Shown piece by piece: positions 1 to 64,000 of a stretch of 64,000 bases of DNA. Location of the stretch: IMG/VR virus record IMGVR_UViG_3300028654_000010, positions 62,001 to 126,000 of that record; one strand, written 5' to 3'. How positions within the stretch are numbered: the first letter of the stretch is position 1; each line of letters begins with the position of its first letter. Source of the DNA: a virus. The notes below the pieces were generated by a model that saw only the letters and a program-made list of their open reading frames with translations, made no database searches and was not told the origin of the DNA. Both the position numbers and the translations under genes were made by a program.

Positions 1-597
1 AACGGCGTCGATCTCCAAGGAGCCGACACTACTAAGAGTTTGTTGACGATCGTGGGCACGGGTAATGACGCTGAAAAGAAACTCAAATCAATCACGGCCC
101 AACTTCGTAAAGCCCTGTCACCGGGCGGCATCTATGGAACGTTCAAGAAAGTCCCGTATGTTGATGGGCAAGCGTTGGCACAAGAACTGATCAAGGTTCC
201 CGTCAACGTCTTCTCTCAAATCGCCAAAAAAATTCAAACGGGTGCAAAGGCGGCTGATGTAGCCCCTGATCTAAAAACACAGATCACCGGCCAAGGCGAC
301 GTACAGACCAAGAGTGGTAACACGACAGAACCCACAGTGCCATCGGCTCAAACACAACCGGGCGAACCACCCAAGCAGACCACTGTGACAACAAAGACCA
401 CACCAACCGGCGAACACCCGGCGCAACCTCCGGGCACGAAAAGGGGCGGTGGAGGAGCGGTCACCGATCACAAGCAGAAGGCGTTCAATCGCTTGAAAGA
501 CAGCGATGTCTTCAAAAAGGTTGGCCTCAATGATGCTAGCGCGCAGGCACTGTTGGACGCTCTTGATGACATTGGGGCACTCAAGAATCCTGAGTGA
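1..597 (+). CDS. Unknown phage protein, C-terminal part (5' end outside window)
   Basis: The reading frame is open from base 1 with no stop upstream, so this is the C-terminal part of a longer protein; the first possible internal start, a TTG at 40, is probably not the real one. The visible part has a basic, Lys-rich first third, a central low-complexity Pro/Thr/Gln linker (roughly bases 290-440) and a small predicted helical end rich in Ala, Leu and Asp. The linker looks like a flexible spacer between two folded parts. I do not recognise the family. It converges with the chaperonin-like gene, and the two 3' ends overlap by 17 bases. Confidence 0.6.
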   Translation, partial: NGVDLQGADTTKSLLTIVGTGNDAEKKLKSITAQLRKALSPGGIYGTFKKVPYVDGQALAQELIKVPVNVFSQIAKKIQTGAKAADVAPDLKTQITGQGDVQTKSGNTTEPTVPSAQTQPGEPPKQTTVTTKTTPTGEHPAQPPGTKRGGGGAVTDHKQKAFNRLKDSDVFKKVGLNDASAQALLDALDDIGALKNPE

Positions 598-1801
598 CGG
601 CGTCCCCTATTTCTCGTAATACACCCACGCAACGGCTCGCATACGCCCGTGATGCGGCCTCAGTCGCCGCGAGGCCGCCGGCGCCGAAGGTGCCATGACC
701 GATCAGTGATCCGGTCGCGCGCAGGGCATAATCAATGGCTTGTGAATTGACGACAAAGTCCTTATCATCGGGCAACCTAATGACAACGTGATTCGGCGAC
801 AGTGATCGAATCCGTTTGTCGAATAGGCCGGCCTTGTCATCGATCGCTTCGCCTTCTCGTCTGGCACGGAGCTCAGCGACATGTGCCGCAACGCGCCGGC
901 GGGTGACCAGGTTTGTGACAACCACCTGATCCTTGAAAGTGATCACTTGGTCAACTCTGGGCGCTTCCTGAAACTTGATTGCACTGATGAGGTCACCCTT
1001 CAAGCTCGACACTAGGTCACAACCAGCGACCATCGACAGATCGATCAGAGTATTCATGCCCTCGAGGTCAAACCTAACGCCAATGGGTATTACACGAAGG
1101 CTGCCTCGATCATAATTGACCTTGAGAGTGTGCTTGACGTCATCAGCTAACCCCCGAACGAACATGATGCATGGTTCCTTAGCATCAGCCGCAGCCTCGA
1201 GCAAGTGATGTATTTCCGCCACTTCTTCAAGGTATCCGTCAATGCAAAAAACGCGAGGCTTGACGATGTTGACGTCAATGGGCAATAATTTCTGCAGGTT
1301 GAAAGTGTAACCATTGACAAGTTCAACGGACGGCGTCAACGCTAGCGTTTTTTCAATGATGATTCGCCCGGCAAATCCAGCAAGGCCCAAAGCCTCACGG
1401 ATCATGGCCTTAGTCCCGGGATAAATGGCCATGGCGGCATGTGTTAACACGACTCGATCGACATCAATTGACGTCGGATGCTTGGGTTCAATCGTTTCAT
1501 GAAGGCGGGATGGACTGACGTCGGGACTCGACGCTAACTCATCCATCAACAACACAAGGCACCGATCAAAACCACCTGGGCTCAATTTTTCAGCCGCAAG
1601 TGCATGGGCCATGATAATCTCGTACAGCGCTTGCTCGAGCACGCTCGCAAACTTTAGAGCAAAGGCAGCCTGCATCCGAGTGTGAACATTTAGGTGTTCT
1701 TTGCCCCGCGCTAAAAAACGTCGACCGCTGAGATCTTCAAGTAACGTGCAGACACGCTGCAATGCGGTGGCCACACTAACGCTGGGATGAACGACCTTCA
1801 C
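581..1801 (-). CDS. Divergent, shortened GroEL-like chaperonin
   Basis: The 406-residue protein aligns by eye with GroEL/HSP60 in order. Residues about 50-92 match the helices after the ATP loop. Residues 118-165 match the lower intermediate domain (GTKAMIREALGLAGFAG, then a VNGYTF segment like GroEL VEGMQFDRGY). Residues 183-265 match the apical domain (FCIDGYLEEVAEIHHLLEAA, RGSLRVIPIGVRFDLEGM). Residues 300-388 match the return to the equatorial domain (AIDYALRATGSLI and GAGGLAA). Asp357 sits where the GroEL catalytic Asp398 lies. The GDGTTT ATP loop and the Asp52/Asp87 region are not recognisable. The chain ends about 15 residues after the GAGG match region, so some 120 residues of the C-terminal equatorial domain are absent (GroEL is about 548). 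The start is a GTG six bases after a TACTAT box. A role in folding virion proteins is plausible, but ATPase activity is doubtful. Confidence 0.75.
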   Translation of the reverse strand: MKVVHPSVSVATALQRVCTLLEDLSGRRFLARGKEHLNVHTRMQAAFALKFASVLEQALYEIIMAHALAAEKLSPGGFDRCLVLLMDELASSPDVSPSRLHETIEPKHPTSIDVDRVVLTHAAMAIYPGTKAMIREALGLAGFAGRIIIEKTLALTPSVELVNGYTFNLQKLLPIDVNIVKPRVFCIDGYLEEVAEIHHLLEAAADAKEPCIMFVRGLADDVKHTLKVNYDRGSLRVIPIGVRFDLEGMNTLIDLSMVAGCDLVSSLKGDLISAIKFQEAPRVDQVITFKDQVVVTNLVTRRRVAAHVAELRARREGEAIDDKAGLFDKRIRSLSPNHVVIRLPDDKDFVVNSQAIDYALRATGSLIGHGTFGAGGLAATEAASRAYASRCVGVLREIGDAVTQDS

Positions 1802-1807
1802 CCGTTG

Positions 1808-1813
1808 ATAGTA
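1808..1813 (-). promoter_or_regulatory. -10-like box of the chaperonin-like gene, leaderless type
   Basis: On the minus strand TACTAT is followed by six bases (CAACGG) and then the GTG start at 1801. A TTGAGC hexamer lies 18 bases upstream of the box. The spacing predicts transcription starting at or next to the start codon. It is one of about 14 similar sites in this window. Confidence 0.5.
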
Positions 1814-1934
1814 CTCTTAATTGTGGCGTTGGCTCAAGATCCGTAACATCAGCAAGATCTGCGCATATACGTGCCTGAGTTGTAGCGCTTCGGCTGTCAT
1901 TCGACGCTCTCCTTCGTGACGTGATGAGGATAAT

Positions 1935-2201
1935 TCATCGCTTGTCTTCCTCGCGTTGCATGCGATCGACCCATATCTTAAGGGTCGTTGCGATCGTAGC
2001 CTGTACGCTAGTATCCTCTCGAATGTGAGTCACAAGCGCTTCTTTCACTTCCTTCGTCTCTTTCACCATGTCGGCTAATTTGTCAACGAGTTGTGCCTGT
2101 TGCTTAAAACTGCGTTTTTGGACATATGCCCAACACCCCGACACGCTGCCGAGAATTGCCAGAAACAAGGTGATGATGTCTCTAACGTTAGCGAATGTCA
2201 T
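1935..2201 (-). CDS. Small single-pass membrane protein with a coiled-coil-like tail
   Basis: The protein has 88 residues. Residues about 8-27 are hydrophobic (IITLFLAILGSVSGCWAYV) and should form one membrane helix. The rest is charged and helical with heptad-like Leu, Val and Ile (KLADMVKETKEVKEALVTHI). This layout is common in small phage membrane proteins such as holin-like or lysis-accessory proteins, but no specific family is recognised. It is transcribed away from the glycosyltransferase at 2444 and towards the chaperonin-like gene, separated from it by 133 bases in which I see only that gene's promoter. Confidence 0.6.
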   Translation of the reverse strand: MTFANVRDIITLFLAILGSVSGCWAYVQKRSFKQQAQLVDKLADMVKETKEVKEALVTHIREDTSVQATIATTLKIWVDRMQREEDKR

Positions 2202-2304
2202 TGTTGTCTTTACGTTGATCTTGAGATTTGGTAGGTTTCTCGCGCGCGTTAAATCTGCTTAAGACTGACTGCTGAAGCTCACCGCTCGTCCTCAACCGCT
2301 TTCC

Positions 2305-2324
2305 CTTAAGATCTCTTAAGATCT
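2305..2324 (+). repeat. Tandem 10-bp direct repeat
   Basis: CTTAAGATCT occurs twice back to back in the 242-base divergent intergenic region between the genes at 2201 (minus) and 2444 (plus). A third, partial copy (ACTTAAAGA) follows at about 2332. It could be a regulator binding site. Otherwise the intergenic region holds the palindrome at 2391 and the -10-like box at 2419. Confidence 0.5.
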
Positions 2325-2390
2325 ATACAGAACTTAAAGACAGTACAGGGCTCTTGGGGGTAAGTATCGGCATTGAAGGAGTTTGTCGCA

Positions 2391-2404
2391 ATGTGTGAAC
2401 ACAT
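2391..2404. promoter_or_regulatory. Palindromic operator candidate
   Basis: ATGTGT and ACACAT form 6-bp inverted arms around a GA spacer. The site lies 15 bases upstream of the TACTAT box at 2419, overlapping the expected -35 position of the promoter for the gene at 2444, as a repressor site would. Confidence 0.35.
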
Positions 2405-2418
2405 GCTAAATGAGAACG

Positions 2419-2424
2419 TACTAT
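2419..2424 (+). promoter_or_regulatory. -10-like box for the 2444 operon
   Basis: TACTAT lies 19 bases before the GTG start at 2444. A GAGGTG ribosome-binding site (2431-2436) lies between them, so this transcript would carry a very short leader. Confidence 0.4.
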
Positions 2425-2443
2425 TGGTTCGAGGTGTGACACA

Positions 2444-4354
2444 GTGGACTTTCAAAAGAGCGTCTTTCAAGATCAGCGGATCACCATTCCACTAACGGCG
2501 AAAGTCATCGTTGTTTCTGACATGTTTGTCAGCGACTACGTCGGAGGAGCAGAACTGACGACACAGGCCCTCATCGACTCCAGTCCTTTCGAGGTCTTCA
2601 AGCTTCACAGCAAAGACGTCACGCTCGAGCTATTGCAAGCAGGCGTGGGATTGTTCTGGATCTTCGGTAATTTTAGTCAGCTCAATTTTCAGCTGATTCC
2701 ATCGATCGTCGGTAACCTAAAGTACAGCATTGTCGAGTATGACTTCAAGTACTGCAAATTCCGCTCACCCGAAAAGCACCTCCACGCCACTTGCCTGCCC
2801 TGTGACTGCTCGAACGACATCACGGGTAAGATCATCAGCACGTTCTTCTACGGGTCGATGGGCAACTGGTGGATGAGCGAAAAACAGAAGGAGCGGTACC
2901 TGACAACCTTCCCGTTCTTAGTCAACAAGTCAAACACGGTGCTCTCCAGCGTCTTTGACGACAGAACGTTGGGGTACCTCAAGGCACTCCGAACCAAGGA
3001 CCAGGACACGCCTCGATCAGGTTGGATCGTGTTGGGCAGTGACAGCTGGATCAAGGGCTCCGATGATGCCAAGCGGTGGTGTGCTGACAATGGCAAGCAG
3101 TTCGAAGTGGTGTGGAACCTGCCCTACGACCAAGTGTTGGAAAAGTTGGCCCAAGCCGAAGGCTTCGTCTACCTCCCCAAAGGCGGCGATACCTGCCCCC
3201 GCATGGTCATCGAGGCCAAGTTGTTGGGCTGCAAGTTGCAGCTCAATGAACACGTGATGCACAAGGACGAGGAGTGGTTTGCGACCGACGACGTGGAAGC
3301 GATCGAAGGCTACCTCTTCGTTGCTCGCCAGCACTTCTGGAACGGCATCAAGTCGATGATGGACTATCGACCCAAGATCAGCGGTTACACCACGACCTAT
3401 AACGCCGTCAAGCAACAGTATCCGTACTTGCGTTGCATTGAGTCGATGGGAGAATTCTGCGATGAGATCTGCATCGTCGACGGTGGGTCGACAGATGGCA
3501 CGTGGGAAGCGTTGCAATTTCTCGAGTCTTCTGATCCACGTATCAAAGTCAAGCAGGTCAAGCGTGATTGGTCATCGAAGCGCCACCCGATCTTCGACGG
3601 CATGCAGAAGGCTGAAGCCCGTCGCATGTGCACCGGTGACTTTTGTTGGCAAATGGACGCCGACGAGGTAGTGCACCCCGACGACGCTAAGAAGATCCAC
3701 GGCCTGTGCCGTGCCATCCCGGTCGGCGTCGACATCATGTCGCTACCCGTCATCGAGGGATGGGGTGGGTGGGACAAGATCAGGTGTGACGTCAACCCGG
3801 CCAAGTGGCGCCTGAGCCGCAACGCACCCCACATCACTCACGGCATTCCGGCGTCCCTGCGCCGCGCTGATGCTGACGGGCTCCTCTATGCCGCCGAGGG
3901 CACCGACGGCTGCGACATGATTCACGTGGATACATTCGAACCACTAGGCCACGTCAGCTTCAACGCACCCGAAGTCGACAACGTTCGCCGCATGGCATTG
4001 TTGGGCAACGAACAGGCACGCCTGCAGTATCAGCAATGGTTCAATCAGGTCATCAATGGCCTACCGTGCGTCTTTCACTACAGTTGGATCGACCTCAAAC
4101 GCAAGATCACGCTGTATCGTGATTACTGGCAGAACCATTGGCGCGCACTGTACAATCAGGACACTGCCGACACCGGGGCCAACAACTACATGTTCGGGGT
4201 ACCTTGGGCCGATGTCACTGACGCCATGATCGACGCCAAGGCCGCCGACATGAAGGCCAAGCTCGGGGGTTGGGTGTGGCACCGCCCCTGGGATGGTCAG
4301 ACGACGACGCCTCACATCACCATCAATCGTACGCCACCCGAGGAGCTACCGTGA
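2444..4354 (+). CDS. Two-domain glycosyltransferase (GT-B-like plus GT2)
   Basis: The protein has 636 residues and two apparent glycosyltransferase halves. The N-terminal half (about 15-300) resembles a GT4-type GT-B fold, with an early GGAE segment and a C-lobe around GFVYLPKGGDTCPRMVIEAK, where the Glu-containing helix is expected. The C-terminal half (about 305-530) is a GT2 GT-A domain with CIVDGGSTDGTWEAL and the metal-binding Asp405-Ala-Asp407 (QMDADE). A fusion suggests two consecutive sugar transfers. The start is a GTG seven bases after GAGGTG. The stop overlaps the next gene (GTGA). It heads the first plus-strand operon. Acceptor and donor sugars cannot be read from the sequence. 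Confidence 0.8.
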   Translation: MDFQKSVFQDQRITIPLTAKVIVVSDMFVSDYVGGAELTTQALIDSSPFEVFKLHSKDVTLELLQAGVGLFWIFGNFSQLNFQLIPSIVGNLKYSIVEYDFKYCKFRSPEKHLHATCLPCDCSNDITGKIISTFFYGSMGNWWMSEKQKERYLTTFPFLVNKSNTVLSSVFDDRTLGYLKALRTKDQDTPRSGWIVLGSDSWIKGSDDAKRWCADNGKQFEVVWNLPYDQVLEKLAQAEGFVYLPKGGDTCPRMVIEAKLLGCKLQLNEHVMHKDEEWFATDDVEAIEGYLFVARQHFWNGIKSMMDYRPKISGYTTTYNAVKQQYPYLRCIESMGEFCDEICIVDGGSTDGTWEALQFLESSDPRIKVKQVKRDWSSKRHPIFDGMQKAEARRMCTGDFCWQMDADEVVHPDDAKKIHGLCRAIPVGVDIMSLPVIEGWGGWDKIRCDVNPAKWRLSRNAPHITHGIPASLRRADADGLLYAAEGTDGCDMIHVDTFEPLGHVSFNAPEVDNVRRMALLGNEQARLQYQQWFNQVINGLPCVFHYSWIDLKRKITLYRDYWQNHWRALYNQDTADTGANNYMFGVPWADVTDAMIDAKAADMKAKLGGWVWHRPWDGQTTTPHITINRTPPEELP

Positions 4355-4698
4355 AAACCATGCAACGTGTCATCATCGAGAGCCCGTTTGCCGGTGACGT
4401 GGAGAAAAATCTCCTCTACGTCCGTGCCTGCATGCAGGACTGCCTGCAACGGGGCGAGGCACCCTTCGTCAGCCATGCCCTCTACACCCAACCCAACGTC
4501 CTACGTGATGAAATTCCCGAGGAGCGTGAACGTGGCATCGCGGCGGGTTTCGCCTGGCGCGAGTGCGCCCACAAGACCGTCGTCTACACTGATCTAGGTA
4601 CCAGTCGCGGCATGGAATACGGCATTGCCCACGCGGTGGAGTTGGGTCACCCGATCGAGTACCGCACCTTGGGTGGAAAGTGGACGCTGCTCGCATGA
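4351..4698 (+). CDS. DUF7768-like phage protein
   Basis: The protein has 115 residues from a GTG that overlaps the preceding stop, with AGGAG five bases upstream. It opens with RVIIESPFAGDVEKNLLYVR and contains RGEAPFVSHALYTQP, EERERGI and VVYTDLGTSRGME, the signature of a small Rossmann-like family (DUF7768) common in phages and actinobacteria. That family resembles nucleoside 2-deoxyribosyltransferase folds; a nucleotide-related role is an inference. It is translationally coupled on both sides. Confidence 0.75.
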   Translation: MKTMQRVIIESPFAGDVEKNLLYVRACMQDCLQRGEAPFVSHALYTQPNVLRDEIPEERERGIAAGFAWRECAHKTVVYTDLGTSRGMEYGIAHAVELGHPIEYRTLGGKWTLLA

Positions 4699-4928
4699 CC
4701 ATTCGTCGACGCGTCCTCCACCTGCTCAAGCACGCCGGTGCCATCGTCACCGCTGTCGACATCTACCACGTGCTCAACGTGGAGAGCGGCATCGGCCCCA
4801 GTGAGTCGGTCAAACTGTCGAGTCTCTCGAGCGTTCTGAAGCGCATGTGTGATGGGGGTGAACTCGACCGCCTCAAGAACTTTGGACCCCGCGGGGGTTA
4901 TGGTTACCGTTTGAAGGTGGGCGCATGA
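4695..4928 (+). CDS. Small winged helix-like protein
   Basis: The protein has 77 residues, starting at an ATG that overlaps the previous stop (ATGA). It has a helical first half (RRRVLHLLKHAGAIVTAVDIYHVL), a second helix (KLSSLSSVLKRMCDGGEL), and then a basic beta-turn part (FGPRGGYGYRLKV), the order expected of a winged helix DNA-binding domain. It could be a small phage regulator. Nothing shows its target. A start at 4680 is also open, but the overlap start fits the operon. Confidence 0.55.
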   Translation: MTIRRRVLHLLKHAGAIVTAVDIYHVLNVESGIGPSESVKLSSLSSVLKRMCDGGELDRLKNFGPRGGYGYRLKVGA

Positions 4929-5173
4929 AGCGAGAGGTTGCAGCACTACGCAAGAGACTGTGGCGCGACATGACGGGTTGCACGTGCCAGAAAGTCATCA
5001 CCGTCGACGGCAAAACGCTGGCGCTGAATGCCAGCGAGATGTGCACGGCGACCGCGATCAGGTGCAATGGTCGAATGAGCTGCGTTCAAGATGCATATCG
5101 CCAGCACGGCCTCAAGCTTGGCCCCGTCATGCCAGGTGAGAGTGGATTAGTCAACGCACAGGAATGCTCATGA
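4925..5173 (+). CDS. Small Cys-containing protein of unknown function
   Basis: The protein has 82 residues, with its ATG overlapping the previous stop. The first 16 residues are basic (MKREVAALRKRLWRDM). The rest has six cysteines (GCTCQ, EMC, IRC, MSC and one at the C-terminus), which could bind a metal. I do not recognise the family. It lies in the coupled run of small genes from 4351 to 7497. Confidence 0.5.
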   Translation: MKREVAALRKRLWRDMTGCTCQKVITVDGKTLALNASEMCTATAIRCNGRMSCVQDAYRQHGLKLGPVMPGESGLVNAQECS

Positions 5174-5610
5174 GGAAACTACGCCTGCTCCCACTCCGTC
5201 GCTTGCTGTTGTGGCTGGCTTTGGGCCCACGCACCTATGACTACATGAAGCGGGTGTTGTCTGACGATCACCGCCTGAGGACATCGAGGCAAGTCGACAT
5301 CGTCATTCGCAAGGACGGCACTGAACGCCGCATTGAGGCCGACTGGGTCAAGCAGTTGGGCACCGTGGTGCTGGGTCGGTGGCGGTCGCCGCTGGCTCTC
5401 AAGCGTGGTCCGTTCACCCGGGTAGGCGACGTGGTGGCGTGGCTCGAGCAACACGGGTGGAAGCGTCGCATCGGCGATCCGTGCAATCGAGCCTTTCCGT
5501 ATGACCACCTCGCGGTGCTGGGTGTGGAGAAGCTCAAGGCGTATAAGCCCCCGCCTACCAAAGACGATCACGAGACGCCCAACAAACGCAAGTCGAAGGA
5601 TGAACCATGA
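5170..5610 (+). CDS. Basic protein of unknown function
   Basis: The protein has 146 residues. I chose the ATG at 5170 because it overlaps the preceding stop and has AGGA six bases upstream; an ATG two codons earlier is possible. The N-terminus is Leu/Arg-rich (MRKLRLLPLRRLLLWLALG), possibly membrane-associated or simply helical. The middle has alternating beta-like segments and the last 25 residues are Lys/Pro-rich. No family is recognised. Confidence 0.5.
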   Translation: MRKLRLLPLRRLLLWLALGPRTYDYMKRVLSDDHRLRTSRQVDIVIRKDGTERRIEADWVKQLGTVVLGRWRSPLALKRGPFTRVGDVVAWLEQHGWKRRIGDPCNRAFPYDHLAVLGVEKLKAYKPPPTKDDHETPNKRKSKDEP

Positions 5611-6338
5611 GAACACTGAACGTCAAGACCAAACTCGAAGAGATGGGCGTCGCCCTTGACAGCATCGTCATGGGTGACTTTGACACGTTGGGCGAGTTCA
5701 CTGCCAAGCGCACCCGAGATCCCAACGACCCCAACTACAAGAAGTACGGCGCAGTGTACAGGAGCAACTACGAGCGCGGGATCCTGATCTACTACCTCAT
5801 TCGTCAATACAACCTGACGTCGATGTTGGAGATCGGCTTCGGCCGCGGTTATTCGGCCCTGTGTGCCGCCAAGGCCTTCTACGACGCGGGTCTCCCGGGC
5901 AAGGTGACGACGGTCGAACCCAACGTCGACGACAAATTCCTCAATGCCTTGGGTCAGGTCCTGCCGACCGAGCTGTTCAAGTACGTGCAGTTCGCCCGTG
6001 GCACATCGCAGCAAGTGCTGCCCACCCTATCAGGTCCCTACGACCTCATCTACATCGATGGTGACCATTCCTACGAGGGCACGAAGCACGACTGGTTGCA
6101 GACGAAGGACAAGTGGACGAAGTTTTGCCTCTTCGATGATTATCACCTGCCGTCGAAGTCAGACCCGGGCATCAAGTGCAGTCAGGCCATCGACGAGATC
6201 GATGATCCGTCGAAGGAGCTGATCATCATGGATCGCATCATGTTCGCTGATGATAAGCACCAGGGCGTTGATCGTGATTACGGTCAAGTTTTACTGACAA
6301 AACCCGGAGAAGTGGGAGGCGAACGTGCCGACTGGTAA
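5607..6338 (+). CDS. Class I SAM-dependent methyltransferase-like protein
   Basis: The protein has 243 residues. A SAM-binding motif I is visible at SMLEIGFGRGYSALCAA (about 72-88), an acidic strand-2 end at VTTVEPNVDD, and a YDLIYIDGDHSYEGTKHDW segment (about 148-166) typical of the Methyltransf_24-like family that accompanies glycan loci. The last 15 residues are divergent because the gene overlaps the next start (GTG at 6325). It may O-methylate a sugar, but the substrate is unknown. Two other methyltransferase-like genes lie at 25309 and 28558. Confidence 0.75.
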   Translation: MRTLNVKTKLEEMGVALDSIVMGDFDTLGEFTAKRTRDPNDPNYKKYGAVYRSNYERGILIYYLIRQYNLTSMLEIGFGRGYSALCAAKAFYDAGLPGKVTTVEPNVDDKFLNALGQVLPTELFKYVQFARGTSQQVLPTLSGPYDLIYIDGDHSYEGTKHDWLQTKDKWTKFCLFDDYHLPSKSDPGIKCSQAIDEIDDPSKELIIMDRIMFADDKHQGVDRDYGQVLLTKPGEVGGERADW

Positions 6339-6810
6339 TGACAATGACGCCCTAACGGGCCACGTGAAAACTCCCGAGTTCTACAACTTACCGAACAAGT
6401 GTCCCATCCCGCCGCCGGGTTGGTATTGCTCACGTACGCCGGGTCACGAGGGTCCCTGTGCCGCGCGCGTGGCCCCTCCCACGGGCTTCGCTAAACTGTG
6501 GGATTGGTGGTGGTCTCGCAAGTGCATTGCCAGAAAACACGTGTGGAAACCGTCGATGGGACCCCTACCCACCAAGTGCCCCTTCTGTGAAGAGGAGGAG
6601 CTCTATCATAGACCCACGTCGTTCCACGTGTCAGGTGACGATGACCACTTTGTTCGCACTTGGATGCAGGCACACGACACGTACAAGCATCACACTGGTG
6701 CAGTCGGCACCTACACTTGGGAATTCACCCCCGCCGTCACGGGCACCGTCGTCAAGGTCAGGTGCTCGTGCGGTGAAGCGCTCGACCTGACCGATAATGA
6801 CACTTGGTGA
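6325..6810 (+). CDS. Zinc-binding-like phage protein
   Basis: The protein has 161 residues from a GTG preceded by GGGAGG. Three Cys clusters are visible: CPIPPPGWYC with a following GHEGPC near residues 25-45, KCPFCEEEE in the middle, and VRCSCGEAL near the C-terminus. These look like zinc knuckles. The PGWYC...GHEGPC arrangement is familiar from small phage proteins. Function is unknown. It overlaps the methyltransferase by 14 bases. Confidence 0.6.
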   Translation: MPTGNDNDALTGHVKTPEFYNLPNKCPIPPPGWYCSRTPGHEGPCAARVAPPTGFAKLWDWWWSRKCIARKHVWKPSMGPLPTKCPFCEEEELYHRPTSFHVSGDDDHFVRTWMQAHDTYKHHTGAVGTYTWEFTPAVTGTVVKVRCSCGEALDLTDNDTW

Positions 6811-6814
6811 TGCA

Positions 6815-7072
6815 ATGAGTGATGATGATGACTTGCGTGAGCAGAACGAAAAGCTGAGGATGGAACTTCACGCTTGCCGCGCGGCGCTGCGGCCCTTCGC
6901 GCTGTATGCTAAGTGCCTGCCACCCGTCATCCCGGACACCTTTCGTGATACCGATGACACCGGCGTCATGGTATCAACATACCAGATGCAACAGACCTAC
7001 ACGTTGACCTTCGGCGACCTGCGTCGGGCCCTCGAGTGCTTCAACAAGTTGACCGCCGTCGAGGCGCCGTGA
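6815..7072 (+). CDS. Small acidic protein with helical N-terminus
   Basis: The protein has 85 residues. I chose the ATG at 6815 because it follows the previous stop directly; an in-frame ATG at 6797 would add six residues. The start is MSDDDDLREQNEKLRMELHA, a short coiled-coil-like helix, followed by a compact domain. The stop overlaps the ASCH gene (GTGA). No family is recognised. Confidence 0.5.
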   Translation: MSDDDDLREQNEKLRMELHACRAALRPFALYAKCLPPVIPDTFRDTDDTGVMVSTYQMQQTYTLTFGDLRRALECFNKLTAVEAP

Positions 7073-7497
7073 AAGCCCTCGGTCTGCACCAACCCTATGC
7101 CTACCTGATCCGGGCGGGCGTCAAGACGATTGAAACGCGGTTCTGGAGCACTCCCTACCGCGGGCCCGTCCTCATCTGTTCGACGAAGTCAACGTCGCCG
7201 GGTGGCCTCGAATTATTGGTCAACCTGCGGGCCAGCGGCTACATGGTGTCGACGGCAGCGATGGCCGACGCGGGCACGATGCAGTGTGTCGTTGACATTG
7301 TCGACTGTCGGTTGGGCACCGAGGCCGACGAGGAGGCCGCCTGCTGTCGCCTGTGGGACTACAACAAGCAGGGCAAGCTGGTGCAGAAGTACGCCATGGT
7401 GCTGGCCAACGTGAGGCCTGTCGTCAAGCACCCGGTCAAGTGTGGCCGCAAGTGGTTCACCGTCGACGATGAGCTGATTGAGGTGGGAGATGACTGA
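7069..7497 (+). CDS. ASCH domain protein
   Basis: The protein has 142 residues from a GTG overlapping the previous stop. It shows the ASCH hallmark G-x-K-x-x-E-x-R (Gly17, Lys19, Glu22, Arg24) after KALGLHQPYAYLI, and a strand RGPVLICSTKS. ASCH domains are PUA-like folds that bind RNA or, in the YqfB group, hydrolyse N4-acetylcytidine; phages often carry them. Which role applies here is unknown. The C-terminus overlaps the GT2 gene. Confidence 0.8.
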   Translation: MKALGLHQPYAYLIRAGVKTIETRFWSTPYRGPVLICSTKSTSPGGLELLVNLRASGYMVSTAAMADAGTMQCVVDIVDCRLGTEADEEAACCRLWDYNKQGKLVQKYAMVLANVRPVVKHPVKCGRKWFTVDDELIEVGDD

Positions 7498-8245
7498 CAA
7501 TCGCTTCGTCTTTGTCGCCCCCATGTACAACGCGTCGGCGACGGTGGGCCAGATGCTGGCGTCGGTGGTGGGTCAGTCGTATCCCAATTGGCGCATCATC
7601 CTCGTCGACGATGTGTCGGATCACCCCGAGGTCATCAAGGAGGTCGACATCATCAACAGGTGGCGCGCCCTGGTGTCGCCGGGTTGGACGCCCAACATGA
7701 TCGTTCACGATAAGATTGAGGTGATGTGGAACGACGACAAATTGTGGGAGGTCGCCAACGTGTTGAAGGGCATTTCCATGTGCGATGACGACGACATCGT
7801 CTGCAGGATCGATGCCGACGACTGGCTGACCGACCTCGATACGCTGGCCTACCTCAATGCCCTCTACAACCAGACGGGGGCCGATGCGCTGTGGACGGCT
7901 CACCGGTGGGCCTTCAGCGACAAGAACATCAGCGGGCCCCTGCCTCCCGGCGCCGTCGTCTACCAGCACCCGTGGGTGAGCTCGCACCTGAAGACATTCA
8001 GGAAACAGCTGATCAATGGCGTCAATGACCAGAACTTCAGGGGTGAGGACGGTGAGTACGTGCGGCGCGCAGGGGACCAAGCGTTGTACCTGCCAATTCT
8101 CCACCGTGCGCAAAAGAGGGGCTTTGTGCCTCGGGTGATGTATCACTACACTATCAAGGATGAACCCGCAACGTACCAGACCGCCGACGCCCGCTTTCAA
8201 CGCGATGAGGCGGTGTTCCTGAGGCAGCGGGGCTACGTCAAGTGA
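7490..8245 (+). CDS. Family 2 glycosyltransferase
   Basis: The protein has 251 residues. The start ATG at 7490 overlaps the preceding stop. The GT-A pattern is clear: VFVAPMYNASATVGQML, then IILVDDVSDHPEV (nucleotide-binding Asp pair) and CRIDADDWLTDLDTL, carrying the D-x-D metal site at about residues 105-107. C-terminal parts (PWVSSHLKTFRK) fit GT2 enzymes. It ends the first plus-strand operon and converges with the minus-strand gene at 8238, with an 8-base overlap. Confidence 0.85.
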   Translation: MTDNRFVFVAPMYNASATVGQMLASVVGQSYPNWRIILVDDVSDHPEVIKEVDIINRWRALVSPGWTPNMIVHDKIEVMWNDDKLWEVANVLKGISMCDDDDIVCRIDADDWLTDLDTLAYLNALYNQTGADALWTAHRWAFSDKNISGPLPPGAVVYQHPWVSSHLKTFRKQLINGVNDQNFRGEDGEYVRRAGDQALYLPILHRAQKRGFVPRVMYHYTIKDEPATYQTADARFQRDEAVFLRQRGYVK

Positions 8246-9149
8246 AGGTAGTGATGATCTCTCTCACCGCCCGTTGAGCATTCTCCCGTAGGTCATAGTG
8301 ACGGTGTACTGCCTCACAGTATGCCTCCTGTCGTGCAACAAGTTCGGCGGGTGACGCCAATAACCGCTTGACTTCGGCGACCACCTGTTCACCTGACATG
8401 TGCTCGGCATCAATCATCTCCCGTCGCATGTCAGCAGGCATGTACGATGGGCAATCACCGATGGGCAACACGTGACACATGCCGAATTCCACGTACTTGG
8501 CGACGAGGCAGTCGGCGGTGCCACCCCTGCAGACCACACCAAATTGGTAGGCATCGAGCGCATCGTAGTATGGACGGCCGGGTGCGGTGGAGACACGTGT
8601 CTGGAGTTCTGGTACCAAGTGATTGAGTGCCTCGACGAGGCGCCACCTCGTCGGGTACGTTGCCTCTTCAATGGTACCTGAGACGACGATTGCACCTGAC
8701 TTTGCCACCCGCTTTCGCCGACTGGGCACGCAGTGAGGCATCACTGCACACTTGATGCTAGCCCGGGTGAGATTTTCAACGTGTCGCGCGCTTGGGTAGG
8801 TGATGATGGCGTGAGTGACGTCAAATCGTGGGAAGTGATTGCGGATCCGTGCTCCGTACCCATCGGTGCCATCGAGTGCCGCCCGTTCATCGATCAGGTA
8901 TGTCCACCTGTATTGTGGATCGACGGCGCCATAAACGAGGTGAGCGTTCTCATCTGTACAGAAGAAGTTGATGACGCGATCAGTACGTTGAACGCGGTGA
9001 TCGCGGTGTGCCAACAGGATGAAGTTTCGCTCCTCAAGCACCACGGCGCCGGCGTACTGCAAACCGGCGGCGAGGTATTCACTCTCAACCGGTGCCCTCT
9101 TCATCGAGGCACCAATGGTGTTGATGCCGTGCACGAAGTATAGGGTCAC
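8238..9149 (-). CDS. GT-B-like glycosyltransferase
   Basis: The protein has 303 residues. The C-terminal half shows a GT-B donor-lobe pattern: GAIVVSGTIEEATYPTRW, then GRPYYDALDAYQFGVVCRGG and KYVEFGMCHVLPIGDCP, the place where GT1/GT4 enzymes carry their conserved Glu helix, and a terminal helical segment. The N-terminal lobe is short. It is coupled to the upstream GT2-like gene (starts and stops overlap at 9146-9149). Substrate is unknown. Confidence 0.65.
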   Translation of the reverse strand: MTLYFVHGINTIGASMKRAPVESEYLAAGLQYAGAVVLEERNFILLAHRDHRVQRTDRVINFFCTDENAHLVYGAVDPQYRWTYLIDERAALDGTDGYGARIRNHFPRFDVTHAIITYPSARHVENLTRASIKCAVMPHCVPSRRKRVAKSGAIVVSGTIEEATYPTRWRLVEALNHLVPELQTRVSTAPGRPYYDALDAYQFGVVCRGGTADCLVAKYVEFGMCHVLPIGDCPSYMPADMRREMIDAEHMSGEQVVAEVKRLLASPAELVARQEAYCEAVHRHYDLRENAQRAVREIITTFT

Positions 9150-9853
9150 TTGCTTGCTAGGTGAGCCGCGATCTTCTGGCGATCGGCTTCAAGCTGAGCC
9201 AGAAATGGTGCCGTCTTTCGGATTGCACGTGTCTGGGGATGCATGTTCCTACCTTCAACCGACGTGGCGTCCCCTGTCGCGAGGTAGTCGTGGATCAGGT
9301 GCCTGACATTAATACCTGATTCGTGGTGAATGCCGTGACCGAAAAAGGGCTGCAACACCCAATATACGTAAGTGTCATTGTGGGCCCACGGTGAGTAGTG
9401 ACCGAGCACGTCGTAGTAGGTGCGGTGAACGATGGGAAAGCTCAAGTCTCCCTTGTCCGATTGAGGTGCCTTACTACCGACGTCAACGCCCACATTGAGG
9501 TAACACAGCTTGCCGACGTCGAAGGGCACCAACTTTTCATCCCACCCGGGCGTCAACATCATTGCGTCATCATTCCATAGGAACAATAACCGACCAGTGC
9601 TGTGTGAGCACAGTTCATTGTACATCAGGTGAAGATCAGCATAGCCATTGCCTCGTTGACCCACAAGCGTCCGTACTTGAAATGGCCATGGCGAGCGAGC
9701 AACATCAACCGTTTGAGGATCATCAACGTCAGCACGTACCAATACTTCAACGCGTTTCGGATCGGTCGCTAGCGTAGCAAGTGACGCCAACGATTGATGA
9801 AGGCTCGCGTGACGTTTGCGCGATGGGAGTAGTAGTGAAATGAGTGGTGTCAT
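9146..9853 (-). CDS. GT2-like glycosyltransferase, member of a local paralogous family
   Basis: The protein has 235 residues. It opens with SLLLPSRKRHASLHQSLASL and has VEVLVRADVDDPQT, GQRGNGYADLHLMYNELC, RLLFLWNDDAMMLTPGWD and a later AHNDTYV. The WNDDA segment is the probable acidic metal site in place of DxD. The same blocks occur in order in the gene at 24599, and the first half of them in the truncated copy at 28221, so this phage has duplicated the family. It is the first gene of the minus-strand pair. Confidence 0.75.
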   Translation of the reverse strand: MTPLISLLLPSRKRHASLHQSLASLATLATDPKRVEVLVRADVDDPQTVDVARSPWPFQVRTLVGQRGNGYADLHLMYNELCSHSTGRLLFLWNDDAMMLTPGWDEKLVPFDVGKLCYLNVGVDVGSKAPQSDKGDLSFPIVHRTYYDVLGHYSPWAHNDTYVYWVLQPFFGHGIHHESGINVRHLIHDYLATGDATSVEGRNMHPQTRAIRKTAPFLAQLEADRQKIAAHLASK

Positions 9854-9940
9854 GAATTGATTGTAATCAACCCACCCACATGATTGTCAGTCGACCTGAA
9901 CCACCAGCGCACGTTGCACTTGAGCCCCTTAAAAGAACAT

Positions 9941-9976
9941 CGGTGCAGTCCCGGCCTTTCGACCGATCCTGCACCG
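9941..9976 (-). terminator. Hairpin, likely terminator of the 10033 gene
   Basis: CGGTGCAG (9941-9948) and CTGCACCG (9969-9976) form a perfect 8-bp stem. On the minus strand it lies 57 bases after the stop of the gene at 10033 and is followed by ATGTTCTTTT, a partial U tract. The rest of the 179-base gap 9854-10032 shows nothing else I can support. Confidence 0.5.
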
Positions 9977-10032
9977 AAATATAGTGATATTGAACGTGCT
10001 GCAAAACTAGGTGGTACCTAGGGTTAGAGACC

Positions 10033-10509
10033 TTAGTAGCGCGACAGGGGCGCCGTGATGTTGCCGGCCTGCACGACCATCGTCTCGGGAGGCAGTTTAC
10101 CCGCGTGGACAATGTTGTCACCGTGGTCATTGGGAGACAATTTCTCGACGCCGCGGACAGGGGTGCCGAAGGGCAAGTTGCCAGCGCGGACGCCGACGGG
10201 CTTGTCAGGGATGCAAGTGAACGTGGTGACCGGGCCAGAGGCATCGCGGTTGCGATTGTGGTCAAATCGCGAACCCGACGTCAGTGAACCTGAGGTGTTG
10301 TCACGGTTGCGATTGAACCAGGAACCCGAGGTCATTGACCCCGAGGCATCGTTGTTGTAGTCGTAGTTACTGTTGTCGTAACCGTAGTTGTCCCCCTGCG
10401 AACTTGAAACGCGGTTGGTGAATGAACCGGGGACTGGTGACGTGGCGGGTGAAAAACGTTCACCGTCGTGTTGGCCGCTGAGGCCGCTGTCTCTTTCAGT
10501 ATTTGGCAT
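10033..10509 (-). CDS. Low-complexity Ser/Asn/Asp-rich protein
   Basis: The protein has 158 residues from the ATG at 10509; an in-frame TTG at 10548 would lengthen it. The middle is built from imperfect repeats such as SGSMTSGSWFNRNRDNT and SGSLTSGSRFDHNRNRDAS, preceded by an Asn/Tyr-rich stretch. The C-terminal 60 residues are more ordered (DKPVGVRAGNLPFGTPVRG). It could be a virion decoration or a surface protein, but nothing decides this. Plus-strand frames are also open here because of the repeats; the minus strand is preferred because the gene has a terminator-like hairpin behind it and a divergent promoter region in front. Confidence 0.5.
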   Translation of the reverse strand: MPNTERDSGLSGQHDGERFSPATSPVPGSFTNRVSSSQGDNYGYDNSNYDYNNDASGSMTSGSWFNRNRDNTSGSLTSGSRFDHNRNRDASGPVTTFTCIPDKPVGVRAGNLPFGTPVRGVEKLSPNDHGDNIVHAGKLPPETMVVQAGNITAPLSRY

Positions 10510-10531
10510 AGTAACTTTAAGTATTCGTCGC

Positions 10532-10551
10532 GAATTGGGAATACGCAATTC
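10532..10551. promoter_or_regulatory. Inverted repeat in divergent promoter region
   Basis: GAATTG and CAATTC arms flank an 8-base spacer between the minus gene at 10509 and the plus gene at 10641. On the minus strand it lies between a TTGCGT and an AATACT hexamer spaced 17 bases apart, so it may be an operator. Confidence 0.3.
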
Positions 10552-10627
10552 GATCGTGAATTCTGCAAGTTGCGCATCGATTGCATCACCACGGCTCGAT
10601 GGGGTGCAAAGCGCCCTGCAAATAGGC

Positions 10628-10633
10628 TAGAAT
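10628..10633 (+). promoter_or_regulatory. -10-like box, leaderless type
   Basis: TAGAAT is followed by seven bases and the ATG at 10641. There is no ribosome-binding site between them. Confidence 0.5.
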
Positions 10634-10640
10634 CAGATCC

Positions 10641-11558
10641 ATGAAGCTATACGTCAATCGTCAACCGCGTTCAGGCCCGTGGGGTGGGGGTAATTTGTGG
10701 GTCGCCGCATTCCACAAGCGCGCGCCCACCCTGCCCAACGTCGAGCTGCTCACCGACGAGGCGCTGAACTTCTCCCCCGATGTCTGCCTGCTGGCGGGCC
10801 TCGACAACGACGGCACCGGCATCTCCGTCGATCAGGCGGTGATGCACCAGCTGTACCAGGCCCCCAACATGAAGATCGTGCTCCGCGTCAACGAGAACGA
10901 CGCCCGCAAGGGCACCCGCCACATGGACGCGCTGCTCCTCAAGGTGGCCCCCCACGTGTCGGCCACCGTCTTCGTATCGCACTGGTTGCAGGACTACTTC
11001 AATGCCAAGGGGTGGGCCTGCAAGGAACAGGCGGTCATCGTCAACGGCTGTGCCGCCGACATCTTCGCCCCGCAGCCCAAGCTCAACAACGGCAAGCTCA
11101 ACATCGTCGCGCACCACTGGTCATCACACGAAATGAAGGGTGCCGACATCTACCAGAAGCTCGACAGGCTGGTGGGCGAGCAGCCCGACAAGTTTGCCTT
11201 CACCTACATCGGTCGTCATGAGTGTGACTTCAGGCACACCAACGTCATCAGGCCCACCTTCGGCAAGGACTTGGGTGCCGAGTTGGGCAAGCACGACGTT
11301 TACGTGTCGGCAAGTCGTTTCGATCCTGGGCCCAACCATGTGCTAGAGAGCCTATCGTGCGGCCTGCCCACCTACGTCCACAAGGACGGCGGAGGTTGCG
11401 TCGAATTTGCGGGTGCCGACCACAGTTACAAGAACTGGGACGAGCTGAAGGCGATCCTCAACGGGCCGCTGGCTCCCAACACGGCGATGACGCCTACGGG
11501 CTGGCTCCCGTGCGTGCAGCAATACGTGACGTACCTTGAACACGTACTGCAGGCCTGA
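10641..11558 (+). CDS. GT4-like glycosyltransferase
   Basis: The protein has 305 residues of GT-B type. The N-terminal lobe starts MKLYVNRQPRSGPWGGGN, with a Gly-rich loop typical of GT4. The donor lobe has LNIVAHHWSSHEMKGADIY and SRFDPGPNHVLESLSCGLP, the E-containing helix that binds the nucleotide. A short C-terminal helix crosses back. It is the first gene of the long plus-strand sugar region and has its own leaderless-type promoter. Compared with typical GT4 enzymes of 350-400 residues it is compact. Confidence 0.8.
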   Translation: MKLYVNRQPRSGPWGGGNLWVAAFHKRAPTLPNVELLTDEALNFSPDVCLLAGLDNDGTGISVDQAVMHQLYQAPNMKIVLRVNENDARKGTRHMDALLLKVAPHVSATVFVSHWLQDYFNAKGWACKEQAVIVNGCAADIFAPQPKLNNGKLNIVAHHWSSHEMKGADIYQKLDRLVGEQPDKFAFTYIGRHECDFRHTNVIRPTFGKDLGAELGKHDVYVSASRFDPGPNHVLESLSCGLPTYVHKDGGGCVEFAGADHSYKNWDELKAILNGPLAPNTAMTPTGWLPCVQQYVTYLEHVLQA

Positions 11559-11566
11559 TATAAGAT
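11536..11566 (+). promoter_or_regulatory. Promoter for the 11574 operon, leaderless type
   Basis: TTGAAC (11536-11541) is followed after 17 bases by TATAAG and, in the same stretch, TAAGAT (11561-11566). Seven bases separate TAAGAT from the ATG at 11574. Confidence 0.55.
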
Positions 11567-11573
11567 TGACCGC

Positions 11574-11963
11574 ATGCCCAGCGGTCACATCAGGTTTAGC
11601 AAGCTGCTCGAACAGCACCTCACTCACGTGGTGCAGAAGTTCGTCACGAGTGGTCAGTTGCTGACACCCAACTTGCTACGTGAACTGCGCGACGCCATCC
11701 GCACCACCATCGTCGGCATCTTCTCGAAGAGCTCACGCGCACCGTCGCTCGAAGCGATGAATTGGCTCGCCGACGAGTACTTCAAGGCCGTCAACGTGGC
11801 GACGAGCGAGGGCACCTCATCAGTGGCGGAGCTGATCATCCACAATGAGTACAAGCTCTCCGACATGTCGTACAGTGACATTGAGCTGCTCCACAACCTG
11901 TTCAACGGCACCAAGATGGGTGCTAAACTGGAGCAGGAATACGCAAGGAGGACGATCGCATGA
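11574..11963 (+). CDS. Small helical protein, duplicated in tandem (copy 1)
   Basis: The protein has 129 residues, mostly predicted helix. The pattern SLEAMNWLADEYFKAVNV, then DMSYSDIELLHNLFNGT and a C-terminal E-x-x-RR recurs in the next gene (SNEAANWLSQTYYDGILI, TEELTLMAVMLSGT). The two are therefore tandem paralogues. Function is unknown. They sit between two GT4 genes, so an accessory role in glycosylation or simple hitch-hiking are both possible. The stop overlaps the next start. Confidence 0.6.
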   Translation: MPSGHIRFSKLLEQHLTHVVQKFVTSGQLLTPNLLRELRDAIRTTIVGIFSKSSRAPSLEAMNWLADEYFKAVNVATSEGTSSVAELIIHNEYKLSDMSYSDIELLHNLFNGTKMGAKLEQEYARRTIA

Positions 11964-12340
11964 CATCAAGGTTGAAGCCCCAGGAATTCCACCAGGCCAT
12001 CTCGCGCCTGTTGAGCGCCAAGTTGCAGCCGCTGATCACCGACGAGAAGAGCCTCAACTTGGTCACCTGCACCGACATCTACACCACCATCTTCGAGGCG
12101 ATGACCGACGTCATCAGGGACGCGGAACTACCCCTGTCGAACGAGGCCGCCAACTGGTTGAGCCAGACGTACTATGACGGCATCCTGATCAACGGTAACC
12201 AGGAGCTCGACCCTGACATCTTCACCATGCGCGCCGAGCTCGGGCACCTGCCCACCGAGGAGCTGACGTTGATGGCGGTGATGTTGTCTGGCACCGACTT
12301 CGCGGTGCCCCTCATCGCCGAGGTCAAGCGCCGGTCGTGA
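11960..12340 (+). CDS. Small helical protein, duplicated in tandem (copy 2)
   Basis: The protein has 126 residues, coupled by ATGA to its paralogue and by GTGA to the following glycosyltransferase. It shares the order of helices and the conserved EA-NWL and LxGT positions with copy 1, but identity is low, so the duplication is old. No catalytic motif is visible. Confidence 0.6.
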   Translation: MTSRLKPQEFHQAISRLLSAKLQPLITDEKSLNLVTCTDIYTTIFEAMTDVIRDAELPLSNEAANWLSQTYYDGILINGNQELDPDIFTMRAELGHLPTEELTLMAVMLSGTDFAVPLIAEVKRRS

Positions 12341-13278
12341 TCGTACACTTCGACAACGTCATCTTCTCATCGTCATCGGGGCCCAACACCTTCGGTGCCC
12401 GGTTGGCCCGTGCCCTGTTCGAGCAGGGTCACACCGTCGCCGACACGGGCACGGGTGCCGACGTGTCGCTGGTCTTCATCGAGCCCACGGGTGCACCGCT
12501 GGCCCGTAGGGTGGTGCAGCGCCTCGACGGCATCTGGTCGCGGCCGCAGGACTTTGCCACCAAGAACACCAGCATGCGGTTGTTGTACCAGCGTGCCGAC
12601 GCCGTTGTCTGGCAATCGACCTTCGACATGACGATGGTGCTGAAGCACTTCGGCCTGCCCGGCCACGTCTTGGGCCGCGTCATCCACAACGGCACCTCAC
12701 CGGTGCCCGTCAACGAGATCACCATTCCGAAGTTGCTCGACATGCGTGGTGCCTACGACCGCATCTACGCCTGCAGCGCCAACTGGCACGGCCAGAAGCG
12801 ATTGGCGGCCAACGTCGCCCTGTTCGACCACCTGCGCACCTTTCACCCGAATAGCTGCCTCATCGTGTTGGGCAGCAACCCCGATCACCGGGCGACGGGC
12901 CCCCACGTCTTCTATGCGGGATCCGTCGATGAGGCGACCTACCTGCAGGTGTACTCGGCCGCCGACTGGTTGTTGCACCTGGCGTGGGGCGATCACTGTC
13001 CCAATACGGTGATCGAGGCACTGTCACAGGGCACCCCCGTCGCCTGCAGCGAGGTGGGTGGCACCAAGGAACTCGTCGGTGGCTACGGCCACGTCCTCAA
13101 GGACGCACCCTTCGACTTCGAGCTCTATGACTACAACACGCCGCCGCCCATCGACGTCACCCAGGTCGCGGACCTGCCTCCCCGCCAGTCGCTCGACGCG
13201 TCGTCTATCGCTGACATTGACATCGGCCACGTCGCCTTGAAGTATGTCAAGTTGTTCGAACAAGTGTGTGGCGCGTAG
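12337..13278 (+). CDS. GT4 glycosyltransferase
   Basis: The protein has 313 residues from a GTG overlapping the previous stop. The N-terminal lobe has SSSSGPNTFGARLARALFEQ, the usual GT4 Gly-rich loop and helix. The donor lobe has IYACSANWHGQKRLAANVAL and GDHCPNTVIEALSQGTPVAC, with the conserved Glu in the VIEAL helix and GGTKEL after it. This is a confident family assignment, but the sugar is unknown. Confidence 0.85.
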   Translation: MIVHFDNVIFSSSSGPNTFGARLARALFEQGHTVADTGTGADVSLVFIEPTGAPLARRVVQRLDGIWSRPQDFATKNTSMRLLYQRADAVVWQSTFDMTMVLKHFGLPGHVLGRVIHNGTSPVPVNEITIPKLLDMRGAYDRIYACSANWHGQKRLAANVALFDHLRTFHPNSCLIVLGSNPDHRATGPHVFYAGSVDEATYLQVYSAADWLLHLAWGDHCPNTVIEALSQGTPVACSEVGGTKELVGGYGHVLKDAPFDFELYDYNTPPPIDVTQVADLPPRQSLDASSIADIDIGHVALKYVKLFEQVCGA

Positions 13279-13306
13279 CCTAGGTATACATCTCCACCAC
13301 GTGACT

Positions 13307-13312
13307 TAGGAT
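13307..13312 (+). promoter_or_regulatory. -10-like box, leaderless type
   Basis: TAGGAT is followed by six bases and the ATG at 13319. A CACGTG palindrome lies three bases upstream of the box, at 13298-13303. Confidence 0.5.
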
Positions 13313-13318
13313 GAACCC

Positions 13319-13819
13319 ATGAACTCAAGAATTCTCCCCCGCATTCTCATCGCCGCAGCCGTCGTCCTCTCACCTGTCGCTGTCGGCGCGGCCCTCGTCG
13401 GTTGCACTGGCACTGTCACCCCGGTGCAGGTCGCGCAGACCGTCGAGCAGTCGGCACAGATCGCCGTGGCCGCCGCTACGTCGGCATGGAACTTCATCCT
13501 GCCCTCGCTGCCCGCGGCGAGCCAGGCCGCCGCCAATGCGAAGTTTCAGAAGTCGTTGGTCGCTGTCACTGACGGCCTCGCCACCCTCAATGACGCCGTC
13601 GTCGCCTTTCAGAATGCGACCGGGCCGGCTCCCAACTGGGGAATGTTGATCTCGACGTTGAGCGACGCTGTCGGCAACGTGCTGGCGATTGTCAACGAGT
13701 TCAAGACGGGCGCTACCGCTGCACACGGTGGCCTTGCCGCCGGTGAGCCCATCCCGGGTTATGCAGAGCTGGTGCAGTCGGCGGCGACGCTCAACAAGGC
13801 CGCTCACCCGAGCAACTGA
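13319..13819 (+). CDS. Predicted lipoprotein
   Basis: The protein has 166 residues. An N-terminal signal peptide is clear: MNSRILPRI, a hydrophobic core (LIAAAVVLSPVAVGAALV) and a lipobox with Cys29 (LVGC). The mature part is Ala/Val-rich and probably all helical. It would be anchored in a membrane of the infected cell, or in a diderm host in the inner or outer membrane. Phage lipoproteins often block superinfection or take part in lysis; nothing here decides. It has its own leaderless-type promoter and stands between glycosyltransferase genes. Confidence 0.8.
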   Translation: MNSRILPRILIAAAVVLSPVAVGAALVGCTGTVTPVQVAQTVEQSAQIAVAAATSAWNFILPSLPAASQAAANAKFQKSLVAVTDGLATLNDAVVAFQNATGPAPNWGMLISTLSDAVGNVLAIVNEFKTGATAAHGGLAAGEPIPGYAELVQSAATLNKAAHPSN

Positions 13820-13832
13820 TACCAAGCGGTCG

Positions 13833-14837
13833 ATGTCGGCAAAACTCGAACGTGCGGCGTTTGCCTTCGCGCAGAGCATCCGCACCAAGTTTGCCGACAG
13901 CGTCAAGGGGCCCAATGCTAACGCTTGGGCCACGTTGGCACCTGCACAGCAACGCATTGTATTGGCTCTGGTCGAGGATGCCGTCAGCAATGGCCATGCG
14001 CAGGCCTATCCATGGTTGAAGGAGACATATGAGGCCGACGTGGTGGCCCGTGATAGTGCGGTTGTCTTTCCTGACGCTGCACTGGAGCAAGCGGCCAACA
14101 TGGTCAACTTGGGCCACACGGGCAAGCGTGACTTTGCCGCCTTCACCATCGTCAGGAACGAACCCTTCTTTCTCGAGCTATGGTGCTCGTACTACGGCAC
14201 CGCGTTTGGGTACGACAACCTCTATGTCCTTGACAATGGCACCGATGACGACAGCGTGCTACGTGCAAAAGCCAACTTTCCGCGCATCAACGTAGTGTCG
14301 GTGCCGAGCGAGAGGGTCGCCGATTGGGCATGGTGCACTAACGTCGTCAAGTGCTTTCAACGCATCTACCTGCGAGGCCACCGTGTCGTGGTGTTTGCCG
14401 ACGCCGATGAGTATTTAGTGCCCGAGACGGGTGACAACCTACGTCAATACTGCGACATGTTCTTGGCGTCGGAGCGTGACTACGTGCGAGCCAAGGGTTG
14501 GGGTGTAGTGCACCAAGTTGACAGTGAACCTGTGTTGGAGAATACCTGTGACGTGTTACGTCACCGCCTTAAGGCGTGGAGAGCGCCACAGTACGACAAG
14601 ACGTTGATCAGCAAGGTACCACTCGATTGGGCCAAGGGTAGCCACACCATCTACGTCAACGGCAGGAAGATGGGTGATGCACCGGTTGATGAAGAGCTGG
14701 CACTAGTGCACCTGCGCGACGTGGATTTGGCAAGACGTCAACCGTGGCACCCAACATTCACTGATCACGCTGATCAATATCGAGTGGTATCCAACGTGTG
14801 GCGCAAAGCGCTCACTTCTTTTAAGGACGGAGTATAG
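13833..14837 (+). CDS. GT-A-type glycosyltransferase with an extra N-terminal domain
   Basis: The protein has 334 residues. The frame is open further upstream, but the ATG at 13833 is the first after the lipoprotein stop. Residues 1-90 form a helical region without recognised family. Residues about 95-330 resemble GT2/GT92-type enzymes: FAAFTIVRNEPFFLELWCSY, NLYVLDNGTDDDS and RVVVFADADEYLVPE, with the DAD metal motif. The stop TAG overlaps the -10-like box of the next gene. Confidence 0.75.
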   Translation: MSAKLERAAFAFAQSIRTKFADSVKGPNANAWATLAPAQQRIVLALVEDAVSNGHAQAYPWLKETYEADVVARDSAVVFPDAALEQAANMVNLGHTGKRDFAAFTIVRNEPFFLELWCSYYGTAFGYDNLYVLDNGTDDDSVLRAKANFPRINVVSVPSERVADWAWCTNVVKCFQRIYLRGHRVVVFADADEYLVPETGDNLRQYCDMFLASERDYVRAKGWGVVHQVDSEPVLENTCDVLRHRLKAWRAPQYDKTLISKVPLDWAKGSHTIYVNGRKMGDAPVDEELALVHLRDVDLARRQPWHPTFTDHADQYRVVSNVWRKALTSFKDGV

Positions 14838-14838
14838 T
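14833..14838 (+). promoter_or_regulatory. -10-like box, leaderless type
   Basis: TATAGT overlaps the stop of the previous gene and is followed by seven bases and the ATG at 14846. Confidence 0.45.
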
Positions 14839-14845
14839 CGATCAC

Positions 14846-15760
14846 ATGTCAAAGGTTTTCGTACTTGCGCCGCGGGAAGACTGGTGTGTTGACCAGTTCG
14901 TCAAGGAGTGGTACGCCGACAACGCTGACATCAGCGTTGACAATCCCACCGATGCGTCAATTGTCTGGTTGTTGGCCGACTGGTGCTCGGATCAGGTGCC
15001 GCTCCACCTGCTGTCGTCACGCAAGGTACTGGTCACCTGCCACCACTTCGTGCCCGAGAAGTTCGATGAGGCCGCTTTCCGTGCCCGCGATCGTTTCGTC
15101 GATGCCTACCACGTCTACAACTTGAGAACGAATGGCTTCATCCGCCCGTTTACAGGAAAGCCCATCTACCAATTGCCCTATTGGGCCAATCAGCACACTT
15201 GGCACCGCACCGGCGAGGTCAGGCCCCTTGCCAAGCCCTCCATTGACCTCAGGAAAAAACACGGGTTGCCCGAGGCGGGGTACTTGGTAGGCAATTTTCA
15301 GCGTGATACCGAAGGCCACGACCTCAAGACACCCAAGTGGGAAAAAGGTCCGGACAGGTTTGCTGACTTCGTCGAGCACCGGCTCAACACCACCCGGTTG
15401 CCCCTCCACGTCGTCTTGGCGGGTTGGCGGCGCCAGTACGTCATCAACCGCCTTGAACACGCGGGAGTGCCCTACACCTACTTCGAGCGGCCGCCACAGG
15501 CCACCATCAATGAACTCTACCAGACACTCGACCTCTATGCCGTCACTGCGCGGCAAGAAGGTGGGCCTCAAGCACTGATTGAATGTGGCCTGACGGGCAC
15601 TCCTGTCGTCAGCACACCGGTCGGCATCGCCGAGCAGGTATTGCCTGCATCGGCCATCAACGCTGACGTGTCGTTGGCCACCCCTGCCATCCCCAACGTT
15701 GAAACATGGAAATTGCCAGAAGGTTTTAAACCCTACCGCGACCTGCTGGCGAGCCTGTAA
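14846..15760 (+). CDS. GT4 glycosyltransferase
   Basis: The protein has 304 residues. Visible features are an N-terminal lobe with IVWLLADWC and KVLVTCHHFVPEKFD, a linker, and a donor lobe with YLVGNFQRDTEG, VVLAGWRRQYV and ARQEGGPQALIECGLTGTPV, whose Glu-containing helix (ALIECGL) is the GT4 signature. The next gene starts within its stop codon (TAATG). Confidence 0.85.
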   Translation: MSKVFVLAPREDWCVDQFVKEWYADNADISVDNPTDASIVWLLADWCSDQVPLHLLSSRKVLVTCHHFVPEKFDEAAFRARDRFVDAYHVYNLRTNGFIRPFTGKPIYQLPYWANQHTWHRTGEVRPLAKPSIDLRKKHGLPEAGYLVGNFQRDTEGHDLKTPKWEKGPDRFADFVEHRLNTTRLPLHVVLAGWRRQYVINRLEHAGVPYTYFERPPQATINELYQTLDLYAVTARQEGGPQALIECGLTGTPVVSTPVGIAEQVLPASAINADVSLATPAIPNVETWKLPEGFKPYRDLLASL

Positions 15761-16581
15761 TGGGCACCGTCGCATGCCTATTGGTGACGTGTTGCCTTGA
15801 ACCTGCCCGCGCTGACATCCTTAGACAGGTCGTCGCTAACCTACAGGAACAGGCACCTGAACTACGCGAACGGCTAGCCGTCTTTGACAATGCGTCGACG
15901 GTGCCGGGTGTCAGTGAACTGCTCCGCGCCAACTTTGACCACGTGTTCTACTCCAACCGCAACGTGGGTTATTGGAGCGCGATCGACTGGTGGCTCGACC
16001 AATTGCAGGGTACTCCACCCGACTACACCTACATCATCGAGAGCGACATGGTACACTATGCTTTCCCGCGAGTGCACGATGCCGTCGCACTGCTCGACCA
16101 CCACCCGGACCTGGGTGCAGTGCGGTTGCACGAGTATTCCGTCGCCAACATGCACCTGTACGACAAGGATCACCCGCGGCCTGACTCGCGGTCGGCGCTG
16201 TGGCAATCCCACACCAACAAGGTGACGGGACGCGGCGTCGTCCACGATCACCTCGATGCCAGCTTCTGGCGCACCAATTTCCTAACGCAGTTGCCCGCCC
16301 TCAACCGCTACCCGGCAATGTTGGAGGCCTTCGCCGAGCTACGCAAGCGTCCACAGTTCACCGAGCTCGACTTTCAGCGCCTGTACCACGACCAGCACCC
16401 GTACCCGTACATCGCCCTGCTCGACGGGGGCATCTTCAACTGTCCCCTCAATCCGTACGGCTCGGGCACTCCGACGGGCTCATGGTCGTCACCCGATGAG
16501 TTGAAGCGGTTGGGTTACCAATCGACGCGCTATGCATCCATCACGCCACGCAGCGAGTACACTGTCAATCGAGTGAAGTAG
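15760..16581 (+). CDS. GT2-like glycosyltransferase
   Basis: The protein has 273 residues. It starts ACLLVTCCLEPARADILRQV and carries RLAVFDNASTVPG and NRNVGYWSAIDWWL, typical of the N-terminal nucleotide-binding half of GT2 enzymes. The acidic site is probably YIIESDMV in place of a standard DxD. The stop TAG overlaps the -10-like box for the PseB-like gene. Confidence 0.7.
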   Translation: MGTVACLLVTCCLEPARADILRQVVANLQEQAPELRERLAVFDNASTVPGVSELLRANFDHVFYSNRNVGYWSAIDWWLDQLQGTPPDYTYIIESDMVHYAFPRVHDAVALLDHHPDLGAVRLHEYSVANMHLYDKDHPRPDSRSALWQSHTNKVTGRGVVHDHLDASFWRTNFLTQLPALNRYPAMLEAFAELRKRPQFTELDFQRLYHDQHPYPYIALLDGGIFNCPLNPYGSGTPTGSWSSPDELKRLGYQSTRYASITPRSEYTVNRVK

Positions 16582-16584
16582 GAT
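16579..16584 (+). promoter_or_regulatory. -10-like box for the PseB-like operon, leaderless type
   Basis: TAGGAT overlaps the stop of the upstream gene and lies six bases before the ATG at 16591. Confidence 0.5.
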
Positions 16585-16590
16585 TCCGCC

Positions 16591-17616
16591 ATGTCAAGGA
16601 TCCTGATCTTCGGCGGCACGGGATCGCTGGGTCGTAAGTTGATTGAGCGGTGGTCGCCTGAGCGCTTTGTCTACGTCTATTCTCGTGACGAAGCGAAGCA
16701 CTGGGCTTTGCGCAACGAATTTCACGGTTGCACCAACATCAACCAACCGCGGTTCTTGGTCGGTGACATCCGCGATGCCGCTCGTGTCCGCGAGGTCATC
16801 GATCAGGTCGAGCCCACCACCATCATCATTGCCGCTGCACTCAAGCAAGTCGACACCTGTGAGTTGAGCCCGAACGAGAGCGTCGCCACCAACTTGACGG
16901 GCACGCAGCACGTTGTCCGCGCCGTCCGCGACCACAACCTGATCCGACCCAACATCGAAAACGTGCTGTTCGTCAGCACCGACAAGGCCTGTTCACCCGT
17001 CAACGTCTACGGCATGTGCAAGGCGACGTCGGAACGCTTGATCACCAGTCAGGCCGCACAGTCGCCTGGGCCCGCGTTCATGTGCACCCGCTACGGCAAC
17101 GTGTTGGAGTCGCGGGGTAGCATCATCCCGCTGTTCAAGTACCAGGCCGAACACGCCCCCGCGTTGACGATCACCGACCCCGACATGACGCGGTACCTGA
17201 TGACGCTAGACCAGAGCGTGGACCTCATTGAGGCGGCGCTAGCCATGGGTAAGAGCGGCGACACGTGGATCCCACGGCTCCCCGCAATGCGGATCGGCGA
17301 CCTCGCCGACCTCTTTGCCTCCCGCTACAACAAGCCCATCAAGGTCATCGGCCTGCGCCCGGGCGAGAAGCTGCACGAGGACTTGGTCAACGAATCGGAG
17401 TCGGTCAGGACGCGACCCATCCGCCAGACACACTACGTCATTGGACCCGCCCACGTGCCTGCCGGCGGCACTCGCTTCACCTACAGTAGCAACGACGCGG
17501 TACTGACAAAGGCACAGCTCGAGGCCAAGCTCGACGAGCTGGGCATCTTCAGCATGCCGCTCGACAGCTTCAAGGGTCCCAACGTCGAGGAGATCATGAC
17601 CAAGAGGGGCACGTGA
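16591..17616 (+). CDS. PseB-like UDP-GlcNAc 4,6-dehydratase (SDR family)
   Basis: The protein has 341 residues and no membrane segments, like the soluble PseB/FlaA1 enzymes. The NAD loop GGTGSLG is at 8-14. The catalytic set lies at VSTDKACSPVNVYGMCK, with Asp131, Lys132, Tyr140 and Lys144, almost the same numbering as known PseB (Asp132, Lys133, Tyr141). A later GLRPGEKLHEDLV is the typical C-terminal motif of this group. The family converts UDP-GlcNAc to a 4-keto-6-deoxy sugar, often with C5 inversion. Together with the next two genes it forms a PseB-PseC-PseH order. The exact product is inferred. Confidence 0.85.
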   Translation: MSRILIFGGTGSLGRKLIERWSPERFVYVYSRDEAKHWALRNEFHGCTNINQPRFLVGDIRDAARVREVIDQVEPTTIIIAAALKQVDTCELSPNESVATNLTGTQHVVRAVRDHNLIRPNIENVLFVSTDKACSPVNVYGMCKATSERLITSQAAQSPGPAFMCTRYGNVLESRGSIIPLFKYQAEHAPALTITDPDMTRYLMTLDQSVDLIEAALAMGKSGDTWIPRLPAMRIGDLADLFASRYNKPIKVIGLRPGEKLHEDLVNESESVRTRPIRQTHYVIGPAHVPAGGTRFTYSSNDAVLTKAQLEAKLDELGIFSMPLDSFKGPNVEEIMTKRGT

Positions 17617-18827
17617 AGGATTACCCGCTGTTCAAAGTGCACGTACCCGCCGCTAGCGCGCTGGCCGAGATTGCGACGGTCTTCGCGTCGGGCTACATCA
17701 ATGAGGGTGCGCAGGTGACGCAGTTGACGCAGGCCCTGTCAAGACGATGGGACACGGATTTGGTTATTAACAACTCCCCAAGAAAAACTCTTGGGAGATT
17801 GTGTGTAACAAACAGCTGCACCAGCGCCCTCACCATGGCCTTAAAGTTGGCGGGAGTGGGCCCAGGCGACGAGGTGATCAGCACCCCGATGACATGTGTG
17901 GCGACCAACACCCCCATCATCAACCTGGGTGCCAACATCGTTTGGGCAGACATTGATCCCAACACCGGTATGATCGACCCGTGTTCCGTCAAGCAGAAAA
18001 TCACCAGTAAGACGAAGGCCATCATGGCCGTCGCCTGGGGTGGTTCGCCGCCTAACCTCAGTGAGTTGTATTATCGTATTCCAAGTGATCCGCCGGATCA
18101 GTCAATTAAACTCATTCTTGATGCCGCCCATGCTTTTGATGCCAAATACCACGACATGCCCATATGGGCCTGGGCTGATTTCACCTGTTATAGCTTTCAA
18201 GCCATCAAGCACTTCACCACAGGCGACGGCGGCGCGCTAGTTTGTAGTTGGAGTGAGGATCATGCACGTTTACATGCAAATACTGACTTTTGCCGCGCCA
18301 AAGCGATGAAGTGGTTCGGTCTTGACCGCGACGTGACCAAGGATGAGAATGGTAATTGGAGGGGTCAACAGTGGGATGCCGACATCGTCGAGGCGGGATA
18401 CAAGTTCAACATGAACAACGTCGCCGCCGCGATTGGTTTGTCACAGCTACCTCACATCGATCGCCTCGTCGCCGCACACCGGGCCAACGCGGGACTGTAC
18501 GACAGCCTGTTCAGCGACTTCACACTCGTCAGGCCCACACTAAAATACGACGGTGCAATAACCAGCGCTTGGGTCTACACGGTGTTGGTCGCTCCCGAGG
18601 CTAAATTGTCACGTGATGAGCTGTTGGCTGCCCTCAATGCCGAGGGCATTCACGCCGGTGTCGTCCACGTACCCAATGACACCTACACCTGCTTCGCGCC
18701 GTTTAAGGCCGAGCTACCAGGCGTTCGCCAGTTTAGCGCGCGCCAGTTGTCACTGCCTGTTGGTTGGTGGCTCGACGGCGACGATGTTCGTCACATCGCC
18801 CAACGTGTCAAGGAGCTGACGACATGA
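17613..18827 (+). CDS. PseC-like sugar aminotransferase (DegT/DnrJ/EryC1/StrS family)
   Basis: The protein has 404 residues from a GTG overlapping the previous stop. PLP-enzyme landmarks are TNSCTSALTMAL (68-79), DEVISTPMTCVATNTPI, ILDAAHAF (Asp170, His173) and SFQAIKHFTTGDGG with the PLP-binding Lys199. The family transfers an amino group to the 4-keto sugar made by the upstream enzyme. An extra segment around residues 51-64 (VINNSPRKTLGRLC) is AT-richer than its surroundings and carries a DNA hairpin. Bases about 18060-18350 also have AT-richer codons than the neighbours. Confidence 0.85.
   Translation: MKDYPLFKVHVPAASALAEIATVFASGYINEGAQVTQLTQALSRRWDTDLVINNSPRKTLGRLCVTNSCTSALTMALKLAGVGPGDEVISTPMTCVATNTPIINLGANIVWADIDPNTGMIDPCSVKQKITSKTKAIMAVAWGGSPPNLSELYYRIPSDPPDQSIKLILDAAHAFDAKYHDMPIWAWADFTCYSFQAIKHFTTGDGGALVCSWSEDHARLHANTDFCRAKAMKWFGLDRDVTKDENGNWRGQQWDADIVEAGYKFNMNNVAAAIGLSQLPHIDRLVAAHRANAGLYDSLFSDFTLVRPTLKYDGAITSAWVYTVLVAPEAKLSRDELLAALNAEGIHAGVVHVPNDTYTCFAPFKAELPGVRQFSARQLSLPVGWWLDGDDVRHIAQRVKELTT
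17774..17797. other. Hairpin inside the aminotransferase gene
   Basis: CTCCCCAAGA (17774-17783) can pair with TCTTGGGAG (17789-17797) with one bulged C and a loop of AAAAC. It lies in the apparent insertion of the aminotransferase and could be the trace of a small inserted element or simply a coding coincidence. Confidence 0.35.
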
Positions 18828-19348
18828 AGGTTCAAGTTCCTGATTACATGCAGCTCCGCCCGATCGTCGACGGTGACCATGAATGGCTCATCGAGCTACA
18901 CAATGATCCTGCGGTCCTGCGCAACGTCACCCACCCGCGGCCCATCACCGCGGCACAACACTACCTTTGGTGGGAGGGAATCCGCAACAATTCATCGCAA
19001 TTGCGAATGATCTTCGAGGTAGGTGGCACCAAGGTGGGCCTCGCCAAGTTCTACGACGTTGACACCGACAACCGCTGTTGCGTGTTGGGCGGCGACATCC
19101 ACACCTCTCGCCGAGGTAGCGGCTATGCCAAATTCATGTGGACGCGGATGCTCGATAAGTGCTTCGACGAGCTGCAATTGCACCGGGTGGGCCTGTCGAC
19201 GGCCGAATTCAACACCATCGCCCGTCACATCTACCAGGGCCTGGGCTTCAAGGAAGAGGGCCGCCTGACGCAGGGCCTCTACCGCGACGGGCAGTACCAC
19301 GACCACGTGTTGATGTATATGCTCAACAGCGATTGGCGCGCGAGATGA
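18824..19348 (+). CDS. PseH-like GNAT N-acetyltransferase
   Basis: The protein has 174 residues, starting at an ATG overlapping the aminotransferase stop. The GNAT fold is visible: LRPIVDGDHEWLIELHNDP, GLAKFYDVDTDNRCCVLGG, the acetyl-CoA loop region RRGSGYAKFMWTRML (about 95-109) and the terminal YQGLGFKEEGRLTQ. The order after PseB- and PseC-like genes fits acetylation of the new amino group. VioB- or PglD-type enzymes are of another fold, so PseH is the best comparison. Confidence 0.8.
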   Translation: MKVQVPDYMQLRPIVDGDHEWLIELHNDPAVLRNVTHPRPITAAQHYLWWEGIRNNSSQLRMIFEVGGTKVGLAKFYDVDTDNRCCVLGGDIHTSRRGSGYAKFMWTRMLDKCFDELQLHRVGLSTAEFNTIARHIYQGLGFKEEGRLTQGLYRDGQYHDHVLMYMLNSDWRAR

Positions 19349-20073
19349 TGCAGCTCCCCCGCATCTTCGTCGGCACCATGTACGTCAAGGAGGGCGATTT
19401 TCAGGCCTGCGTCGCTCGCATTCAGGAACAGGAAGGCGTCGTCGTCACCCACCTGATCCGCGCCGACATGGCCGAGAAGGAGGCCCACAACGCGCTGTGG
19501 CACGGTTGGCGCGAAGCGCGTGACAACCACGACCTCTTCGTTAAGGTCGATGCCGACACTGTCCTCATCTCCAATCACACGCTGGCCAACATCTACGCGC
19601 TGTTCGCCACCAACCCCCGCGTCACCGGCCTGCAGGCGCCGCTCCACGACTACATGACCGACGGCCTCATCAACGGCCTCAATGCCTTCAGTCCCCGCGT
19701 TACCTTCAATGACACTCGTGACGAGTTGTACTGCGATCGCCAAGTCGACACGGGCCACGACGTGCTGCTACGCGGTGCCGAGCTCCCCGCATCGCTGTCG
19801 CCGGCAGGCCTCCACTGCTACCACGCGACTGACAAGCAGGCCTTTCACTTCGGCCTGCACCGGGCATTGAAGGGCCAGCACGACACCATCGCCAAGGTGA
19901 AGCAGGCCCACCAGCGGTACCACGACCGCACTAGGGCCTTCGCGTTGTTGGGGGCCAAGGCGGCACCCGATTTTGCACAGCACCGCAGGTTCAACTATGG
20001 CGACGCCGAGTTTCAGGTGGCGTTCGGCGAGGCGACGGCGAAGTACGAGCAGCACATGAGGAGCCTGGCATGA
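19345..20073 (+). CDS. GT-A-like glycosyltransferase
   Basis: The protein has 242 residues. Two adjacent ATGs (19345, 19348) are possible; the first overlaps the previous stop. It starts RIFVGTMYVKEGDFQACVAR and carries LFVKVDADTVLI with the DAD metal motif at about residues 71-73. The C-terminal half is rich in His and Arg. It probably adds the sugar made by the preceding three enzymes or another residue of the glycan. Confidence 0.7.
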   Translation: MMQLPRIFVGTMYVKEGDFQACVARIQEQEGVVVTHLIRADMAEKEAHNALWHGWREARDNHDLFVKVDADTVLISNHTLANIYALFATNPRVTGLQAPLHDYMTDGLINGLNAFSPRVTFNDTRDELYCDRQVDTGHDVLLRGAELPASLSPAGLHCYHATDKQAFHFGLHRALKGQHDTIAKVKQAHQRYHDRTRAFALLGAKAAPDFAQHRRFNYGDAEFQVAFGEATAKYEQHMRSLA

Positions 20074-20099
20074 GGTGTGTCATCGCTGCGTCGAAGGGG

Positions 20100-20105
20100 T
20101 AAGAT
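20100..20105 (+). promoter_or_regulatory. -10-like box, leaderless type
   Basis: TAAGAT is followed by six bases and the ATG at 20112. Confidence 0.5.
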
Positions 20106-20111
20106 TACGCA

Positions 20112-20807
20112 ATGGGCCGTCTGTCAACACCCAACACTCCGTTTGACCGCACCATCAATCGCTATCGAGAGATCCTCGATCTCGCCTTGTACGAAGGCTA
20201 TACCTTCATGACGGTGCAAGAATTCCTAAGTGCCGGGTGTCCCACCAAACAGGTGTTGATACTCCGCCATGATCTCGACTTCAAGCCCAAGACATTGTGG
20301 CCCATCCTCGATGCTGAACGTGCCGCCGGCGCTCGGTCGACGATCTACGTCCGGGTGACGGCCAACGAGTATAACCCATTGAGCTACCATGTGCTGCCTC
20401 ACCTGCTGCATGCCCAACGCGACGGCTTTGAGGTGGGTCTACACACCAGCTGTGTTGAGTTCGCGGCGATCAATGACCTCAATCCCCTCGATGTCATTCA
20501 ACGGGAGACCAACGTACTGCGCCAATTCTTCAACGTCACCGGCGTCGCTCCACACCGCGACTGGAACTACACTCATAATTCACTGCCATGGCTACGTGAC
20601 AATTGGGCCACGATCAGCGGCACCTGTGGCTTGACCTATGAGGCCTACGCCCCGGTGCTAGAAGCTAGTACCGTCTACGTCAATGATACTTTTGCCCCTC
20701 ACCTGTGTTGGAAGACGACGCCCTACGACGCGCTGGCCACCGGCAACAGCGTTTACTTCTCAACCCATGCGGCATGGTGGTACGTCGATCACCCGTTTGA
20801 GGAATGA
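20112..20807 (+). CDS. Polysaccharide deacetylase-like (NodB-fold) protein
   Basis: The protein has 231 residues. It shows VLILRHDLDFKPKTL (about 49-63), a form of the NodB metal motif, YVRVTANEYNPL, and GFEVGLHTSCVEF (about 108-120), a His-containing second motif. APHRDWNYTH is the likely third motif. Such proteins in sugar clusters remove acetyl groups or act as uncharacterised carbohydrate esterase-like enzymes. Its stop overlaps the formyltransferase-like gene (ATGACGATG). Confidence 0.7.
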   Translation: MGRLSTPNTPFDRTINRYREILDLALYEGYTFMTVQEFLSAGCPTKQVLILRHDLDFKPKTLWPILDAERAAGARSTIYVRVTANEYNPLSYHVLPHLLHAQRDGFEVGLHTSCVEFAAINDLNPLDVIQRETNVLRQFFNVTGVAPHRDWNYTHNSLPWLRDNWATISGTCGLTYEAYAPVLEASTVYVNDTFAPHLCWKTTPYDALATGNSVYFSTHAAWWYVDHPFEE

Positions 20808-21460
20808 CGATGAAACTGTTGTTCGCCGGATACAGGAGTTGGGCCCATGCAGCCTACACCGAACTGCAACGTTTGCGAGGGGTTGACATCGAGCTGGTGG
20901 AATCTCCGAAGGCCCTCGACGCTGCTCTACGTGAAGAGGCGTGGGACGTCGTCGCCCTAGTGGGTTGGAGCTGGATCGTACCTGCCCAACACACCGTCGA
21001 CCACTACGTCGTCGTAGTACACCCGTCCGACCTACCTGCTTACGCTGGTGGCTCACCGCTGCAACACCAAATCATCGACGGGGTGACCGAGACCCAAGCC
21101 ACACTGTTTCGGGCGGCGACGCAGCTCGACGGGGGAGCCGTGTTGTACAAGTGTCCATTGTCGTTGGAGGGTCACCTCGACGACGTGTTCGCTCGGTTGA
21201 CGTATGTGACGTGTGATCTGCTGGGCCAACTGATCCGTGACTGGCCCACCGTTGCAGAACACCCTCAGGTGGGCTACGTAGCTCCCAGAAAACGCTTGCA
21301 ACCCAAGGACGGGGAACTTACCCATGACCGCCTGCAGCATCTTACGTGCCAACAGCTCTACGACTTCATCAGGTGCCGTGAGCACCCCTACCCCAGCGCC
21401 TTTATCAAGGATGAGACGGGTACCCTCTACATCGAGCGCGTGAGGTTCAAACGTGGTTGA
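20804..21460 (+). CDS. Formyltransferase-like protein (sugar N-formyltransferase candidate)
   Basis: The protein has 218 residues. The segment VVVHPSDLPAYAGGSPLQHQI (about 70-90) followed by ETQATLFRAATQLDGGAVL is the core of the formyl-THF-dependent formyltransferase family (HPS-LP-Y-G-SP, D-G). The first 60 residues form a small Rossmann-like start. In sugar clusters such enzymes formylate amino sugars made by a dehydratase and an aminotransferase, both of which lie just upstream. It lacks the C-terminal tRNA-binding domain of methionyl-tRNA formyltransferase, which supports a sugar substrate. Confidence 0.75.
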   Translation: MTMKLLFAGYRSWAHAAYTELQRLRGVDIELVESPKALDAALREEAWDVVALVGWSWIVPAQHTVDHYVVVVHPSDLPAYAGGSPLQHQIIDGVTETQATLFRAATQLDGGAVLYKCPLSLEGHLDDVFARLTYVTCDLLGQLIRDWPTVAEHPQVGYVAPRKRLQPKDGELTHDRLQHLTCQQLYDFIRCREHPYPSAFIKDETGTLYIERVRFKRG

Positions 21461-22391
21461 GCTGTACGACATCGTTGACAACCTCGACTACGTAGCGACC
21501 AACTGTTACCAACACCAGTTGACGGAGGTGCTCGACGCGTCGTTCAATGTCAAGCGCTTGACGCTCGCCGAGCTCGAACGTGGTGATATTCCCATCGGCT
21601 CCGCCGTCATCAGTCGTTTGAGGTTGAGGACGTTGGTCAACAACTTACAAACGGTCTCGTCTGCTCTACGGGGCACGCGCTCGTTCATCTACGAACAAGA
21701 CACTTGGGAGAACTTCCTGGTCGACTCGCCGTACTTCGGCTCCTACGCCAAGATCAACGCGTGCCTATCACCCCTGACGTTTCTCAACATGTCACACTGG
21801 TGGGCGGCTCTGGTACGGTCAGCGGGCATCCCATCGCGGTTCATTCAGGTGTGGACGCTGCCCAAGTATTGCACGCCGCCGGCACCTTGGTCACAGCGTG
21901 CGCACAAAGCGATCTTTTGCGGTACCCTGTACCCCCGTCGCGTGACCTTCTTTGATGCATTGAAACAGCGCGGCATCAACGTTGAAGTAGTGCCCGTGCA
22001 ACCGACGTTCGCGCGCTACTTGGAGCTACTATCATCGTCGCGGCTGGTCATTAGGTGTGATAAGATCGATTGGCTCATCGACGCGGGCCATGGTCAATGC
22101 CGGGTCACCGACTACAACGCACTGTGGCAACGCGACATTGAAGTCGCCGCGCGCGGGTGTTTTTCAATGCGCGAGGCCGACGACGAGGGGTCCCTGTGGG
22201 GCATCGGCAGGATTCCGTTGATCGTACCTTTCACTACCGTTGATAGTGCTGTCGCATCAATTAACCGGATTGCGTCACTGAGCTGCACCGAAGCCGATGA
22301 TATTGCACATACGTCTGTCGATGTGATACGGTCTGCTGAGGGTTGGATGTCAGTGCCACGAGTGATCCACGAAGTCTTGGGTGCCACGTGA
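21453..22391 (+). CDS. GT-B-like glycosyltransferase candidate
   Basis: The protein has 312 residues from a GTG overlapping the previous gene. Support is moderate: SFIYEQDTWENFLVDSPYFGSY, IFCGTLYPRRVTFFDALKQRG (start of a donor lobe), RLVIRCDKIDWLIDAGHGQ and a later EVAARGCFSMREADDEGS, which resembles the acceptor of CgeB- or GT-B-like proteins. No DxD is seen. It is coupled to the RmlD-like gene. Confidence 0.6.
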   Translation: MVELYDIVDNLDYVATNCYQHQLTEVLDASFNVKRLTLAELERGDIPIGSAVISRLRLRTLVNNLQTVSSALRGTRSFIYEQDTWENFLVDSPYFGSYAKINACLSPLTFLNMSHWWAALVRSAGIPSRFIQVWTLPKYCTPPAPWSQRAHKAIFCGTLYPRRVTFFDALKQRGINVEVVPVQPTFARYLELLSSSRLVIRCDKIDWLIDAGHGQCRVTDYNALWQRDIEVAARGCFSMREADDEGSLWGIGRIPLIVPFTTVDSAVASINRIASLSCTEADDIAHTSVDVIRSAEGWMSVPRVIHEVLGAT

Positions 22392-23191
22392 CGATCCGGG
22401 TCATCGTCCTGGGCAACACCGGCATGTTGGGCCACACCGTGGTCGAAGTATTGTCGCGCGAACTTACGCTTGAAGTGAAAGCTGTCCGACGTAGTCAACT
22501 CAACGCCCTGGAACCTACCTTGGACATGATTCATGATGTCGATTACGTCATCAACTGCATCGGCATCATCAAGCAGAACAAGTTCGCCCCTCGCCGCGAG
22601 ATGTTCATGGTCAATGCCATCTTTCCATGGTTATTGCAGGCCCAATGTACGCACGTAGGTGCCAAGTTGATCCACGTGACGTCGGACTGCGTCTTTTCGG
22701 GTCGAGTCGGAGGCTACAGCGAAAACGACACCCCTGATGCAGAAGATGATTACGGACTCTCAAAGGCGTGCGGCGAACCCCGCAATGCAATGGTCATTCG
22801 CACCAGCATCATTGGTCACGAGCTACGTGGCAAGTTGTCGTTGCTCGAGTGGGTCATGTCACAACGTGGGCAAACAATTGAGGGTTACACTAACCACGTC
22901 TGGAACGGTGTGACGACGCGGGTGTTGGCGCGAGCGTTCCGTGATATTATTGTGGGTGACCTTTACCAACCCGGCACCTTCCACGTTCATGCGCCACACG
23001 TCATCACTAAGCACGATCTGATCTGCCTCATCAATGAGGCGTGGGACTTGGGTTTGACGATTATCCCAACTATAACGCCGGTCAAGTGTGATCGATCGCT
23101 GGTCACTGTCAAATCGCTCAACGCGAAACTCAATGTTCCATCGATGGTTGAGATGATGAATGAGTTAGTAGATCTTGAACAGTCGTATTAA
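22388..23191 (+). CDS. RmlD-like NAD(P)-dependent sugar reductase (SDR family)
   Basis: The protein has 267 residues from a GTG overlapping the previous stop. The nucleotide loop is GNTGMLG (8-14), followed by DYVINCIGIIKQ, LIHVTSDCVFSG and the YGLSK catalytic Tyr/Lys pair (about 135-139). This matches the dTDP-4-dehydrorhamnose reductase type that reduces a 4-keto sugar. No RmlA/B/C homologues with dTDP specificity are identifiable nearby, so the substrate could be the UDP-keto sugar from one of the 4,6-dehydratase-like enzymes. Confidence 0.8.
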   Translation: MTIRVIVLGNTGMLGHTVVEVLSRELTLEVKAVRRSQLNALEPTLDMIHDVDYVINCIGIIKQNKFAPRREMFMVNAIFPWLLQAQCTHVGAKLIHVTSDCVFSGRVGGYSENDTPDAEDDYGLSKACGEPRNAMVIRTSIIGHELRGKLSLLEWVMSQRGQTIEGYTNHVWNGVTTRVLARAFRDIIVGDLYQPGTFHVHAPHVITKHDLICLINEAWDLGLTIIPTITPVKCDRSLVTVKSLNAKLNVPSMVEMMNELVDLEQSY

Positions 23192-23307
23192 CCACACGTA
23201 GATCAACAATCCTATTGCTGTTCGACGATCGGAAGTAGCTGTGCCTTGAGCATGAGATTATGTATGGCGGAATGTACGTAGAATCCACGTCATCGTGCTC
23301 GGTTTAC

Positions 23308-23313
23308 TATGAT
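23308..23313 (+). promoter_or_regulatory. -10-like box for the dehydrogenase gene
   Basis: TATGAT lies 14 bases before the ATG at 23328, with a short GAGG between them. The 136-base gap 23192-23327 holds nothing else I can support. Confidence 0.4.
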
Positions 23314-23327
23314 AACGTGAGGTCTCA

Positions 23328-24602
23328 ATGAAAATCGGTTGGATGGGACTGGGTAAGTTGGGTCTGCCTTGTGCTCTTGCGATGGAGCAACTTGGTCATA
23401 CGGTAATGGGCTATGATCCGGGGGAACAGACAGTCACCACCCTCAACACCCGCAAATTGCCCTATCATGAGGTAGGTGCGCAGGCGTTACTTGATAAGAC
23501 CAACATCAGATTGGTCGGTGTGAGCGACCTCATCAACGAATGCGATCTCATCTTTGTCGCGGTACAGACGCCGCATCATGCTAAGTATGAGGGCATCACC
23601 CGGTTGCCCCACAAGCGAGTTGACTTCGACTACTCCTACCTCAAGGAGGCGGTGAAACTGATCTCAAACACACTCAACACCAATCGCCTTTATGGACATA
23701 AGGCCGAGGCTAACGTCGTCATCATCTCAACCGTTCTACCTGGTACTATCGAGCGGGAAATCAGGCCACTCCTTGATCCTGGTATCAAGCTATGCTATAA
23801 TCCCGCCTTCATCGCGATGGGCACGACGATCTACGACTTCACTCACCCGGAGTTCGTCCTCTTCGGCGTCGATGACCCCAACACCGCACAGCTCGCCGAG
23901 CAGTTCTACAAGACGATCCACCAGCGGCCCTTCTACCGGACGACGATCAACAACGCCGAGATGATCAAGGTCGCCTACAACACCTTCATCAGCACCAAGC
24001 TGGCCTTCGTCAACACCCTGATGGAGGTGTGTCACAAGACGGGCTGCGACGTCGACGCCGTCACCGACGCCTTGAAACTGGCCGACGAACGCCTGATCAG
24101 TCCACGCTACATGACAGCGGGCATGGGCGACGGCGGGGGCTGCCACCCGCGCGACAACATCGCCCTGTCGTGGTTGGCCCGCAGGGTCGACATGGGCTTC
24201 GACTTCTTCGAGGCCGTCATGCTGTCGCGTGAGAAGCAGACCGATTGGTTCGCCGACCTGGTCGAGGAGGCGATCGCCGACTTCAATGCCGGGCACCTCA
24301 ATTCGGCACCCGTCTACATCATGGGCAAGGCCTTCAAGCCCGAGACAAACCTGGTGACAGGCAGCCCCTCTCGCCTGCTCCAGAGCGTATTGCGCGAGCG
24401 CGGCGTCCACGTCACCATGGTCGATCCCATCGTCGACGGTGCCGCACCCATCACCGACGCTGGCGTCTACTTCATCGGCACTCGCCACCAGGTCTTCGCC
24501 GACTGGCCCTATCCACCGGACAGCACCGTCATCGACCCACACCGCTACGTGTCCGATCGACCGGGTGTCACCGTCATCAGGTTGGGTGAGGGCCCCAAGT
24601 GA
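23328..24602 (+). CDS. Nucleotide-sugar 6-dehydrogenase (UDP-Glc/GDP-Man dehydrogenase family)
   Basis: The protein has 424 residues, normal for the family. The NAD-binding start is GWMGLGKLGLP (4-14). Further landmarks are FVAVQTPH, ISTVLPGT (about 133-140), NNAEMIKVAYNTF with Lys214, and GGGCHPRDN with the catalytic Cys272. The C-terminal UDP-binding domain is present (IMGKAFKPETNLVTGSPSR). The enzyme oxidises C6 of a UDP- or GDP-sugar to a uronic acid. A second, shorter paralogue lies at 25955. Confidence 0.88.
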   Translation: MKIGWMGLGKLGLPCALAMEQLGHTVMGYDPGEQTVTTLNTRKLPYHEVGAQALLDKTNIRLVGVSDLINECDLIFVAVQTPHHAKYEGITRLPHKRVDFDYSYLKEAVKLISNTLNTNRLYGHKAEANVVIISTVLPGTIEREIRPLLDPGIKLCYNPAFIAMGTTIYDFTHPEFVLFGVDDPNTAQLAEQFYKTIHQRPFYRTTINNAEMIKVAYNTFISTKLAFVNTLMEVCHKTGCDVDAVTDALKLADERLISPRYMTAGMGDGGGCHPRDNIALSWLARRVDMGFDFFEAVMLSREKQTDWFADLVEEAIADFNAGHLNSAPVYIMGKAFKPETNLVTGSPSRLLQSVLRERGVHVTMVDPIVDGAAPITDAGVYFIGTRHQVFADWPYPPDSTVIDPHRYVSDRPGVTVIRLGEGPK

Positions 24603-25312
24603 GCGGCACCCGCCTGGTGTCAGTGATGCTGCCCAGTCGCGGCCGCGTTGACCAGCTCAAGGCGTCGTTGGCGTCGTTGGAGCAGACCGTCACCAATGCG
24701 GCCGACGTCGAGGTGCTGGTGAGGGCCGACGATGATGATCGGCCGACGATTGATTGCCTCAGGTCGGTGCGCTGCAAGTTTCACGTGTCGGTCGTGGTGG
24801 GCCCGAGGGGCAATGGTTACGCCGACCTGCACCTGTACTACAACCGCCTGTGTGAGATTGCACAGGGACGCTTCTTGTTCCTGTGGAACGACGATGCGCT
24901 GATGCTGACACCGGCTTGGGACGCCGAGCTGGCCAAACACGACGACGGCAGGCTGTGCTACGTCAAGTCGGGCCTCGTCGACTCGCGGGGCCGCGACAGC
25001 TACCTATTCCCGATCGTCCACCGCTCGTACTGGGAGGCATTGGGCCACTTCTCGCTGTCGGCCCACAACGACACCTACGTCATTGAGGTGCTCAAGGACC
25101 TGCCTCAGGTCTTCCGCGACTCGGCGATCACCGTCAAGCACGTGGGACTGGAGCTGATCGCCGCGGGTGACAAGACCAGCATGGAGGCGAAGCAGTGGTG
25201 GCCCACGACGAAGGGCATGTGGAGGCAACCCGAACTGCTACAGGCCATTGCCACTGACAATGCCAAGTTGAAGGCACTGTGGGCGGCACAACAAGCGAGC
25301 GCGCCGCCGTGA
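24599..25312 (+). CDS. GT2-like glycosyltransferase, paralogue of the 9146 gene
   Basis: The protein has 237 residues from a GTG overlapping the dehydrogenase stop. It shows SVMLPSRGRVDQLKASLASL, VEVLVRADDDDRPT, GPRGNGYADLHLYYNRLC, RFLFLWNDDALMLTPAWD and AHNDTYV. Block by block it matches the gene at 9146, which lies on the opposite strand. The acidic centre is probably DDDD or NDD. Confidence 0.78.
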   Translation: MSGTRLVSVMLPSRGRVDQLKASLASLEQTVTNAADVEVLVRADDDDRPTIDCLRSVRCKFHVSVVVGPRGNGYADLHLYYNRLCEIAQGRFLFLWNDDALMLTPAWDAELAKHDDGRLCYVKSGLVDSRGRDSYLFPIVHRSYWEALGHFSLSAHNDTYVIEVLKDLPQVFRDSAITVKHVGLELIAAGDKTSMEAKQWWPTTKGMWRQPELLQAIATDNAKLKALWAAQQASAPP

Positions 25313-25947
25313 TCTACGATCAATTGTTCACCCGCGCCGACGCGTGCCGCAACCGCACCGACCTCATCGTGCTGGTCGTTGACTTCTTTGAGCACGCCAG
25401 CTACCTCGAGATCGGTTGCCGCAAGAATGAGACCTTCGACGCTGTCAAGTGTGCCCGCAAGGTCGGCGTTGACATGATCGAGGGCGGCACCCACCGGATG
25501 ACGTCGGACGCCTTCTTCGCGCAGAACACCGACAAGTTCGATGCGGTGTTCATCGACGGTGATCACCGCCACGCACAGGCGATGAGCGATGCAGTGAATG
25601 CGCTGGCGTGCTTGGCCCCCGGAGGTACCCTGATCCTCCATGACTGTAGCCCACCGACGGCACAGCACGAGAGCCTGCTCAACGTCAAGTGTGGCTCGGC
25701 ATGGCGCGTCTTCGCCGAGCTGCGCCAGCGCGGTGACCTCGACATGGTCACCGCCGATTGGGACTTTGGCTCGGGCCTGATTCGGGTGGGTGCGAACCCC
25801 GACACGATCACCACGGGCAAGTCGATGGACGACATGACGTATGCGGACTTCATCGAACACAGGGACGACTGGATGAAGCTGCGAGATCGCCAGGGCATTG
25901 GCGAATGGCTGTGGGAGCAGAAACATTGGTTGTGGAGCGGGGTATGA
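25309..25947 (+). CDS. SAM-dependent methyltransferase-like protein
   Basis: The protein has 212 residues from a GTG overlapping the previous stop. It has ASYLEIGCRKNETFDAV (SAM motif I), KFDAVFIDGDHRHAQAMSD and APGGTLILHDCSPPT, the order seen in Methyltransf_24-like enzymes. It likely methylates a sugar or an attached group; the target is not shown. Confidence 0.75.
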   Translation: MIYDQLFTRADACRNRTDLIVLVVDFFEHASYLEIGCRKNETFDAVKCARKVGVDMIEGGTHRMTSDAFFAQNTDKFDAVFIDGDHRHAQAMSDAVNALACLAPGGTLILHDCSPPTAQHESLLNVKCGSAWRVFAELRQRGDLDMVTADWDFGSGLIRVGANPDTITTGKSMDDMTYADFIEHRDDWMKLRDRQGIGEWLWEQKHWLWSGV

Positions 25948-25948
25948 T
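25943..25948 (+). promoter_or_regulatory. -10-like box, leaderless type
   Basis: TATGAT overlaps the end of the previous gene and lies six bases before the ATG at 25955. Confidence 0.5.
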
Positions 25949-25954
25949 CGTCGC

Positions 25955-26911
25955 ATGAAGAGTGCGAAGAGCGTTGCGGTAATTGGGCAAGGTTTCGTTG
26001 GGGGTTCATTGACGACTGTGTTGGCCGAACGGGGCCTCACCGCCTACGTCTACGATAAGGCGGGCAAGTTGGCCCACGGGGCAACACCAGCGCGAATCAC
26101 CCGGATGGCTGGTGATTGCAGCGCGGAAGACGTCAGGTCGGTCAACGAGCTGGTGCAGTCGTGCAGTCGCATCGACGGTTTCTCACACGTCTACTTCGTC
26201 TGCGTGCCGACGCCGATGTATGAAGATGGTAGCTGTGATACATCAATCGTCGAGGGAGCGCTGAAAGAACTAGCGGTTGCAGGTGGTGTCGACCGCATTG
26301 CTGTCATCAAGTCGACGGTGCCGCCCGGGTCGACGGAGCGGTGGAACAAGCAATTCGAGGGCACGGGCCTCCACGTGATTCACTGTCCGGAGTTTTTGAC
26401 CGAGGCCAATGCACTCAATGACATGCGTAATCAAAGTCGCATTGTCTTGGGCGGACCACGACCCTGGATCAACGACGTCAAACGGATCTTTCAGTCAACT
26501 TTCCCGAACGTGCCCATCATCAAGACATCGAGCACTACCAGCGAACTTGTCAAGTACTATACCAACATTCACTTGGCAGTGCGCGTCGTCTTGAGTTGTG
26601 AACTTGCGCAGATTTGCAATGCACTTGATAAAAGCGGGCTTGATGTTGATGTTGACAAAGTTGTTGAGTATGCAAAGTATGACAAGCGTCTGGGTAGCAC
26701 ACACATGGACACACCAGGTCATGATGGCATTCCTGGCGCACGCGGGCATTGTTTCCCGAAGGATCTGAATGCCCTCATTGCTGTCGCAAAGCAGCATGAT
26801 GTCAAGCCAATTGTCATGGAAGCGGTGTGGCGGAAAAACCTCGAAGTGATTCCTGAAGAACACCGTGATTGGGAGAAAATGGCGGGTCGAGCGGTGAGCA
26901 AGAAGCAGTGA
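25955..26911 (+). CDS. Short nucleotide-sugar 6-dehydrogenase paralogue lacking the C-terminal domain
   Basis: The protein has 318 residues. It has the NAD loop VIGQGFVGGSL (9-19), FVCVPTPMYEDGSCD, IKSTVPPGST, HCPEFLTEANA, SELVKYYTN with Lys200, and ARGHCFPKD with the catalytic Cys266. It ends about 50 residues after this Cys, so the UDP-binding C-terminal domain (about 110 residues) present in the 23328 enzyme is missing. The reading frame ends with an ordinary stop and no trace of the missing domain is seen downstream. It may be partly active, a regulatory partner, or decaying. AT-richer codons mark its second half. Confidence 0.8.
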   Translation: MKSAKSVAVIGQGFVGGSLTTVLAERGLTAYVYDKAGKLAHGATPARITRMAGDCSAEDVRSVNELVQSCSRIDGFSHVYFVCVPTPMYEDGSCDTSIVEGALKELAVAGGVDRIAVIKSTVPPGSTERWNKQFEGTGLHVIHCPEFLTEANALNDMRNQSRIVLGGPRPWINDVKRIFQSTFPNVPIIKTSSTTSELVKYYTNIHLAVRVVLSCELAQICNALDKSGLDVDVDKVVEYAKYDKRLGSTHMDTPGHDGIPGARGHCFPKDLNALIAVAKQHDVKPIVMEAVWRKNLEVIPEEHRDWEKMAGRAVSKKQ

Positions 26912-26931
26912 AAACTAGCGACTGTTTGAGG

Positions 26932-26937
26932 TAGGAT
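26932..26937 (+). promoter_or_regulatory. -10-like box for the 26992 lipoprotein
   Basis: TAGGAT lies 54 bases before the ATG at 26992, so unlike most units here the transcript would have a leader. That leader contains a 6-bp hairpin (GTGAGG 26953-26958, CCTCAC 26964-26969) and the ribosome-binding site AAGGAG. Confidence 0.45.
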
Positions 26938-26991
26938 GGGTGCTCGGGAAAGGTGAGGATTGCCCTCACGTCCCCCAAGGAGCCACTCATC

Positions 26992-28116
26992 ATGTCGAAC
27001 TCGATCAAGCAAGTCATCCTCTTCACCCTCGTGGCGGTGCTCGCCGCCTGTGGGCCAAACTCGCATGCCGAAGTCGTTCACGCAATCGCTTCTGCCGACA
27101 GCACTGGTCCGAGCCACATCACCCTCGACGCCGTCTACGGCAACTATGTCGGCTGTGCCGCTCGTTCAGGTCAGTGGTCACTGCCCCTCGAAGTGTCATC
27201 CGTCGTCCCGGCGACGCTGTCGGTCGAGCTCAACGACCCGTCATGTTCACTGACGATCACCTACCTCTACGACGGCAGTAACTATTATGCCGGCAACATT
27301 TCACTCGGTGCCTCGTTCCTGTCATCTCCGGTGTCGTTCGGCGCCTTCGATGCCAACGCCGAATTGTCGGAGTCGACTTTCTCGAACGACTTCACGGTGA
27401 CCATCGTCTATAGCTCCAACCCGACGACGGTGACTGACACCGTCAACATCAACAACGTCGTGGTGTCGAGCACCTCGTCGTCGACTGCCGTCCTCGCCCC
27501 TGACTACACCGTCGACACCTCGTCGATCAGTGAACAGGCCATCGACGGCGGCGTCATACAATTGATCGGCAACGCCGTCTTCACTGACGGCTCCACACCG
27601 GCGCAACTTTACGTCGTGACACAGTTGTCCGTCGGCACCTTCGCGCAAGACGACTACGCTTTCAACACGGGAACGTCCGCATCCTTCGCGGGCACCCTTC
27701 CTGCATCGGCACTGATTGGTGGCGGGTTGCCATGGACGTCGACTGTCATTCTCCAGAACGTGGTGTCGGGGGTGCCCGCGTACCAGACGTTCACCTTCAC
27801 CTTTAACGAGGTGACGGTAGACGCTTCATACACGCCTGTGTCATGTGATCACACCATGGATGTATCGAACGTGTATCAGACTGGCACGGCATGGACCGGT
27901 GGTCCATGGACATATACCATCAACAACGGGCAAGTATGTGCCACTGTTGGTGGCATCACCAACTGCACTACGTGCAGCTACAATTCGAACGATGCGAATC
28001 CCCTTGATTACCAGTGTCCTGTTTCATCTGGTGGTTACGTGTTCACGTATAGTGCTAACGGCCTCGCACTGATCATCACGGGCACGGGTGGCCCATTTCA
28101 ACCACTCTGCAACTAA
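26992..28116 (+). CDS. Predicted lipoprotein with beta-rich mature domain
   Basis: The protein has 374 residues. The start ATG at 26992 has AAGGAG about ten bases upstream. Signal peptide: MSNSIKQVILFTLVAVLAAC, with lipobox LAAC and Cys20. The mature part is rich in Ser, Thr and Val and looks beta-stranded throughout. The last third has several Cys (CDHTM, CATVGGITNCTTC, QCPVSS, LCN), suggesting disulfides and export. It could sit on the host surface or in the periplasm. It is a single-gene unit with its own promoter and terminator, suggesting separate, probably early or strong expression. Confidence 0.8.
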   Translation: MSNSIKQVILFTLVAVLAACGPNSHAEVVHAIASADSTGPSHITLDAVYGNYVGCAARSGQWSLPLEVSSVVPATLSVELNDPSCSLTITYLYDGSNYYAGNISLGASFLSSPVSFGAFDANAELSESTFSNDFTVTIVYSSNPTTVTDTVNINNVVVSSTSSSTAVLAPDYTVDTSSISEQAIDGGVIQLIGNAVFTDGSTPAQLYVVTQLSVGTFAQDDYAFNTGTSASFAGTLPASALIGGGLPWTSTVILQNVVSGVPAYQTFTFTFNEVTVDASYTPVSCDHTMDVSNVYQTGTAWTGGPWTYTINNGQVCATVGGITNCTTCSYNSNDANPLDYQCPVSSGGYVFTYSANGLALIITGTGGPFQPLCN

Positions 28117-28137
28117 ACTCAACGACTTGTCTCGGTG

Positions 28138-28163
28138 TGCCCGATCTCGAAAGGGATCGGGCA
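28138..28163 (+). terminator. Rho-independent terminator of the 26992 lipoprotein
   Basis: TGCCCGATC (28138-28146) and GATCGGGCA (28155-28163) form a perfect 9-bp stem with loop TCGAAAGG, followed by TTTGCCGTT. It lies 21 bases after the stop codon. Confidence 0.75.
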
Positions 28164-28184
28164 TTTGCCGTTAAAAGATGTCAC

Positions 28185-28213
28185 TTGATCAATCACGTGT
28201 GTTAGAGTAGGAT
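28185..28213 (+). promoter_or_regulatory. Promoter for the truncated glycosyltransferase, leaderless type
   Basis: TTGATC (28185-28190), a 17-base spacer and TAGGAT (28208-28213) are followed by seven bases and the ATG at 28221. Confidence 0.55.
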
Positions 28214-28220
28214 TGAACTG

Positions 28221-28571
28221 ATGTCTGGAGCTACAATGAACACACCTCAAGTCTCCCTCATAGTGCCCACTCGTGACCGTCCTCAACAACTGTTGAAGTC
28301 ACTGTATGGGCTCTGCAATGCGTGCACGGATAGGTCACGTGTTGAGGTTGTGTTGCACATTGCTAATGACGACGTGCAAACATTGCAGGTAATCAGTGAC
28401 ATTGCCAACTATGCTCACCCGGGCTTAAGCAGTGAATCTCGACCCAGTTGCATCGCTGTCACTGCGGTTGTTGGGTCTCGAGACAGTGATCCACAACGAG
28501 TGTATGCCGATTGTGCCTCAAAAGCGCGTGGACGGCTCTTGTTGTTGTGGAGCGACGATGGGAGCTGCTAA
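28221..28571 (+). pseudogene. Truncated GT2-like glycosyltransferase (third family copy)
   Basis: This 116-residue frame contains only the first half of the family seen at 9146 and 24599: SLIVPTRDRPQQLLKSL, VEVVLHIANDDVQT, AVVGSRDSDPQRVYADCAS and RLLLLWSDDGSC. It stops exactly at the acidic centre (WSDDG where the relatives have WNDDA), because the next gene begins at 28558 in another frame. The donor site and the whole C-terminal half are absent, so it is unlikely to work as a transferase. It still has an intact promoter and start. Confidence 0.75.
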
Positions 28572-29148
28572 ATTCACACTCATCGATGAGTGCCTCGCCA
28601 ACATCACTGGCGTCTCTGTCATCGAGATCGGCACTGAGCACCAGGGTCGCGGTGAGGGCTCCACTCGCTACCTCGACGCCTTCTGCAAAGCACGCGGCAT
28701 CGACTTCTATACCTGTGACCTCGATCCTGTCGTCGTCACGTGGGGCAAGACGCTGACTACCAACGCCGTCTGTGCGAAGGGTGAGGACTTCCTGACGCTG
28801 TTCACCGGCAAGCCCATCGCCTTTGCCTACCTCGACAACTTCGACTGGTGTTCTCCTGGCGTCGAGAACGTACCCAAGGTGCTGGCTCAAGCCGCACGCT
28901 ACCGCGACGTCCACGGCATTGAACGCACCAACGTCAATTCACAGCTCGCCCACCTGAAGCAGGCGCAGGCATTGCTCCCTAAGCTGCACACGACGGCCTT
29001 CGTCCTCTTCGATGACACCCACCCGGGTGCCGACGGCACCTATGAAGGCAAGGGCGGTACCGCCATTCCATTCTTGTTGGCGAATGGCCTGCGGTTGCTC
29101 GAACAGGGCGACGCTGCACATCCCTACGTGTTGGTGGGTCGCCCTTAA
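28558..29148 (+). CDS. Methyltransferase-like Rossmann protein
   Basis: The protein has 196 residues, with its start inside the end of the truncated glycosyltransferase. It has VSVIEIGTEHQGRGEGSTR in the motif I position, FYTCDLDP, PIAFAYLDNFDW and TAFVLFDDTHPG, the acidic pattern of class I SAM methyltransferases of the Methyltransf_24 kind. The Gly-rich loop is less regular than in the 5607 and 25309 genes, so catalytic activity is not certain. Confidence 0.65.
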   Translation: MGAAKFTLIDECLANITGVSVIEIGTEHQGRGEGSTRYLDAFCKARGIDFYTCDLDPVVVTWGKTLTTNAVCAKGEDFLTLFTGKPIAFAYLDNFDWCSPGVENVPKVLAQAARYRDVHGIERTNVNSQLAHLKQAQALLPKLHTTAFVLFDDTHPGADGTYEGKGGTAIPFLLANGLRLLEQGDAAHPYVLVGRP

Positions 29149-29173
29149 ACACCACGTGTTCGAGTAGTATGGT
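29145..29173 (+). promoter_or_regulatory. Promoter for the 29180 operon, leaderless type
   Basis: TTAAAC (29145-29150), a 17-base spacer containing CACGTG, and TATGGT (29168-29173) are followed by six bases and the ATG at 29180. Confidence 0.5.
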
Positions 29174-29179
29174 TGGTGT

Positions 29180-30124
29180 ATGAAGACTCTCCTCATCACC
29201 GGTGGATCAGGGTTCCTGGGCAGGAACCTTGCCATGGCCTTGAAGGACCATTATCACGTGGTGTTGGGCAGTCGTAACAATGCGGCTCTACGCAAGGCCG
29301 AAGGCCAGACGGGCTGCGATGCCTACCCACTCGACGTCGTCAATGTCAACTCGGTTCGTGACGTTTTCAATGAGATCAAACCTAACATCGTCATACATGC
29401 GGCGGCGACCAAGTACGTCGATTGGTCAGAACGTCATCCGTTGGAGTGCTTAGACGTCAACATCGTGGGTTCACAGAACGTCGCACGGACTGCGCTCAAC
29501 TTCGGCACCGAATTGGTCATCGGAGTGTCAACTGACAAAGCGTCGCGGCCACTCACTAGCACCTACGGCCTGTCAAAAGCGGCTATGGAACGGTTGTTTT
29601 GTGGCCTTGACACGCACCCGACGCCGACCCGTTTTGCCTGTGTACGGTACGGCAACGTGGTATGGTCGACGGGATCGGTTTTTCACGCGTGGCGAGCGAT
29701 GGGTGCCAACGTAGTGTCGACAGGTCCCAAGATGCGTCGCTTCTTCTTCACCGTTGACGATGCCGTCAACTTGGTCACTACCTGCATCGGTCACATTGAA
29801 CAACTGCGTGGAACCGTGTTGTCGCAGCCTATGAAGGCAGCGCAGGTCTGCGACGTACTCAACGTATGGACGGAACTATTCGGAGGTGCTTGGGTGCAAG
29901 GAGAATCGCGGCCAGGCGATGCTGACGATGAATGCTTGGTCAATGATGTTGAGCTGTCACGGGCCCGTGAAGTCATCTTGGACGCTCGCAAGTACTACGT
30001 CATCGGCTTGCACGTACCGCCCACCGGCTTTCCGCTGGTCCATGCCCCTTCGTCGGCCAACGCAGTGAAGTTGACACATGCCGAGATTCGCACCCTGCTC
30101 ACCGACCAACCGGCGCTACCGTGA
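29180..30124 (+). CDS. SDR-family sugar 4,6-dehydratase/epimerase-like protein
   Basis: The protein has 314 residues. The NAD loop GGSGFLGRN lies at 8-16. The catalytic region VSTDKASRPLTSTYGLSK has Asp, Lys and the Tyr-x-x-x-Lys pair, as in the PseB/FlaA1/CapD group. It is distinct from the 16591 enzyme and lacks the GLRPGEKLHE motif. It is followed by coupled nucleotidyltransferase and glycosyltransferase-like genes, so it probably belongs to a second nucleotide-sugar branch. Confidence 0.8.
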   Translation: MKTLLITGGSGFLGRNLAMALKDHYHVVLGSRNNAALRKAEGQTGCDAYPLDVVNVNSVRDVFNEIKPNIVIHAAATKYVDWSERHPLECLDVNIVGSQNVARTALNFGTELVIGVSTDKASRPLTSTYGLSKAAMERLFCGLDTHPTPTRFACVRYGNVVWSTGSVFHAWRAMGANVVSTGPKMRRFFFTVDDAVNLVTTCIGHIEQLRGTVLSQPMKAAQVCDVLNVWTELFGGAWVQGESRPGDADDECLVNDVELSRAREVILDARKYYVIGLHVPPTGFPLVHAPSSANAVKLTHAEIRTLLTDQPALP

Positions 30125-30795
30125 AGATCAACCACGTCGTCATCATGGCAGCGGGTCGGGGCCAGCGGATGATGCCGTTGACGCAGCACACCGCCAAGCC
30201 CATGGCACCCTACCTCGACACCACCTTGATTGGGCACGGCATTGCCAAGGTGAAGCAGCAGGTGCCCAATGTCCATGTCACCGTAGGCTACCGCGGGGGC
30301 GAGGTGGGCCGCTACGTCATCGACATGGGCATCAGCTCCGTCGTCAATACTGCGGGTCACTCCAACTCGTGGTGGATTCACAACAGCGTTCTGGGTTACC
30401 TCGACGAACCCACCCTGGTGTTGACGTGCGACAACGTCACCGACATCAACCTACCCGAGTTGGAGATCGACTACTTTCGCCGGGGCCAGCCACTGTGCAT
30501 GTTGGTGCCGGCGCGGCCCGTCGAGGGCCTAGCGGGCGACTACATCTTCCATGACACTCCCGGTTACGTGAGCAAGATCAGCCGCACCGAACCGACCGAC
30601 GTCTATTGCTCGGGCATTCAGATCATCAATCCGGCCCGCGTCAAGGCGCTGACATGGCGCTCTGCCGACTTCTACGACGTGTGGCGGGAACTGATCAACC
30701 ACTGGGCGTTGCAGGTATCGTCGGTGTTTCCGACCAAGTGGACGGCGATCGACACCGTCGCTGACCTCGATCGCGCCAACAAGGAGGCCCCATGA
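30121..30795 (+). CDS. Sugar nucleotidyltransferase
   Basis: The protein has 224 residues from a GTG overlapping the previous stop. It shows the signature IMAAGRGQRMMPLTQHTAKPM (8-28), equivalent to the G-x-G-x-R and P-K motif of RmlA/GalU-type enzymes, then LVLTCDNVTDINL with the metal-binding Asp and a C-terminal YDVWRELIN. It should activate a sugar phosphate to NDP-sugar. The short length (under 240) suits the simple one-domain type. Confidence 0.85.
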   Translation: MKINHVVIMAAGRGQRMMPLTQHTAKPMAPYLDTTLIGHGIAKVKQQVPNVHVTVGYRGGEVGRYVIDMGISSVVNTAGHSNSWWIHNSVLGYLDEPTLVLTCDNVTDINLPELEIDYFRRGQPLCMLVPARPVEGLAGDYIFHDTPGYVSKISRTEPTDVYCSGIQIINPARVKALTWRSADFYDVWRELINHWALQVSSVFPTKWTAIDTVADLDRANKEAP

Positions 30796-31619
30796 AACGA
30801 CGCTGTGCTGTGCTCGCCAAGGTCAAGTCGGAGGCACTGTTCCTCGAGCGATTCTGGCTTCCACACTACTCGCAATTCTTCGAACCCCGCGACCTCCACG
30901 TCCACTCCGACGGCTCGCTCGACGCTACCAACGACCTGTGCACGCAGGCCGGTGTCAGCCTGACCGTCGTCGCTCCGGGAGCCGTCGAATTCGGCAAGAA
31001 CAACGTCTACATCGTCAACATCATCGCTCGCCTGCTCGAGGACTATGACTGTGTGCTGTTCGGCGAGTCGCCCGACGACGTCATCGTGCCCGGCCCCCAA
31101 CACGCTTGTGACCTCGGTAAGTACGTCGATGATTTCGTGCAGAACAGTGTCGACCCCTACCGCTTCCTGACGTGCTACAACGTCACCCACAACACCCTCA
31201 CCGAGCCCGCCTTTGACCCGGCCCGTGGCAAGCTGCTGGCACAGCGCAGCACCTTCATCAGGTGCCCACAGTTCGATAACTCCTTCCTATGGAAGGTGGT
31301 GCCCACGTGGGGGCGCGGCTGGCACGACCTCGTCGGCGTCAACGGGGGCAAACGCATCATGGGTGGGGGCGACCAACAGGGCGACGCCAAGCGCCTCTAC
31401 AACTTCCACATTCACTACGCCGACTTCGACCTCTGCAATGCCCGTCACCACGTCAGGCAGGCGACGTACAGCGCGCAGGAGTTGCAGAACGGCCTGTACT
31501 CGTGTCAGATCGACAACGAACTGTGCGGCATGATGACGAAGATGATCAGCTCTCCCGCGACATATTTCGCCGGGGCCCGCATCGATCCTCCGCCACCCTG
31601 GATGCGGAGCATTGTCTGA
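30792..31619 (+). CDS. Glycosyltransferase-like protein (GT-A type candidate)
   Basis: The protein has 275 residues. KSEALFLERFWLPHYSQFFEP at the N-terminus is the pattern of GT2/GT92-like enzymes that start by orienting a distant acceptor, and DCVLFGESPDDVIV sits where a DxD motif is expected. HIHYADFDL near residue 215 could be the C-terminal His motif. The family assignment is tentative. It is coupled on both sides. Confidence 0.55.
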   Translation: MKRRCAVLAKVKSEALFLERFWLPHYSQFFEPRDLHVHSDGSLDATNDLCTQAGVSLTVVAPGAVEFGKNNVYIVNIIARLLEDYDCVLFGESPDDVIVPGPQHACDLGKYVDDFVQNSVDPYRFLTCYNVTHNTLTEPAFDPARGKLLAQRSTFIRCPQFDNSFLWKVVPTWGRGWHDLVGVNGGKRIMGGGDQQGDAKRLYNFHIHYADFDLCNARHHVRQATYSAQELQNGLYSCQIDNELCGMMTKMISSPATYFAGARIDPPPPWMRSIV

Positions 31620-32185
31620 TGAACGCCTTCATCGTGGAGCTGTACGACCACGTCGGTGGCGGCACTCCCGAGAAGCCGCTCCGCATCGCCGGCCACGTCA
31701 TCAAGCCCCAGCCCAACAAGTGGGGATGTGGGCCCTGGTCGCTGCGCTACTGCCTGTTGAAGTGGGGCGTTGACATCGACCCCTATGAAGTGGCACGGCA
31801 TGCCATGGCCACCCGCCGGGGTACCACCAACCGTCACCTGGAGCTCGCGGCGATGAGGCTGAACGTTGGAGCCCACTACGTCATTGTACCCACCATTGCC
31901 GGTGCCAAACGTCACATCGACGAGGCGTTGGCCCGGGGTGAGGCGCTGATCTTCAATGTCAACGGTGCCGACGGTGGGGGCCACTGGATCGCCTGCCTAG
32001 CACGCGATCGGCGGGGCTACCTGATCCTCGACCCCAGCCCGTATGAACCCGTGGTGCAGTTGCACGGTTGGCAGTGGCTCAAGGACGAGTTGAAGCGCAG
32101 CAATGACCGTGATCCACCGCTAGCTGACGGCGCTTTTCGCTCCGACATCATCAGCATTAGCGGACCTGTACATCAACACCGTTGA
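31619..32185 (+). CDS. C39-like papain-fold cysteine protease candidate
   Basis: The protein has 188 residues. A papain-type triad can be placed: Cys37 in NKWGCGPWSLRYCL, His122 in DGGGHWIACL and Asp138 in YLILDPSP. This layout matches C39-like peptidases and related transglutaminase-fold proteins. It shows no signal peptide. In a sugar region it could process or trim a glycoprotein or be a toxin-like enzyme; the neighbours do not decide. Its ATG overlaps the previous stop. Confidence 0.7.
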   Translation: MNAFIVELYDHVGGGTPEKPLRIAGHVIKPQPNKWGCGPWSLRYCLLKWGVDIDPYEVARHAMATRRGTTNRHLELAAMRLNVGAHYVIVPTIAGAKRHIDEALARGEALIFNVNGADGGGHWIACLARDRRGYLILDPSPYEPVVQLHGWQWLKDELKRSNDRDPPLADGAFRSDIISISGPVHQHR

Positions 32186-32188
32186 CCG

Positions 32189-32194
32189 TATAGT
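32189..32194 (+). promoter_or_regulatory. -10-like box, leaderless type, before a tiny frame
   Basis: TATAGT is followed by seven bases and an ATG at 32202. Confidence 0.4.
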
Positions 32195-32201
32195 TATTCA
32201 C

Positions 32202-32249
32202 ATGAAGATGGGTATCAAGACACGACGTAGCGCCACGCTCGGCGGCTGA
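32202..32249 (+). CDS. Possible 15-residue basic peptide
   Basis: MKMGIKTRRSATLGG is open from the ATG that follows the -10-like box with the exact spacing seen at real genes. It may be a true small peptide, a leader, or simply the start of the transcript for the gene at 32350. The following 100 bases (32250-32349) have no other feature except GAGG before the next start. Confidence 0.3.
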   Translation: MKMGIKTRRSATLGG

Positions 32250-32349
32250 ATGCGCGGCACCTAGGGCACGTGGACCTCCCTCGGGACGGTTTCTCCAACT
32301 CACACGTTGAAGCACCGTCACTCGAGAGTTCAAACAAGAGGTTCACATC

Positions 32350-33009
32350 ATGGCACATCACATCGGTCTCCAAGTCCTACGGGCCAAAATTCGTGGTCTT
32401 CAAGCCACGGGTTTCACCATCTCATCACGCATTCACAAGGCTGCAGGCAAACGCAAGAACGACCTGTGGAACACCAAGCGAGCGTTGGGCGTTCACTGTC
32501 GACATCACCTGATCGCCTATGGCTTTCTCCGAGGCGTCCCCTACTACAACATTGAACAATGCGCAGCAAACAACAAGCCAAAAGCACAGTACGTGCTCGA
32601 CATCATCAACCAACACAACATGTGGGACTCAAAAAGAGGGTACGTGAGGTACGACCTCGAGATGGTCAAGCAACTGCTCGACGGGGGCGTGGGCAGGTGG
32701 GTGAAGCAGGGCGGCACCAAGCCACCCCAGTGGGTCATCGAAAAGTTCCCGGCTTCCACCTCGCCGAGTGCGACTGCGATGACTGCATCATTGACCGCGG
32801 GCTCGCTGCCCGCTTCGCAAAAGCCCACCGTCCTAACTGTGATTGCGTCGTCTGCAATGTCGCCCGCGACACCGCCGCCTATGCAGCCAACCCCGTGTCT
32901 CGCGCAGACTCCTCAGTCTACCTCCGATCGAACAGCGACTACACCATATCAAAGCGTCGGCCAGAGCGTCGTGAGGCTGCTCGAAAAAATCATGGGAGCA
33001 GCAAGGTGA
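32350..33009 (+). CDS. Unknown protein; C-terminal third overlaps another open frame
   Basis: The protein has 219 residues. Residues 1-135 look like a real, mostly helical basic protein (IRGLQATGFTISSRIHKAAG, YGFLRGVPYYNIEQCAA), perhaps a nucleic-acid binder. From about residue 136 it becomes a Ser/Thr/Pro/Ala-rich low-complexity chain while another frame carries a Cys-rich sequence. Its TGA overlaps the GTG of the PTH2-like gene, which is the usual coupling in this phage and supports this frame being translated to its end. Confidence 0.55.
   Translation: MAHHIGLQVLRAKIRGLQATGFTISSRIHKAAGKRKNDLWNTKRALGVHCRHHLIAYGFLRGVPYYNIEQCAANNKPKAQYVLDIINQHNMWDSKRGYVRYDLEMVKQLLDGGVGRWVKQGGTKPPQWVIEKFPASTSPSATAMTASLTAGSLPASQKPTVLTVIASSAMSPATPPPMQPTPCLAQTPQSTSDRTATTPYQSVGQSVVRLLEKIMGAAR
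32730..33005 (+). other. Overlapping open frame with two CxCxxC motifs, in frame with the PTH2-like gene
   Basis: In the frame of the downstream PTH2-like gene, from a GTG at 32730, there is an open frame with ECDCDDCIIDRGLAARFAKA and NCDCVVCNVARDTAAYAAN, two zinc-knuckle-like repeats, then a basic stretch running without a stop into the PTH2-like domain. It overlaps the low-complexity end of the 32350 frame. It may be an N-terminal extension of the PTH2-like protein, the product of a -1 frameshift from the 32350 gene, or evidence of a base error. No perfect slippery heptamer is seen near the crossover (32740-32760). Confidence 0.45.
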
Positions 33010-33353
33010 CTGCCATCAAGGAAGGCGATAAGTTGTTCGTCGTCACCCGGAGGGACATCGCTCCCGGTTACCAAGGGGTGCAGTCGCAGCACGCCCTGCG
33101 CCAGTTCACCGCTGACCATCCCGACCTCGATGCCGAGTGGTTCACCAACTCTAACTTCTTGGCGTGGCTGTCGGTCGACGACGAGGTCGAGCTGATGCGG
33201 CTGATCGCTCGGGCCAAGGATCACGGCCTCAGGTGGTCGGTGTTTCGGGAGCCCGATGTGGGTGGCGAGATCACCGCCATTGCGATCGAACCTCACCCGA
33301 AGGCGGTCGAACTGTGCAGGGGCCTGCCGCTGGCCCTGAAGGAGCTGGCGTGA
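33006..33353 (+). CDS. PTH2-like peptidyl-tRNA hydrolase
   Basis: The protein has 115 residues from a GTG with GGAG eight bases upstream and overlapping the previous stop. It has KLFVVTRRDIAPGYQGVQSQ with the usual VV-R-D-L start of PTH2, HALRQFTADHPDLDAEW, then FLAWLSVDDEVELMRLIARA and ITAIAIEP with the Gly-Gly before it. Family length is about 115-120. A second, more canonical PTH2 lies at 62218. It would release stalled peptidyl-tRNAs in the cytoplasm. Confidence 0.75.
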   Translation: MTAIKEGDKLFVVTRRDIAPGYQGVQSQHALRQFTADHPDLDAEWFTNSNFLAWLSVDDEVELMRLIARAKDHGLRWSVFREPDVGGEITAIAIEPHPKAVELCRGLPLALKELA

Positions 33354-33769
33354 GCAAGGACCCGGAATTACAGCACACGATCAACCTAGTGTTGGGTGAT
33401 TATTCACACGATGGTCACTCCAGGACTGATACTGTGACCATCATCAGCAACCTCGAGAAGAAGGACGTCGTGAAGGCGTACAAGAAGGGTTGTGAGAAGG
33501 TCGGGTTCAACTTGACCGACGATGTGTGTGCTGACTATGAAGACATGGCAATGCCTGCCGAAATTGCTGAGAAGCTCAAGGCGGCAGGTATCGATCCCAA
33601 TGACTTCGTCGAGGTGCTTGATGAGAACCTCTCGTTTGACTACAACGGTGGGGCGTTCGCCGAGCTCTGGCTTCGCATCGCCCAATTAGGCAATCCTGAC
33701 TTCAAGTACAAGGTCACTGAAGACGAAAGCCCGAACATCAACATCGGGGGATATGGACTTTACGAATGA
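33350..33769 (+). CDS. Phage protein of unknown function
   Basis: The protein has 139 residues from a GTG overlapping the previous stop. The first part is basic and helical (NLEKKDVVKAYKKGCEKVGF), and the rest is acidic with helix-turn patterns (AEIAEKLKAAGIDPNDFVEV). No motif is recognised. It is coupled to the next gene by ATGA. Confidence 0.55.
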   Translation: MSKDPELQHTINLVLGDYSHDGHSRTDTVTIISNLEKKDVVKAYKKGCEKVGFNLTDDVCADYEDMAMPAEIAEKLKAAGIDPNDFVEVLDENLSFDYNGGAFAELWLRIAQLGNPDFKYKVTEDESPNINIGGYGLYE

Positions 33770-34179
33770 GCGACGACAAACAACTGCTGCCCACCAAGCC
33801 CCTACCTCCCTGCAACCTGTGTGGGGAAGCCTGCGCGGCACCGCACCACGCCGACAATGCCCTATCACCCATGGGCCTCATCAACTGCACCGTCAGTGGG
33901 GGCTACGACTCGACGCCGGGCAATGGCTGTGGCGCACTCGACGACTCGACGTCATACACCTTCTCGCTGTGCGAGTGGTGCCTCGACTGGTTGTTCGCGC
34001 AGTTCAAGCACCCACCGACGACCAGCGACTACATATCACCGGGTGAGGACGTCAACCCATGGCGTCCTGCAGAAGAGCGCGTCTATCTAGATGAATGGCG
34101 ATCACAGAAGAAGGAGTTCTATGCAGAGCTCCTCCGGCGCAATGCGGCGCGAGCAAGTCTCATCGTTCGAAAGCCATAG
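33766..34179 (+). CDS. Zinc-ribbon-like protein
   Basis: The protein has 137 residues. Two Cys pairs are visible: CNLCGEAC near residue 16 and LCEWCLDWLF near residue 68, the spacing of a treble-clef or ribbon. The region between contains a Gly-rich CTVSGGYDSTPGNGCG. The C-terminus is a basic helix. It ends six bases before the tRNA at 34186. Confidence 0.6.
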   Translation: MSDDKQLLPTKPLPPCNLCGEACAAPHHADNALSPMGLINCTVSGGYDSTPGNGCGALDDSTSYTFSLCEWCLDWLFAQFKHPPTTSDYISPGEDVNPWRPAEERVYLDEWRSQKKEFYAELLRRNAARASLIVRKP

Positions 34180-34185
34180 ATCACT

Positions 34186-34257
34186 GCTCCCGTAGCTCAG
34201 TGGCAGAGCAGTCCGATTTCAACCGGATGTGCGAGGGTCCGAATCCCTCCGGGAGCG
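34186..34257 (+). tRNA. tRNA with an 8-nt anticodon loop, isotype undecided
   Basis: Acceptor GCTCCCG/CGGGAGC (7 bp), D-arm GCTC AGTGGCA GAGC, T-arm GAGGG TCCGAAT CCCTC and discriminator G are all regular. The anticodon stem can only be formed well as GTCCG/CGGAT (one G-U), which leaves an eight-base loop ATTTCAAC. Depending on the position of U33 the anticodon reads UUC (Glu), UCA (opal) or a four-base UUCA. Seven-base alternatives give two or more mismatches in the stem. No CCA is encoded. The ATG of the next gene starts at 34259, at the very end of the tRNA. Confidence 0.75.
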
Positions 34258-34258
34258 C

Positions 34259-34447
34259 ATGACAACAGAACGATCTGAACTCATCAACAAGTGGTGGGTG
34301 ACGGGCCTGCTCAACGGCATCAAGGCACAACACCTCCAACGCTGTGCCGAGCGTCTCGAGGAGGCCAACAAGCGTGGCGGCGAGCCCGGTGCTGTCGACC
34401 GTTGCCTGGCAGCAATGCAGCGAGAAGGCCTGTTCTGCGGCCGTTGA
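34259..34447 (+). CDS. Small helical protein starting at the tRNA 3' end
   Basis: The protein has 62 residues, beginning two bases after the tRNA (34186-34257), so the mRNA may start where tRNA processing cuts. It is helical and charged (HLQRCAERLEEANKRGGEPG) with a C-terminal AAMQREGLFCGR. No family is recognised. The frame is also open a little upstream inside the tRNA. Confidence 0.5.
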   Translation: MTTERSELINKWWVTGLLNGIKAQHLQRCAERLEEANKRGGEPGAVDRCLAAMQREGLFCGR

Positions 34448-34472
34448 ACTCGACGTGCACGTGGCATAAGAT
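34444..34472 (+). promoter_or_regulatory. Promoter for the nuclease-like gene, leaderless type
   Basis: TTGAAC (34444-34449), a 17-base spacer with CACGTG, and TAAGAT (34467-34472) are followed by six bases and the ATG at 34479. It is the best match to a sigma-70-like promoter in this window. Confidence 0.6.
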
Positions 34473-34478
34473 CATGGG

Positions 34479-35348
34479 ATGAGTGAACCAGAGGACATCG
34501 TCGCTGGTGCAGACGGCGCGGTACCTGAAACGATTGATCCGTCGCGTTTCGAGTTATTGCCCACGGGTAAGCTGCACGTGTCCTTCAGCGAAGTCAAGGG
34601 TTGGGCGGAATGCAGTTACCGTCACAAGTTGCAGCACATTGACCACATCGATGCCGATCTACCCAGCGTCCACATGGACTTCGGCACGGCGATGCACGCG
34701 GCCTGCGAGCACTACCTCCGCACCCGCAAGATGGTCAAGCGCATCTTTCTCGACAAGTTGAAAGAGCTGTGGACCGAGCACGCCGTCCGATTGCCTGGTG
34801 ACTACACCACCGATGCCTTCACGCAGTTCGGCAAGGAGGGATTGGCGATCCTGCCCGAAGTACCTGCGTGGCTCGATGCGACGTTCAAGAATTGGGAGTT
34901 CATCGACGCCGAGCACTACCTCTATGAACCCATCGAGGGCCACCCGCATGCCTTCAAGGGTTACATTGACGGCGTCATCCTGTGTGATGGACCGTTCAAG
35001 AAGCGACTGGTCTGGTTGCTCGACTGGAAGACGTGTGGCTGGGGGTGGAAGCGCGAGAAGAAAGAAGACGACATGGTCAAGGCGCAGATCATCCTCTACA
35101 AGAACTATTGGTCGATCAAGACGGGGACAGATCCCAAGGACGTCAGGTGTGGCTTCGTTCTGTTGAAGCGGACTGCTAAGGCCGGCGCGCGCTGCGAATT
35201 GTTCTCGGTGTCAGTGGGGGAAGTGACGACGAGGCGGTCGCTGCAGGTCGTCAACAACATGCTGACTAGCATCAAGGCGGGGGTGACGAAGAAGAATCGG
35301 GCCAGTTGTACGTTCTGTCAATTTTACCAGACGCCGCACTGTACGTAG
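34479..35348 (+). CDS. Cas4/RecB-like PD-(D/E)XK nuclease with an iron-sulfur-type Cys set
   Basis: The protein has 289 residues. It has FSEVKGWAECSYRHKLQHID with Cys45 near the N-terminus, DFGTAMHAACEHYL (conserved Gly and His), GYIDGVIL and WLLDWKT, which supply the Asp and D-x-K of the nuclease core. At the C-terminus CTFCQFYQTPHC has Cys277, Cys280 and Cys288. Four Cys in this order are the [4Fe-4S] arrangement of Cas4 and AddB-type nucleases. Phage versions act in DNA recombination or processing. No Cas genes or CRISPR repeats are present. Confidence 0.82.
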   Translation: MSEPEDIVAGADGAVPETIDPSRFELLPTGKLHVSFSEVKGWAECSYRHKLQHIDHIDADLPSVHMDFGTAMHAACEHYLRTRKMVKRIFLDKLKELWTEHAVRLPGDYTTDAFTQFGKEGLAILPEVPAWLDATFKNWEFIDAEHYLYEPIEGHPHAFKGYIDGVILCDGPFKKRLVWLLDWKTCGWGWKREKKEDDMVKAQIILYKNYWSIKTGTDPKDVRCGFVLLKRTAKAGARCELFSVSVGEVTTRRSLQVVNNMLTSIKAGVTKKNRASCTFCQFYQTPHCT

Positions 35349-35380
35349 ATCAATACCTGCACAACAGGATTAGAGTTGAG

Positions 35381-35386
35381 TATGAT
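35381..35386 (+). promoter_or_regulatory. -10-like box for the 35414 operon
   Basis: TATGAT lies 27 bases before the ATG at 35414, with GAAAGG as ribosome-binding site between, so this transcript would have a short leader. Confidence 0.4.
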
Positions 35387-35413
35387 GCTGATCACGAAAG
35401 GTCTTGGGCCGCA

Positions 35414-36670
35414 ATGACACAACAGAAGACGAAGATCCTGATGCTCGCAGATCACCCGTTGTCTACTTCGGGCGTCGGAACGCAGTCCCGTTGGCTCGCG
35501 CAAGGCCTCATCAACACCGGCAAGTACAGCTTCAAAGTATTCGGGGGTGCCGTCAAGCACGAGAATTACGACACCATCAAAGTCAGCGATGACTTCATCA
35601 TCAAACCCATTGATGGCTTTGGTAACAAGAACATCCTACGACAAGTACTTGCAGTTGAACGACCCGATGTGTTACTACTTTTCACTGACCCACGATTCTT
35701 CATGCACGTGTGGGAGATTGAGGACGAAATCCACCAACTCTGTCCGATCGCCTACAATCACCTATGGGACAATCCCCCGTGGCCCGAGTTCAATCGCGTC
35801 ATCTACGAGTCAATCGACCTCGTCAATTGCATCAACTACCCGACCTACGACATGGTCCACCAGCGCTTTCCCGACAAGACCAACTACATCCCGCACGCCG
35901 TCCCCGACAACATCTTCTTCCCACTGCCCGCCTCCGAGAAGGCACGCTTGAAGGAATTGGTCCTGGGTAAGGACAGGCTCGATCACTTCACCGTGTTGTT
36001 CGTCAGCCGCAATGCACGCCGCAAGGTGCCGTCCGACATCATCGTCTCCTTCAAGCAGTTCCTCGACGCGCTTGAGAAGAAGGAAGGTCACCGCAAGGCG
36101 TCATTTGTGTGCCACTCTGATCCCCTCGATCCTGAGGGCCCGAACCTGCACCACGTCATCGACATGCTACACCTGCGCAACCACGTCATCTTCTCGAAGG
36201 ATCGCATCGGCTTCCCGGAGATGAACGCCCTCTACAACGTCTGTGACACCGTCGTCAATCGTAGCTGCAATGAAGGCTTTGGCCTACCCATCCTCGAGGC
36301 CAAGATGGCAGGTAAGCCCATCATTGCACTGAAGACGGGTGGCCTGACGCGACAGGTCGAGGACTATCAGACGGGGGAGCAGTACGGAGTGGCCATTGAA
36401 CCTGAGGTCAAGACGCTAGTGGGCAATCAACTTGTGCCCTACATCTTTGAGGACTTCTGTTCACATGAAACGCTGGCCAAGGCCTTCATGACAGTGTACG
36501 ACATGGGTGCCGAGGGCCGTGACGCCTTAGGCATCAAGTGCCGAGCACATGCCTTGAGGGACTACAACATCAACCAGATGATTGTTAATTGGGATACGTC
36601 ACTGACTAAGTTGGTCAGTGAGTGGAAAGCGGGCAAGCGGCCGGCGAGGTGGAGTAAGGTGGAGCTATGA
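35414..36670 (+). CDS. GT4 glycosyltransferase
   Basis: The protein has 418 residues. It has the N-lobe ILMLADHPLSTSGVGTQSRW (Gly-rich loop), NHLWDNPPWPEFNRV, the donor lobe HFTVLFVSRNARRKVPSDII, and NRSCNEGFGLPILEAKMAGK with the E-x7-E helix, followed by PIIALKTGG. All GT4 elements are present at normal length. It is coupled to a second GT4 at 36667. Confidence 0.88.
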   Translation: MTQQKTKILMLADHPLSTSGVGTQSRWLAQGLINTGKYSFKVFGGAVKHENYDTIKVSDDFIIKPIDGFGNKNILRQVLAVERPDVLLLFTDPRFFMHVWEIEDEIHQLCPIAYNHLWDNPPWPEFNRVIYESIDLVNCINYPTYDMVHQRFPDKTNYIPHAVPDNIFFPLPASEKARLKELVLGKDRLDHFTVLFVSRNARRKVPSDIIVSFKQFLDALEKKEGHRKASFVCHSDPLDPEGPNLHHVIDMLHLRNHVIFSKDRIGFPEMNALYNVCDTVVNRSCNEGFGLPILEAKMAGKPIIALKTGGLTRQVEDYQTGEQYGVAIEPEVKTLVGNQLVPYIFEDFCSHETLAKAFMTVYDMGAEGRDALGIKCRAHALRDYNINQMIVNWDTSLTKLVSEWKAGKRPARWSKVEL

Positions 36671-37824
36671 AAACCGTCCTCCTTCGCGGACCCTCACTGA
36701 CACAATCGGGTTACGGGGTGCACGCGCGCCAGCTGGCGAAGTGGCTCCTGTCTCGTCCTGATCTTGACGTCAAGTTTGGTACTCTGCCATGGGGAGACAC
36801 ACCCTGGCTCATTGACGCCGAGCTTCACGGAGGCCTCGTCGGACAGATCATGCAGCGCAGCGTGCCCTTCGACACCAAGGCCGACGTCACGGTGCAATTG
36901 CAACTTCCCAATGAATGGGATCCCACCCTTGCCCCCATCAACATCGGCATCACCGCCGGCGTCGAGACCGACCGCTGCAATCCCGAGTGGGTCGCCGCAT
37001 GTAACAAGATGACTGCTGTCGTCGTCCCGTCACAGCACACCAAGGCGTGCTTGACCAATTCGGGCACGGTGACGCGGCCCCTCTACGTCATTCCTGAGGC
37101 CTACAGCACCGCCATCAGCGAACCTCCGATTGACTTGGCGCTCGACTTTGACACCCCCTTCAACTTCTTGGTCTTTGGCCAGCTGACGGGCGCCAACGCC
37201 GAGAGCGATCGCAAGAACATCTTCTACACCATCAAGTGGCTGTGTGAAACGTTCAAGGATGATGCCGAAGTAGGCATCATCCTCAAGACCAACGTCGGTA
37301 AGAATAGCCTCATTGATCGCGGTCTGACGAAGAACCTATTGACGGGCGTCATCAATGAGTCACGGCGAGGCAACAAGTTTCCCAAGGCCTACCTGCTTCA
37401 CGGCGACATGACCGACGGTGAGGTCGCTGCACTGTACAAGCACCCGAAGGTCAAGGCACTGGTCACTCTGACGCGGGGCGAGGGCTATGGCCTCCCCATC
37501 CTCGAAGCCGCGGCGTCGGGCCTACCCGTCATTGCCACGGGCTGGTCAGGTCACCTTGACTTCATGAAGCACGGCAAGTACGTCAGCATCTACTACCAGT
37601 TGGCCGAAGTTCACGCGAGCCGCATCGATAACAAGATCTTCGTCAAGGGCGCCCGATGGGCCAACGCCAGTGAGGAAGATGTGAAGAAGCGCGTGTTGAA
37701 GTTCAGGCAGAGCCCCACCATTCCCAAGCAGTGGGCGACTGAACTGGCACCAGTGTTGTTGGAGAAGTACAGCCTCAGTGCAATCTGCAAGCAGTACGAC
37801 GCCGCCCTCAAGGAGTACATCTGA
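36667..37824 (+). CDS. GT4 glycosyltransferase
   Basis: The protein has 385 residues. It has LLRGPSLTQSGYGVHARQLA, GITAGVETDRCNPEWVAACN and VVVPSQHTKACL in the N-lobe, and FLVFGQLTGANAESDRKNIF and TRGEGYGLPILEAAASGLPV in the donor lobe. It overlaps the previous gene by four bases. With 35414 it forms a two-enzyme unit next to the late gene region, suggesting modification of virion proteins. Confidence 0.88.
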   Translation: MKTVLLRGPSLTQSGYGVHARQLAKWLLSRPDLDVKFGTLPWGDTPWLIDAELHGGLVGQIMQRSVPFDTKADVTVQLQLPNEWDPTLAPINIGITAGVETDRCNPEWVAACNKMTAVVVPSQHTKACLTNSGTVTRPLYVIPEAYSTAISEPPIDLALDFDTPFNFLVFGQLTGANAESDRKNIFYTIKWLCETFKDDAEVGIILKTNVGKNSLIDRGLTKNLLTGVINESRRGNKFPKAYLLHGDMTDGEVAALYKHPKVKALVTLTRGEGYGLPILEAAASGLPVIATGWSGHLDFMKHGKYVSIYYQLAEVHASRIDNKIFVKGARWANASEEDVKKRVLKFRQSPTIPKQWATELAPVLLEKYSLSAICKQYDAALKEYI

Positions 37825-38141
37825 TGCTGTGGGCATGGGCCATCATTGTCACGTTGTTACTGTTGGGCTCAGCCTGGTTGAACCTGGTGACGGTGAGGCA
37901 GAACCTAGCATTGAGCGACCAACGTGAAGAGCTCGTCGATCAGATTGAAGAATCACTCGACGTGCTCGATCACTGTTACGCGCGGCTGGCTCACCACGCG
38001 GCAATCCCGGTCCTCAGCGATGAACCTGTCATCCAAGACGTCATCCATGACATCAAGCTGGCACGCAACAGCGTGTTGGCAGTCGCCAGCAAGGTCGTGG
38101 CCTATGGCGGTTCCGGGGCCACGACTGACGATGTGGTGTAA
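37824..38141 (+). CDS. Small membrane-anchored protein
   Basis: The protein has 105 residues. Residues 3-22 are hydrophobic (WAWAIIVTLLLLGSAWLNLV), and the rest is a charged helix (LSDQREELVDQIEESLDVLD) with an Ala-rich end. The topology resembles the 1935 protein but no sequence similarity is obvious. It could be a lysis or membrane-anchoring factor. Its stop TAA overlaps the -10-like box at 38139. Confidence 0.6.
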   Translation: MLWAWAIIVTLLLLGSAWLNLVTVRQNLALSDQREELVDQIEESLDVLDHCYARLAHHAAIPVLSDEPVIQDVIHDIKLARNSVLAVASKVVAYGGSGATTDDVV

Positions 38142-38144
38142 GAT
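38139..38144 (+). promoter_or_regulatory. -10-like box upstream of the gp55-like gene
   Basis: TAAGAT is followed by eight bases and an ATG at 38153. That ATG opens a ten-residue frame (MAFQPVINEA, stop at 38185) which overlaps the start of the sigma factor at 38175, so it may act as a translational leader. Confidence 0.4.
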
Positions 38145-38152
38145 CAACTAAC

Positions 38153-38185
38153 ATGGCCTTTCAACCGGTGATCAATGAAGCGTAA
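38153..38185 (+). CDS. Possible 10-residue leader peptide
   Basis: MAFQPVINEA follows the -10-like box at the leaderless spacing and ends inside the start of the gp55-like gene, out of frame with it. Terminating ribosomes could restart at 38175. This is an inference from position only. Confidence 0.3.
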   Translation: MAFQPVINEA

Positions 38186-38975
38186 GAATGTTGTCGCCGT
38201 CAAAGGTCACAATCCAATGATCGTCGAACCTCAACCTGCTACACCTCCCTTGACGCCCGAGCAGAAGGCGGCCGCCAAGGCCGCCCGCATGTACTTCAAT
38301 GCTGGCACGCAGGCCGCCATTGTCGCCTTTCAGATCGCCGACAAGGCCGGCGACAAGAAGGAACGAGACAGGCTTTACGTCACCAGCATCTTGCCGGCAT
38401 TCCAGAAGTTGGTTGAGAACCTGATCAACATCCATAAGTTCACTTCACTGCACGACACCTACGATGACCTGAAGAACGACTGCATCAACTTCCTGTTCGA
38501 GACGCTACATAAGTTTGACTCGACCAGAGGAACTAACGCGTTCTCATACTTCAATGTAGTTTCAAAGAACTGGCTCATCATCAAGACGAAGCAGAAGAAT
38601 CAACGCGTACGCCGTTCGGTCAGCCTCGACGATCCCGAAGCACTGTCAGCCAATGAACAGCGCATTGTTGAGGATCACTGCACTATCCCGGGTCAAGATG
38701 TGGTGCTTGAAAATCAATCGTCGGTGCACGCGATGGTGGGTCTGCTATATGAGATCCGCAGCAAGGTGAAGTCGGAGAATGAACTCGCGTGCATCAACAG
38801 CATTATTACCATCTTCGAGAATATTGATGACATTGACCTGTTGAGCAAGAGTGCCATCCTGCTCTACATGCGTGAACTAAGTGGGCTATCACCCAAGCAA
38901 TTGACAACGACACTGCAGGCGATCAAGAAGCAGTACCGTCGGTTCAAGCTCGATCCAAAGTTCAAGCTGTTTTGA
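38175..38975 (+). CDS. gp55-like late-transcription sigma factor
   Basis: The protein has 266 residues. AFQKLVENLINIHKFTSL followed by YDDLKNDCINFLFETLHKFD and FSYFNVVSKNWLIIKTKQK is the region 2-like core of phage late sigma factors of the T4 gp55 type. There is no extended region 4. A long basic C-terminus (KKQYRRFKLDPKFKLF) ends in a hydrophobic LF, in keeping with the sliding-clamp contact of gp55. It would direct host RNA polymerase to late promoters. T4 gp55 is shorter (185 residues); larger versions are known in big T4-like phages. It stands just before the virion genes. Confidence 0.75.
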   Translation: MKRKNVVAVKGHNPMIVEPQPATPPLTPEQKAAAKAARMYFNAGTQAAIVAFQIADKAGDKKERDRLYVTSILPAFQKLVENLINIHKFTSLHDTYDDLKNDCINFLFETLHKFDSTRGTNAFSYFNVVSKNWLIIKTKQKNQRVRRSVSLDDPEALSANEQRIVEDHCTIPGQDVVLENQSSVHAMVGLLYEIRSKVKSENELACINSIITIFENIDDIDLLSKSAILLYMRELSGLSPKQLTTTLQAIKKQYRRFKLDPKFKLF

Positions 38976-39000
38976 CATCCACCTACACCTAAGTATTGTC

Positions 39001-39390
39001 ATGACTGATCCTAATCCTACGTCCATTGTTGAAATTTCCGAACGTGACTTTGAGGCAAAAATTCGTGACTTCAGTGACCTACTCAAGGACATTGAGAACC
39101 TCAGCGACAAGAAACGTGAGTTATGGAAGAACATCTATGAGAACGCGATCAGCGATCGACAGAACAGTTTCATCGTCTTCAAGCAGGTCTTCAACCTGAT
39201 CAACGCCAAAAGCACTAGCACCAGCACTGAATACGCCGTCCACGCTAAAACGCTGACGAGCTGCATTGAACGCATGGCAAAAGCCAACGACCAGCTGATC
39301 AAGCTCGCCGATCTCGTCGCCCAAGCCGAACGCAAGGACAATGAGCTAGACGCCGACGACCTGTTCGATCGCATCAACAAAGGGGCGTGA
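39001..39390 (+). CDS. Small acidic helical protein; gp33-like coactivator is a possibility
   Basis: The protein has 129 residues, mostly helical and charged. The end ELDADDLFDRINKGA is acidic with a hydrophobic LF pair, reminiscent of the clamp-binding tails of T4 gp33 and gp55. The position directly after the gp55-like gene would suit gp33. I see no firm motif, so this is a suggestion. A TAAGTA hexamer lies five bases before the ATG. Confidence 0.5.
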   Translation: MTDPNPTSIVEISERDFEAKIRDFSDLLKDIENLSDKKRELWKNIYENAISDRQNSFIVFKQVFNLINAKSTSTSTEYAVHAKTLTSCIERMAKANDQLIKLADLVAQAERKDNELDADDLFDRINKGA

Positions 39391-39429
39391 TCCACGTGCG
39401 TAGGTTACGTATCGAGGTGAGGTCACCCG

Positions 39430-40893
39430 GTGCCCGGTAACAAGTATGACGCGCTTGAGATGGTCAAGCACATCACCGAAGGCAACGCCGACGACGTGCT
39501 GCGGCGTAAGGCGGCGTACGACCATGCACCCGGGGGCTTTCCGATCTTCCTACGCTTTGTCATTCTCGATGTCATCAGCGACCCGGCAACGCTCGATGGC
39601 ACCAAGCTATCGCACTACGAACACGATCTAAAGGTCGCCAACATCCAATACGCGACCGTCGCTCCGAGAAATTCGATCATCGCGCGCCGGGTGATGGGAG
39701 GTGACTCAGGCGCCAGTGAAAAGGTGATGGTATTGTACCCGTTTTTCCCGCCACACCTCGCCTTTCCTGCCAAACCAGGAGAGCACGTTTGGGGGATGTT
39801 TGAACACTCTGATGCCAAGTCCAATGAGCTCGGGTACTGGTTCTGTCGCATCGTGCAACCCAACTTTGTCGAGGATCTTAATTACACCCACGCCGATCGA
39901 CAGCACGACCAATCTTTTTTGCCCGGCCTCAGCGACGTCTTTAATGGCACCGACGATCCCAAGTATGAATTCAAGAATGGCGTCGTCAATAGTAAGGACG
40001 GCGACCGCTATGCAATTCCATCGACGGCGACGCTACCTGATGATCCCGATGCCTACAAGAAGGTGTTGACGACGTCCGATGCTTCACAGATCATTCAGTA
40101 CGAAGCGGTGCCTCGATACCGCAAACGCCCCGATGAAATTGCCTTCGAAGGCAGCAACAACACGTTGATCATTCTGGGTACCGATCGCACCGGGCCCATC
40201 TCAGATTATTCATCGGATCCCAACCAGGGAATGGTACCCAAACCATGTGCTGGTGACATCAGGGGCGGAGCAGGGGCCATCGATGTGGTAGTGGGCCGCG
40301 GGCAGACTCCATTGACGGCGGGTAAGGCCGAAGTCAATGAATTGGGTCGCAAGGAGTTAGGAAAATCGAAGAAGGACTTGACGGGCCAAGAGGGCGACGT
40401 TGATTTCAAGAACGACAGGACGCGAGTCCTGCTGTCACAGAAAGCCAAGCCCGACGCCAAATTCGGCATCGACAGCGTGGTAGCTGCACACTCTTCGGCG
40501 ACGGCAATCAATGATGGTTCAGGTGAGGGTGCCCTAGGCGTCAAGACCGACAAGATCAGGTTGATCGCCCGGCACGACGTGGTCATCCTGGTGATGGGGG
40601 CGACGGAAAAGGACGCCGATGGCAACGTCAAGGATCCTGACGCTAACCCCGATAACTGTGCGTCTGTCATCGTCAGGACCAACGGCGACATTGTCTTCAC
40701 TCCCGCCAAGAAGGGCGTCATCAAATTGGGCGGCGACGGTGCCAACTTGAGCGTCCTGTGTTCAAAGGCCATCACCGGCAACGGCGACGGCTCGGGTCAA
40801 GTGACGGCTGCACCCATCGTCGACAGCATGGGCGGCTCGCACGGCGCGGGCGCCACTAATGGCGAGTTCGCAACGAAAATTCTTCTCTTGTGA
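39430..40893 (+). CDS. Virion protein, baseplate hub or spike candidate
   Basis: The protein has 487 residues from a GTG with GAGGTGAGG upstream. Residues about 90-160 (VLYPFFPPHLAFPAKPGEHV, GYWFCRIVQPNFVEDLNYTH) look like an OB-fold module as found in baseplate hub proteins. The C-terminal half is rich in Gly, Asp and short strands (IIKLGGDGANLSVL), as in spike-like beta structures. It precedes gp25- and gp6-like genes, the usual place for hub and spike genes. Confidence 0.6.
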   Translation: MPGNKYDALEMVKHITEGNADDVLRRKAAYDHAPGGFPIFLRFVILDVISDPATLDGTKLSHYEHDLKVANIQYATVAPRNSIIARRVMGGDSGASEKVMVLYPFFPPHLAFPAKPGEHVWGMFEHSDAKSNELGYWFCRIVQPNFVEDLNYTHADRQHDQSFLPGLSDVFNGTDDPKYEFKNGVVNSKDGDRYAIPSTATLPDDPDAYKKVLTTSDASQIIQYEAVPRYRKRPDEIAFEGSNNTLIILGTDRTGPISDYSSDPNQGMVPKPCAGDIRGGAGAIDVVVGRGQTPLTAGKAEVNELGRKELGKSKKDLTGQEGDVDFKNDRTRVLLSQKAKPDAKFGIDSVVAAHSSATAINDGSGEGALGVKTDKIRLIARHDVVILVMGATEKDADGNVKDPDANPDNCASVIVRTNGDIVFTPAKKGVIKLGGDGANLSVLCSKAITGNGDGSGQVTAAPIVDSMGGSHGAGATNGEFATKILLL

Positions 40894-40920
40894 TGACGAT
40901 GCGAAAGGTAGTTACAGATC

Positions 40921-41142
40921 ATGCCCCTCAATGATGCCGCCGCGGCGCAGTGTGCTCAAGCCATCGTCGCCGCCCTCAACATTCCGTCTGACGTACAGTC
41001 GGAGGCGCTCGACAAGTGGAAGACTGTCGTGGGTCAGATCTTCACCGTCATCGTCGCCCAAGCCCTCGTATTGCCCACCGCACTGATCGCCCCTCCGGGC
41101 GCAGCAGGAGGCCCTGTCACTGGCGTTGGAACGATCACCTGA
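40921..41142 (+). CDS. Small baseplate-region protein
   Basis: The protein has 73 residues. It has a helical first half (AAQCAQAIVAALNIPSDVQS) and a Gly/Pro-rich end APPGAAGGPVTGVGTIT. This end is familiar from small proteins encoded just before gp25 in T4-like phages. It is probably a minor virion component; function is unknown. A GAAAGG ribosome-binding site and a TAGTTA hexamer precede the ATG. Confidence 0.55.
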   Translation: MPLNDAAAAQCAQAIVAALNIPSDVQSEALDKWKTVVGQIFTVIVAQALVLPTALIAPPGAAGGPVTGVGTIT

Positions 41143-41147
41143 TCACC

Positions 41148-41618
41148 ATGGGTACCTACAACTTCAAGTCATCAGGCATCACCCAGGCGACGCAGCAAGC
41201 CAATAAGTTGGCCGTCACGCTGCCCGTCATCGGCATCGTCACTCCCTTGATGTTGGGGACGACCGACCTGCTGGCGACGTCGACCGACCTCGGCACCCAA
41301 GTCGTCGACAACTTCAGGAACCTGTTGCAGACCAACTGGGGCGAGCGCTTGGGCCTCTATGACTTCGGTGCCAATCTCAAACCCCTGCTCAGCGACCTAA
41401 CGTCGCCCGATGACTTTGACTCACAGGCCGTCACCCGCATCAAGAATGCAGTCCAACGGTGGATGCCCTACATCGACCTCGTCAACTTCCTGTCGGAGAT
41501 CGACCGCACGGGTAGGCAGACGCCGGGCATCGCACAGGTGACAATCACAATCACATTCAGCATCCCAAACCTGAACATCTTTAACCGCAAGACACGAGTA
41601 ACGTTGTACGCGATCTAA
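41148..41618 (+). CDS. gp25-like baseplate wedge protein
   Basis: The protein has 156 residues. It contains TNWGERLGLYDFGANLKPLLS (split by no gap), the strongest signature of the GPW/gp25 family, then RIKNAVQRWMPYI and the C-terminal beta strands VTITITFSIPNL. In T4 gp25 sits in the wedge core and contacts the sheath; length is about 132 residues there. The frame is open upstream, but the ATG follows the previous stop by five bases. Confidence 0.88.
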   Translation: MGTYNFKSSGITQATQQANKLAVTLPVIGIVTPLMLGTTDLLATSTDLGTQVVDNFRNLLQTNWGERLGLYDFGANLKPLLSDLTSPDDFDSQAVTRIKNAVQRWMPYIDLVNFLSEIDRTGRQTPGIAQVTITITFSIPNLNIFNRKTRVTLYAI

Positions 41619-41642
41619 CGTACGTCCTACTTAAGGGTGACC

Positions 41643-43487
41643 ATGGCGTTGCAACGTGACGATTTAAAGACTGTGCGTCAGCGCAAGTACCTTGCGCGTG
41701 ATTTTAACTCACTACGCGCGACACTCCTAGAATACGCGAGGACATATTATCCCGATCGACTACGCGACTTCTCGGAGGCATCCCTTGGGGGCCTCCTTCT
41801 CGATCTCGCAGGAATCGTCGGGGACAACCTTTCATTCTACATCGATCATGCATTCGGTGAACTCGATCCCTCCACCGCCGTCGAAACCATCAACATTCAA
41901 CGCATCCTTGACACTTCGGGCGTACCCATCGTCGGTGCCAGCCCCGCCATCGTCCCGGTCACCGTCTACGTTGAGGTGCCTGCCGCCAACATCAATAATG
42001 CCATTGGGCCCCTGCCTGCCGCCATTCCGATCATCAAGACCAATTCAATCTTCATCGCCAACAATGGGACGAGCTTCAACCTGCTTGAGGACATTGACTT
42101 CACTGCGACGCTGTCAAATGGCGCCTATGCAGCGACGATTAAGATCGGTCAGAAGGCACCCAATGGCACGCCCCAAACCTACATCATGGCCCAATCCGGG
42201 CTCTGCATCTCGGGACAGGAAACGACCGAGAACATCATTGTGGGCGCGGGCTTCACTCCATTCAACAAGATCACCCTGCAGAATGCCAACGTGTCTGACA
42301 TCGTCACCGTCAATGACCTATTGGGCAACACCTATTATGAGGTCGATGCGTTGACGAATGACGTTGTCTACCAGAACGTCACCAATACCGCGGGTGACAA
42401 TGACCTCGTCCCCAACGCGATCAAGGTCATTCCGGCGCCGTTTCGTTTCACCGCCACGACGGCCCTTGACACTCGGCGAACGACATTGACGTTCGGCGGT
42501 GGCAATGCTGACACGCTGACCGACGACATCATTCCTGACCCATCTAGCTTTGCCATCTCTTTTCCATACACCACCACGTTCTCCCGGATCTCCATCAATC
42601 CGCAGCAACTGCTCCAGACGACGACGTTGGGTGTTGCGGCGGCCAACACCACGTACCAGATCACCTATCGCTACGGTGGTGGCCTCAGTCACAATGTTGA
42701 ACACGACAGCATTCAGACGGTGAAGTTGCTCAACATGGTCTTTCCGGGCAACCCCACGCCCGCGGTCGCCGCGGCGGTCAAAGGTAGCCTCGAGGTGACC
42801 AACTTGATCGAAGCCTCAGGTGGTGACGATGCGCCCTCTTCGGCTGACTTGACGGCGTTGGTACCAGCGATCCGCAACAGTCAAGAGCGGATTGTGACCC
42901 GTCCTGACCTTTTGGCACGCGTCTACACCATTCCAGCCAACTTTGGCCGCGTCTTTCGAGCCGGCGTCAGGTCCAATCCCAACAATCCACTGGCGACGCA
43001 ACTATTCATTGTCTCCCGTAATGCTCAAGGGCAATTGATCACCTCTCCTGACACGCTTAAGCAGAACTTGATCAAGTACCTCAATCCCTACCGCATGATC
43101 AGCGACGCCATCGACATTCTCGACGCTCGCGTCATTGACCTAACGTTCAACTTTGATGTCTTGATTGATCCGTCGTTGAATCGACAGATCGTGTTGCAGA
43201 ACGTACTGACAAAGCTCCAGACGTACTTCCAGATCGGTAACTTCCAGATCGATCAACCCATCATCATCGACAACGTCAGGAACGTCATCTACACCGTGCC
43301 TGGCATCATTTCACTCAACAACATGCAGTTCACTGGCATCAACGGCCTTGTCAACAACATGCAGTACAGCAACATCACCTTTGATGTCAATTCCAATACC
43401 CACCACGGCCTGATCTTCCCCTCAGCGGGTGGCATCTTCGAGATCAGGTATCCCGAAATTGACATCGTTGCGACCGTGAGCGCCTAA
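41643..43487 (+). CDS. gp6-like baseplate wedge protein
   Basis: The protein has 614 residues from the ATG at 41643 (a GTG two codons earlier is less likely because AGGGTG serves as ribosome-binding site). The N-terminus has RDFNSLRATLLEYARTYYPD, DFSEASLGGLLLDLAGIVGD and NLSFYIDHAFGEL, the hallmark of the gp6/gpJ-like wedge family. The C-terminal PYRMISDAIDILDARVIDL is also typical. It is the main ring component of the baseplate. The stop overlaps the next start (TAATG). Confidence 0.88.
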   Translation: MALQRDDLKTVRQRKYLARDFNSLRATLLEYARTYYPDRLRDFSEASLGGLLLDLAGIVGDNLSFYIDHAFGELDPSTAVETINIQRILDTSGVPIVGASPAIVPVTVYVEVPAANINNAIGPLPAAIPIIKTNSIFIANNGTSFNLLEDIDFTATLSNGAYAATIKIGQKAPNGTPQTYIMAQSGLCISGQETTENIIVGAGFTPFNKITLQNANVSDIVTVNDLLGNTYYEVDALTNDVVYQNVTNTAGDNDLVPNAIKVIPAPFRFTATTALDTRRTTLTFGGGNADTLTDDIIPDPSSFAISFPYTTTFSRISINPQQLLQTTTLGVAAANTTYQITYRYGGGLSHNVEHDSIQTVKLLNMVFPGNPTPAVAAAVKGSLEVTNLIEASGGDDAPSSADLTALVPAIRNSQERIVTRPDLLARVYTIPANFGRVFRAGVRSNPNNPLATQLFIVSRNAQGQLITSPDTLKQNLIKYLNPYRMISDAIDILDARVIDLTFNFDVLIDPSLNRQIVLQNVLTKLQTYFQIGNFQIDQPIIIDNVRNVIYTVPGIISLNNMQFTGINGLVNNMQYSNITFDVNSNTHHGLIFPSAGGIFEIRYPEIDIVATVSA

Positions 43488-44983
43488 TGTTCAAAACACT
43501 CCGCCCCCTCGCCGACACGTACATTACTAACAGGGTTGTCAATGGTGCAGCCCAATTGAATGCCAATGTCGGCGTCGCCGCGACCCTCGACCTCTTCAAG
43601 TTGTATGGGTACACCTCAACGCTGGTCGGCAGTTCATCGGTGCCCAACACCGAACTGTCGAGGCTGTTGATCCAGTTCGATCTATCACCGTTACAGTCGC
43701 TGGTGACGCAAGGTTTGCTCGATGCTTCGGCGCCGTCGTTCTCGTGTCACCTGCACCTCTTCGACGTCTACGGCGGGCAACCTACCCCCACTAACTTCAA
43801 CGTCGTCGTCTATCCATTGTCGGCGTCATTCGACGAAGGCATTGGTCGCGACGTGGTGTACTACTCTGACACCTATCCATGCAACTACTTGACGTCATCT
43901 ATGGCGAGTGGTAGTTGGCAATCTCAAGGTTGTGGTGGCGGGGGCACTGCCAACTGTGACTACTTCACCACGTATCGCGCCAGCCAGTTCTTCGTCAAGG
44001 GCACCGAAGACCTCGACGTCGACGTGACGACCATGGTATCAGCCACGTTGGCGGGGTTGATCCCCAACTCAGGCTTCAGGATCTCACTCGACTCAGCGTT
44101 GGAGGCTGACACTCACTCTTACTTCGTCAAACGCTTCGCCAGTCGTGACGCATACAATGTCGACCTGCAACCTCGATTGTTGGTCAGGTTTGATGACTCA
44201 ATCCAAGACGACACCGACAACCTGTACCTCGACTCACCTAGCTACCTCTTCCTCTACAATTATGTCCGCCAGGCTCCTGCCAACCTAGTGTCAGGTTCAA
44301 CGCCAGTGACGGGTTCGCAGAGCCTACTGTTACAGCTAACTACGCCCGTGTCGGGCGGCACGTGGTCGATGTACTTCACGGGATCACAGCACTACTACGG
44401 TCACAACCCAGCAGTGGGCATCTATTCAGCATCAGTCCTCATCTCATCGACGGATCACCTGCTGCTCCCGCAATGGCAGACATCAGGTTCCATTACCTTC
44501 ACCCCGATCTGGGGCTCTCTCAATGGGGCAGTCACTTACTTGACGGGCAGCACCATCAAGGCCTACCCACCACAGCGTGGCCCACAATCACTGTCTCCTC
44601 GAAAGTTCAACGTTACTGTTCACAACTTGGTTGACACCCTCGATGTATCGGAAGCACCGGTGTTACGGGTCAACCTCTTTGACTACACACAACCCGCTCT
44701 AATGACAGCGATCAGGTTGCCCGTTGAATTGCCGGGCATCGTGCTACGAGACGCTCATTATCAAGTCAGAGACGTCGACACCGCCGGCATTGCCATCCCG
44801 TTTGACACCGTGACCAATTCGACGCGCCTGTCGAATGATTCAGCCGGCATGTTCTTTCGACTTGACGCATCAAATTTGACGGCTGGGCACACCTATGTGA
44901 TAGACATCCTGATCATCACCGACGGTAGTCAACAATTGTACCGGGCTGTCTCGGCGCCATTCAAGGTGGTTGCATTGCAGTAA
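43487..44983 (+). CDS. Virion protein with DNRLRE-like N-terminal domain
   Basis: The protein has 498 residues. TLRPLADTYITNRVVNG, then ELSRLLIQFDLSPLQ resembles the DNRLRE-type beta domain of extracellular and phage proteins (about 1-240). The rest is beta-rich with several Ser/Thr linkers and a C-terminal ILIITDGSQQLYRAVSAP. It is probably a baseplate or short tail fibre component. It lies between gp6- and gp7-like positions. Confidence 0.6.
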   Translation: MFKTLRPLADTYITNRVVNGAAQLNANVGVAATLDLFKLYGYTSTLVGSSSVPNTELSRLLIQFDLSPLQSLVTQGLLDASAPSFSCHLHLFDVYGGQPTPTNFNVVVYPLSASFDEGIGRDVVYYSDTYPCNYLTSSMASGSWQSQGCGGGGTANCDYFTTYRASQFFVKGTEDLDVDVTTMVSATLAGLIPNSGFRISLDSALEADTHSYFVKRFASRDAYNVDLQPRLLVRFDDSIQDDTDNLYLDSPSYLFLYNYVRQAPANLVSGSTPVTGSQSLLLQLTTPVSGGTWSMYFTGSQHYYGHNPAVGIYSASVLISSTDHLLLPQWQTSGSITFTPIWGSLNGAVTYLTGSTIKAYPPQRGPQSLSPRKFNVTVHNLVDTLDVSEAPVLRVNLFDYTQPALMTAIRLPVELPGIVLRDAHYQVRDVDTAGIAIPFDTVTNSTRLSNDSAGMFFRLDASNLTAGHTYVIDILIITDGSQQLYRAVSAPFKVVALQ

Positions 44984-45010
44984 GCTTCAATACGTAGCTA
45001 CGGCAGCCAC

Positions 45011-48000
45011 ATGAGCGTAACGCCCACCCCCTACATTCCATCGTTCTTGAGGGCCGCCGTCGCGGGTAACCGTCCTCTGTCACTGGTATGGTCGGCCGTC
45101 AGCGACACTAACATCGCCAGCACCGCCTCATTTCAGTACGATGCTGCGGCTGGCGGGATCAAGTCAACGCAGCAGCTCAACGTTGACTGGTCGCAGTTCC
45201 AGAATCACACGTTCTTCATGGCGGCCGAAGCCAAGGTCAACTTGGCCTTTGACCAGATCATCAATGGGTTTCCGTTCGACGGCACCCGGCAGGAGACCGA
45301 GGTGTTCTTTGACAACCTGTCGGGCTTCGACAAGTGGGTGTTTGACCAATTTCCGGTCTATCACGGCGAACTGACGTTTTCTGGCACACAGACGTCGGAG
45401 ACGGCACCCACCGCAGGCACCTACATCGTCGTCCAGAACCGCGCAGGAGCCTTGTTCCCAGAACTGTCGACCAACGACACGGGCCTGCCTGTGTTGAATC
45501 CGACGGGTTCAACCAGCCTCACGCTCGAGATGCAGCTGTACCTGCCGCCGATCGCCAATGGCACCCAAGTCGTCTGTCAGATGTTGTCGGGCACCGCCGC
45601 GGGCCCCGCAACGCAAGGTTACTCACTGTGCTTGTTGACGACCGCATCGACATCGTCTGTCACCGCACAGTTTAGCGTGGTATCGGGCTCGAGCTACATG
45701 TCAGTGCCCGTTCAATTGACCAAGGGCCAGTTCAACCACATCGCGGTCGAATTAAACCGTGATGACGGCATGCCCTTCCTTGAGGCCTTTTTGCAAGGCA
45801 TCCCAGTCGCCAAATCGCCGACCATGGTCGAGATGGGTAACCTGGCCATTGATTCCTCAAACTTTATCATCGGCAGTGGGACGGCATTCATCCTCGGCAC
45901 GACGACGACCACACCGACACAAACGTTGTCAGGTACCCTTGACGAATTTCGCATGTTCTTCTCGGCACGGACGCCCACCCAACAACAGGCATATGCCCAA
46001 AAGGCACTGTACGCGACGACCGATCTGGTGCTGTACTACAAGTTCAATGAGCCACCTCCGCCCATCACGCTGTCCGCATCAGACGTCATCAATGGCATTG
46101 TGCTCGACTCCAGCGGCAATTCACTGCACGCGTTGATCAGCAATTTCACTGGCACGCTGCGCCTCAATGCAGCGGCTGACCCGCTCAGTCCCATCACTTT
46201 CGAACGACCCGAGTCGTGCCCCGTGTTGTTTCCGGCATATGCCCCCATCGTTGCGCTCAACCAAGCGCTGTTGGCCAGTGCCAGTGCCTACGATCAGGAG
46301 AATCCCAACCTGATCACTAAATTGATCCCACAGCACTACCTGCTAGAAGGTGCAATGCAGGATGGCTTTCAAGAACCCGAGGGGACTGCTAATCAAGCCT
46401 ACGCGGGCAACGGGTTGCCGGGCCAGGGTAAAATGGGCAACGTGCAGATCTTGGTGTCATTGCTGTACATCTACGCACGTTTCTTTGACGACATCAAGTT
46501 GTTCGTTGATTCATTCACCACGTTGAGAACCGTCGACTACGATACTGGCGACGTCATTGCCGCTGACACCGTCCCTGACAACTTCTTGAACAACTTGATC
46601 AGCAACACGGGTTTTTTCATGCCACCCATGTTCGCCGACTCTGACATTGATCAGTATGTCAGGGGTGAAAACGTCGACATTGACCAGTATGCGACCAACG
46701 ACAATACACTGCGTTACGTGCAACACACGCTGACGCGGCGGGTGCTCAAGAACCTGCCGTCTGTCATTCGTTCCAAGGGCACGCAGTACAGCATTCAGGC
46801 CTTCCTCCGCGCGGTGGGCATTGATCCCAACAACATCATGCGACTTCGCGAAGTGGGCGGGCCGACCACACAGGCGCTATCGTTCGCCCGCGAGAGCAAG
46901 ATCGAACCCGGAGCAATGGTGCAATTCACCACGGCCAGCACGGTGATCTCGCCTTACTTGTCAGCCTCACGCGTGGAGCCGGGCTTTCCACCACCTGCAG
47001 GTACCTTCGTCATCGATGGTAAGGGTCACAACGTGGGTACCACGGTGCCCAGCGACGGCCTGTTGACGTCAGGTAGCTGGACGTGGGAAGGCATCGTCAA
47101 GTTCACGCCGGCATCGATTGCAGTGCAGACCAGTTCCACGCAGTCACTGGCCCGGCTGTGTGTCACGGGCACTTTGGCGTGCAATAACAACGGCGGTGCT
47201 GGCATCATTGCCAACCTATTGGCCATCTCATCGTCAGTGCAACCCAAGCTAGTGTTGTACGTCTGTGCGGGAGCATTGACGGGCTCGGGTTCACCCGTCC
47301 TCCGCCTTGAACTCGACACGCCGGTGCCCAACGTCTACACGGGCCCGCCGCCCCTCGGCATCTTCAATGGTGATCGGTGGAACGTGAGCTTTGGTTGCCA
47401 GCGCGGTGACGACGGCCTCAACAGCTCCGTCTCGTCGTCGTACTTCCTGAGATTGGGCTACCAGAACAATGGTACGGTGCAGTACTTGACGACGACGAGC
47501 TCATTTTTTCAGGAAGCGCCGCGTGGAGAGGTCAACGCCTTCACGCAATTGAACGCTGCATCAAACGCTCACGGCCCGTTCCTCGCAGTGGGCACCACAC
47601 AAATCATTCCCGCCGGTACTGGAGTAGGTTACAGCTTCCTGAACAATAATCTGGCGGCCCCTAGTGAAGCACGCAGTGCCGCTTTCAATGGTCGGCTCAG
47701 CAATGTCAGGTTCTGGTCTCGGGCGTTGAATGAGACAGAGTGGGAAGAGCACATTAGGAACTACAGCTCAACCGGCGTTGAAGACCCACTGACCAACTGG
47801 AATTACGTGACGTCTCAATCAGGCTCATGGGGTAAGATGAGGCTGAATGCAATGGTGAAACAGGACGTTAGGACGGCCAACGCAACGGCAAGCCTTGGTC
47901 CCACCGGAGCGATCACCCTCATTGACTTCAGCGAGAATAACTTGCACCTGGTGGGCACCAACTTCCCAACGACGGCGGAGACCGTGGTCGGTGAGGTCTT

Positions 48001-48580
48001 CGACCTCAGCTTCTTCAGTCCCTACTTCGACGAGGCGACGACCAATGAAAAGGTCAGATCGCGCTCGTACCAGGATTTTGCGCTGGTGCAGAAGACGCCG
48101 TGGGCTTCATTGGCACCCGTCTATGAGATCAACCCCAGCGAACAACCCACCGATGATGTCAGGTTCATCATGGAGTTTTCGCTGCTCGACGCATTGAACC
48201 GCGACATCATTGCCATCTTCGGTACCCTTGATTCGCTCGACAACGCGATGGGTTCTCCTGATCTGCTGTTCTCACCCGATTATCCTGACATCGAGAACTT
48301 GCGTAACGTCTACTTCAATCGCATCAAGCAGAAGTTGAACTTTGCTGCCTTCTTCGACTTCTTCCGTTGGTTTGACTCATCGATCGGCACCTTCATTGAG
48401 CAATTGATCCCGCGTAAGACCAACTTCAAGGGCGTCAATTTCACCATCGAGTCACACATGCTCGAACGTCACAAGCAGGAGTACCTATCAAGTCAGATCT
48501 ATCTCGGTGATTCGATCCGCACCAACCTCGACAGCGTCATCCTGCTACAACAGGTCGTCGGCCAGATCGTGAAGTATTGA
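45011..48580 (+). CDS. Large baseplate wedge protein with two LamG-like domains
   Basis: The protein has 1189 residues. Two concanavalin/LamG-like regions are visible: about residues 165-340 (FNHIAVELNRDDGMPFLEAF, LSGTLDEFRMFF) and about 680-920 (SWTWEGIVKFTP, NGRLSNVRFWSRAL). The C-terminal 200 residues are helical with RNVYFNRIKQKLNFAAFFDF and FFRWFDSSIGTFIEQLIPRK, repeated in gp7-like proteins of big T4-like phages. LamG domains usually bind sugars, so this baseplate protein may touch the host surface. The gp7 comparison is by position and size. Confidence 0.65.
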   Translation: MSVTPTPYIPSFLRAAVAGNRPLSLVWSAVSDTNIASTASFQYDAAAGGIKSTQQLNVDWSQFQNHTFFMAAEAKVNLAFDQIINGFPFDGTRQETEVFFDNLSGFDKWVFDQFPVYHGELTFSGTQTSETAPTAGTYIVVQNRAGALFPELSTNDTGLPVLNPTGSTSLTLEMQLYLPPIANGTQVVCQMLSGTAAGPATQGYSLCLLTTASTSSVTAQFSVVSGSSYMSVPVQLTKGQFNHIAVELNRDDGMPFLEAFLQGIPVAKSPTMVEMGNLAIDSSNFIIGSGTAFILGTTTTTPTQTLSGTLDEFRMFFSARTPTQQQAYAQKALYATTDLVLYYKFNEPPPPITLSASDVINGIVLDSSGNSLHALISNFTGTLRLNAAADPLSPITFERPESCPVLFPAYAPIVALNQALLASASAYDQENPNLITKLIPQHYLLEGAMQDGFQEPEGTANQAYAGNGLPGQGKMGNVQILVSLLYIYARFFDDIKLFVDSFTTLRTVDYDTGDVIAADTVPDNFLNNLISNTGFFMPPMFADSDIDQYVRGENVDIDQYATNDNTLRYVQHTLTRRVLKNLPSVIRSKGTQYSIQAFLRAVGIDPNNIMRLREVGGPTTQALSFARESKIEPGAMVQFTTASTVISPYLSASRVEPGFPPPAGTFVIDGKGHNVGTTVPSDGLLTSGSWTWEGIVKFTPASIAVQTSSTQSLARLCVTGTLACNNNGGAGIIANLLAISSSVQPKLVLYVCAGALTGSGSPVLRLELDTPVPNVYTGPPPLGIFNGDRWNVSFGCQRGDDGLNSSVSSSYFLRLGYQNNGTVQYLTTTSSFFQEAPRGEVNAFTQLNAASNAHGPFLAVGTTQIIPAGTGVGYSFLNNNLAAPSEARSAAFNGRLSNVRFWSRALNETEWEEHIRNYSSTGVEDPLTNWNYVTSQSGSWGKMRLNAMVKQDVRTANATASLGPTGAITLIDFSENNLHLVGTNFPTTAETVVGEVFDLSFFSPYFDEATTNEKVRSRSYQDFALVQKTPWASLAPVYEINPSEQPTDDVRFIMEFSLLDALNRDIIAIFGTLDSLDNAMGSPDLLFSPDYPDIENLRNVYFNRIKQKLNFAAFFDFFRWFDSSIGTFIEQLIPRKTNFKGVNFTIESHMLERHKQEYLSSQIYLGDSIRTNLDSVILLQQVVGQIVKY

Positions 48581-48581
48581 C

Positions 48582-49664
48582 ATGCCCCGCTTCCTAAACG
48601 ACCTCGACATCTTTTACGACCCGAGCCTGCAACACGGCTTCAATCCTGGATTCGATGAATCGACTCCACCTGCAATCCCGTTGTCGAAGACGACGCTGAT
48701 TCTATCGTCATCACTAGTGTCGGGATCCATCGTACCGACGTACGGCCTGGCGACGGGCAGCACCGACACGTCAGCCATCGACGCTTACACCCAAGGCGTT
48801 GAATTGACGCAGCTCAAGAGGCACGACGCAGGCTTCGCGAAGGTGTGGTCAGGCGAAGCAGGTCACCAGCTGTTGGTGACGTGGTACGGCGAACAGGGTC
48901 CCGCCACGTCGAACCCCTTTGCAGACAACGATACGTCGTACTTCAATTTTCCGTCGTCGGTCGTCAAGAACAGTCCGACCTTTCCGATCGTGCTGTTTCC
49001 CATTCAAGCATTGCCGACGGCACCCAATGCTCCTGCCCCGGCACAAAATTCACTGACCTACAAGACCGGGCCCAGCGTCAAGACGACTGACGGCGTCGTC
49101 AGGTACCGCACGCAACAGGACATCAGCTACACCACCCTCAATGGCACCATTGAGCCACTGGCAATTCGCCTACAACCATCGTTCTACAATAGTGATGTGC
49201 CGTCAAACCCTCACCTCGTTGTCGGCGAGGCGGGTTCCGGCAACGTTGATGTCAACGGTGGATCCGACCAAGTCAGGACCGTTGACTACTACAACACGCG
49301 CCTGCACCAGCCTCCTTTCAGCGACAATGGACAGAACATCACCCTACATCGCTTCGTCACTACCATCGTTGGTGGCGTCAAACACGTGGCATCGAGCAGC
49401 ATCATTGAAGTCCTTGCTGCACCGCCGGCGGCCGACGTTGTCAGCGGTTCGGCGGTGGGTGCCTTTGTCGATGCCCGCTACGTCCGCAATAATCAGGCCG
49501 TCTCGTCGGAAGATTCGTCGCTCGTCGGTGCACTGTCGCTGATGACCGGGTCAACTGATAGTTACATTCACTTCAATCAGCGATCTGCAACGTGTGGGTG
49601 GTGGTATGATAACGTTGTGGTCAATGGCACCGATTCACTGTCCTTCGGAGGGATGACGTACTGA
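48582..49664 (+). CDS. Virion protein of unknown type
   Basis: The protein has 360 residues. The N-terminus has RFLNDLDIFYDPSLQHGFNP, and the remainder is beta-rich with many Ser, Thr and Asn. The C-terminus ends with WYDNVVVNGTDSLSF. It is one base after the LamG gene and precedes a very large structural gene, so it is probably a baseplate protein. No family is recognised. Confidence 0.55.
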   Translation: MPRFLNDLDIFYDPSLQHGFNPGFDESTPPAIPLSKTTLILSSSLVSGSIVPTYGLATGSTDTSAIDAYTQGVELTQLKRHDAGFAKVWSGEAGHQLLVTWYGEQGPATSNPFADNDTSYFNFPSSVVKNSPTFPIVLFPIQALPTAPNAPAPAQNSLTYKTGPSVKTTDGVVRYRTQQDISYTTLNGTIEPLAIRLQPSFYNSDVPSNPHLVVGEAGSGNVDVNGGSDQVRTVDYYNTRLHQPPFSDNGQNITLHRFVTTIVGGVKHVASSSIIEVLAAPPAADVVSGSAVGAFVDARYVRNNQAVSSEDSSLVGALSLMTGSTDSYIHFNQRSATCGWWYDNVVVNGTDSLSFGGMTY

Positions 49665-49665
49665 C

Positions 49666-52600
49666 ATGGTAGGCACACCCACATCGACCCGCACGCCTCC
49701 TTCGCGCCGATTTGAGAACTATGTGCTGACGCGTGTCGTCGACCAGAGCGCGGGCCTGACCAACGTCACTGACAATCGATTCACGCCCTGTTCGCCGGCA
49801 CTGGGAGGTTATCAGGATCCTGGTGTGGGCTTCTCGGGCGATGCCGTCGGCGGCCCATTTCAGATCGGCTTTGACTTCTTGTTTGACGGCATCACCTACA
49901 AACAGTTCGTCGTCGTCAATCATGGGTGGATGGTACTGGTCGATCCGACAACGGGGACCTTTGCTGCCAACGAGGTGATCAGCTCCGGCATCTGGCAGAA
50001 CCCATTCATCAAGCCCACCTTTACTTCAAAGGCGGTGCTGCTGGCACCGTGGTTCGATGACTCCCGCAACATTGCCAGCACACCTGACCAGTTGGGTCTC
50101 TATTACTCCACGCAGAAGGTCAACAACCTCAAGTACGGCATTGAACCGATGGATCCTCACGTCAATGGCACCGCCTTCGGCGTCAGGTACTTTCAAGACG
50201 TTAGGTCGACGAAGGGTCGCCGCCTGATCGTTCGCTGGTCAGTCATCACCAACTACTACAACATCCTCGATGCGTCATCGGTGATCTCCTACGAAGTTGT
50301 CATCTATGAGAATGGGACGATCGAGTTCAGGTACACTCCTCGCACGTCGATCCGACAGACTAACTCCACGTTCGAGGGCGCGACCATCGGTATCTTCATG
50401 CCCAATGGTACCAACCGCTTTCGTGACTTTGCTCAGGGCCTCGGTTACCTCGATGGGTCACGGCAGGAATACATCTACGGGGGCTTCACGTACAATGCGT
50501 CGTTCATGGACGTCTTGGGCCCGGGCAATGAAGAGGCAAATGCCAGCGCGTCGTATGTCATTGGCCTCCGCCCACAGTTCAATTGGCCCGGCCTGACGTC
50601 GGCGGGCAGCGTCTTCACCTTTTCACCACCCGTCAACAGGCGCCAAGTATTGCCTCGGTCGTCGGTCAGAAAGTTGGGTTCGCGGCTGTCATTGCCCCTC
50701 GTCGCACGGACGGGAGACGATCGATTGGGAGTGTCATTGGGTGGCTTCGATGATCGTCGATCACCGCAGTACACTACGACGTTTGCCGTCTCAGGCAGCG
50801 GGAGCAGCAAAGCAGGCGGCATCATCACCAATTATCCGACGACGCTGCCACGCTTCTTTGGTGGCACCGCTCCCGGCACGTTCGAGCGGCAAAACCTGTT
50901 CAGCAATGACATGTTGGTGACGGGCAGCGTCGTCAAGAGCGCCATCGATGCATACGTCGGTGAATTGCCGCCTACCTCCATGCCAGCCTTCAACGAGGAC
51001 CGTAGGTACGAACAAGATCAAGCAACGCTGACGTCGTCGTTCTATGCTACGGGTTCGAGCCTGGCGACGTTTGCTGCCAACTTCGATCAGCAATTGAAGT
51101 CTAAGACGCAGGTCAGGGTACAATTCCCGGTCAACACGCAGGTGGTGATGCCCGGCCTGACGTCGAGCATCTACTACTACAATGCACAGACCAAGTGTTG
51201 GGAAGTGCCATTCAATTCGAGCTACGTGCTCGGCCTGACGGCTAGCGTCCCGTCACCCGGATCTACGGGCGGTGATTGGACAAATCCCATTCAATTCTCG
51301 GGTGGAGGTCTCGGCATCATTGAAGACTCCAAGGGCTTTGGTCCTGTCGGCAACATCATCTCCTCGGGTACCATCACCCACAACCTGCAGTCGGATCCCA
51401 ACATCGGTCTGACGTGGGATCCGACATTGAGCGCACAAGTGCTTGGCACATCATATGCCAACAGCGTCAGGAACTGTGATCGCTACGCCGCCACGCCGGC
51501 CGAAACGTTCACCCTGCCCATCAACGCACCTTTCCTGATCGAAAAGGCGGTGTTTGAAATTCCGCTGGCGATGGGCGCCGGCTGGTTCGCTGACATCACA
51601 CAGTGCTTTAGCGTGCTCGATCAGGTGGGTTCATCGTTTGACTTTGGTGGTCCCGGCATCACCGTCGCGCTGTTCCGACAGGTTCAACTGTCGGAGAATT
51701 CATCGACGCCGGCCCTTCGTGACCTGATCTTGACGGGTACACTGACACACTCCAACGACATGATCAACAATGTCGTGTTGTCGAACTTTCCGGCGTTCGA
51801 CTCCAACTTTCAACTCAGGCCCGTGGGCTTCGTTCACTATGCAGGTTCTTCACCCGGTGCCGTCGTCCCGGTCGGGGGCAACACTTTCACGGGTTCAGTC
51901 GCGGTGACAGCACAGGCCCTCAGCGCGGTCGGCCCGACGCTGGAATTCAGCAGGTTCTTCAACGGTACCGGTGCGCAGAACAAGGTGGGTGCCCTCAACC
52001 TACTGCAAACTCCGACGTTGGTGTTGGGCTCGCCGGGGTCAGTGACGGTGCAACAAGAGACGATCTATGCCTACATCTCTCCCTTCGGTCGCGCCGGCAC
52101 GGGCTTTGATCAGTCGGGTCGCAGTGTCTTGGGCAATGAGTACGTCACCCTGCAGGGGTTAACCGATCAAACGGGCTTGACCGTGCCCAATCCCTTCTAC
52201 ATCTCGGGCACTATCCCTGCACAGATCACCGCCGCACTCAACAACAACATCTCAGTGATCGATTCATACGCCGCAATCTCCATGGTCACCCACTTTCCGT
52301 CGCCGTACTTGGTGATGCCGGGCGACAAGTTGATCCTCAGCATTTCCAAGACGCGTCCCGTTCTGTACAGTGACGGTAACATCGCCGCACCACTATTCTC
52401 AGGTACGTTCGGCGCCACGGGCCACGACGTCACCCTGCGCGCGGGCACCATCAACGTCACGTTGTACGGCAGTCAGATTCAAGCGGGTGCCGAGTACCAC
52501 GACACCCTCAATCAACCTCTGGCGTCCGATGACATCCACGAACTGTTGGGTGCCGAGCCCGTCCTCGACCAGTTCGAGTCGGCCTACCGCGCCGAGTACA

Positions 52601-53982
52601 CGGGCAGCTTTACCGACAACGTCATGGTGGGCAACCTATTGACGTTGACGACGCCGGCAACGCAAGGTTCGGGTTCGGCGGCTTTCATTCAAGGCAACCG
52701 CACCCGTATGCTCAGCATCATCAATTCACAGAACGTGTCGACACTAACGACGAGTTCTACCGATCTCGCGCTCAACACATCAAAGGCCTACCGCACTCAA
52801 CCCTGGTGGGAGCAGTTTGGGTCAGTCAGGTTGTCACAATTCACCGACAACACCGAACGCTTCTATGATTCAATGATGCCCAAGATCGACGATTGCTTTG
52901 CCGCCGACGCCACAGGCATCTTCATCTCCCCCACCAGTATCTTCGGTAACCCGCAACAGGTAGAATTCGCCAGCGGTGCCATCGGTCCCACCAACATCGG
53001 GTGGATCTGGTTTGACCAATTGAGCGGCGACAAGGCCTCACTGTTCAGCAACATCATCAATTGCAACTGGACGAAGGCCTACCCGTTTGAGCCTCGGTAC
53101 TTGGGAGTGTCGCGGCAGCTCGACTTCTACACTGGCATCGTCTCTAACCTGTACTTGCCCGCGCCCGTGATCAACACTGTCATCATCTTTGGCATTCCGT
53201 TTCAGATCATCGTCCCGCAACCTGCATCTCCTTCGGCACCGGCGGCGCTGGTTGGCTTTTTCTTCGGCCCGGGGACGATTGGGACGGCGTTGACCAACGT
53301 GACGGGCACCATCTCCAAGTTGTCGGGTACCGTCATCAACCAGTGGGTCGCTGACGTCAACCTGTTGTCGACCAACAGCTTCGGCTACTACACGACAGGA
53401 TCAGTGCCGTCTGCCGACGCGGCCCGCGCGCTGTTCGGCTTTGGTGACAACAACACCTGTAACCTGTACACCAACCTCGATGCATCGGTATCGCTGTTGG
53501 GTACCAATCACTTTGCCGAATTCCGTGATCAGGCCGGCCCACACCCAGATGGCACCCACGTGCAGACCGACAACAACACCTACCTCTACTCACCTAAGAT
53601 TAGAGGGTGGAAGTACGGCGTTCACAGTGGGCTGCCGACGTTCAGCAAGGCCTACTGGCGCCGCAACAAGTACGGCCAATTCCGCGACATGTTGGAGCAA
53701 CGTCCCTACGCCAAGTACTACCAGTCACCCGAGAACGCTCCGTCGGATCCACACTTTAGGCAAGGTACCCAACCCGGCGTCATCACTGTCAAATTCATCG
53801 GCACCGGTGGGCGCCTAACGGATCCCGCCAACACATGGTCAAACAACTTGAGCTTTGAGTGCACTTCGTCGTTTCCGTACATCGAGGACACTCCAACGAG
53901 CAGGAACGCTATCAACGTTCAGACACTCAATCAGTCGATCACGACCATCACGCAGGATCCTCAGGGCAACATCACACTGTGA
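49666..53982 (+). CDS. Very large tail or baseplate protein
   Basis: The protein has 1438 residues. Residues about 60-270 (GFDFLFDGITYKQFVVVNH, VLLAPWFDDSRNI, IYENGTIEFRYTP) form a beta-rich domain reminiscent of NIDO-type extracellular domains. The centre contains repeated beta blocks such as FTGSVAVTAQALSAVGP, and the C-terminal third has GWKYGVHSGLPTFSKAYWRR and RYGQ-like basic motifs. Composition (high Gly, Ser, Thr, Asn) and position suggest a fibre or baseplate plate protein. Confidence 0.6.
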   Translation: MVGTPTSTRTPPSRRFENYVLTRVVDQSAGLTNVTDNRFTPCSPALGGYQDPGVGFSGDAVGGPFQIGFDFLFDGITYKQFVVVNHGWMVLVDPTTGTFAANEVISSGIWQNPFIKPTFTSKAVLLAPWFDDSRNIASTPDQLGLYYSTQKVNNLKYGIEPMDPHVNGTAFGVRYFQDVRSTKGRRLIVRWSVITNYYNILDASSVISYEVVIYENGTIEFRYTPRTSIRQTNSTFEGATIGIFMPNGTNRFRDFAQGLGYLDGSRQEYIYGGFTYNASFMDVLGPGNEEANASASYVIGLRPQFNWPGLTSAGSVFTFSPPVNRRQVLPRSSVRKLGSRLSLPLVARTGDDRLGVSLGGFDDRRSPQYTTTFAVSGSGSSKAGGIITNYPTTLPRFFGGTAPGTFERQNLFSNDMLVTGSVVKSAIDAYVGELPPTSMPAFNEDRRYEQDQATLTSSFYATGSSLATFAANFDQQLKSKTQVRVQFPVNTQVVMPGLTSSIYYYNAQTKCWEVPFNSSYVLGLTASVPSPGSTGGDWTNPIQFSGGGLGIIEDSKGFGPVGNIISSGTITHNLQSDPNIGLTWDPTLSAQVLGTSYANSVRNCDRYAATPAETFTLPINAPFLIEKAVFEIPLAMGAGWFADITQCFSVLDQVGSSFDFGGPGITVALFRQVQLSENSSTPALRDLILTGTLTHSNDMINNVVLSNFPAFDSNFQLRPVGFVHYAGSSPGAVVPVGGNTFTGSVAVTAQALSAVGPTLEFSRFFNGTGAQNKVGALNLLQTPTLVLGSPGSVTVQQETIYAYISPFGRAGTGFDQSGRSVLGNEYVTLQGLTDQTGLTVPNPFYISGTIPAQITAALNNNISVIDSYAAISMVTHFPSPYLVMPGDKLILSISKTRPVLYSDGNIAAPLFSGTFGATGHDVTLRAGTINVTLYGSQIQAGAEYHDTLNQPLASDDIHELLGAEPVLDQFESAYRAEYTGSFTDNVMVGNLLTLTTPATQGSGSAAFIQGNRTRMLSIINSQNVSTLTTSSTDLALNTSKAYRTQPWWEQFGSVRLSQFTDNTERFYDSMMPKIDDCFAADATGIFISPTSIFGNPQQVEFASGAIGPTNIGWIWFDQLSGDKASLFSNIINCNWTKAYPFEPRYLGVSRQLDFYTGIVSNLYLPAPVINTVIIFGIPFQIIVPQPASPSAPAALVGFFFGPGTIGTALTNVTGTISKLSGTVINQWVADVNLLSTNSFGYYTTGSVPSADAARALFGFGDNNTCNLYTNLDASVSLLGTNHFAEFRDQAGPHPDGTHVQTDNNTYLYSPKIRGWKYGVHSGLPTFSKAYWRRNKYGQFRDMLEQRPYAKYYQSPENAPSDPHFRQGTQPGVITVKFIGTGGRLTDPANTWSNNLSFECTSSFPYIEDTPTSRNAINVQTLNQSITTITQDPQGNITL

Positions 53983-53985
53983 TGA

Positions 53986-56900
53986 ATGATCATGGCAGCT
54001 AACCCGGGCACCCTCGAGCACGCAAAGCAGTCACTGTTCATCAGTGTCCGTGACGTCAACACGGGTGAAGTGTCGAGGATCGCTGTACCTGCGGACATGC
54101 AGATCGGCCTGCTCGGCAACCCAGCCGAGCTGCAACTGTTGGGTCGCTTCTCGCTCAACAGCGCCGAGTACAGTGTCGATCGTACGCACAACGTCGTCAA
54201 CGTCTCCAATGATGTGTCATTCGCTGGCATCGTCACTCAAGCCACGCCGACGGCAGGTAACATCAATGCCTACCTGCCACCGAACCCGCGCGACGGCCAA
54301 CTACTCATTGTCAAAGACATGTCGGGCATTGCTTCACAAACGAACATCAATGTCTACCCGGGTGCGCCTGACCAATTGATCGACGATATCGCGCTGCAAA
54401 CGATGACGACAGCCTACGGTTCATTGATGTTGTGTTGGCTCAGCGGACAGTGGCGTTCGATTGCCACGGGTGGCGGGGGCAGCATCAAGGTCGAGAATCA
54501 GGGCACCTTACTCTCGTCGTCCTCGTTCACCACGTTCAACTTCAGTGGTTCGGCCGTCACCGCGATTGACCAAGGCGGCGGCACTGCGCTGATCCTCATT
54601 TCAGGCACCACTGGCGCGCCAGGTCCCACGGGTTCTGCGGGTGCTAGTGGCATCTTCAATGTCACAGGTTCAGGTTGGACGACGGTGATGGACATCGACT
54701 TCACCACCATGGCCAGTGCCAGCTTCACCACCGACGGTTACTACAGCATCGGCTCCAACTCGCTAGGACAGTCACTGACTTGGGGTAAGGCCAACAGCAG
54801 TCACGAGGTGACCCACGTTTCCGTGGGCACCACCGACGGTATGGTCTTCAATCCCATCGGTAATACACCCTTCTCGGCGTATACCATCCAACAGCGCACT
54901 GCTCCATTGTTCAGTTGTTCACTAGCGAACATCAGCAACCTCATCGATTGGGGTACATGCATCAGGGTCTTCGTCGACGTCGGCACCTGGAACGTGAGCA
55001 ATCCCAACGGCGCCAACTCTTATGTCTTCATTGCCACCGACAACGGCACCACGTCGTCAATGACGTCGATGGCATATGGTACCCGAAACTCGGGAGGTTG
55101 GGACTATGAGATCGACGTGGGCAGCCCTATCGCCTCACAGAAGTACCACCAGCTCTTCGGGCCCGAGGACGGCAGCTTCTACATCGTCACCCCGTCAGTC
55201 GACGGTTGTTGGATGATGGAGTTCAGCAACCTGATGCAGCCGCCTCTCTACGGCTTCTACCATGCTGCTGTCAGCAGCGGGCCCTTCCCCTCACTGAGCA
55301 CCTTCAAGCCCTTGGGCATGATGGGCGGCGGCACTGACATCACCTACATGTCCAACGTGCAGTCGGCCAACCCAACTATTGCCAACATGGCCTTTGTCTT
55401 CGGTGCTGCCGTCGAACCAAGCGTCACTCTGACAGTGAGCATCAAAAGGCTGCGAATTGACATCAACACCGGCGGTGGCACTGCCATCATCAACACTGGT
55501 AGCTTCATCACCAACGCCATCACCCAGTCGATCACCCAGTCGATCACCCAATACGTCGATAACATCTGGTTTGACGGCGGCAATCAGGCCTACTCGACGG
55601 GCACCATCGCCGTCGTCACGTCGGCGTCATTCGCCCCTCCAGGCACCATCTTCTATGTGTCTGGTGGCGCCGGCAAATTCATGAACGGCATCACCGGCAG
55701 CCTGACGCAGACACCTACTGCCGGTAATCCTTTCATTGTGGGCACTGGCACGATCGCCATCACTACCAATTCCTTGGGCCAGATCATCATCAGTGGTTCA
55801 GGGGGCGGCGCGGGCACCATCACTGCGGTGACTAGTTCGGGCGGTACTTCAACGTCTACAGTGGGTTCTGTCGTCACCGTCAGTTCGTCGGTCGTCACCG
55901 TCACGGGCAACGGCGGCACGTCAGTCACTAACGGTGGCGGGACCACGTTCAATGTGTCATCGTCCGTCGGTGCCGATCCGACGGCGAACTACATCCTCTA
56001 TACCGCCGACGCCCAACTGCCCAATGCACTGATCCTGACGTCATCGGGTGGCACGTCGCTGCAGCTCCTGTCACGACCCAATCTCATTGTCTCCAGCGCG
56101 GTGGGTGCTGACCTCTATGCATCGTATCTGCTGGCGTCGGGTTCAGCGCAAGACCTCAAGGCACGGACACTGGCAGCGGGCAGTGGCATCTCGTTGGTCG
56201 ACGGTGGCCCAGGAAGTTCTCTGACCATCACCGCAATTGGTGGTGGCACGGGTGGTGGGGGCAGCGTGTGGGTCGACGGCAACAATAAGGCCTACACCAC
56301 GTCGTCAATTGCGATTGATCCCCGGGGTCTCTATGCGACGACGGACGGCGTCGACACCTGGTTCTACGTCAGCGGTACCATCGGCCTGACGGGTTCAGCG
56401 GGCCGCAAGTCAGTCTTTGGGGGTGACGTCTACATCAGCGGCAGCGCCTTCATCCTCGGTGGCCTGACGGGCTCGATCACCCAGACGTCGGGTGGCTTGG
56501 CATTCATCGTGCCCCTAGGCCCGGGCATCAGCATCAGCACTAATTCACTGGGACAGATCGTCGTCGGCAACACCAAAACGGGTGACGACAAGGCCAGTTA
56601 CCTCGTCTTGTCGACCACTGCGTCATTGCCCAATGACCGTTCGCTGGCCGCAGGCACCGGCATCGTCTTCACCGACCTAGGCCCGGGCAGCACCCTGACG
56701 ATCAGTGCCAACGGTCAGGGCCTCAGCACCGCAGGCGGGTGGACTGACACCGGGCACGGCGTCTACACTACGTCATCGGTCAGCATCGATTCGCAAGGTA
56801 GGACGGCCGGACAAATTGGCACTGATGTCTACCTCTTCGTCAGCGGCGCTCACAACAACGGCAACAAGGCGCTGTTCGGTGGTGACGTCTTCGTGTCAGG

Positions 56901-57468
56901 CTCACTGACTGCGGTGATGGGCCTCAGCGGCAGCTTGACGACGTTGAACACCGGGTTGGCCTACCTCGTCGCTGGTCCCAACGTCACCGTCGTCACCAAT
57001 AGCTTGGGACAGGTCATCATCAGTGGCAGCGCCGGCGGGTCAGTGACGGGCTCGACAGAATACCGCATTGACGGCCTACCCATTCTTGCCGGAGCAGCGA
57101 CGACGACATTGAACTCGGGTACTAAACAACTGGTGGGCTCGTGCTACTTCGATGCTACCAAACTCAACAAGTCGATCGACACCATCAACTACACCTTCCG
57201 CGCGTCGTTGGCTCCTGCAGGCATTGGCGGCAACGCCTACGTTGATCTGTATGACTACAACGGCATCGTCCGTTTTCCACCTGGACCCATCGTCGGCGCT
57301 GTCCTAACGGGCTCCGCACAGGGTACCCTGACTAGACAATCGGTGTCGCTGACGCCAGTATTGTCATCAGTGACGGGTTCAGGCATCTTGGCGGCGCGAG
57401 CGTGGATCGACACGGGTGGGACGGCATGTACGATCACTGATGTTGGCCTTGACCTAGAATGGTTATGA
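53986..57468 (+). CDS. Tail fibre protein with repeats and a short collagen-like part
   Basis: The protein has 1160 residues; ATG at 53986 or 53992 are both possible. A short GTTGAPGPTGSAGASG segment (about 207-222) is collagen-like. A 12-bp tandem DNA repeat at 55519-55554 gives ITQSITQSITQY. Further on, blocks recur about three times each: N-S-L-G-Q-(I/V) with ISGS after it (near residues 590, 855, 1010) and the pattern DDKASYLVLSTTASLPNDRS with TGIVFTDLGPGSTLTIS. These look like trimeric beta repeats of fibres. The C-terminus (TINYTFRASLAPAGIGGNA) is a compact head. Confidence 0.75.
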   Translation: MIMAANPGTLEHAKQSLFISVRDVNTGEVSRIAVPADMQIGLLGNPAELQLLGRFSLNSAEYSVDRTHNVVNVSNDVSFAGIVTQATPTAGNINAYLPPNPRDGQLLIVKDMSGIASQTNINVYPGAPDQLIDDIALQTMTTAYGSLMLCWLSGQWRSIATGGGGSIKVENQGTLLSSSSFTTFNFSGSAVTAIDQGGGTALILISGTTGAPGPTGSAGASGIFNVTGSGWTTVMDIDFTTMASASFTTDGYYSIGSNSLGQSLTWGKANSSHEVTHVSVGTTDGMVFNPIGNTPFSAYTIQQRTAPLFSCSLANISNLIDWGTCIRVFVDVGTWNVSNPNGANSYVFIATDNGTTSSMTSMAYGTRNSGGWDYEIDVGSPIASQKYHQLFGPEDGSFYIVTPSVDGCWMMEFSNLMQPPLYGFYHAAVSSGPFPSLSTFKPLGMMGGGTDITYMSNVQSANPTIANMAFVFGAAVEPSVTLTVSIKRLRIDINTGGGTAIINTGSFITNAITQSITQSITQYVDNIWFDGGNQAYSTGTIAVVTSASFAPPGTIFYVSGGAGKFMNGITGSLTQTPTAGNPFIVGTGTIAITTNSLGQIIISGSGGGAGTITAVTSSGGTSTSTVGSVVTVSSSVVTVTGNGGTSVTNGGGTTFNVSSSVGADPTANYILYTADAQLPNALILTSSGGTSLQLLSRPNLIVSSAVGADLYASYLLASGSAQDLKARTLAAGSGISLVDGGPGSSLTITAIGGGTGGGGSVWVDGNNKAYTTSSIAIDPRGLYATTDGVDTWFYVSGTIGLTGSAGRKSVFGGDVYISGSAFILGGLTGSITQTSGGLAFIVPLGPGISISTNSLGQIVVGNTKTGDDKASYLVLSTTASLPNDRSLAAGTGIVFTDLGPGSTLTISANGQGLSTAGGWTDTGHGVYTTSSVSIDSQGRTAGQIGTDVYLFVSGAHNNGNKALFGGDVFVSGSLTAVMGLSGSLTTLNTGLAYLVAGPNVTVVTNSLGQVIISGSAGGSVTGSTEYRIDGLPILAGAATTTLNSGTKQLVGSCYFDATKLNKSIDTINYTFRASLAPAGIGGNAYVDLYDYNGIVRFPPGPIVGAVLTGSAQGTLTRQSVSLTPVLSSVTGSGILAARAWIDTGGTACTITDVGLDLEWL
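55519..55554 (+). repeat. 12-bp tandem repeat in the fibre gene
   Basis: ATCACCCAGTCG occurs twice exactly and a third time as ATCACCCAATAC, encoding a four-residue ITQS unit. Slippage here could vary the fibre length. Confidence 0.7.
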
Positions 57469-57469
57469 T
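57464..57469 (+). promoter_or_regulatory. -10-like box for the 57491 gene
   Basis: TATGAT overlaps the end of the fibre gene and lies 21 bases before the ATG at 57491, with GAGAGG between. Confidence 0.4.
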
Positions 57470-57490
57470 AGTTAACGAGAGGACGTAACA

Positions 57491-58735
57491 ATGGCTGGGA
57501 CATGGAAAGGACGCGTAGACTGTTTAACAAACACGACGCTGAACACAGCGTCGATGCAGGAAATCTTCACCAACTGCTACCAGTTCTTCGAGACATTGCA
57601 GAGCTCGTCGTACGCACAATTGATCGCGCTCCAGACTGGATCGTTGGCTGCAGGCAACTTTTCGGGCGGCACTAACTTTTACAATCAAGCTAAACCCTTC
57701 GGCGAGAATGCTTGGGCTGTCTATAGGATTCCATCGGGTTCTGCACCCGATGGGTCGATCTCGGCACGTGCCGTCGATTACTACGTGTTGTTTCAGTGGT
57801 CGTTTCTCAACGCACCAGGTACCTCACCTGGAGGTCCTGCTCACTATCTCGGTGCCAACTCCGGTAATCAGCCTGTCTTCGGCTGGCAGGTCGCCTGGCG
57901 CGACGACGGTGGCAACTGTTGGAACGGCACCACGTTCAGCACGGGCACTGCGGGGGTGGGTCGGTGGGGCCAGGACAATAAGTCATCGCCGGTGTGGACC
58001 AACATATCGAACAATCCGAGTTCAGGGTCAACGTCGACGCTCCATGTGTTGCCCCGTTCATCGGGCCAAGGTGGTAGCTTTGCCGCCACCGCTGACAACA
58101 TGGCCGCTTACATCTCATCGACTACCAACGCTAACGTCAACTTCCGTTATCACTTCTTGGCTGACCGCGATTCGTTCTTCTTTGTCATCGATCAGACCGA
58201 CAACAACTCCTACGACAGCTTTGGCATGCACGGCGTCTATGACGTCATTCCCAATTTGACGGCAGGGTCGACGACCAGCTCGTGTCCCATGCCCATGTAC
58301 ATGTTCGCTTCGCAAGCAAGTTCACAGGCCTACATTGACGTGGCCAGCACCTACGGCGACACCGCTGGTACTACAGCGGTGCAAGGAGGTGTCTGTGGCG
58401 TCAATGCCAAGATGACGAACCCAACGAGAGGTGTCAGGAATGATCGCTACACCAATAACCTCTACACCACCAATTTGGAACCTAATCAACAGTTCACATC
58501 GGCGACGCTCGACCTCTTCAAGATTCCGGTGATAGTTAGGGAGAGTCCTGACTTCGGCCTCGTCGGCTACGTCAATTCCATCACCGAGGTCTTCAACGCT
58601 AATGCCAACAGTGCTAACAGCGGTTCAACGATCGCCGTTCTCGGCACCAACGGTGGTAACGCACTGTTCGCAGTACCTTGGAACGGCACCACTAATCCGG
58701 GCACTAACTCGACGCGGACAGGGGTCAACTTCTAA
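57491..58735 (+). CDS. Virion protein, probable fibre tip or fibre-associated
   Basis: The protein has 414 residues. The N-terminus TWKGRVDCLTNTTLNTASMQ leads into a helical hook (EIFTNCYQFFETLQSSSYAQ). The rest is a beta-rich domain with many aromatic residues (FRYHFLADRDSFFFVIDQTD), as in receptor-binding tips. It follows the fibre gene with its own -10-like box. No family is recognised. Confidence 0.55.
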   Translation: MAGTWKGRVDCLTNTTLNTASMQEIFTNCYQFFETLQSSSYAQLIALQTGSLAAGNFSGGTNFYNQAKPFGENAWAVYRIPSGSAPDGSISARAVDYYVLFQWSFLNAPGTSPGGPAHYLGANSGNQPVFGWQVAWRDDGGNCWNGTTFSTGTAGVGRWGQDNKSSPVWTNISNNPSSGSTSTLHVLPRSSGQGGSFAATADNMAAYISSTTNANVNFRYHFLADRDSFFFVIDQTDNNSYDSFGMHGVYDVIPNLTAGSTTSSCPMPMYMFASQASSQAYIDVASTYGDTAGTTAVQGGVCGVNAKMTNPTRGVRNDRYTNNLYTTNLEPNQQFTSATLDLFKIPVIVRESPDFGLVGYVNSITEVFNANANSANSGSTIAVLGTNGGNALFAVPWNGTTNPGTNSTRTGVNF

Positions 58736-58737
58736 TC

Positions 58738-58995
58738 ATGGGTTCGTTCGGCGGCACTTTCAACAGCAATGCCTTGCCCCAGAGCAACGCGTCGATCAAT
58801 GGTATCGCAGCCATTGTCATCCGTGCCCTCAACCCAACAGTATTGACGACGACTATCTACTATGTCATCAGCGGTTACTATGCCGCGGGAGCAATCACAG
58901 AGCGTTGGGTCAGCGTATATCCCACATCTCCGCCCCCGTCCGGGCATACACTACAGGACGTTGAAGTCGAGGGCATGTGGACAGTACAGGCGTGA
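58738..58995 (+). CDS. Small protein after the fibre genes
   Basis: The protein has 85 residues, two bases after the previous stop. It has an Asn/Ser-rich first third, then a hydrophobic beta-like part (IAAIVIRALNPTVLTTTIYY). It could be a fibre chaperone or a small cap, which is a guess from position. It is the last plus-strand gene. Confidence 0.5.
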   Translation: MGSFGGTFNSNALPQSNASINGIAAIVIRALNPTVLTTTIYYVISGYYAAGAITERWVSVYPTSPPPSGHTLQDVEVEGMWTVQA

Positions 58996-59004
58996 CGGGC
59001 GCGC

Positions 59005-59433
59005 CTAATCTTCGCTTGCTTCGTCGCTGAACAATGTGCTTAGATCAAGTCGTTCTTCATCGTGATTGATGACCCTGATGTTGATATGAGCGTCGGAGTA
59101 TTGCTTCAAAGGTAACAGGTTGCCAGTCACCCATCCTTGGTGTGCATTGATCTGCAATCCTGATGCATTCTTGGTTCCGTGTGCCCGACCCAACCTGACA
59201 AGGTCAAAGCGCCGGTGTTTAGCGTCATCATAGACGTACTCGAACCCGAGCAGTTCAGCCTCAATGAAGTCAGCGGGTTCGAGCAACAATTCTTCGATGC
59301 CCGGCACTTCGAGTGCCTCGCCGCGATCCATTGCACACGTCCACAAGTAAAGGGCCTCGACGCTGGGAAATAGGTAGAACTTCTTGCCCGTGGAACCTGC
59401 GTTGAGGGTGATCCTGACCTTCTTCATGGGCAT
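59005..59433 (-). CDS. Small phage protein of unknown function
   Basis: The protein has 142 residues. The ATG overlaps the preceding stop (TGATG); a GTG three bases earlier also fits. It starts MPMKKVRITLNAGSTGKKFY, is acidic in the middle (EELLLEPADFIEAELLG) and ends in DLSTLFSDEASED. No motif is recognised. It converges with the 58738 gene, nine bases apart. Confidence 0.55.
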   Translation of the reverse strand: MPMKKVRITLNAGSTGKKFYLFPSVEALYLWTCAMDRGEALEVPGIEELLLEPADFIEAELLGFEYVYDDAKHRRFDLVRLGRAHGTKNASGLQINAHQGWVTGNLLPLKQYSDAHINIRVINHDEERLDLSTLFSDEASED

Positions 59434-59792
59434 CACTGCAACGTCGAGGGTATTTCTTCATCTCGGGTCATCGCCCACAGGTGATCCTGTAGCCGCCTGA
59501 TCTGCTCCGCGTTGGGCAGGTCAGACCACTGGTCTTCACCATTCAACGCTGATGCGTTAACGATGACTTGAGCCGCACAGTGATCGCATGCATTGATGCC
59601 GTACAACACGTGTTTGACTGTCGCTGCACTAGTGCACACGTCTCGTGCATCGCACCTCACCATCAGCGCCGCTTCGAGCAACCGACAGTGGTCTGCAGCC
59701 ACCTGTGCCAGGGTGGTAATCAGGCCGATGTAGCGCTCGTGCTTGAGCACCACCTTCATCAACGCGGTGACAACAGGATCTTGTTCACTCAT
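59433..59792 (-). CDS. Small helical protein with Cys pairs
   Basis: The protein has 119 residues from the ATG at 59792; the frame is open further up but would run into the tRNA at 59838. It is helical (TALMKVVLKHERYIGLITTL) with Cys in MVRCDARDVC and INACDHCAAQ, a possible metal site. It is coupled to the next gene. Function is unknown. Confidence 0.5.
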   Translation of the reverse strand: MSEQDPVVTALMKVVLKHERYIGLITTLAQVAADHCRLLEAALMVRCDARDVCTSAATVKHVLYGINACDHCAAQVIVNASALNGEDQWSDLPNAEQIRRLQDHLWAMTRDEEIPSTLQ

Positions 59793-59837
59793 CTTGAACG
59801 GATAGTACCACCCGCGCGCCCAATTTTCACAATGGCG

Positions 59838-59912
59838 TCGGCCACTTGGGAGTTGAACCCACGTCACAGGAACTTATAAGGATCCTGACCCCTACCGGGA
59901 GTGCCATGGCCG
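59838..59912 (-). tRNA. tRNA-Ile (anticodon UAU)
   Basis: Acceptor CGGCCAT/GTGGCCG (7 bp with one G-U), anticodon loop CTTATAA giving UAU for codon AUA, and T-loop TTCAACT. Unusual points: the anticodon stem GGATC/GTTCC has one T-T mismatch, position 8 is G instead of U, and the D stem is only three pairs. No CCA is encoded. The discriminator is A. Confidence 0.7.
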
Positions 59913-59961
59913 TCGGCGTTGAAAGACAGCCATGGTATATGTTGAAGGGTCGTTTCATAGG

Positions 59962-60043
59962 GTGCCGACGGAGGGAGTCGAACCCTCACGCCTTTCGGCC
60001 ACACATTTTGAGTGTGCGTTGTCTACCGTTCCATCACGTCGGC
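59962..60043 (-). tRNA. tRNA-Leu (anticodon CAA)
   Basis: Acceptor GCCGACG/CGTCGGC, anticodon stem GCACA/TGTGT with loop CTCAAAA giving CAA, a long variable arm (GGCCGAAAGGCGTG) and a regular T-arm GAGGG TTCGACT CCCTC. The discriminator is A. This is a confident class II tRNA. Confidence 0.9.
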
Positions 60044-60069
60044 GTTGTTGACAGCGATCCTCGAGTCCT

Positions 60070-60228
60070 TCACCAACAGTCGTGAGTGTAATCTTCGATC
60101 ACACACAAGCGTCCGTCTTCGTCGACGGCATAGCGAAGCTTTGAACCGAGGAGAATGAGCTCCCGGTTCATGGCATCGACCTGTGCCTGTGTCACCTTCC
60201 TACGAGCGTGCTTGACTTGCTTCTTCAT
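60070..60228 (-). CDS. Short basic protein between tRNA genes
   Basis: A 52-residue frame runs from ATG at 60228 to TGA at 60070. It starts MKKQVKHARRKVTQAQVDAM, is helical in the first half and acidic at the end (VDEDGRLCVIEDYTHDCW). It lies between tRNA-Leu and tRNA-Gly on the same strand with no room for another gene. Function is unknown; its composition and position make it a likely real small gene. Confidence 0.55.
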   Translation of the reverse strand: MKKQVKHARRKVTQAQVDAMNRELILLGSKLRYAVDEDGRLCVIEDYTHDCW

Positions 60229-60231
60229 TCG

Positions 60232-60302
60232 AGCGTCATGTGGGACTTGAACCCACGCAGATAGATTGGAAGTCTACCGTGCTACCACTACACCAATGAC
60301 GC
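60232..60302 (-). tRNA. tRNA-Gly (anticodon UCC)
   Basis: Acceptor GCGTCAT/ATGACGC, D-arm TGGTGTAGTGGTAGCA, anticodon stem GTAGA/TCTAT with loop CTTCCAA giving UCC, and T-arm GTGGG TTCAAGT CCCAC. Discriminator T. All arms are regular. Confidence 0.92.
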
Positions 60303-60306
60303 AAAC

Positions 60307-61182
60307 TCATGCGGCGATGTCGCCGTTCAATTGGATCGACAGAGCTAAATATCTGCCGAGGATGTTGGTCGAATCTTCGAGGGCGGCCCTCTGGTGACTA
60401 AAGGCGAAGTGACTGACGACCGCGTTCCCAACTATCCACAGGGGCTTGAGCAAGGTCTCCGGGATCCGGGTCGTCAGTTCAACCTCATCCCGCGGGCCCA
60501 CTCGTCCACCGAAGGTCTGAAAGTTCTCTCCAGACCATGCCATGGTGCCCACCCGTTGACGACCAGTGATGTAGTGAGAGTCGAAGTAGGTACTCTCGAT
60601 GTCATTGATTGAGATGAGGTCGAGGATCTGACGGTGCAGGCCGACGGCGAAGTCGCCTGAAGTGCAGGCGAAGGGACACCGCGGATTACCCGTCGAGTGA
60701 CCAAACTTGTCGTCGAAGGTGCCTCGGTCCTGCAGGATCTGGCTGGTGTATGGGATGTTGAGGACGTTGCCCACGCAGGCAAAGTTGGTCTTCTCGCGCG
60801 CAATGACGTTGGCGAAGATGTTGGTGAAGAAGTCGGGGTGCACGTAGCAGATGTCGTCATCGACCTTGACGTAGAGGGTGTTGGACTCGACACAGTCACT
60901 GTAGAAGCGATACACTGAGTTGTTGTATTGATAGTGGTCACGTGACGCATCGTAGAGCAACTTGTCGAGTGCGCCTGCGGCATAGGCTCGCTTGATCTTG
61001 GGGTGCGTCTGTTCCATGCGAGCGAAGTAATCGAGATCAGACTGTACGTCAGTGTTGACCCACAGCTTGATCTCATCAATGACCTGCGAATTGCGCGGTG
61101 ACAACAGGTACGGGAGCAACACTCGCAAGTAGCGATAGCGCCCCGCCGGGATGCAGACCACGACACGTCGACCCTGGAACAT
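60307..61182 (-). CDS. GT-A-like glycosyltransferase
   Basis: The protein has 291 residues. It starts RRVVVCIPAGRYRYLRVLLP, then has LYVKVDDDICYVHPDFF with a D-D-D metal motif (about 104-106), and TSGDFAVGLHRQIL later. Length and pattern fit sugar transferases of the GT-A fold. It stands alone among tRNA genes, far from the sugar region, with its own leaderless-type promoter and the ATG six bases after TAATAT. Confidence 0.72.
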   Translation of the reverse strand: MFQGRRVVVCIPAGRYRYLRVLLPYLLSPRNSQVIDEIKLWVNTDVQSDLDYFARMEQTHPKIKRAYAAGALDKLLYDASRDHYQYNNSVYRFYSDCVESNTLYVKVDDDICYVHPDFFTNIFANVIAREKTNFACVGNVLNIPYTSQILQDRGTFDDKFGHSTGNPRCPFACTSGDFAVGLHRQILDLISINDIESTYFDSHYITGRQRVGTMAWSGENFQTFGGRVGPRDEVELTTRIPETLLKPLWIVGNAVVSHFAFSHQRAALEDSTNILGRYLALSIQLNGDIAA

Positions 61183-61188
61183 GTGTTG

Positions 61189-61194
61189 ATATTA
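61189..61194 (-). promoter_or_regulatory. -10-like box, leaderless type
   Basis: On the minus strand TAATAT is followed by six bases (CAACAC) and the ATG at 61182. It lies just after the tRNA-Gly at 61203. Confidence 0.5.
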
Positions 61195-61202
61195 CACTCT
61201 TG

Positions 61203-61274
61203 AGCGGGTGATGGGGATCAAACCCACGATCTCGACGCGGGCAACGTCGCGCATTATCACTCTGCTACACCCGC
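61203..61274 (-). tRNA. tRNA-Gly (anticodon GCC)
   Basis: Acceptor GCGGGTG/CACCCGC, anticodon stem CGACG/CGTCG with loop TTGCCCG giving GCC, and T-arm GTGGG TTTGATC CCCAT (one mismatch). The discriminator is T. It is the second glycine tRNA here. Confidence 0.88.
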
Positions 61275-61281
61275 AGTTCTG

Positions 61282-61473
61282 TTACAGCTCTCTCGCCAAG
61301 TCGTACTGCTCCTTCTTGAGGAGTTCGACGGCGGCATCCCCGACGTAGCACAGTTCTTCATTGTCCACGTCGAGCAGCAATTGCTTGATCTTGAGGGCCC
61401 GCTTGCGCGCTCGTTCGAGCGAAGTGGGATTGCGTCCTTCGAAGATGTTGTCCTTCATGCACATCAGACACAT
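61282..61473 (-). CDS. Small protein with N-terminal Cys pair
   Basis: The protein has 63 residues. It begins MCLMCMKDNIFEGRNPTSLE, with a C-x-x-C at positions 2 and 5, followed by two helices (RARKRALKIKQLLLDVDN, AAVELLKKEQYDLAREL). AAGGA lies upstream. It may be a small metal-binding regulator. No family is recognised. Confidence 0.5.
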   Translation of the reverse strand: MCLMCMKDNIFEGRNPTSLERARKRALKIKQLLLDVDNEELCYVGDAAVELLKKEQYDLAREL

Positions 61474-61512
61474 GGTCTTACCTATCCTTCTAGTGGTGTA
61501 AAGCGGCGCTTA

Positions 61513-61755
61513 TTACCGCTTGACTAGCGGCCAGTCAGGCGCGTTGGAGTTGTATGCGGTGTCGAGCGACACCTTGGGAAACAGTTCACAGCTCATCATG
61601 TACTTGGATCGCACCGTGAATTCGATCTTGCGACCGCATCTCGGGCACTCGTGTTCGTAGACGCCGGGTTGAAACACCATCATCGACGGTGGGTTGTGTT
61701 CCGGGTCGGTGCAGGTGCGAAATTCCTCGACGTCCCTGATCTTGCGCGTTGGCAT
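61513..61755 (-). CDS. Zinc-ribbon-like protein
   Basis: The protein has 80 residues. HECPRCGRKIEFTVRSKYMM gives one C-x-x-C pair and CTDPEHNPP another Cys; MSCEL is a third. It is basic at the start and hydrophobic in the middle. It lies between tRNA-Ser and the 61282 gene, with GGAGAAG upstream. Function is unknown. Confidence 0.55.
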   Translation of the reverse strand: MPTRKIRDVEEFRTCTDPEHNPPSMMVFQPGVYEHECPRCGRKIEFTVRSKYMMSCELFPKVSLDTAYNSNAPDWPLVKR

Positions 61756-61767
61756 ACAACTTCTCCG

Positions 61768-61852
61768 AGGAACGGGAGGGATTCGAACCCCCGGACCCTT
61801 GCGGGCCTCCTGTATTCAAAGCAGGTGCGATAGGCCGCTCTGCCACCGTTCC
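61768..61852 (-). tRNA. tRNA-Ser (anticodon UGA)
   Basis: Acceptor GGAACGG/CCGTTCC, anticodon stem CCTGC/ACAGG (one C-A mismatch next to the loop) with loop TTTGAAT giving UGA, long variable arm (AGGCCCGCAAGGGTC) and T-arm GGGGG TTCGAAT CCCTC. This is a class II tRNA. The discriminator is T, unusual for Ser (normally G). Confidence 0.82.
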
Positions 61853-61862
61853 ATGTATCTCA

Positions 61863-62087
61863 CTACTTCTTGTGCTTCTGATTTTTCTTGCCGCCTTTCG
61901 TGGGCCGCTTGTGAGGCTGATACGCTTCCGGGTGCTCCTTGGCAGTGTGGGTGTGATAGCACCCAACGCATACGACGGTGGGACACTTGAGACACACCCA
62001 CGCTTCAGAACCATCGTGGACAGGACCCCTGACAGGGGCACTGTTCTGCTCGATTGGCTCACTGCAATTGGGACACGAAATTTGCAT
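61863..62087 (-). CDS. Small zinc-finger protein
   Basis: The protein has 74 residues from the ATG at 62087. It has SCPNCSEPIEQ and WVCLKCPTVVCVGCYHTHT, a run of C-x-x-C pairs and His typical of B-box or ZZ-like zinc fingers, then a very basic Lys-rich tail. It could bind RNA or DNA. It lies between two tRNA-Ser genes. Confidence 0.6.
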   Translation of the reverse strand: MQISCPNCSEPIEQNSAPVRGPVHDGSEAWVCLKCPTVVCVGCYHTHTAKEHPEAYQPHKRPTKGGKKNQKHKK

Positions 62088-62097
62088 GTTATTTGCG

Positions 62098-62184
62098 CGG
62101 AAGTGGTGCGATTCGAACGCACGGATCCCGTGAGGGATCACCCGGTTAGCAACCGGGCCTCGTCAGCCTCTTGAGTACACTTCC
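62098..62184 (-). tRNA. tRNA-Ser (anticodon GCU)
   Basis: Acceptor GGAAGTG/CACTTCC, perfect anticodon stem CCCGG/CCGGG with loop TTGCTAA giving GCU, long variable arm (GATCCCTCACGGGATC) and T-arm GTGCG TTCGAAT CGCAC. The discriminator is G, the serine identity base. Confidence 0.93.
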
Positions 62185-62217
62185 AAATTACCACAGTCAA
62201 TTCACGGTTACACCGTT

Positions 62218-62592
62218 CTAGATCAACTTGAGGTTACCGACAATCCGATCGAGTTCATCTGCGGTGCAAGGGCCAAAAGCAGCACATGTCAGCGTAGGCG
62301 CACCGTCGACGTCAATTGAACTGGTGTGGACTTCGACGTCAGCGAGATCAGCCTGAAAGATCAGGTCATGTAGCGCATCAGCACTATCACAGCCCACCAC
62401 ACTAGAAAGCGACCCTGACATCAACCATTCTGCTTCGGCAGGCGACAACTTCACCATGATCTCATCGCCACGTTCAGCCTCGTTATTATCGACCAAGAAC
62501 TGCATCGATGCTAACGCAACTTCTTGTGCCAACTCACCCCGCTTCATGTTCAGGTCGCGTCGCACAACGATGACTTGTTTAACGTCACTCAT
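62218..62592 (-). CDS. Peptidyl-tRNA hydrolase, PTH2 type
   Basis: The protein has 124 residues from the ATG at 62592, with GGAGG upstream. KQVIVVRRDLNMKRGELAQE is nearly the textbook PTH2 start, followed by VALASMQFLVDNN (the usual His is replaced by Leu) and VEVHTSSIDVDGAPTLTCAA before GPCTADELDRIVGNL. PTH2 cleaves the ester of peptidyl-tRNA; it is the archaeal and eukaryotic type, found now and then in phages. A second member is at 33006. A tRNA-shaped inverted-repeat structure sits 32 bases upstream. Confidence 0.88.
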   Translation of the reverse strand: MSDVKQVIVVRRDLNMKRGELAQEVALASMQFLVDNNEAERGDEIMVKLSPAEAEWLMSGSLSSVVGCDSADALHDLIFQADLADVEVHTSSIDVDGAPTLTCAAFGPCTADELDRIVGNLKLI

Positions 62593-62623
62593 AGTTTCCT
62601 CCGGATTATCAAAGAACGCGCTA

Positions 62624-62677
62624 ACGACCAGAGACACAGCGTCTCGTGCTGGACTTAAACCAGCTATGTTGGGTCGT
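62624..62677 (-). other. tRNA-like three-way structure without a D-arm, upstream of pth2
   Basis: On the minus strand: outer stem ACGACC (62677-62672) with GGTCGT (62629-62624); a 5-bp stem GCTGG/CCAGC with the 7-base loop TTTAAGT (anticodon-like UAA); then a 5-bp stem GAGAC/GTCTC with loop GCTGT in the T-arm position. AACATA stands where the D-arm would be. Sixteen perfect pairs in tRNA order, but no T-loop consensus. It may be a decayed tRNA, a D-armless tRNA, or a tRNA mimic in the leader of the PTH2 mRNA. Confidence 0.45.
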
Positions 62678-62693
62678 AGAAGGGCATGCGAGT

Positions 62694-62727
62694 GCATGTG
62701 GCCTACTCTAGTAAGTAGGCCACATGC
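62694..62727. terminator. Perfect 14-bp hairpin, likely bidirectional terminator
   Basis: GCATGTGGCCTACT (62694-62707) and AGTAGGCCACATGC (62714-62727) flank the loop CTAGTA. It lies 57 bases after the stop of the lipoprotein at 62784 on the minus strand. No clear U tract follows on either strand, so it could also be an RNA-stability element or a protein site. The remaining bases of the 191-base gap hold only this and the tRNA-like structure. Confidence 0.5.
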
Positions 62728-62783
62728 CCATCGTGTACCTCACCGCCTGACTTTGTCCCCGGACGACGGGATACCTTCGTTGT

Positions 62784-63482
62784 TTACTTGCCGCAGGCGA
62801 CGTCACAGTCGCTGTGACACGCCACTTGCACGGTGATGCACGTCGTGTGACAATCATCACAGTCTTTGCTACCACCGAAGTAGTGATCGTCGCAATCCTT
62901 GGTGCAGATCGTCAAGGTGTCGTCGCAGTCATTGTAACAGACCTTGGCGTCGGTGCCCGCATCCTTGGGCTTAGGTGCGTCGGTCGATGCATCCTTGGGT
63001 GGCGAGGCATCGCTGCCGGCGTCATGGCCACCGTCGGGCACGTTAACGTCGTTGCTTGCATCGGGACAGGGAGTCACATCGGGCCCTGCATCGTGCACGT
63101 AACCTGAAGAAGAGCCGCTACCACTTGAACTCGACGAGCCACCGCTAGATGACGACGAGTTAGCACCCGAAGAGGAGCTAGAAGAGCTGCTCGAAGAACT
63201 GGCTCCAGACGAAGACCCGCTGCTCGACGATGACGACATGCCAGCGTCAGGGCAAACCACGGCGCCCGACGAAGATCCGGTGCCGCCAGAAGACGATGAC
63301 GGCCCGCTCGAAGAGGAGGACGATCCACCCGATGAACTGCCACTCGACGATGCCGAAGCGTCGTCGCTAGCGACGTCTCCACCCGCATCACCAACGTCGG
63401 TGGGCGGAAAGATCGAACTCGAGGCACTGCACCCGGCGATGAGGGCGAGACAGAACAGGATTGACAGGTTGCGCGTTTTCAT
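62784..63482 (-). CDS. Predicted lipoprotein with long Ser/Gly linker and Cys-rich tail
   Basis: The protein has 232 residues from the ATG at 63482, with TGAGG upstream. Signal peptide MKTRNLSILFCLALIAGC with lipobox IAGC (Cys18). It is followed by about 90 residues of Ser/Gly repeats, a Pro/Asp/Ala-rich part (PDGGHDAGSDASPPKDASTD) and a Cys-rich C-terminal domain of about 55 residues (CYNDCDDTLTICTKDC and a CHTTC pair). This design is typical of exported proteins of Myxococcota and relatives, and unusual in a phage. It might extend from the outer membrane of the infected cell. Confidence 0.8.
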   Translation of the reverse strand: MKTRNLSILFCLALIAGCSASSSIFPPTDVGDAGGDVASDDASASSSGSSSGGSSSSSSGPSSSSGGTGSSSGAVVCPDAGMSSSSSSGSSSGASSSSSSSSSSSGANSSSSSGGSSSSSGSGSSSGYVHDAGPDVTPCPDASNDVNVPDGGHDAGSDASPPKDASTDAPKPKDAGTDAKVCYNDCDDTLTICTKDCDDHYFGGSKDCDDCHTTCITVQVACHSDCDVACGK

Positions 63483-63490
63483 GTAATTCC

Positions 63491-64000
63491 TCACTTGACC
63501 GATGAATTGGTGGTGTTAAAGCTGACGTCGAACTCGACGCGGCGATTGCGCTCTTTGCCTTCTTGGTTGGTGTTGGCAACGAAGGGGCGATCGGGGCCGA
63601 AGCTCTCTGACGTCAGGCGACTGGCATCAACGCCGTGATCGACGAGGTACTTGACGACGGACGCGGTGCGTTTGGCCGCAAGGGCCACGTTGTGCTGGTA
63701 GTTGCCGTCGGGGCTAGCGTGGCCCTCGACCTTGACCGTCATGAAGGGATCGGCCGTCATCTTGTTGATGAGGGCGTCGACCTTGTCGGCCTGTTCCCAA
63801 TTACGAATCACGGCGCTGTCCCAATTGAAGTAGACGCGCTCAGTGAACGTCTCGGGTGCCGCGGGCTGCACTTGGGTATCGTGCACGTAGACGATGCGCT
63901 CGTCCTTGATGGTGCGAGTGGTCGTCTTGACGACCTGGTGCACGGGAAAGTCAAAGTTGACGCTCCAGCCCACCTGAAAACTGTTGTAGTCGCGACCGTC
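63491..64000 (-). CDS. OmpA-like C-terminal domain protein (5' end outside window)
   Basis: The frame is open to base 64000, so the N-terminus is missing. The visible part ends a beta-strand-like piece (FQVGWSVNFDFPV) and a linker, then an OmpA C-terminal domain: RVYFNWDSAVIRNWEQADKV, MTVKVEGHASPDGNYQHNVA, LAAKRTASVVKYLVDHGV and NQEGKERNRRVEFDV. These carry the Asp and Arg that bind diaminopimelate of peptidoglycan. The protein may anchor an outer-membrane barrel to the cell wall. Such genes are rare in phages. Confidence 0.88.
   Translation of the reverse strand, partial: DGRDYNSFQVGWSVNFDFPVHQVVKTTTRTIKDERIVYVHDTQVQPAAPETFTERVYFNWDSAVIRNWEQADKVDALINKMTADPFMTVKVEGHASPDGNYQHNVALAAKRTASVVKYLVDHGVDASRLTSESFGPDRPFVANTNQEGKERNRRVEFDVSFNTTNSSVK

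Follow-up and report, generated by a model that had tools for sequence, protein, structure and literature searches.

Does a phage that carries genes for the first three steps of pseudaminic acid synthesis make pseudaminic acid, or a simpler sugar that is used as it stands? The question is raised by a 64,000-nucleotide stretch of DNA (positions 62,001 to 126,000 of the 141,862-base IMG/VR record IMGVR_UViG_3300028654_000010; hereafter the window) from a large uncultured tailed phage, in which PseB-, PseC- and PseH-like genes lie among glycosyltransferase genes; a similar trio is present in many related metagenomic phages. We hold with moderate confidence that the product of the trio is an acylated UDP-diamino sugar, which would be an end product used directly by the glycosyltransferases of the cluster, and not pseudaminic acid.

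The PseB-PseC-GNAT gene block

The ORFs between 16591 and 22391 all run in the same direction, with ends that mostly overlap (Table 1). Their dehydratase, aminotransferase, GNAT order, as given in the initial annotation, is borne out by the ORFs and by the best NCBIfam models: PseB (TIGR03589; 8.8e-76, 254.9 bits, cut-off 407.75 bits), PseC (TIGR03588; 1.3e-56, 192.2 bits, cut-off 423.5 bits) and PseH (TIGR03585; 3.7e-18, 66.1 bits, cut-off 93.1 bits). All three trio proteins thus score under the cut-offs of their models, an observation that weighs against our reading of the product. The aminotransferase belongs to the DegT family (Pfam, 5.4e-69), and its PLP lysine motif, FQAIKHFTTGDGG, places the lysine at Lys200.

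Asp131, Lys132 and Tyr140 of the first enzyme are as initially annotated; in an alignment with H. pylori PseB (2gn4) they fall on its D-K...Y motif. These residues are not enough to make the enzyme a true PseB, given the missed NCBIfam cut-off and its closest solved relative, Megavirus Mg534 (267 bits). A CapE/FnlA identity was rejected, as the window enzyme has NVYG at the place where NAMG, with Met for the active-site Tyr, stands in CapE and in the 4j2o enzyme, and the tree also separates them. In that tree of dehydratases the window enzyme falls in a clade of 30 rows that holds phage sequences, Mg534 and bacterial enzymes, among them those of PseB-PseC-GNAT operons; Helicobacter PseB, CapE/FnlA and a NeuB-linked clade lie outside it. 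NeuB occurs inside the fetched locus for none of these 30 rows, and near 11 of the 16 in the adjoining clade.

Table 1. Sugar-related genes of the window, with the basis of each assignment
Feature	Coordinates	Strand	Basis
Glycosyltransferase, GT4-like	10641..11558	+	Pfam Glyco_trans_1_4 5.7e-4, under cut-off
Glycosyltransferase (group 1)	12337..13278	+	Pfam 8.7e-8; kept in relatives
Glycosyltransferase family 2	13689..14837	+	Pfam 1.8e-9
Glycosyltransferase (group 1)	14846..15760	+	Pfam 2.2e-8; 49-61% in relatives
Probable GT-A glycosyltransferase, directly upstream of trio	15760..16581	+	GT-A inferred from sequence; Pfam: no match
PseB/Mg534-like UDP-GlcNAc 4,6-dehydratase, catalytic D131 K132 Y140; putative 5-epimerase	16591..17616	+	family match, residues, tree
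PseC-like DegT aminotransferase, PLP lysine K200	17613..18827	+	family match, motif
PseH-like GNAT N-acetyltransferase	18824..19348	+	family match; ATG start overlaps PseC stop (ATGA at 18824; called ORF begins TTG 18764)
Probable GT-A glycosyltransferase, KVDADTV motif	19345..20073	+	function suggested by motif; Pfam: no match
CE4/NodB-like deacetylase	20112..20807	+	predicted structure; RHDLD, H111, HR148-149, H219 conserved in 6 sequences
Formyltransferase homologue without Asn of N-x-H triad, activity uncertain	20804..21460	+	Formyl_trans_N match
GT-B-fold glycosyltransferase	21453..22391	+	AlphaFold pLDDT 92.9; Foldseek matches SenB, Gtf3, PimA; Pfam: no match
RmlD-like 4-ketosugar reductase candidate	22388..23191	+	profile matches
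UDP-glucose/GDP-mannose-type dehydrogenase	23328..24602	+	NCBIfam NDP-sugDHase, above model cut-off
Second UDP-sugar dehydrogenase	25898..26911	+	profile match

Recurrence of the trio in phages and bacteria

The trio order is not a product of chance, because it recurs in 25 other viral contigs (L013-L037). PseC comes after PseB, adjoining it or one gene away, in all 25, and each locus also holds an N-acyltransferase candidate, of GNAT type in 18, of hexapeptide type in 4, and in the remaining 3 (L027, L036, L037) a canonical formyltransferase directly after PseC. Bacterial sister operons (L047-L050; Alphaproteobacterial, Rokubacterial and Verrucomicrobial) have the arrangement PseB-PseC-glycosyltransferase-GNAT and share further glycosyltransferases with the window, but their GNATs are only 31-35% identical, and two of them (L048, L050) include an ABC transporter that is not seen in the phage clusters. 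Both probable GT-A genes that flank the trio are conserved in phages and bacteria, the downstream one again beside the trio and the upstream one in the sister operons. The GT4-like protein shows 43-67% identity in relatives and has a homologue in the sister operons (31-33% in L048/L050).

The kinship with Mg534 raises another use for the dehydratase. According to PMC10117803, Mg534 is a 4,6-dehydratase/5-epimerase. In Megavirus chilensis, a virus that likewise encodes its own glycosylation, the Mg534-Mg535-Mg536 set leads to UDP-L-RhaNAc / L-QuiNAc: the dehydratase, of the same clade as ours, is followed by a reductase and a 2-epimerase, whereas in the window phage it is followed by an aminotransferase and an acyltransferase. 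That Mg534 works in a 4-reductase route, and that the cluster also contains an RmlD-like gene within a few genes downstream of the trio, are observations against our preferred product. The dehydratase might then feed this reductase, as Mg534 feeds Mg535, to give a UDP-L-RhaNAc-type sugar, with the aminotransferase and GNAT acting on another substrate; the dehydratase clade does include Bacteroidia enzymes with an RmlD-like neighbour besides Mg534, and RmlD-like genes also occur near PseB in L015, L027, L031/L032 and L033. We consider this unlikely: in every one of the 25 loci the aminotransferase keeps to PseB, only a few of them have the RmlD-like gene, and a single intermediate could supply both products.

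Another viral parallel is the UDP-diNAcBac set of Moumouvirus australiensis (dehydratase Ma467, aminotransferase Ma465, acetyltransferase Ma466), whose sugar was detected in the fibrils of the virus (PMC10117803). It too is a viral three-enzyme set leading to a UDP-2,4-diacetamido-trideoxy sugar, but in an amoeba virus and of PglF/E/D type, whereas the window dehydratase is of PseB/Mg534 type.

The initial annotation called such a sugar type unknown from phages, a statement that needs rewording. In a 50,697-record phage collection the PseB and PseC match lists share no record, yet uncultured phages commonly have the pair; a PseB-like gene occurs together with NeuB and cytidylyltransferase genes in the viral locus L040; and an analogous amino-sugar cluster is present in immuto (MW353176), a Flavobacterium phage that has been isolated. 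Immuto provides the best terminase match of our record and encodes a DegT aminotransferase (33%), glycosyltransferases, an acyltransferase and an epimerase. Its acyltransferase is of PglD-like hexapeptide type and the phage-collection search gave no PseB-like match for it; this cluster likely makes a different amino sugar. Literature searches, of incomplete coverage, found no paper on such a pathway in phages. The enzyme families are already known; the phage version, conserved, lacking NeuB and with acyltransferases that can be exchanged, is a new variation on them.

Absence of the later pseudaminic acid genes

The window resembles the Campylobacter/Helicobacter pathway (PseB, PseC, PseH, PseG, PseI, PseF) in its first three steps and their order, the D-K-Y residues and the PLP lysine motif; it differs in lacking matches to PseG, PseI and PseF, in the sub-threshold NCBIfam scores and in a dehydratase outside the H. 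pylori PseB branch. The absence of these three genes, already remarked in the initial annotation, extends to the whole 141,862-base record, in which PF03102 (NeuB/PseI), PF02348 (PseF, CTP_transf_3) and TIGR03590 (PseG) have no match; PseF was searched for in this record only. Among the related viral records with PseB and PseC, 21 were searched with the NeuB profile, 11 of which exceed 100 kb, and none gave a match; the PseG profile matched none of 23 records. The records are all linear and possibly incomplete; absent profile matches are also compatible with non-homologous replacements or host enzymes. The same NeuB search does find NeuB in the record of L040. The genomes of two bacteria that carry the sister operon (G023, 5.5 Mb; G026, 6.2 Mb) have no NeuB match anywhere; some other bacteria with this operon carry NeuB-type genes elsewhere in the genome.

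With NeuB, PseG and PseF profiles unmatched, ordinary pseudaminic acid was rejected as the first choice. It would require PseG, PseI and PseF from the host or from phage sequence missing from the assembly, which the Pse-like gene order, the possible incompleteness of the records and the NeuB-type genes of some sister-operon bacteria would allow; the distance of the dehydratase clade from HpPseB and the NeuB-linked clade, together with the viral and bacterial NeuB absences, makes it improbable indeed. The proposal that the pathway ends at a UDP-2,4-diamino-trideoxy sugar is supported by the trio, by the absence of later Pse genes from its own record and by that of NeuB from the 21 viral records and two bacterial genomes.

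Deacetylase-like gene and formyltransferase homologue

The deacetylase-like gene has no Pfam match, and a PDB sequence search returned a weak lactate oxidase match and nothing else. Its predicted structure does match CE4 deacetylases: the best Foldseek matches are PplD, PdaC and a chitin deacetylase (E 3e-4, TM about 0.5), and the predicted fold is of NodB type. Compared with the canonical HxxxH metal motif, RHDLD and H111 are conserved and the second His of the motif is not seen.

The formyltransferase-like gene (Formyl_trans_N, Pfam, 1.1e-11) lies, as initially annotated, five genes past PseB. Of its N-x-H ... D triad the His and Asp are present and the Asn is replaced by Val; orthologues likewise have no Asn, and that of L035 seems to have lost the catalytic Asp too. 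As single-sequence queries against viral contigs, this protein and the deacetylase retrieved little besides the sequence of the window itself.

These neighbours could mean that the CE4-like enzyme strips an acetyl group and the formyltransferase homologue puts on a formyl group. The two genes adjoin here and in L035, L036, L037 and L052, and in three relatives canonical enzymes stand directly after PseC. The canonical enzymes retain the Asn that the homologue and its orthologues have lost, however, and with the Asp seemingly missing in L035 we regard a formylated sugar in this phage as doubtful. ArnD is a CE4-like deformylase, and the CE4-like enzyme could equally be one.

Proposed pathway and acceptor

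From sequence we infer the following reactions. The PseB/Mg534-type enzyme would dehydrate UDP-GlcNAc at C4/C6 and, by homology to Mg534 and PseB, probably epimerise it at C5, to a 4-keto-6-deoxy sugar (L-arabino); the PseC-type aminotransferase would place an amino group on C4; and the GNAT would acetylate it to a UDP-2,4-diacetamido-2,4,6-trideoxyhexose, whose configuration, going by PseB/PseC/PseH, would be L-altro. Such a UDP-2-acetamido-4-acylamido-trideoxyhexose would not be converted to pseudaminic acid, because PseG and a NeuB-type synthase are absent, and would serve as direct donor for the surrounding glycosyltransferases.

An ABC transporter is encoded in L048 and L050 but was recognised in no phage cluster; the acceptor is therefore probably cytoplasmic, and would most likely be a virion protein. 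The sugar might instead go onto phage DNA, or onto the host surface as a means of shutting out other phages, a target we think possible but secondary. DNA and host antigens are among the known targets of phage glycosyltransferases (PMC12619734), and a thymidylate-synthase-family enzyme, a family that could include base hydroxymethylases, occurs in 7 of 12 records searched. Against such targets, PF00303 has no match in our own record and none of the phage clusters holds a recognisable flippase, although neither absence is decisive.

Implications

Rare amino sugar pathways encoded by viruses are documented in amoeba giant viruses; here a conserved one is found in large uncultured tailed phages. 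Where NeuB is lacking, matches to PseB, PseC and PseH from viral metagenomes should not be taken to mean that pseudaminic acid is made, and the trio provides a testable three-enzyme path. Relatives exchange the acylating enzyme, which suggests that the identity of the acyl group is important, for instance in recognition by hosts or defences. We tentatively suggest that these large tailed phages form a lineage in which a PseB-PseC core without NeuB is retained and its last enzyme is swapped (GNAT, formyltransferase or hexapeptide acyltransferase), so that the particles of relatives may carry diamino sugars with different acyl groups and virions may vary in a serotype-like way.

The gene cluster and its neighbors

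The PseB-, PseC- and PseH-like genes of the initial annotation are present as claimed, running in one direction with stop and start codons that overlap in most instances. The best-scoring models are PseB for the first enzyme (255 bits, with FnlA second at 179), PseC for the second (192 bits) and PseH for the third (66 bits), scores at which none of the three proteins reaches the curated cut-offs of these models. D131, K132 and Y140, the residues singled out in the first enzyme, are correctly placed; the D-K pair is common to PseB and CapE/FnlA and does not separate them, whereas the tyrosine does, its position being occupied by Met in CapE and in the 4j2o enzyme. The aminotransferase carries the PLP-lysine motif FQAIKHFTTGDGG, in which the lysine is K200. 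For the GNAT, an ATG at 18824 that overlaps the PseC stop codon is a more likely start than the TTG at 18764.

Further along the cluster, the predicted structure of the CE4-like protein (pLDDT 83) has CE4 deacetylases as its best matches, at a TM of ~0.5, with Bordetella WbmS also appearing at a lower rank; an RHDLD motif and later His positions are kept in six sequences. The adjoining formyltransferase homologue retains His and Asp but lacks the Asn of N-x-H, a residue that is retained by the canonical formyltransferases of three related viral loci (L027, L036, L037). For this reason the suggestion that the sugar might be formylated is uncertain for the present phage and better supported for these three relatives. 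The gene that follows is predicted to encode a glycosyltransferase of GT-B fold, and additional glycosyltransferase-like genes beyond the cluster make this phage very rich in such enzymes.

Locations of the cluster genes and of other features discussed
Feature	Location	Strand	Remarks
PseB-like dehydratase	16591-17616	+	
PseC-like aminotransferase	17613-18827	+	
PseH-like GNAT	18824-19348	+	
CE4-like deacetylase	20112-20807	+	
Formyltransferase homologue	20804-21460	+	
Next gene	21453-22391	+	
Glycosyltransferase-like gene	2444-4354		Outside cluster
Glycosyltransferase-like gene	35306-36670		Outside cluster
Glycosyltransferase-like gene	36667-37824		Outside cluster
Glycosyltransferase-like gene	60307-61182		Outside cluster
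Second, divergent PseB-like dehydratase, then nucleotidyltransferase-like gene	29180-30795		Dehydratase 34% to the first
tRNA-like gene	34186-34258		ARAGORN call; four-base anticodon (ttca)
Terminase large subunit gene	L004:8970-11813	-	Same record, outside window
PseB-like, NeuB and cytidylyltransferase genes	L040:6533-10961		Viral contig; close together
PseB-like, polysaccharide deacetylase and formyltransferase genes	L044:5989-8728		Huge phage (LR745206, 634 kb); adjoining

The source record and the later pathway genes

PseG, PseI and PseF had been reported missing, with the proposal that the pathway may stop at a UDP-2,4-diamino-trideoxy sugar, and a search of the full record agrees: profiles for NeuB/PseI, the cytidylyltransferase (PseF) and PseG find no match in its 141,862 bases. 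Because this linear IMG/VR virus record, of which the window is bases 62001-126000, carries no completeness estimate, a gene missing from the record is not equivalent to a gene missing from the phage. Among 23 records holding relatives, PseG is found in none and NeuB only in that of L040, a viral locus that served as positive control for the NeuB search, since its PseB-like gene is accompanied by both NeuB and a cytidylyltransferase. A nonulosonate-like gene set therefore does occur in a viral contig, and this one is a possible phage nonulosonate pathway.

The terminase of the record is of T4 type, its best match among isolates being to Flavobacterium immuto phages (~39%), and the terminases of 9 of the large related records are 51-82% identical to it. 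Between residues 251 and 651 the large subunit carries an in-frame insert of ~400 residues where relatives are uninterrupted; a Hint domain is matched at residue 251, and the insert is probably an intein.

Recurrence in viral contigs and variation in the acyltransferase

Searching viral contigs with the dehydratase as query yielded 32 loci, two of which (L011, L012) come from two other contigs and represent the window sequence itself. In the set L013-L037, 25 loci that include near-duplicates such as L031/L032, PseC lies downstream of PseB, directly or one gene on, in every case (25/25). A candidate N-acyltransferase is likewise found in 25/25, and its type varies: 18 have a GNAT; L027, L036 and L037 have a Formyl_trans_N gene immediately after PseC; and L026, L031, L032 and L033 have a hexapeptide-type protein, an assignment that goes back to L035, whose protein has a Pfam hit and is similar by BLAST to those of the other loci. 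Canonical formyltransferase and GNAT occur together in no single locus. Glycosyltransferases on both sides, upstream and downstream, are also conserved across loci.

Relatives in cells and the dehydratase tree

The closest cellular relatives are bacterial sister operons (L047-L050) that have the order PseB-PseC-glycosyltransferase-GNAT plus other genes in common, with an ABC transporter additionally present in L048 and L050. A NeuB search finds no match in two of the genomes with sister operons (5.5 and 6.2 Mb) and finds one in others. The window dehydratase falls within an 18-row phage clade (support 100/99), itself nested in a 30-row clade (100/99) together with Mg534, the dehydratase of Megavirus chilensis, and the bacteria of L047-L050. 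This larger clade excludes H. pylori PseB and CapE/FnlA, as well as a clade whose enzymes come mostly from archaea and candidate phyla; in that clade NeuB is near in 11 of 16, 'near' meaning inside the fetched locus, some loci being short.

Proposed pathway

In the pathway we propose, a Mg534/PseB-type enzyme would convert UDP-GlcNAc to a 4-keto-6-deoxy sugar, a PseC-type enzyme would form the 4-amino sugar, and the GNAT would yield the 4-acetamido sugar, which would then be transferred directly. We infer the sugar configuration from Mg534, for which 4,6-dehydratase and 5-epimerase activity has been described (PMC10117803). As acceptor a virion protein is tentatively favored, because a flippase was recognized in none of the phage clusters.

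Among 50,697 phage records the dehydratase has matches in 6 and the aminotransferase in 21, and no record matches both. The enzyme families of the trio are already known, and for a giant virus a pathway leading to a 2,4-diacetamido-trideoxy sugar has been reported (PMC10117803); what is new is a phage version that lacks NeuB and has exchangeable acyltransferases.
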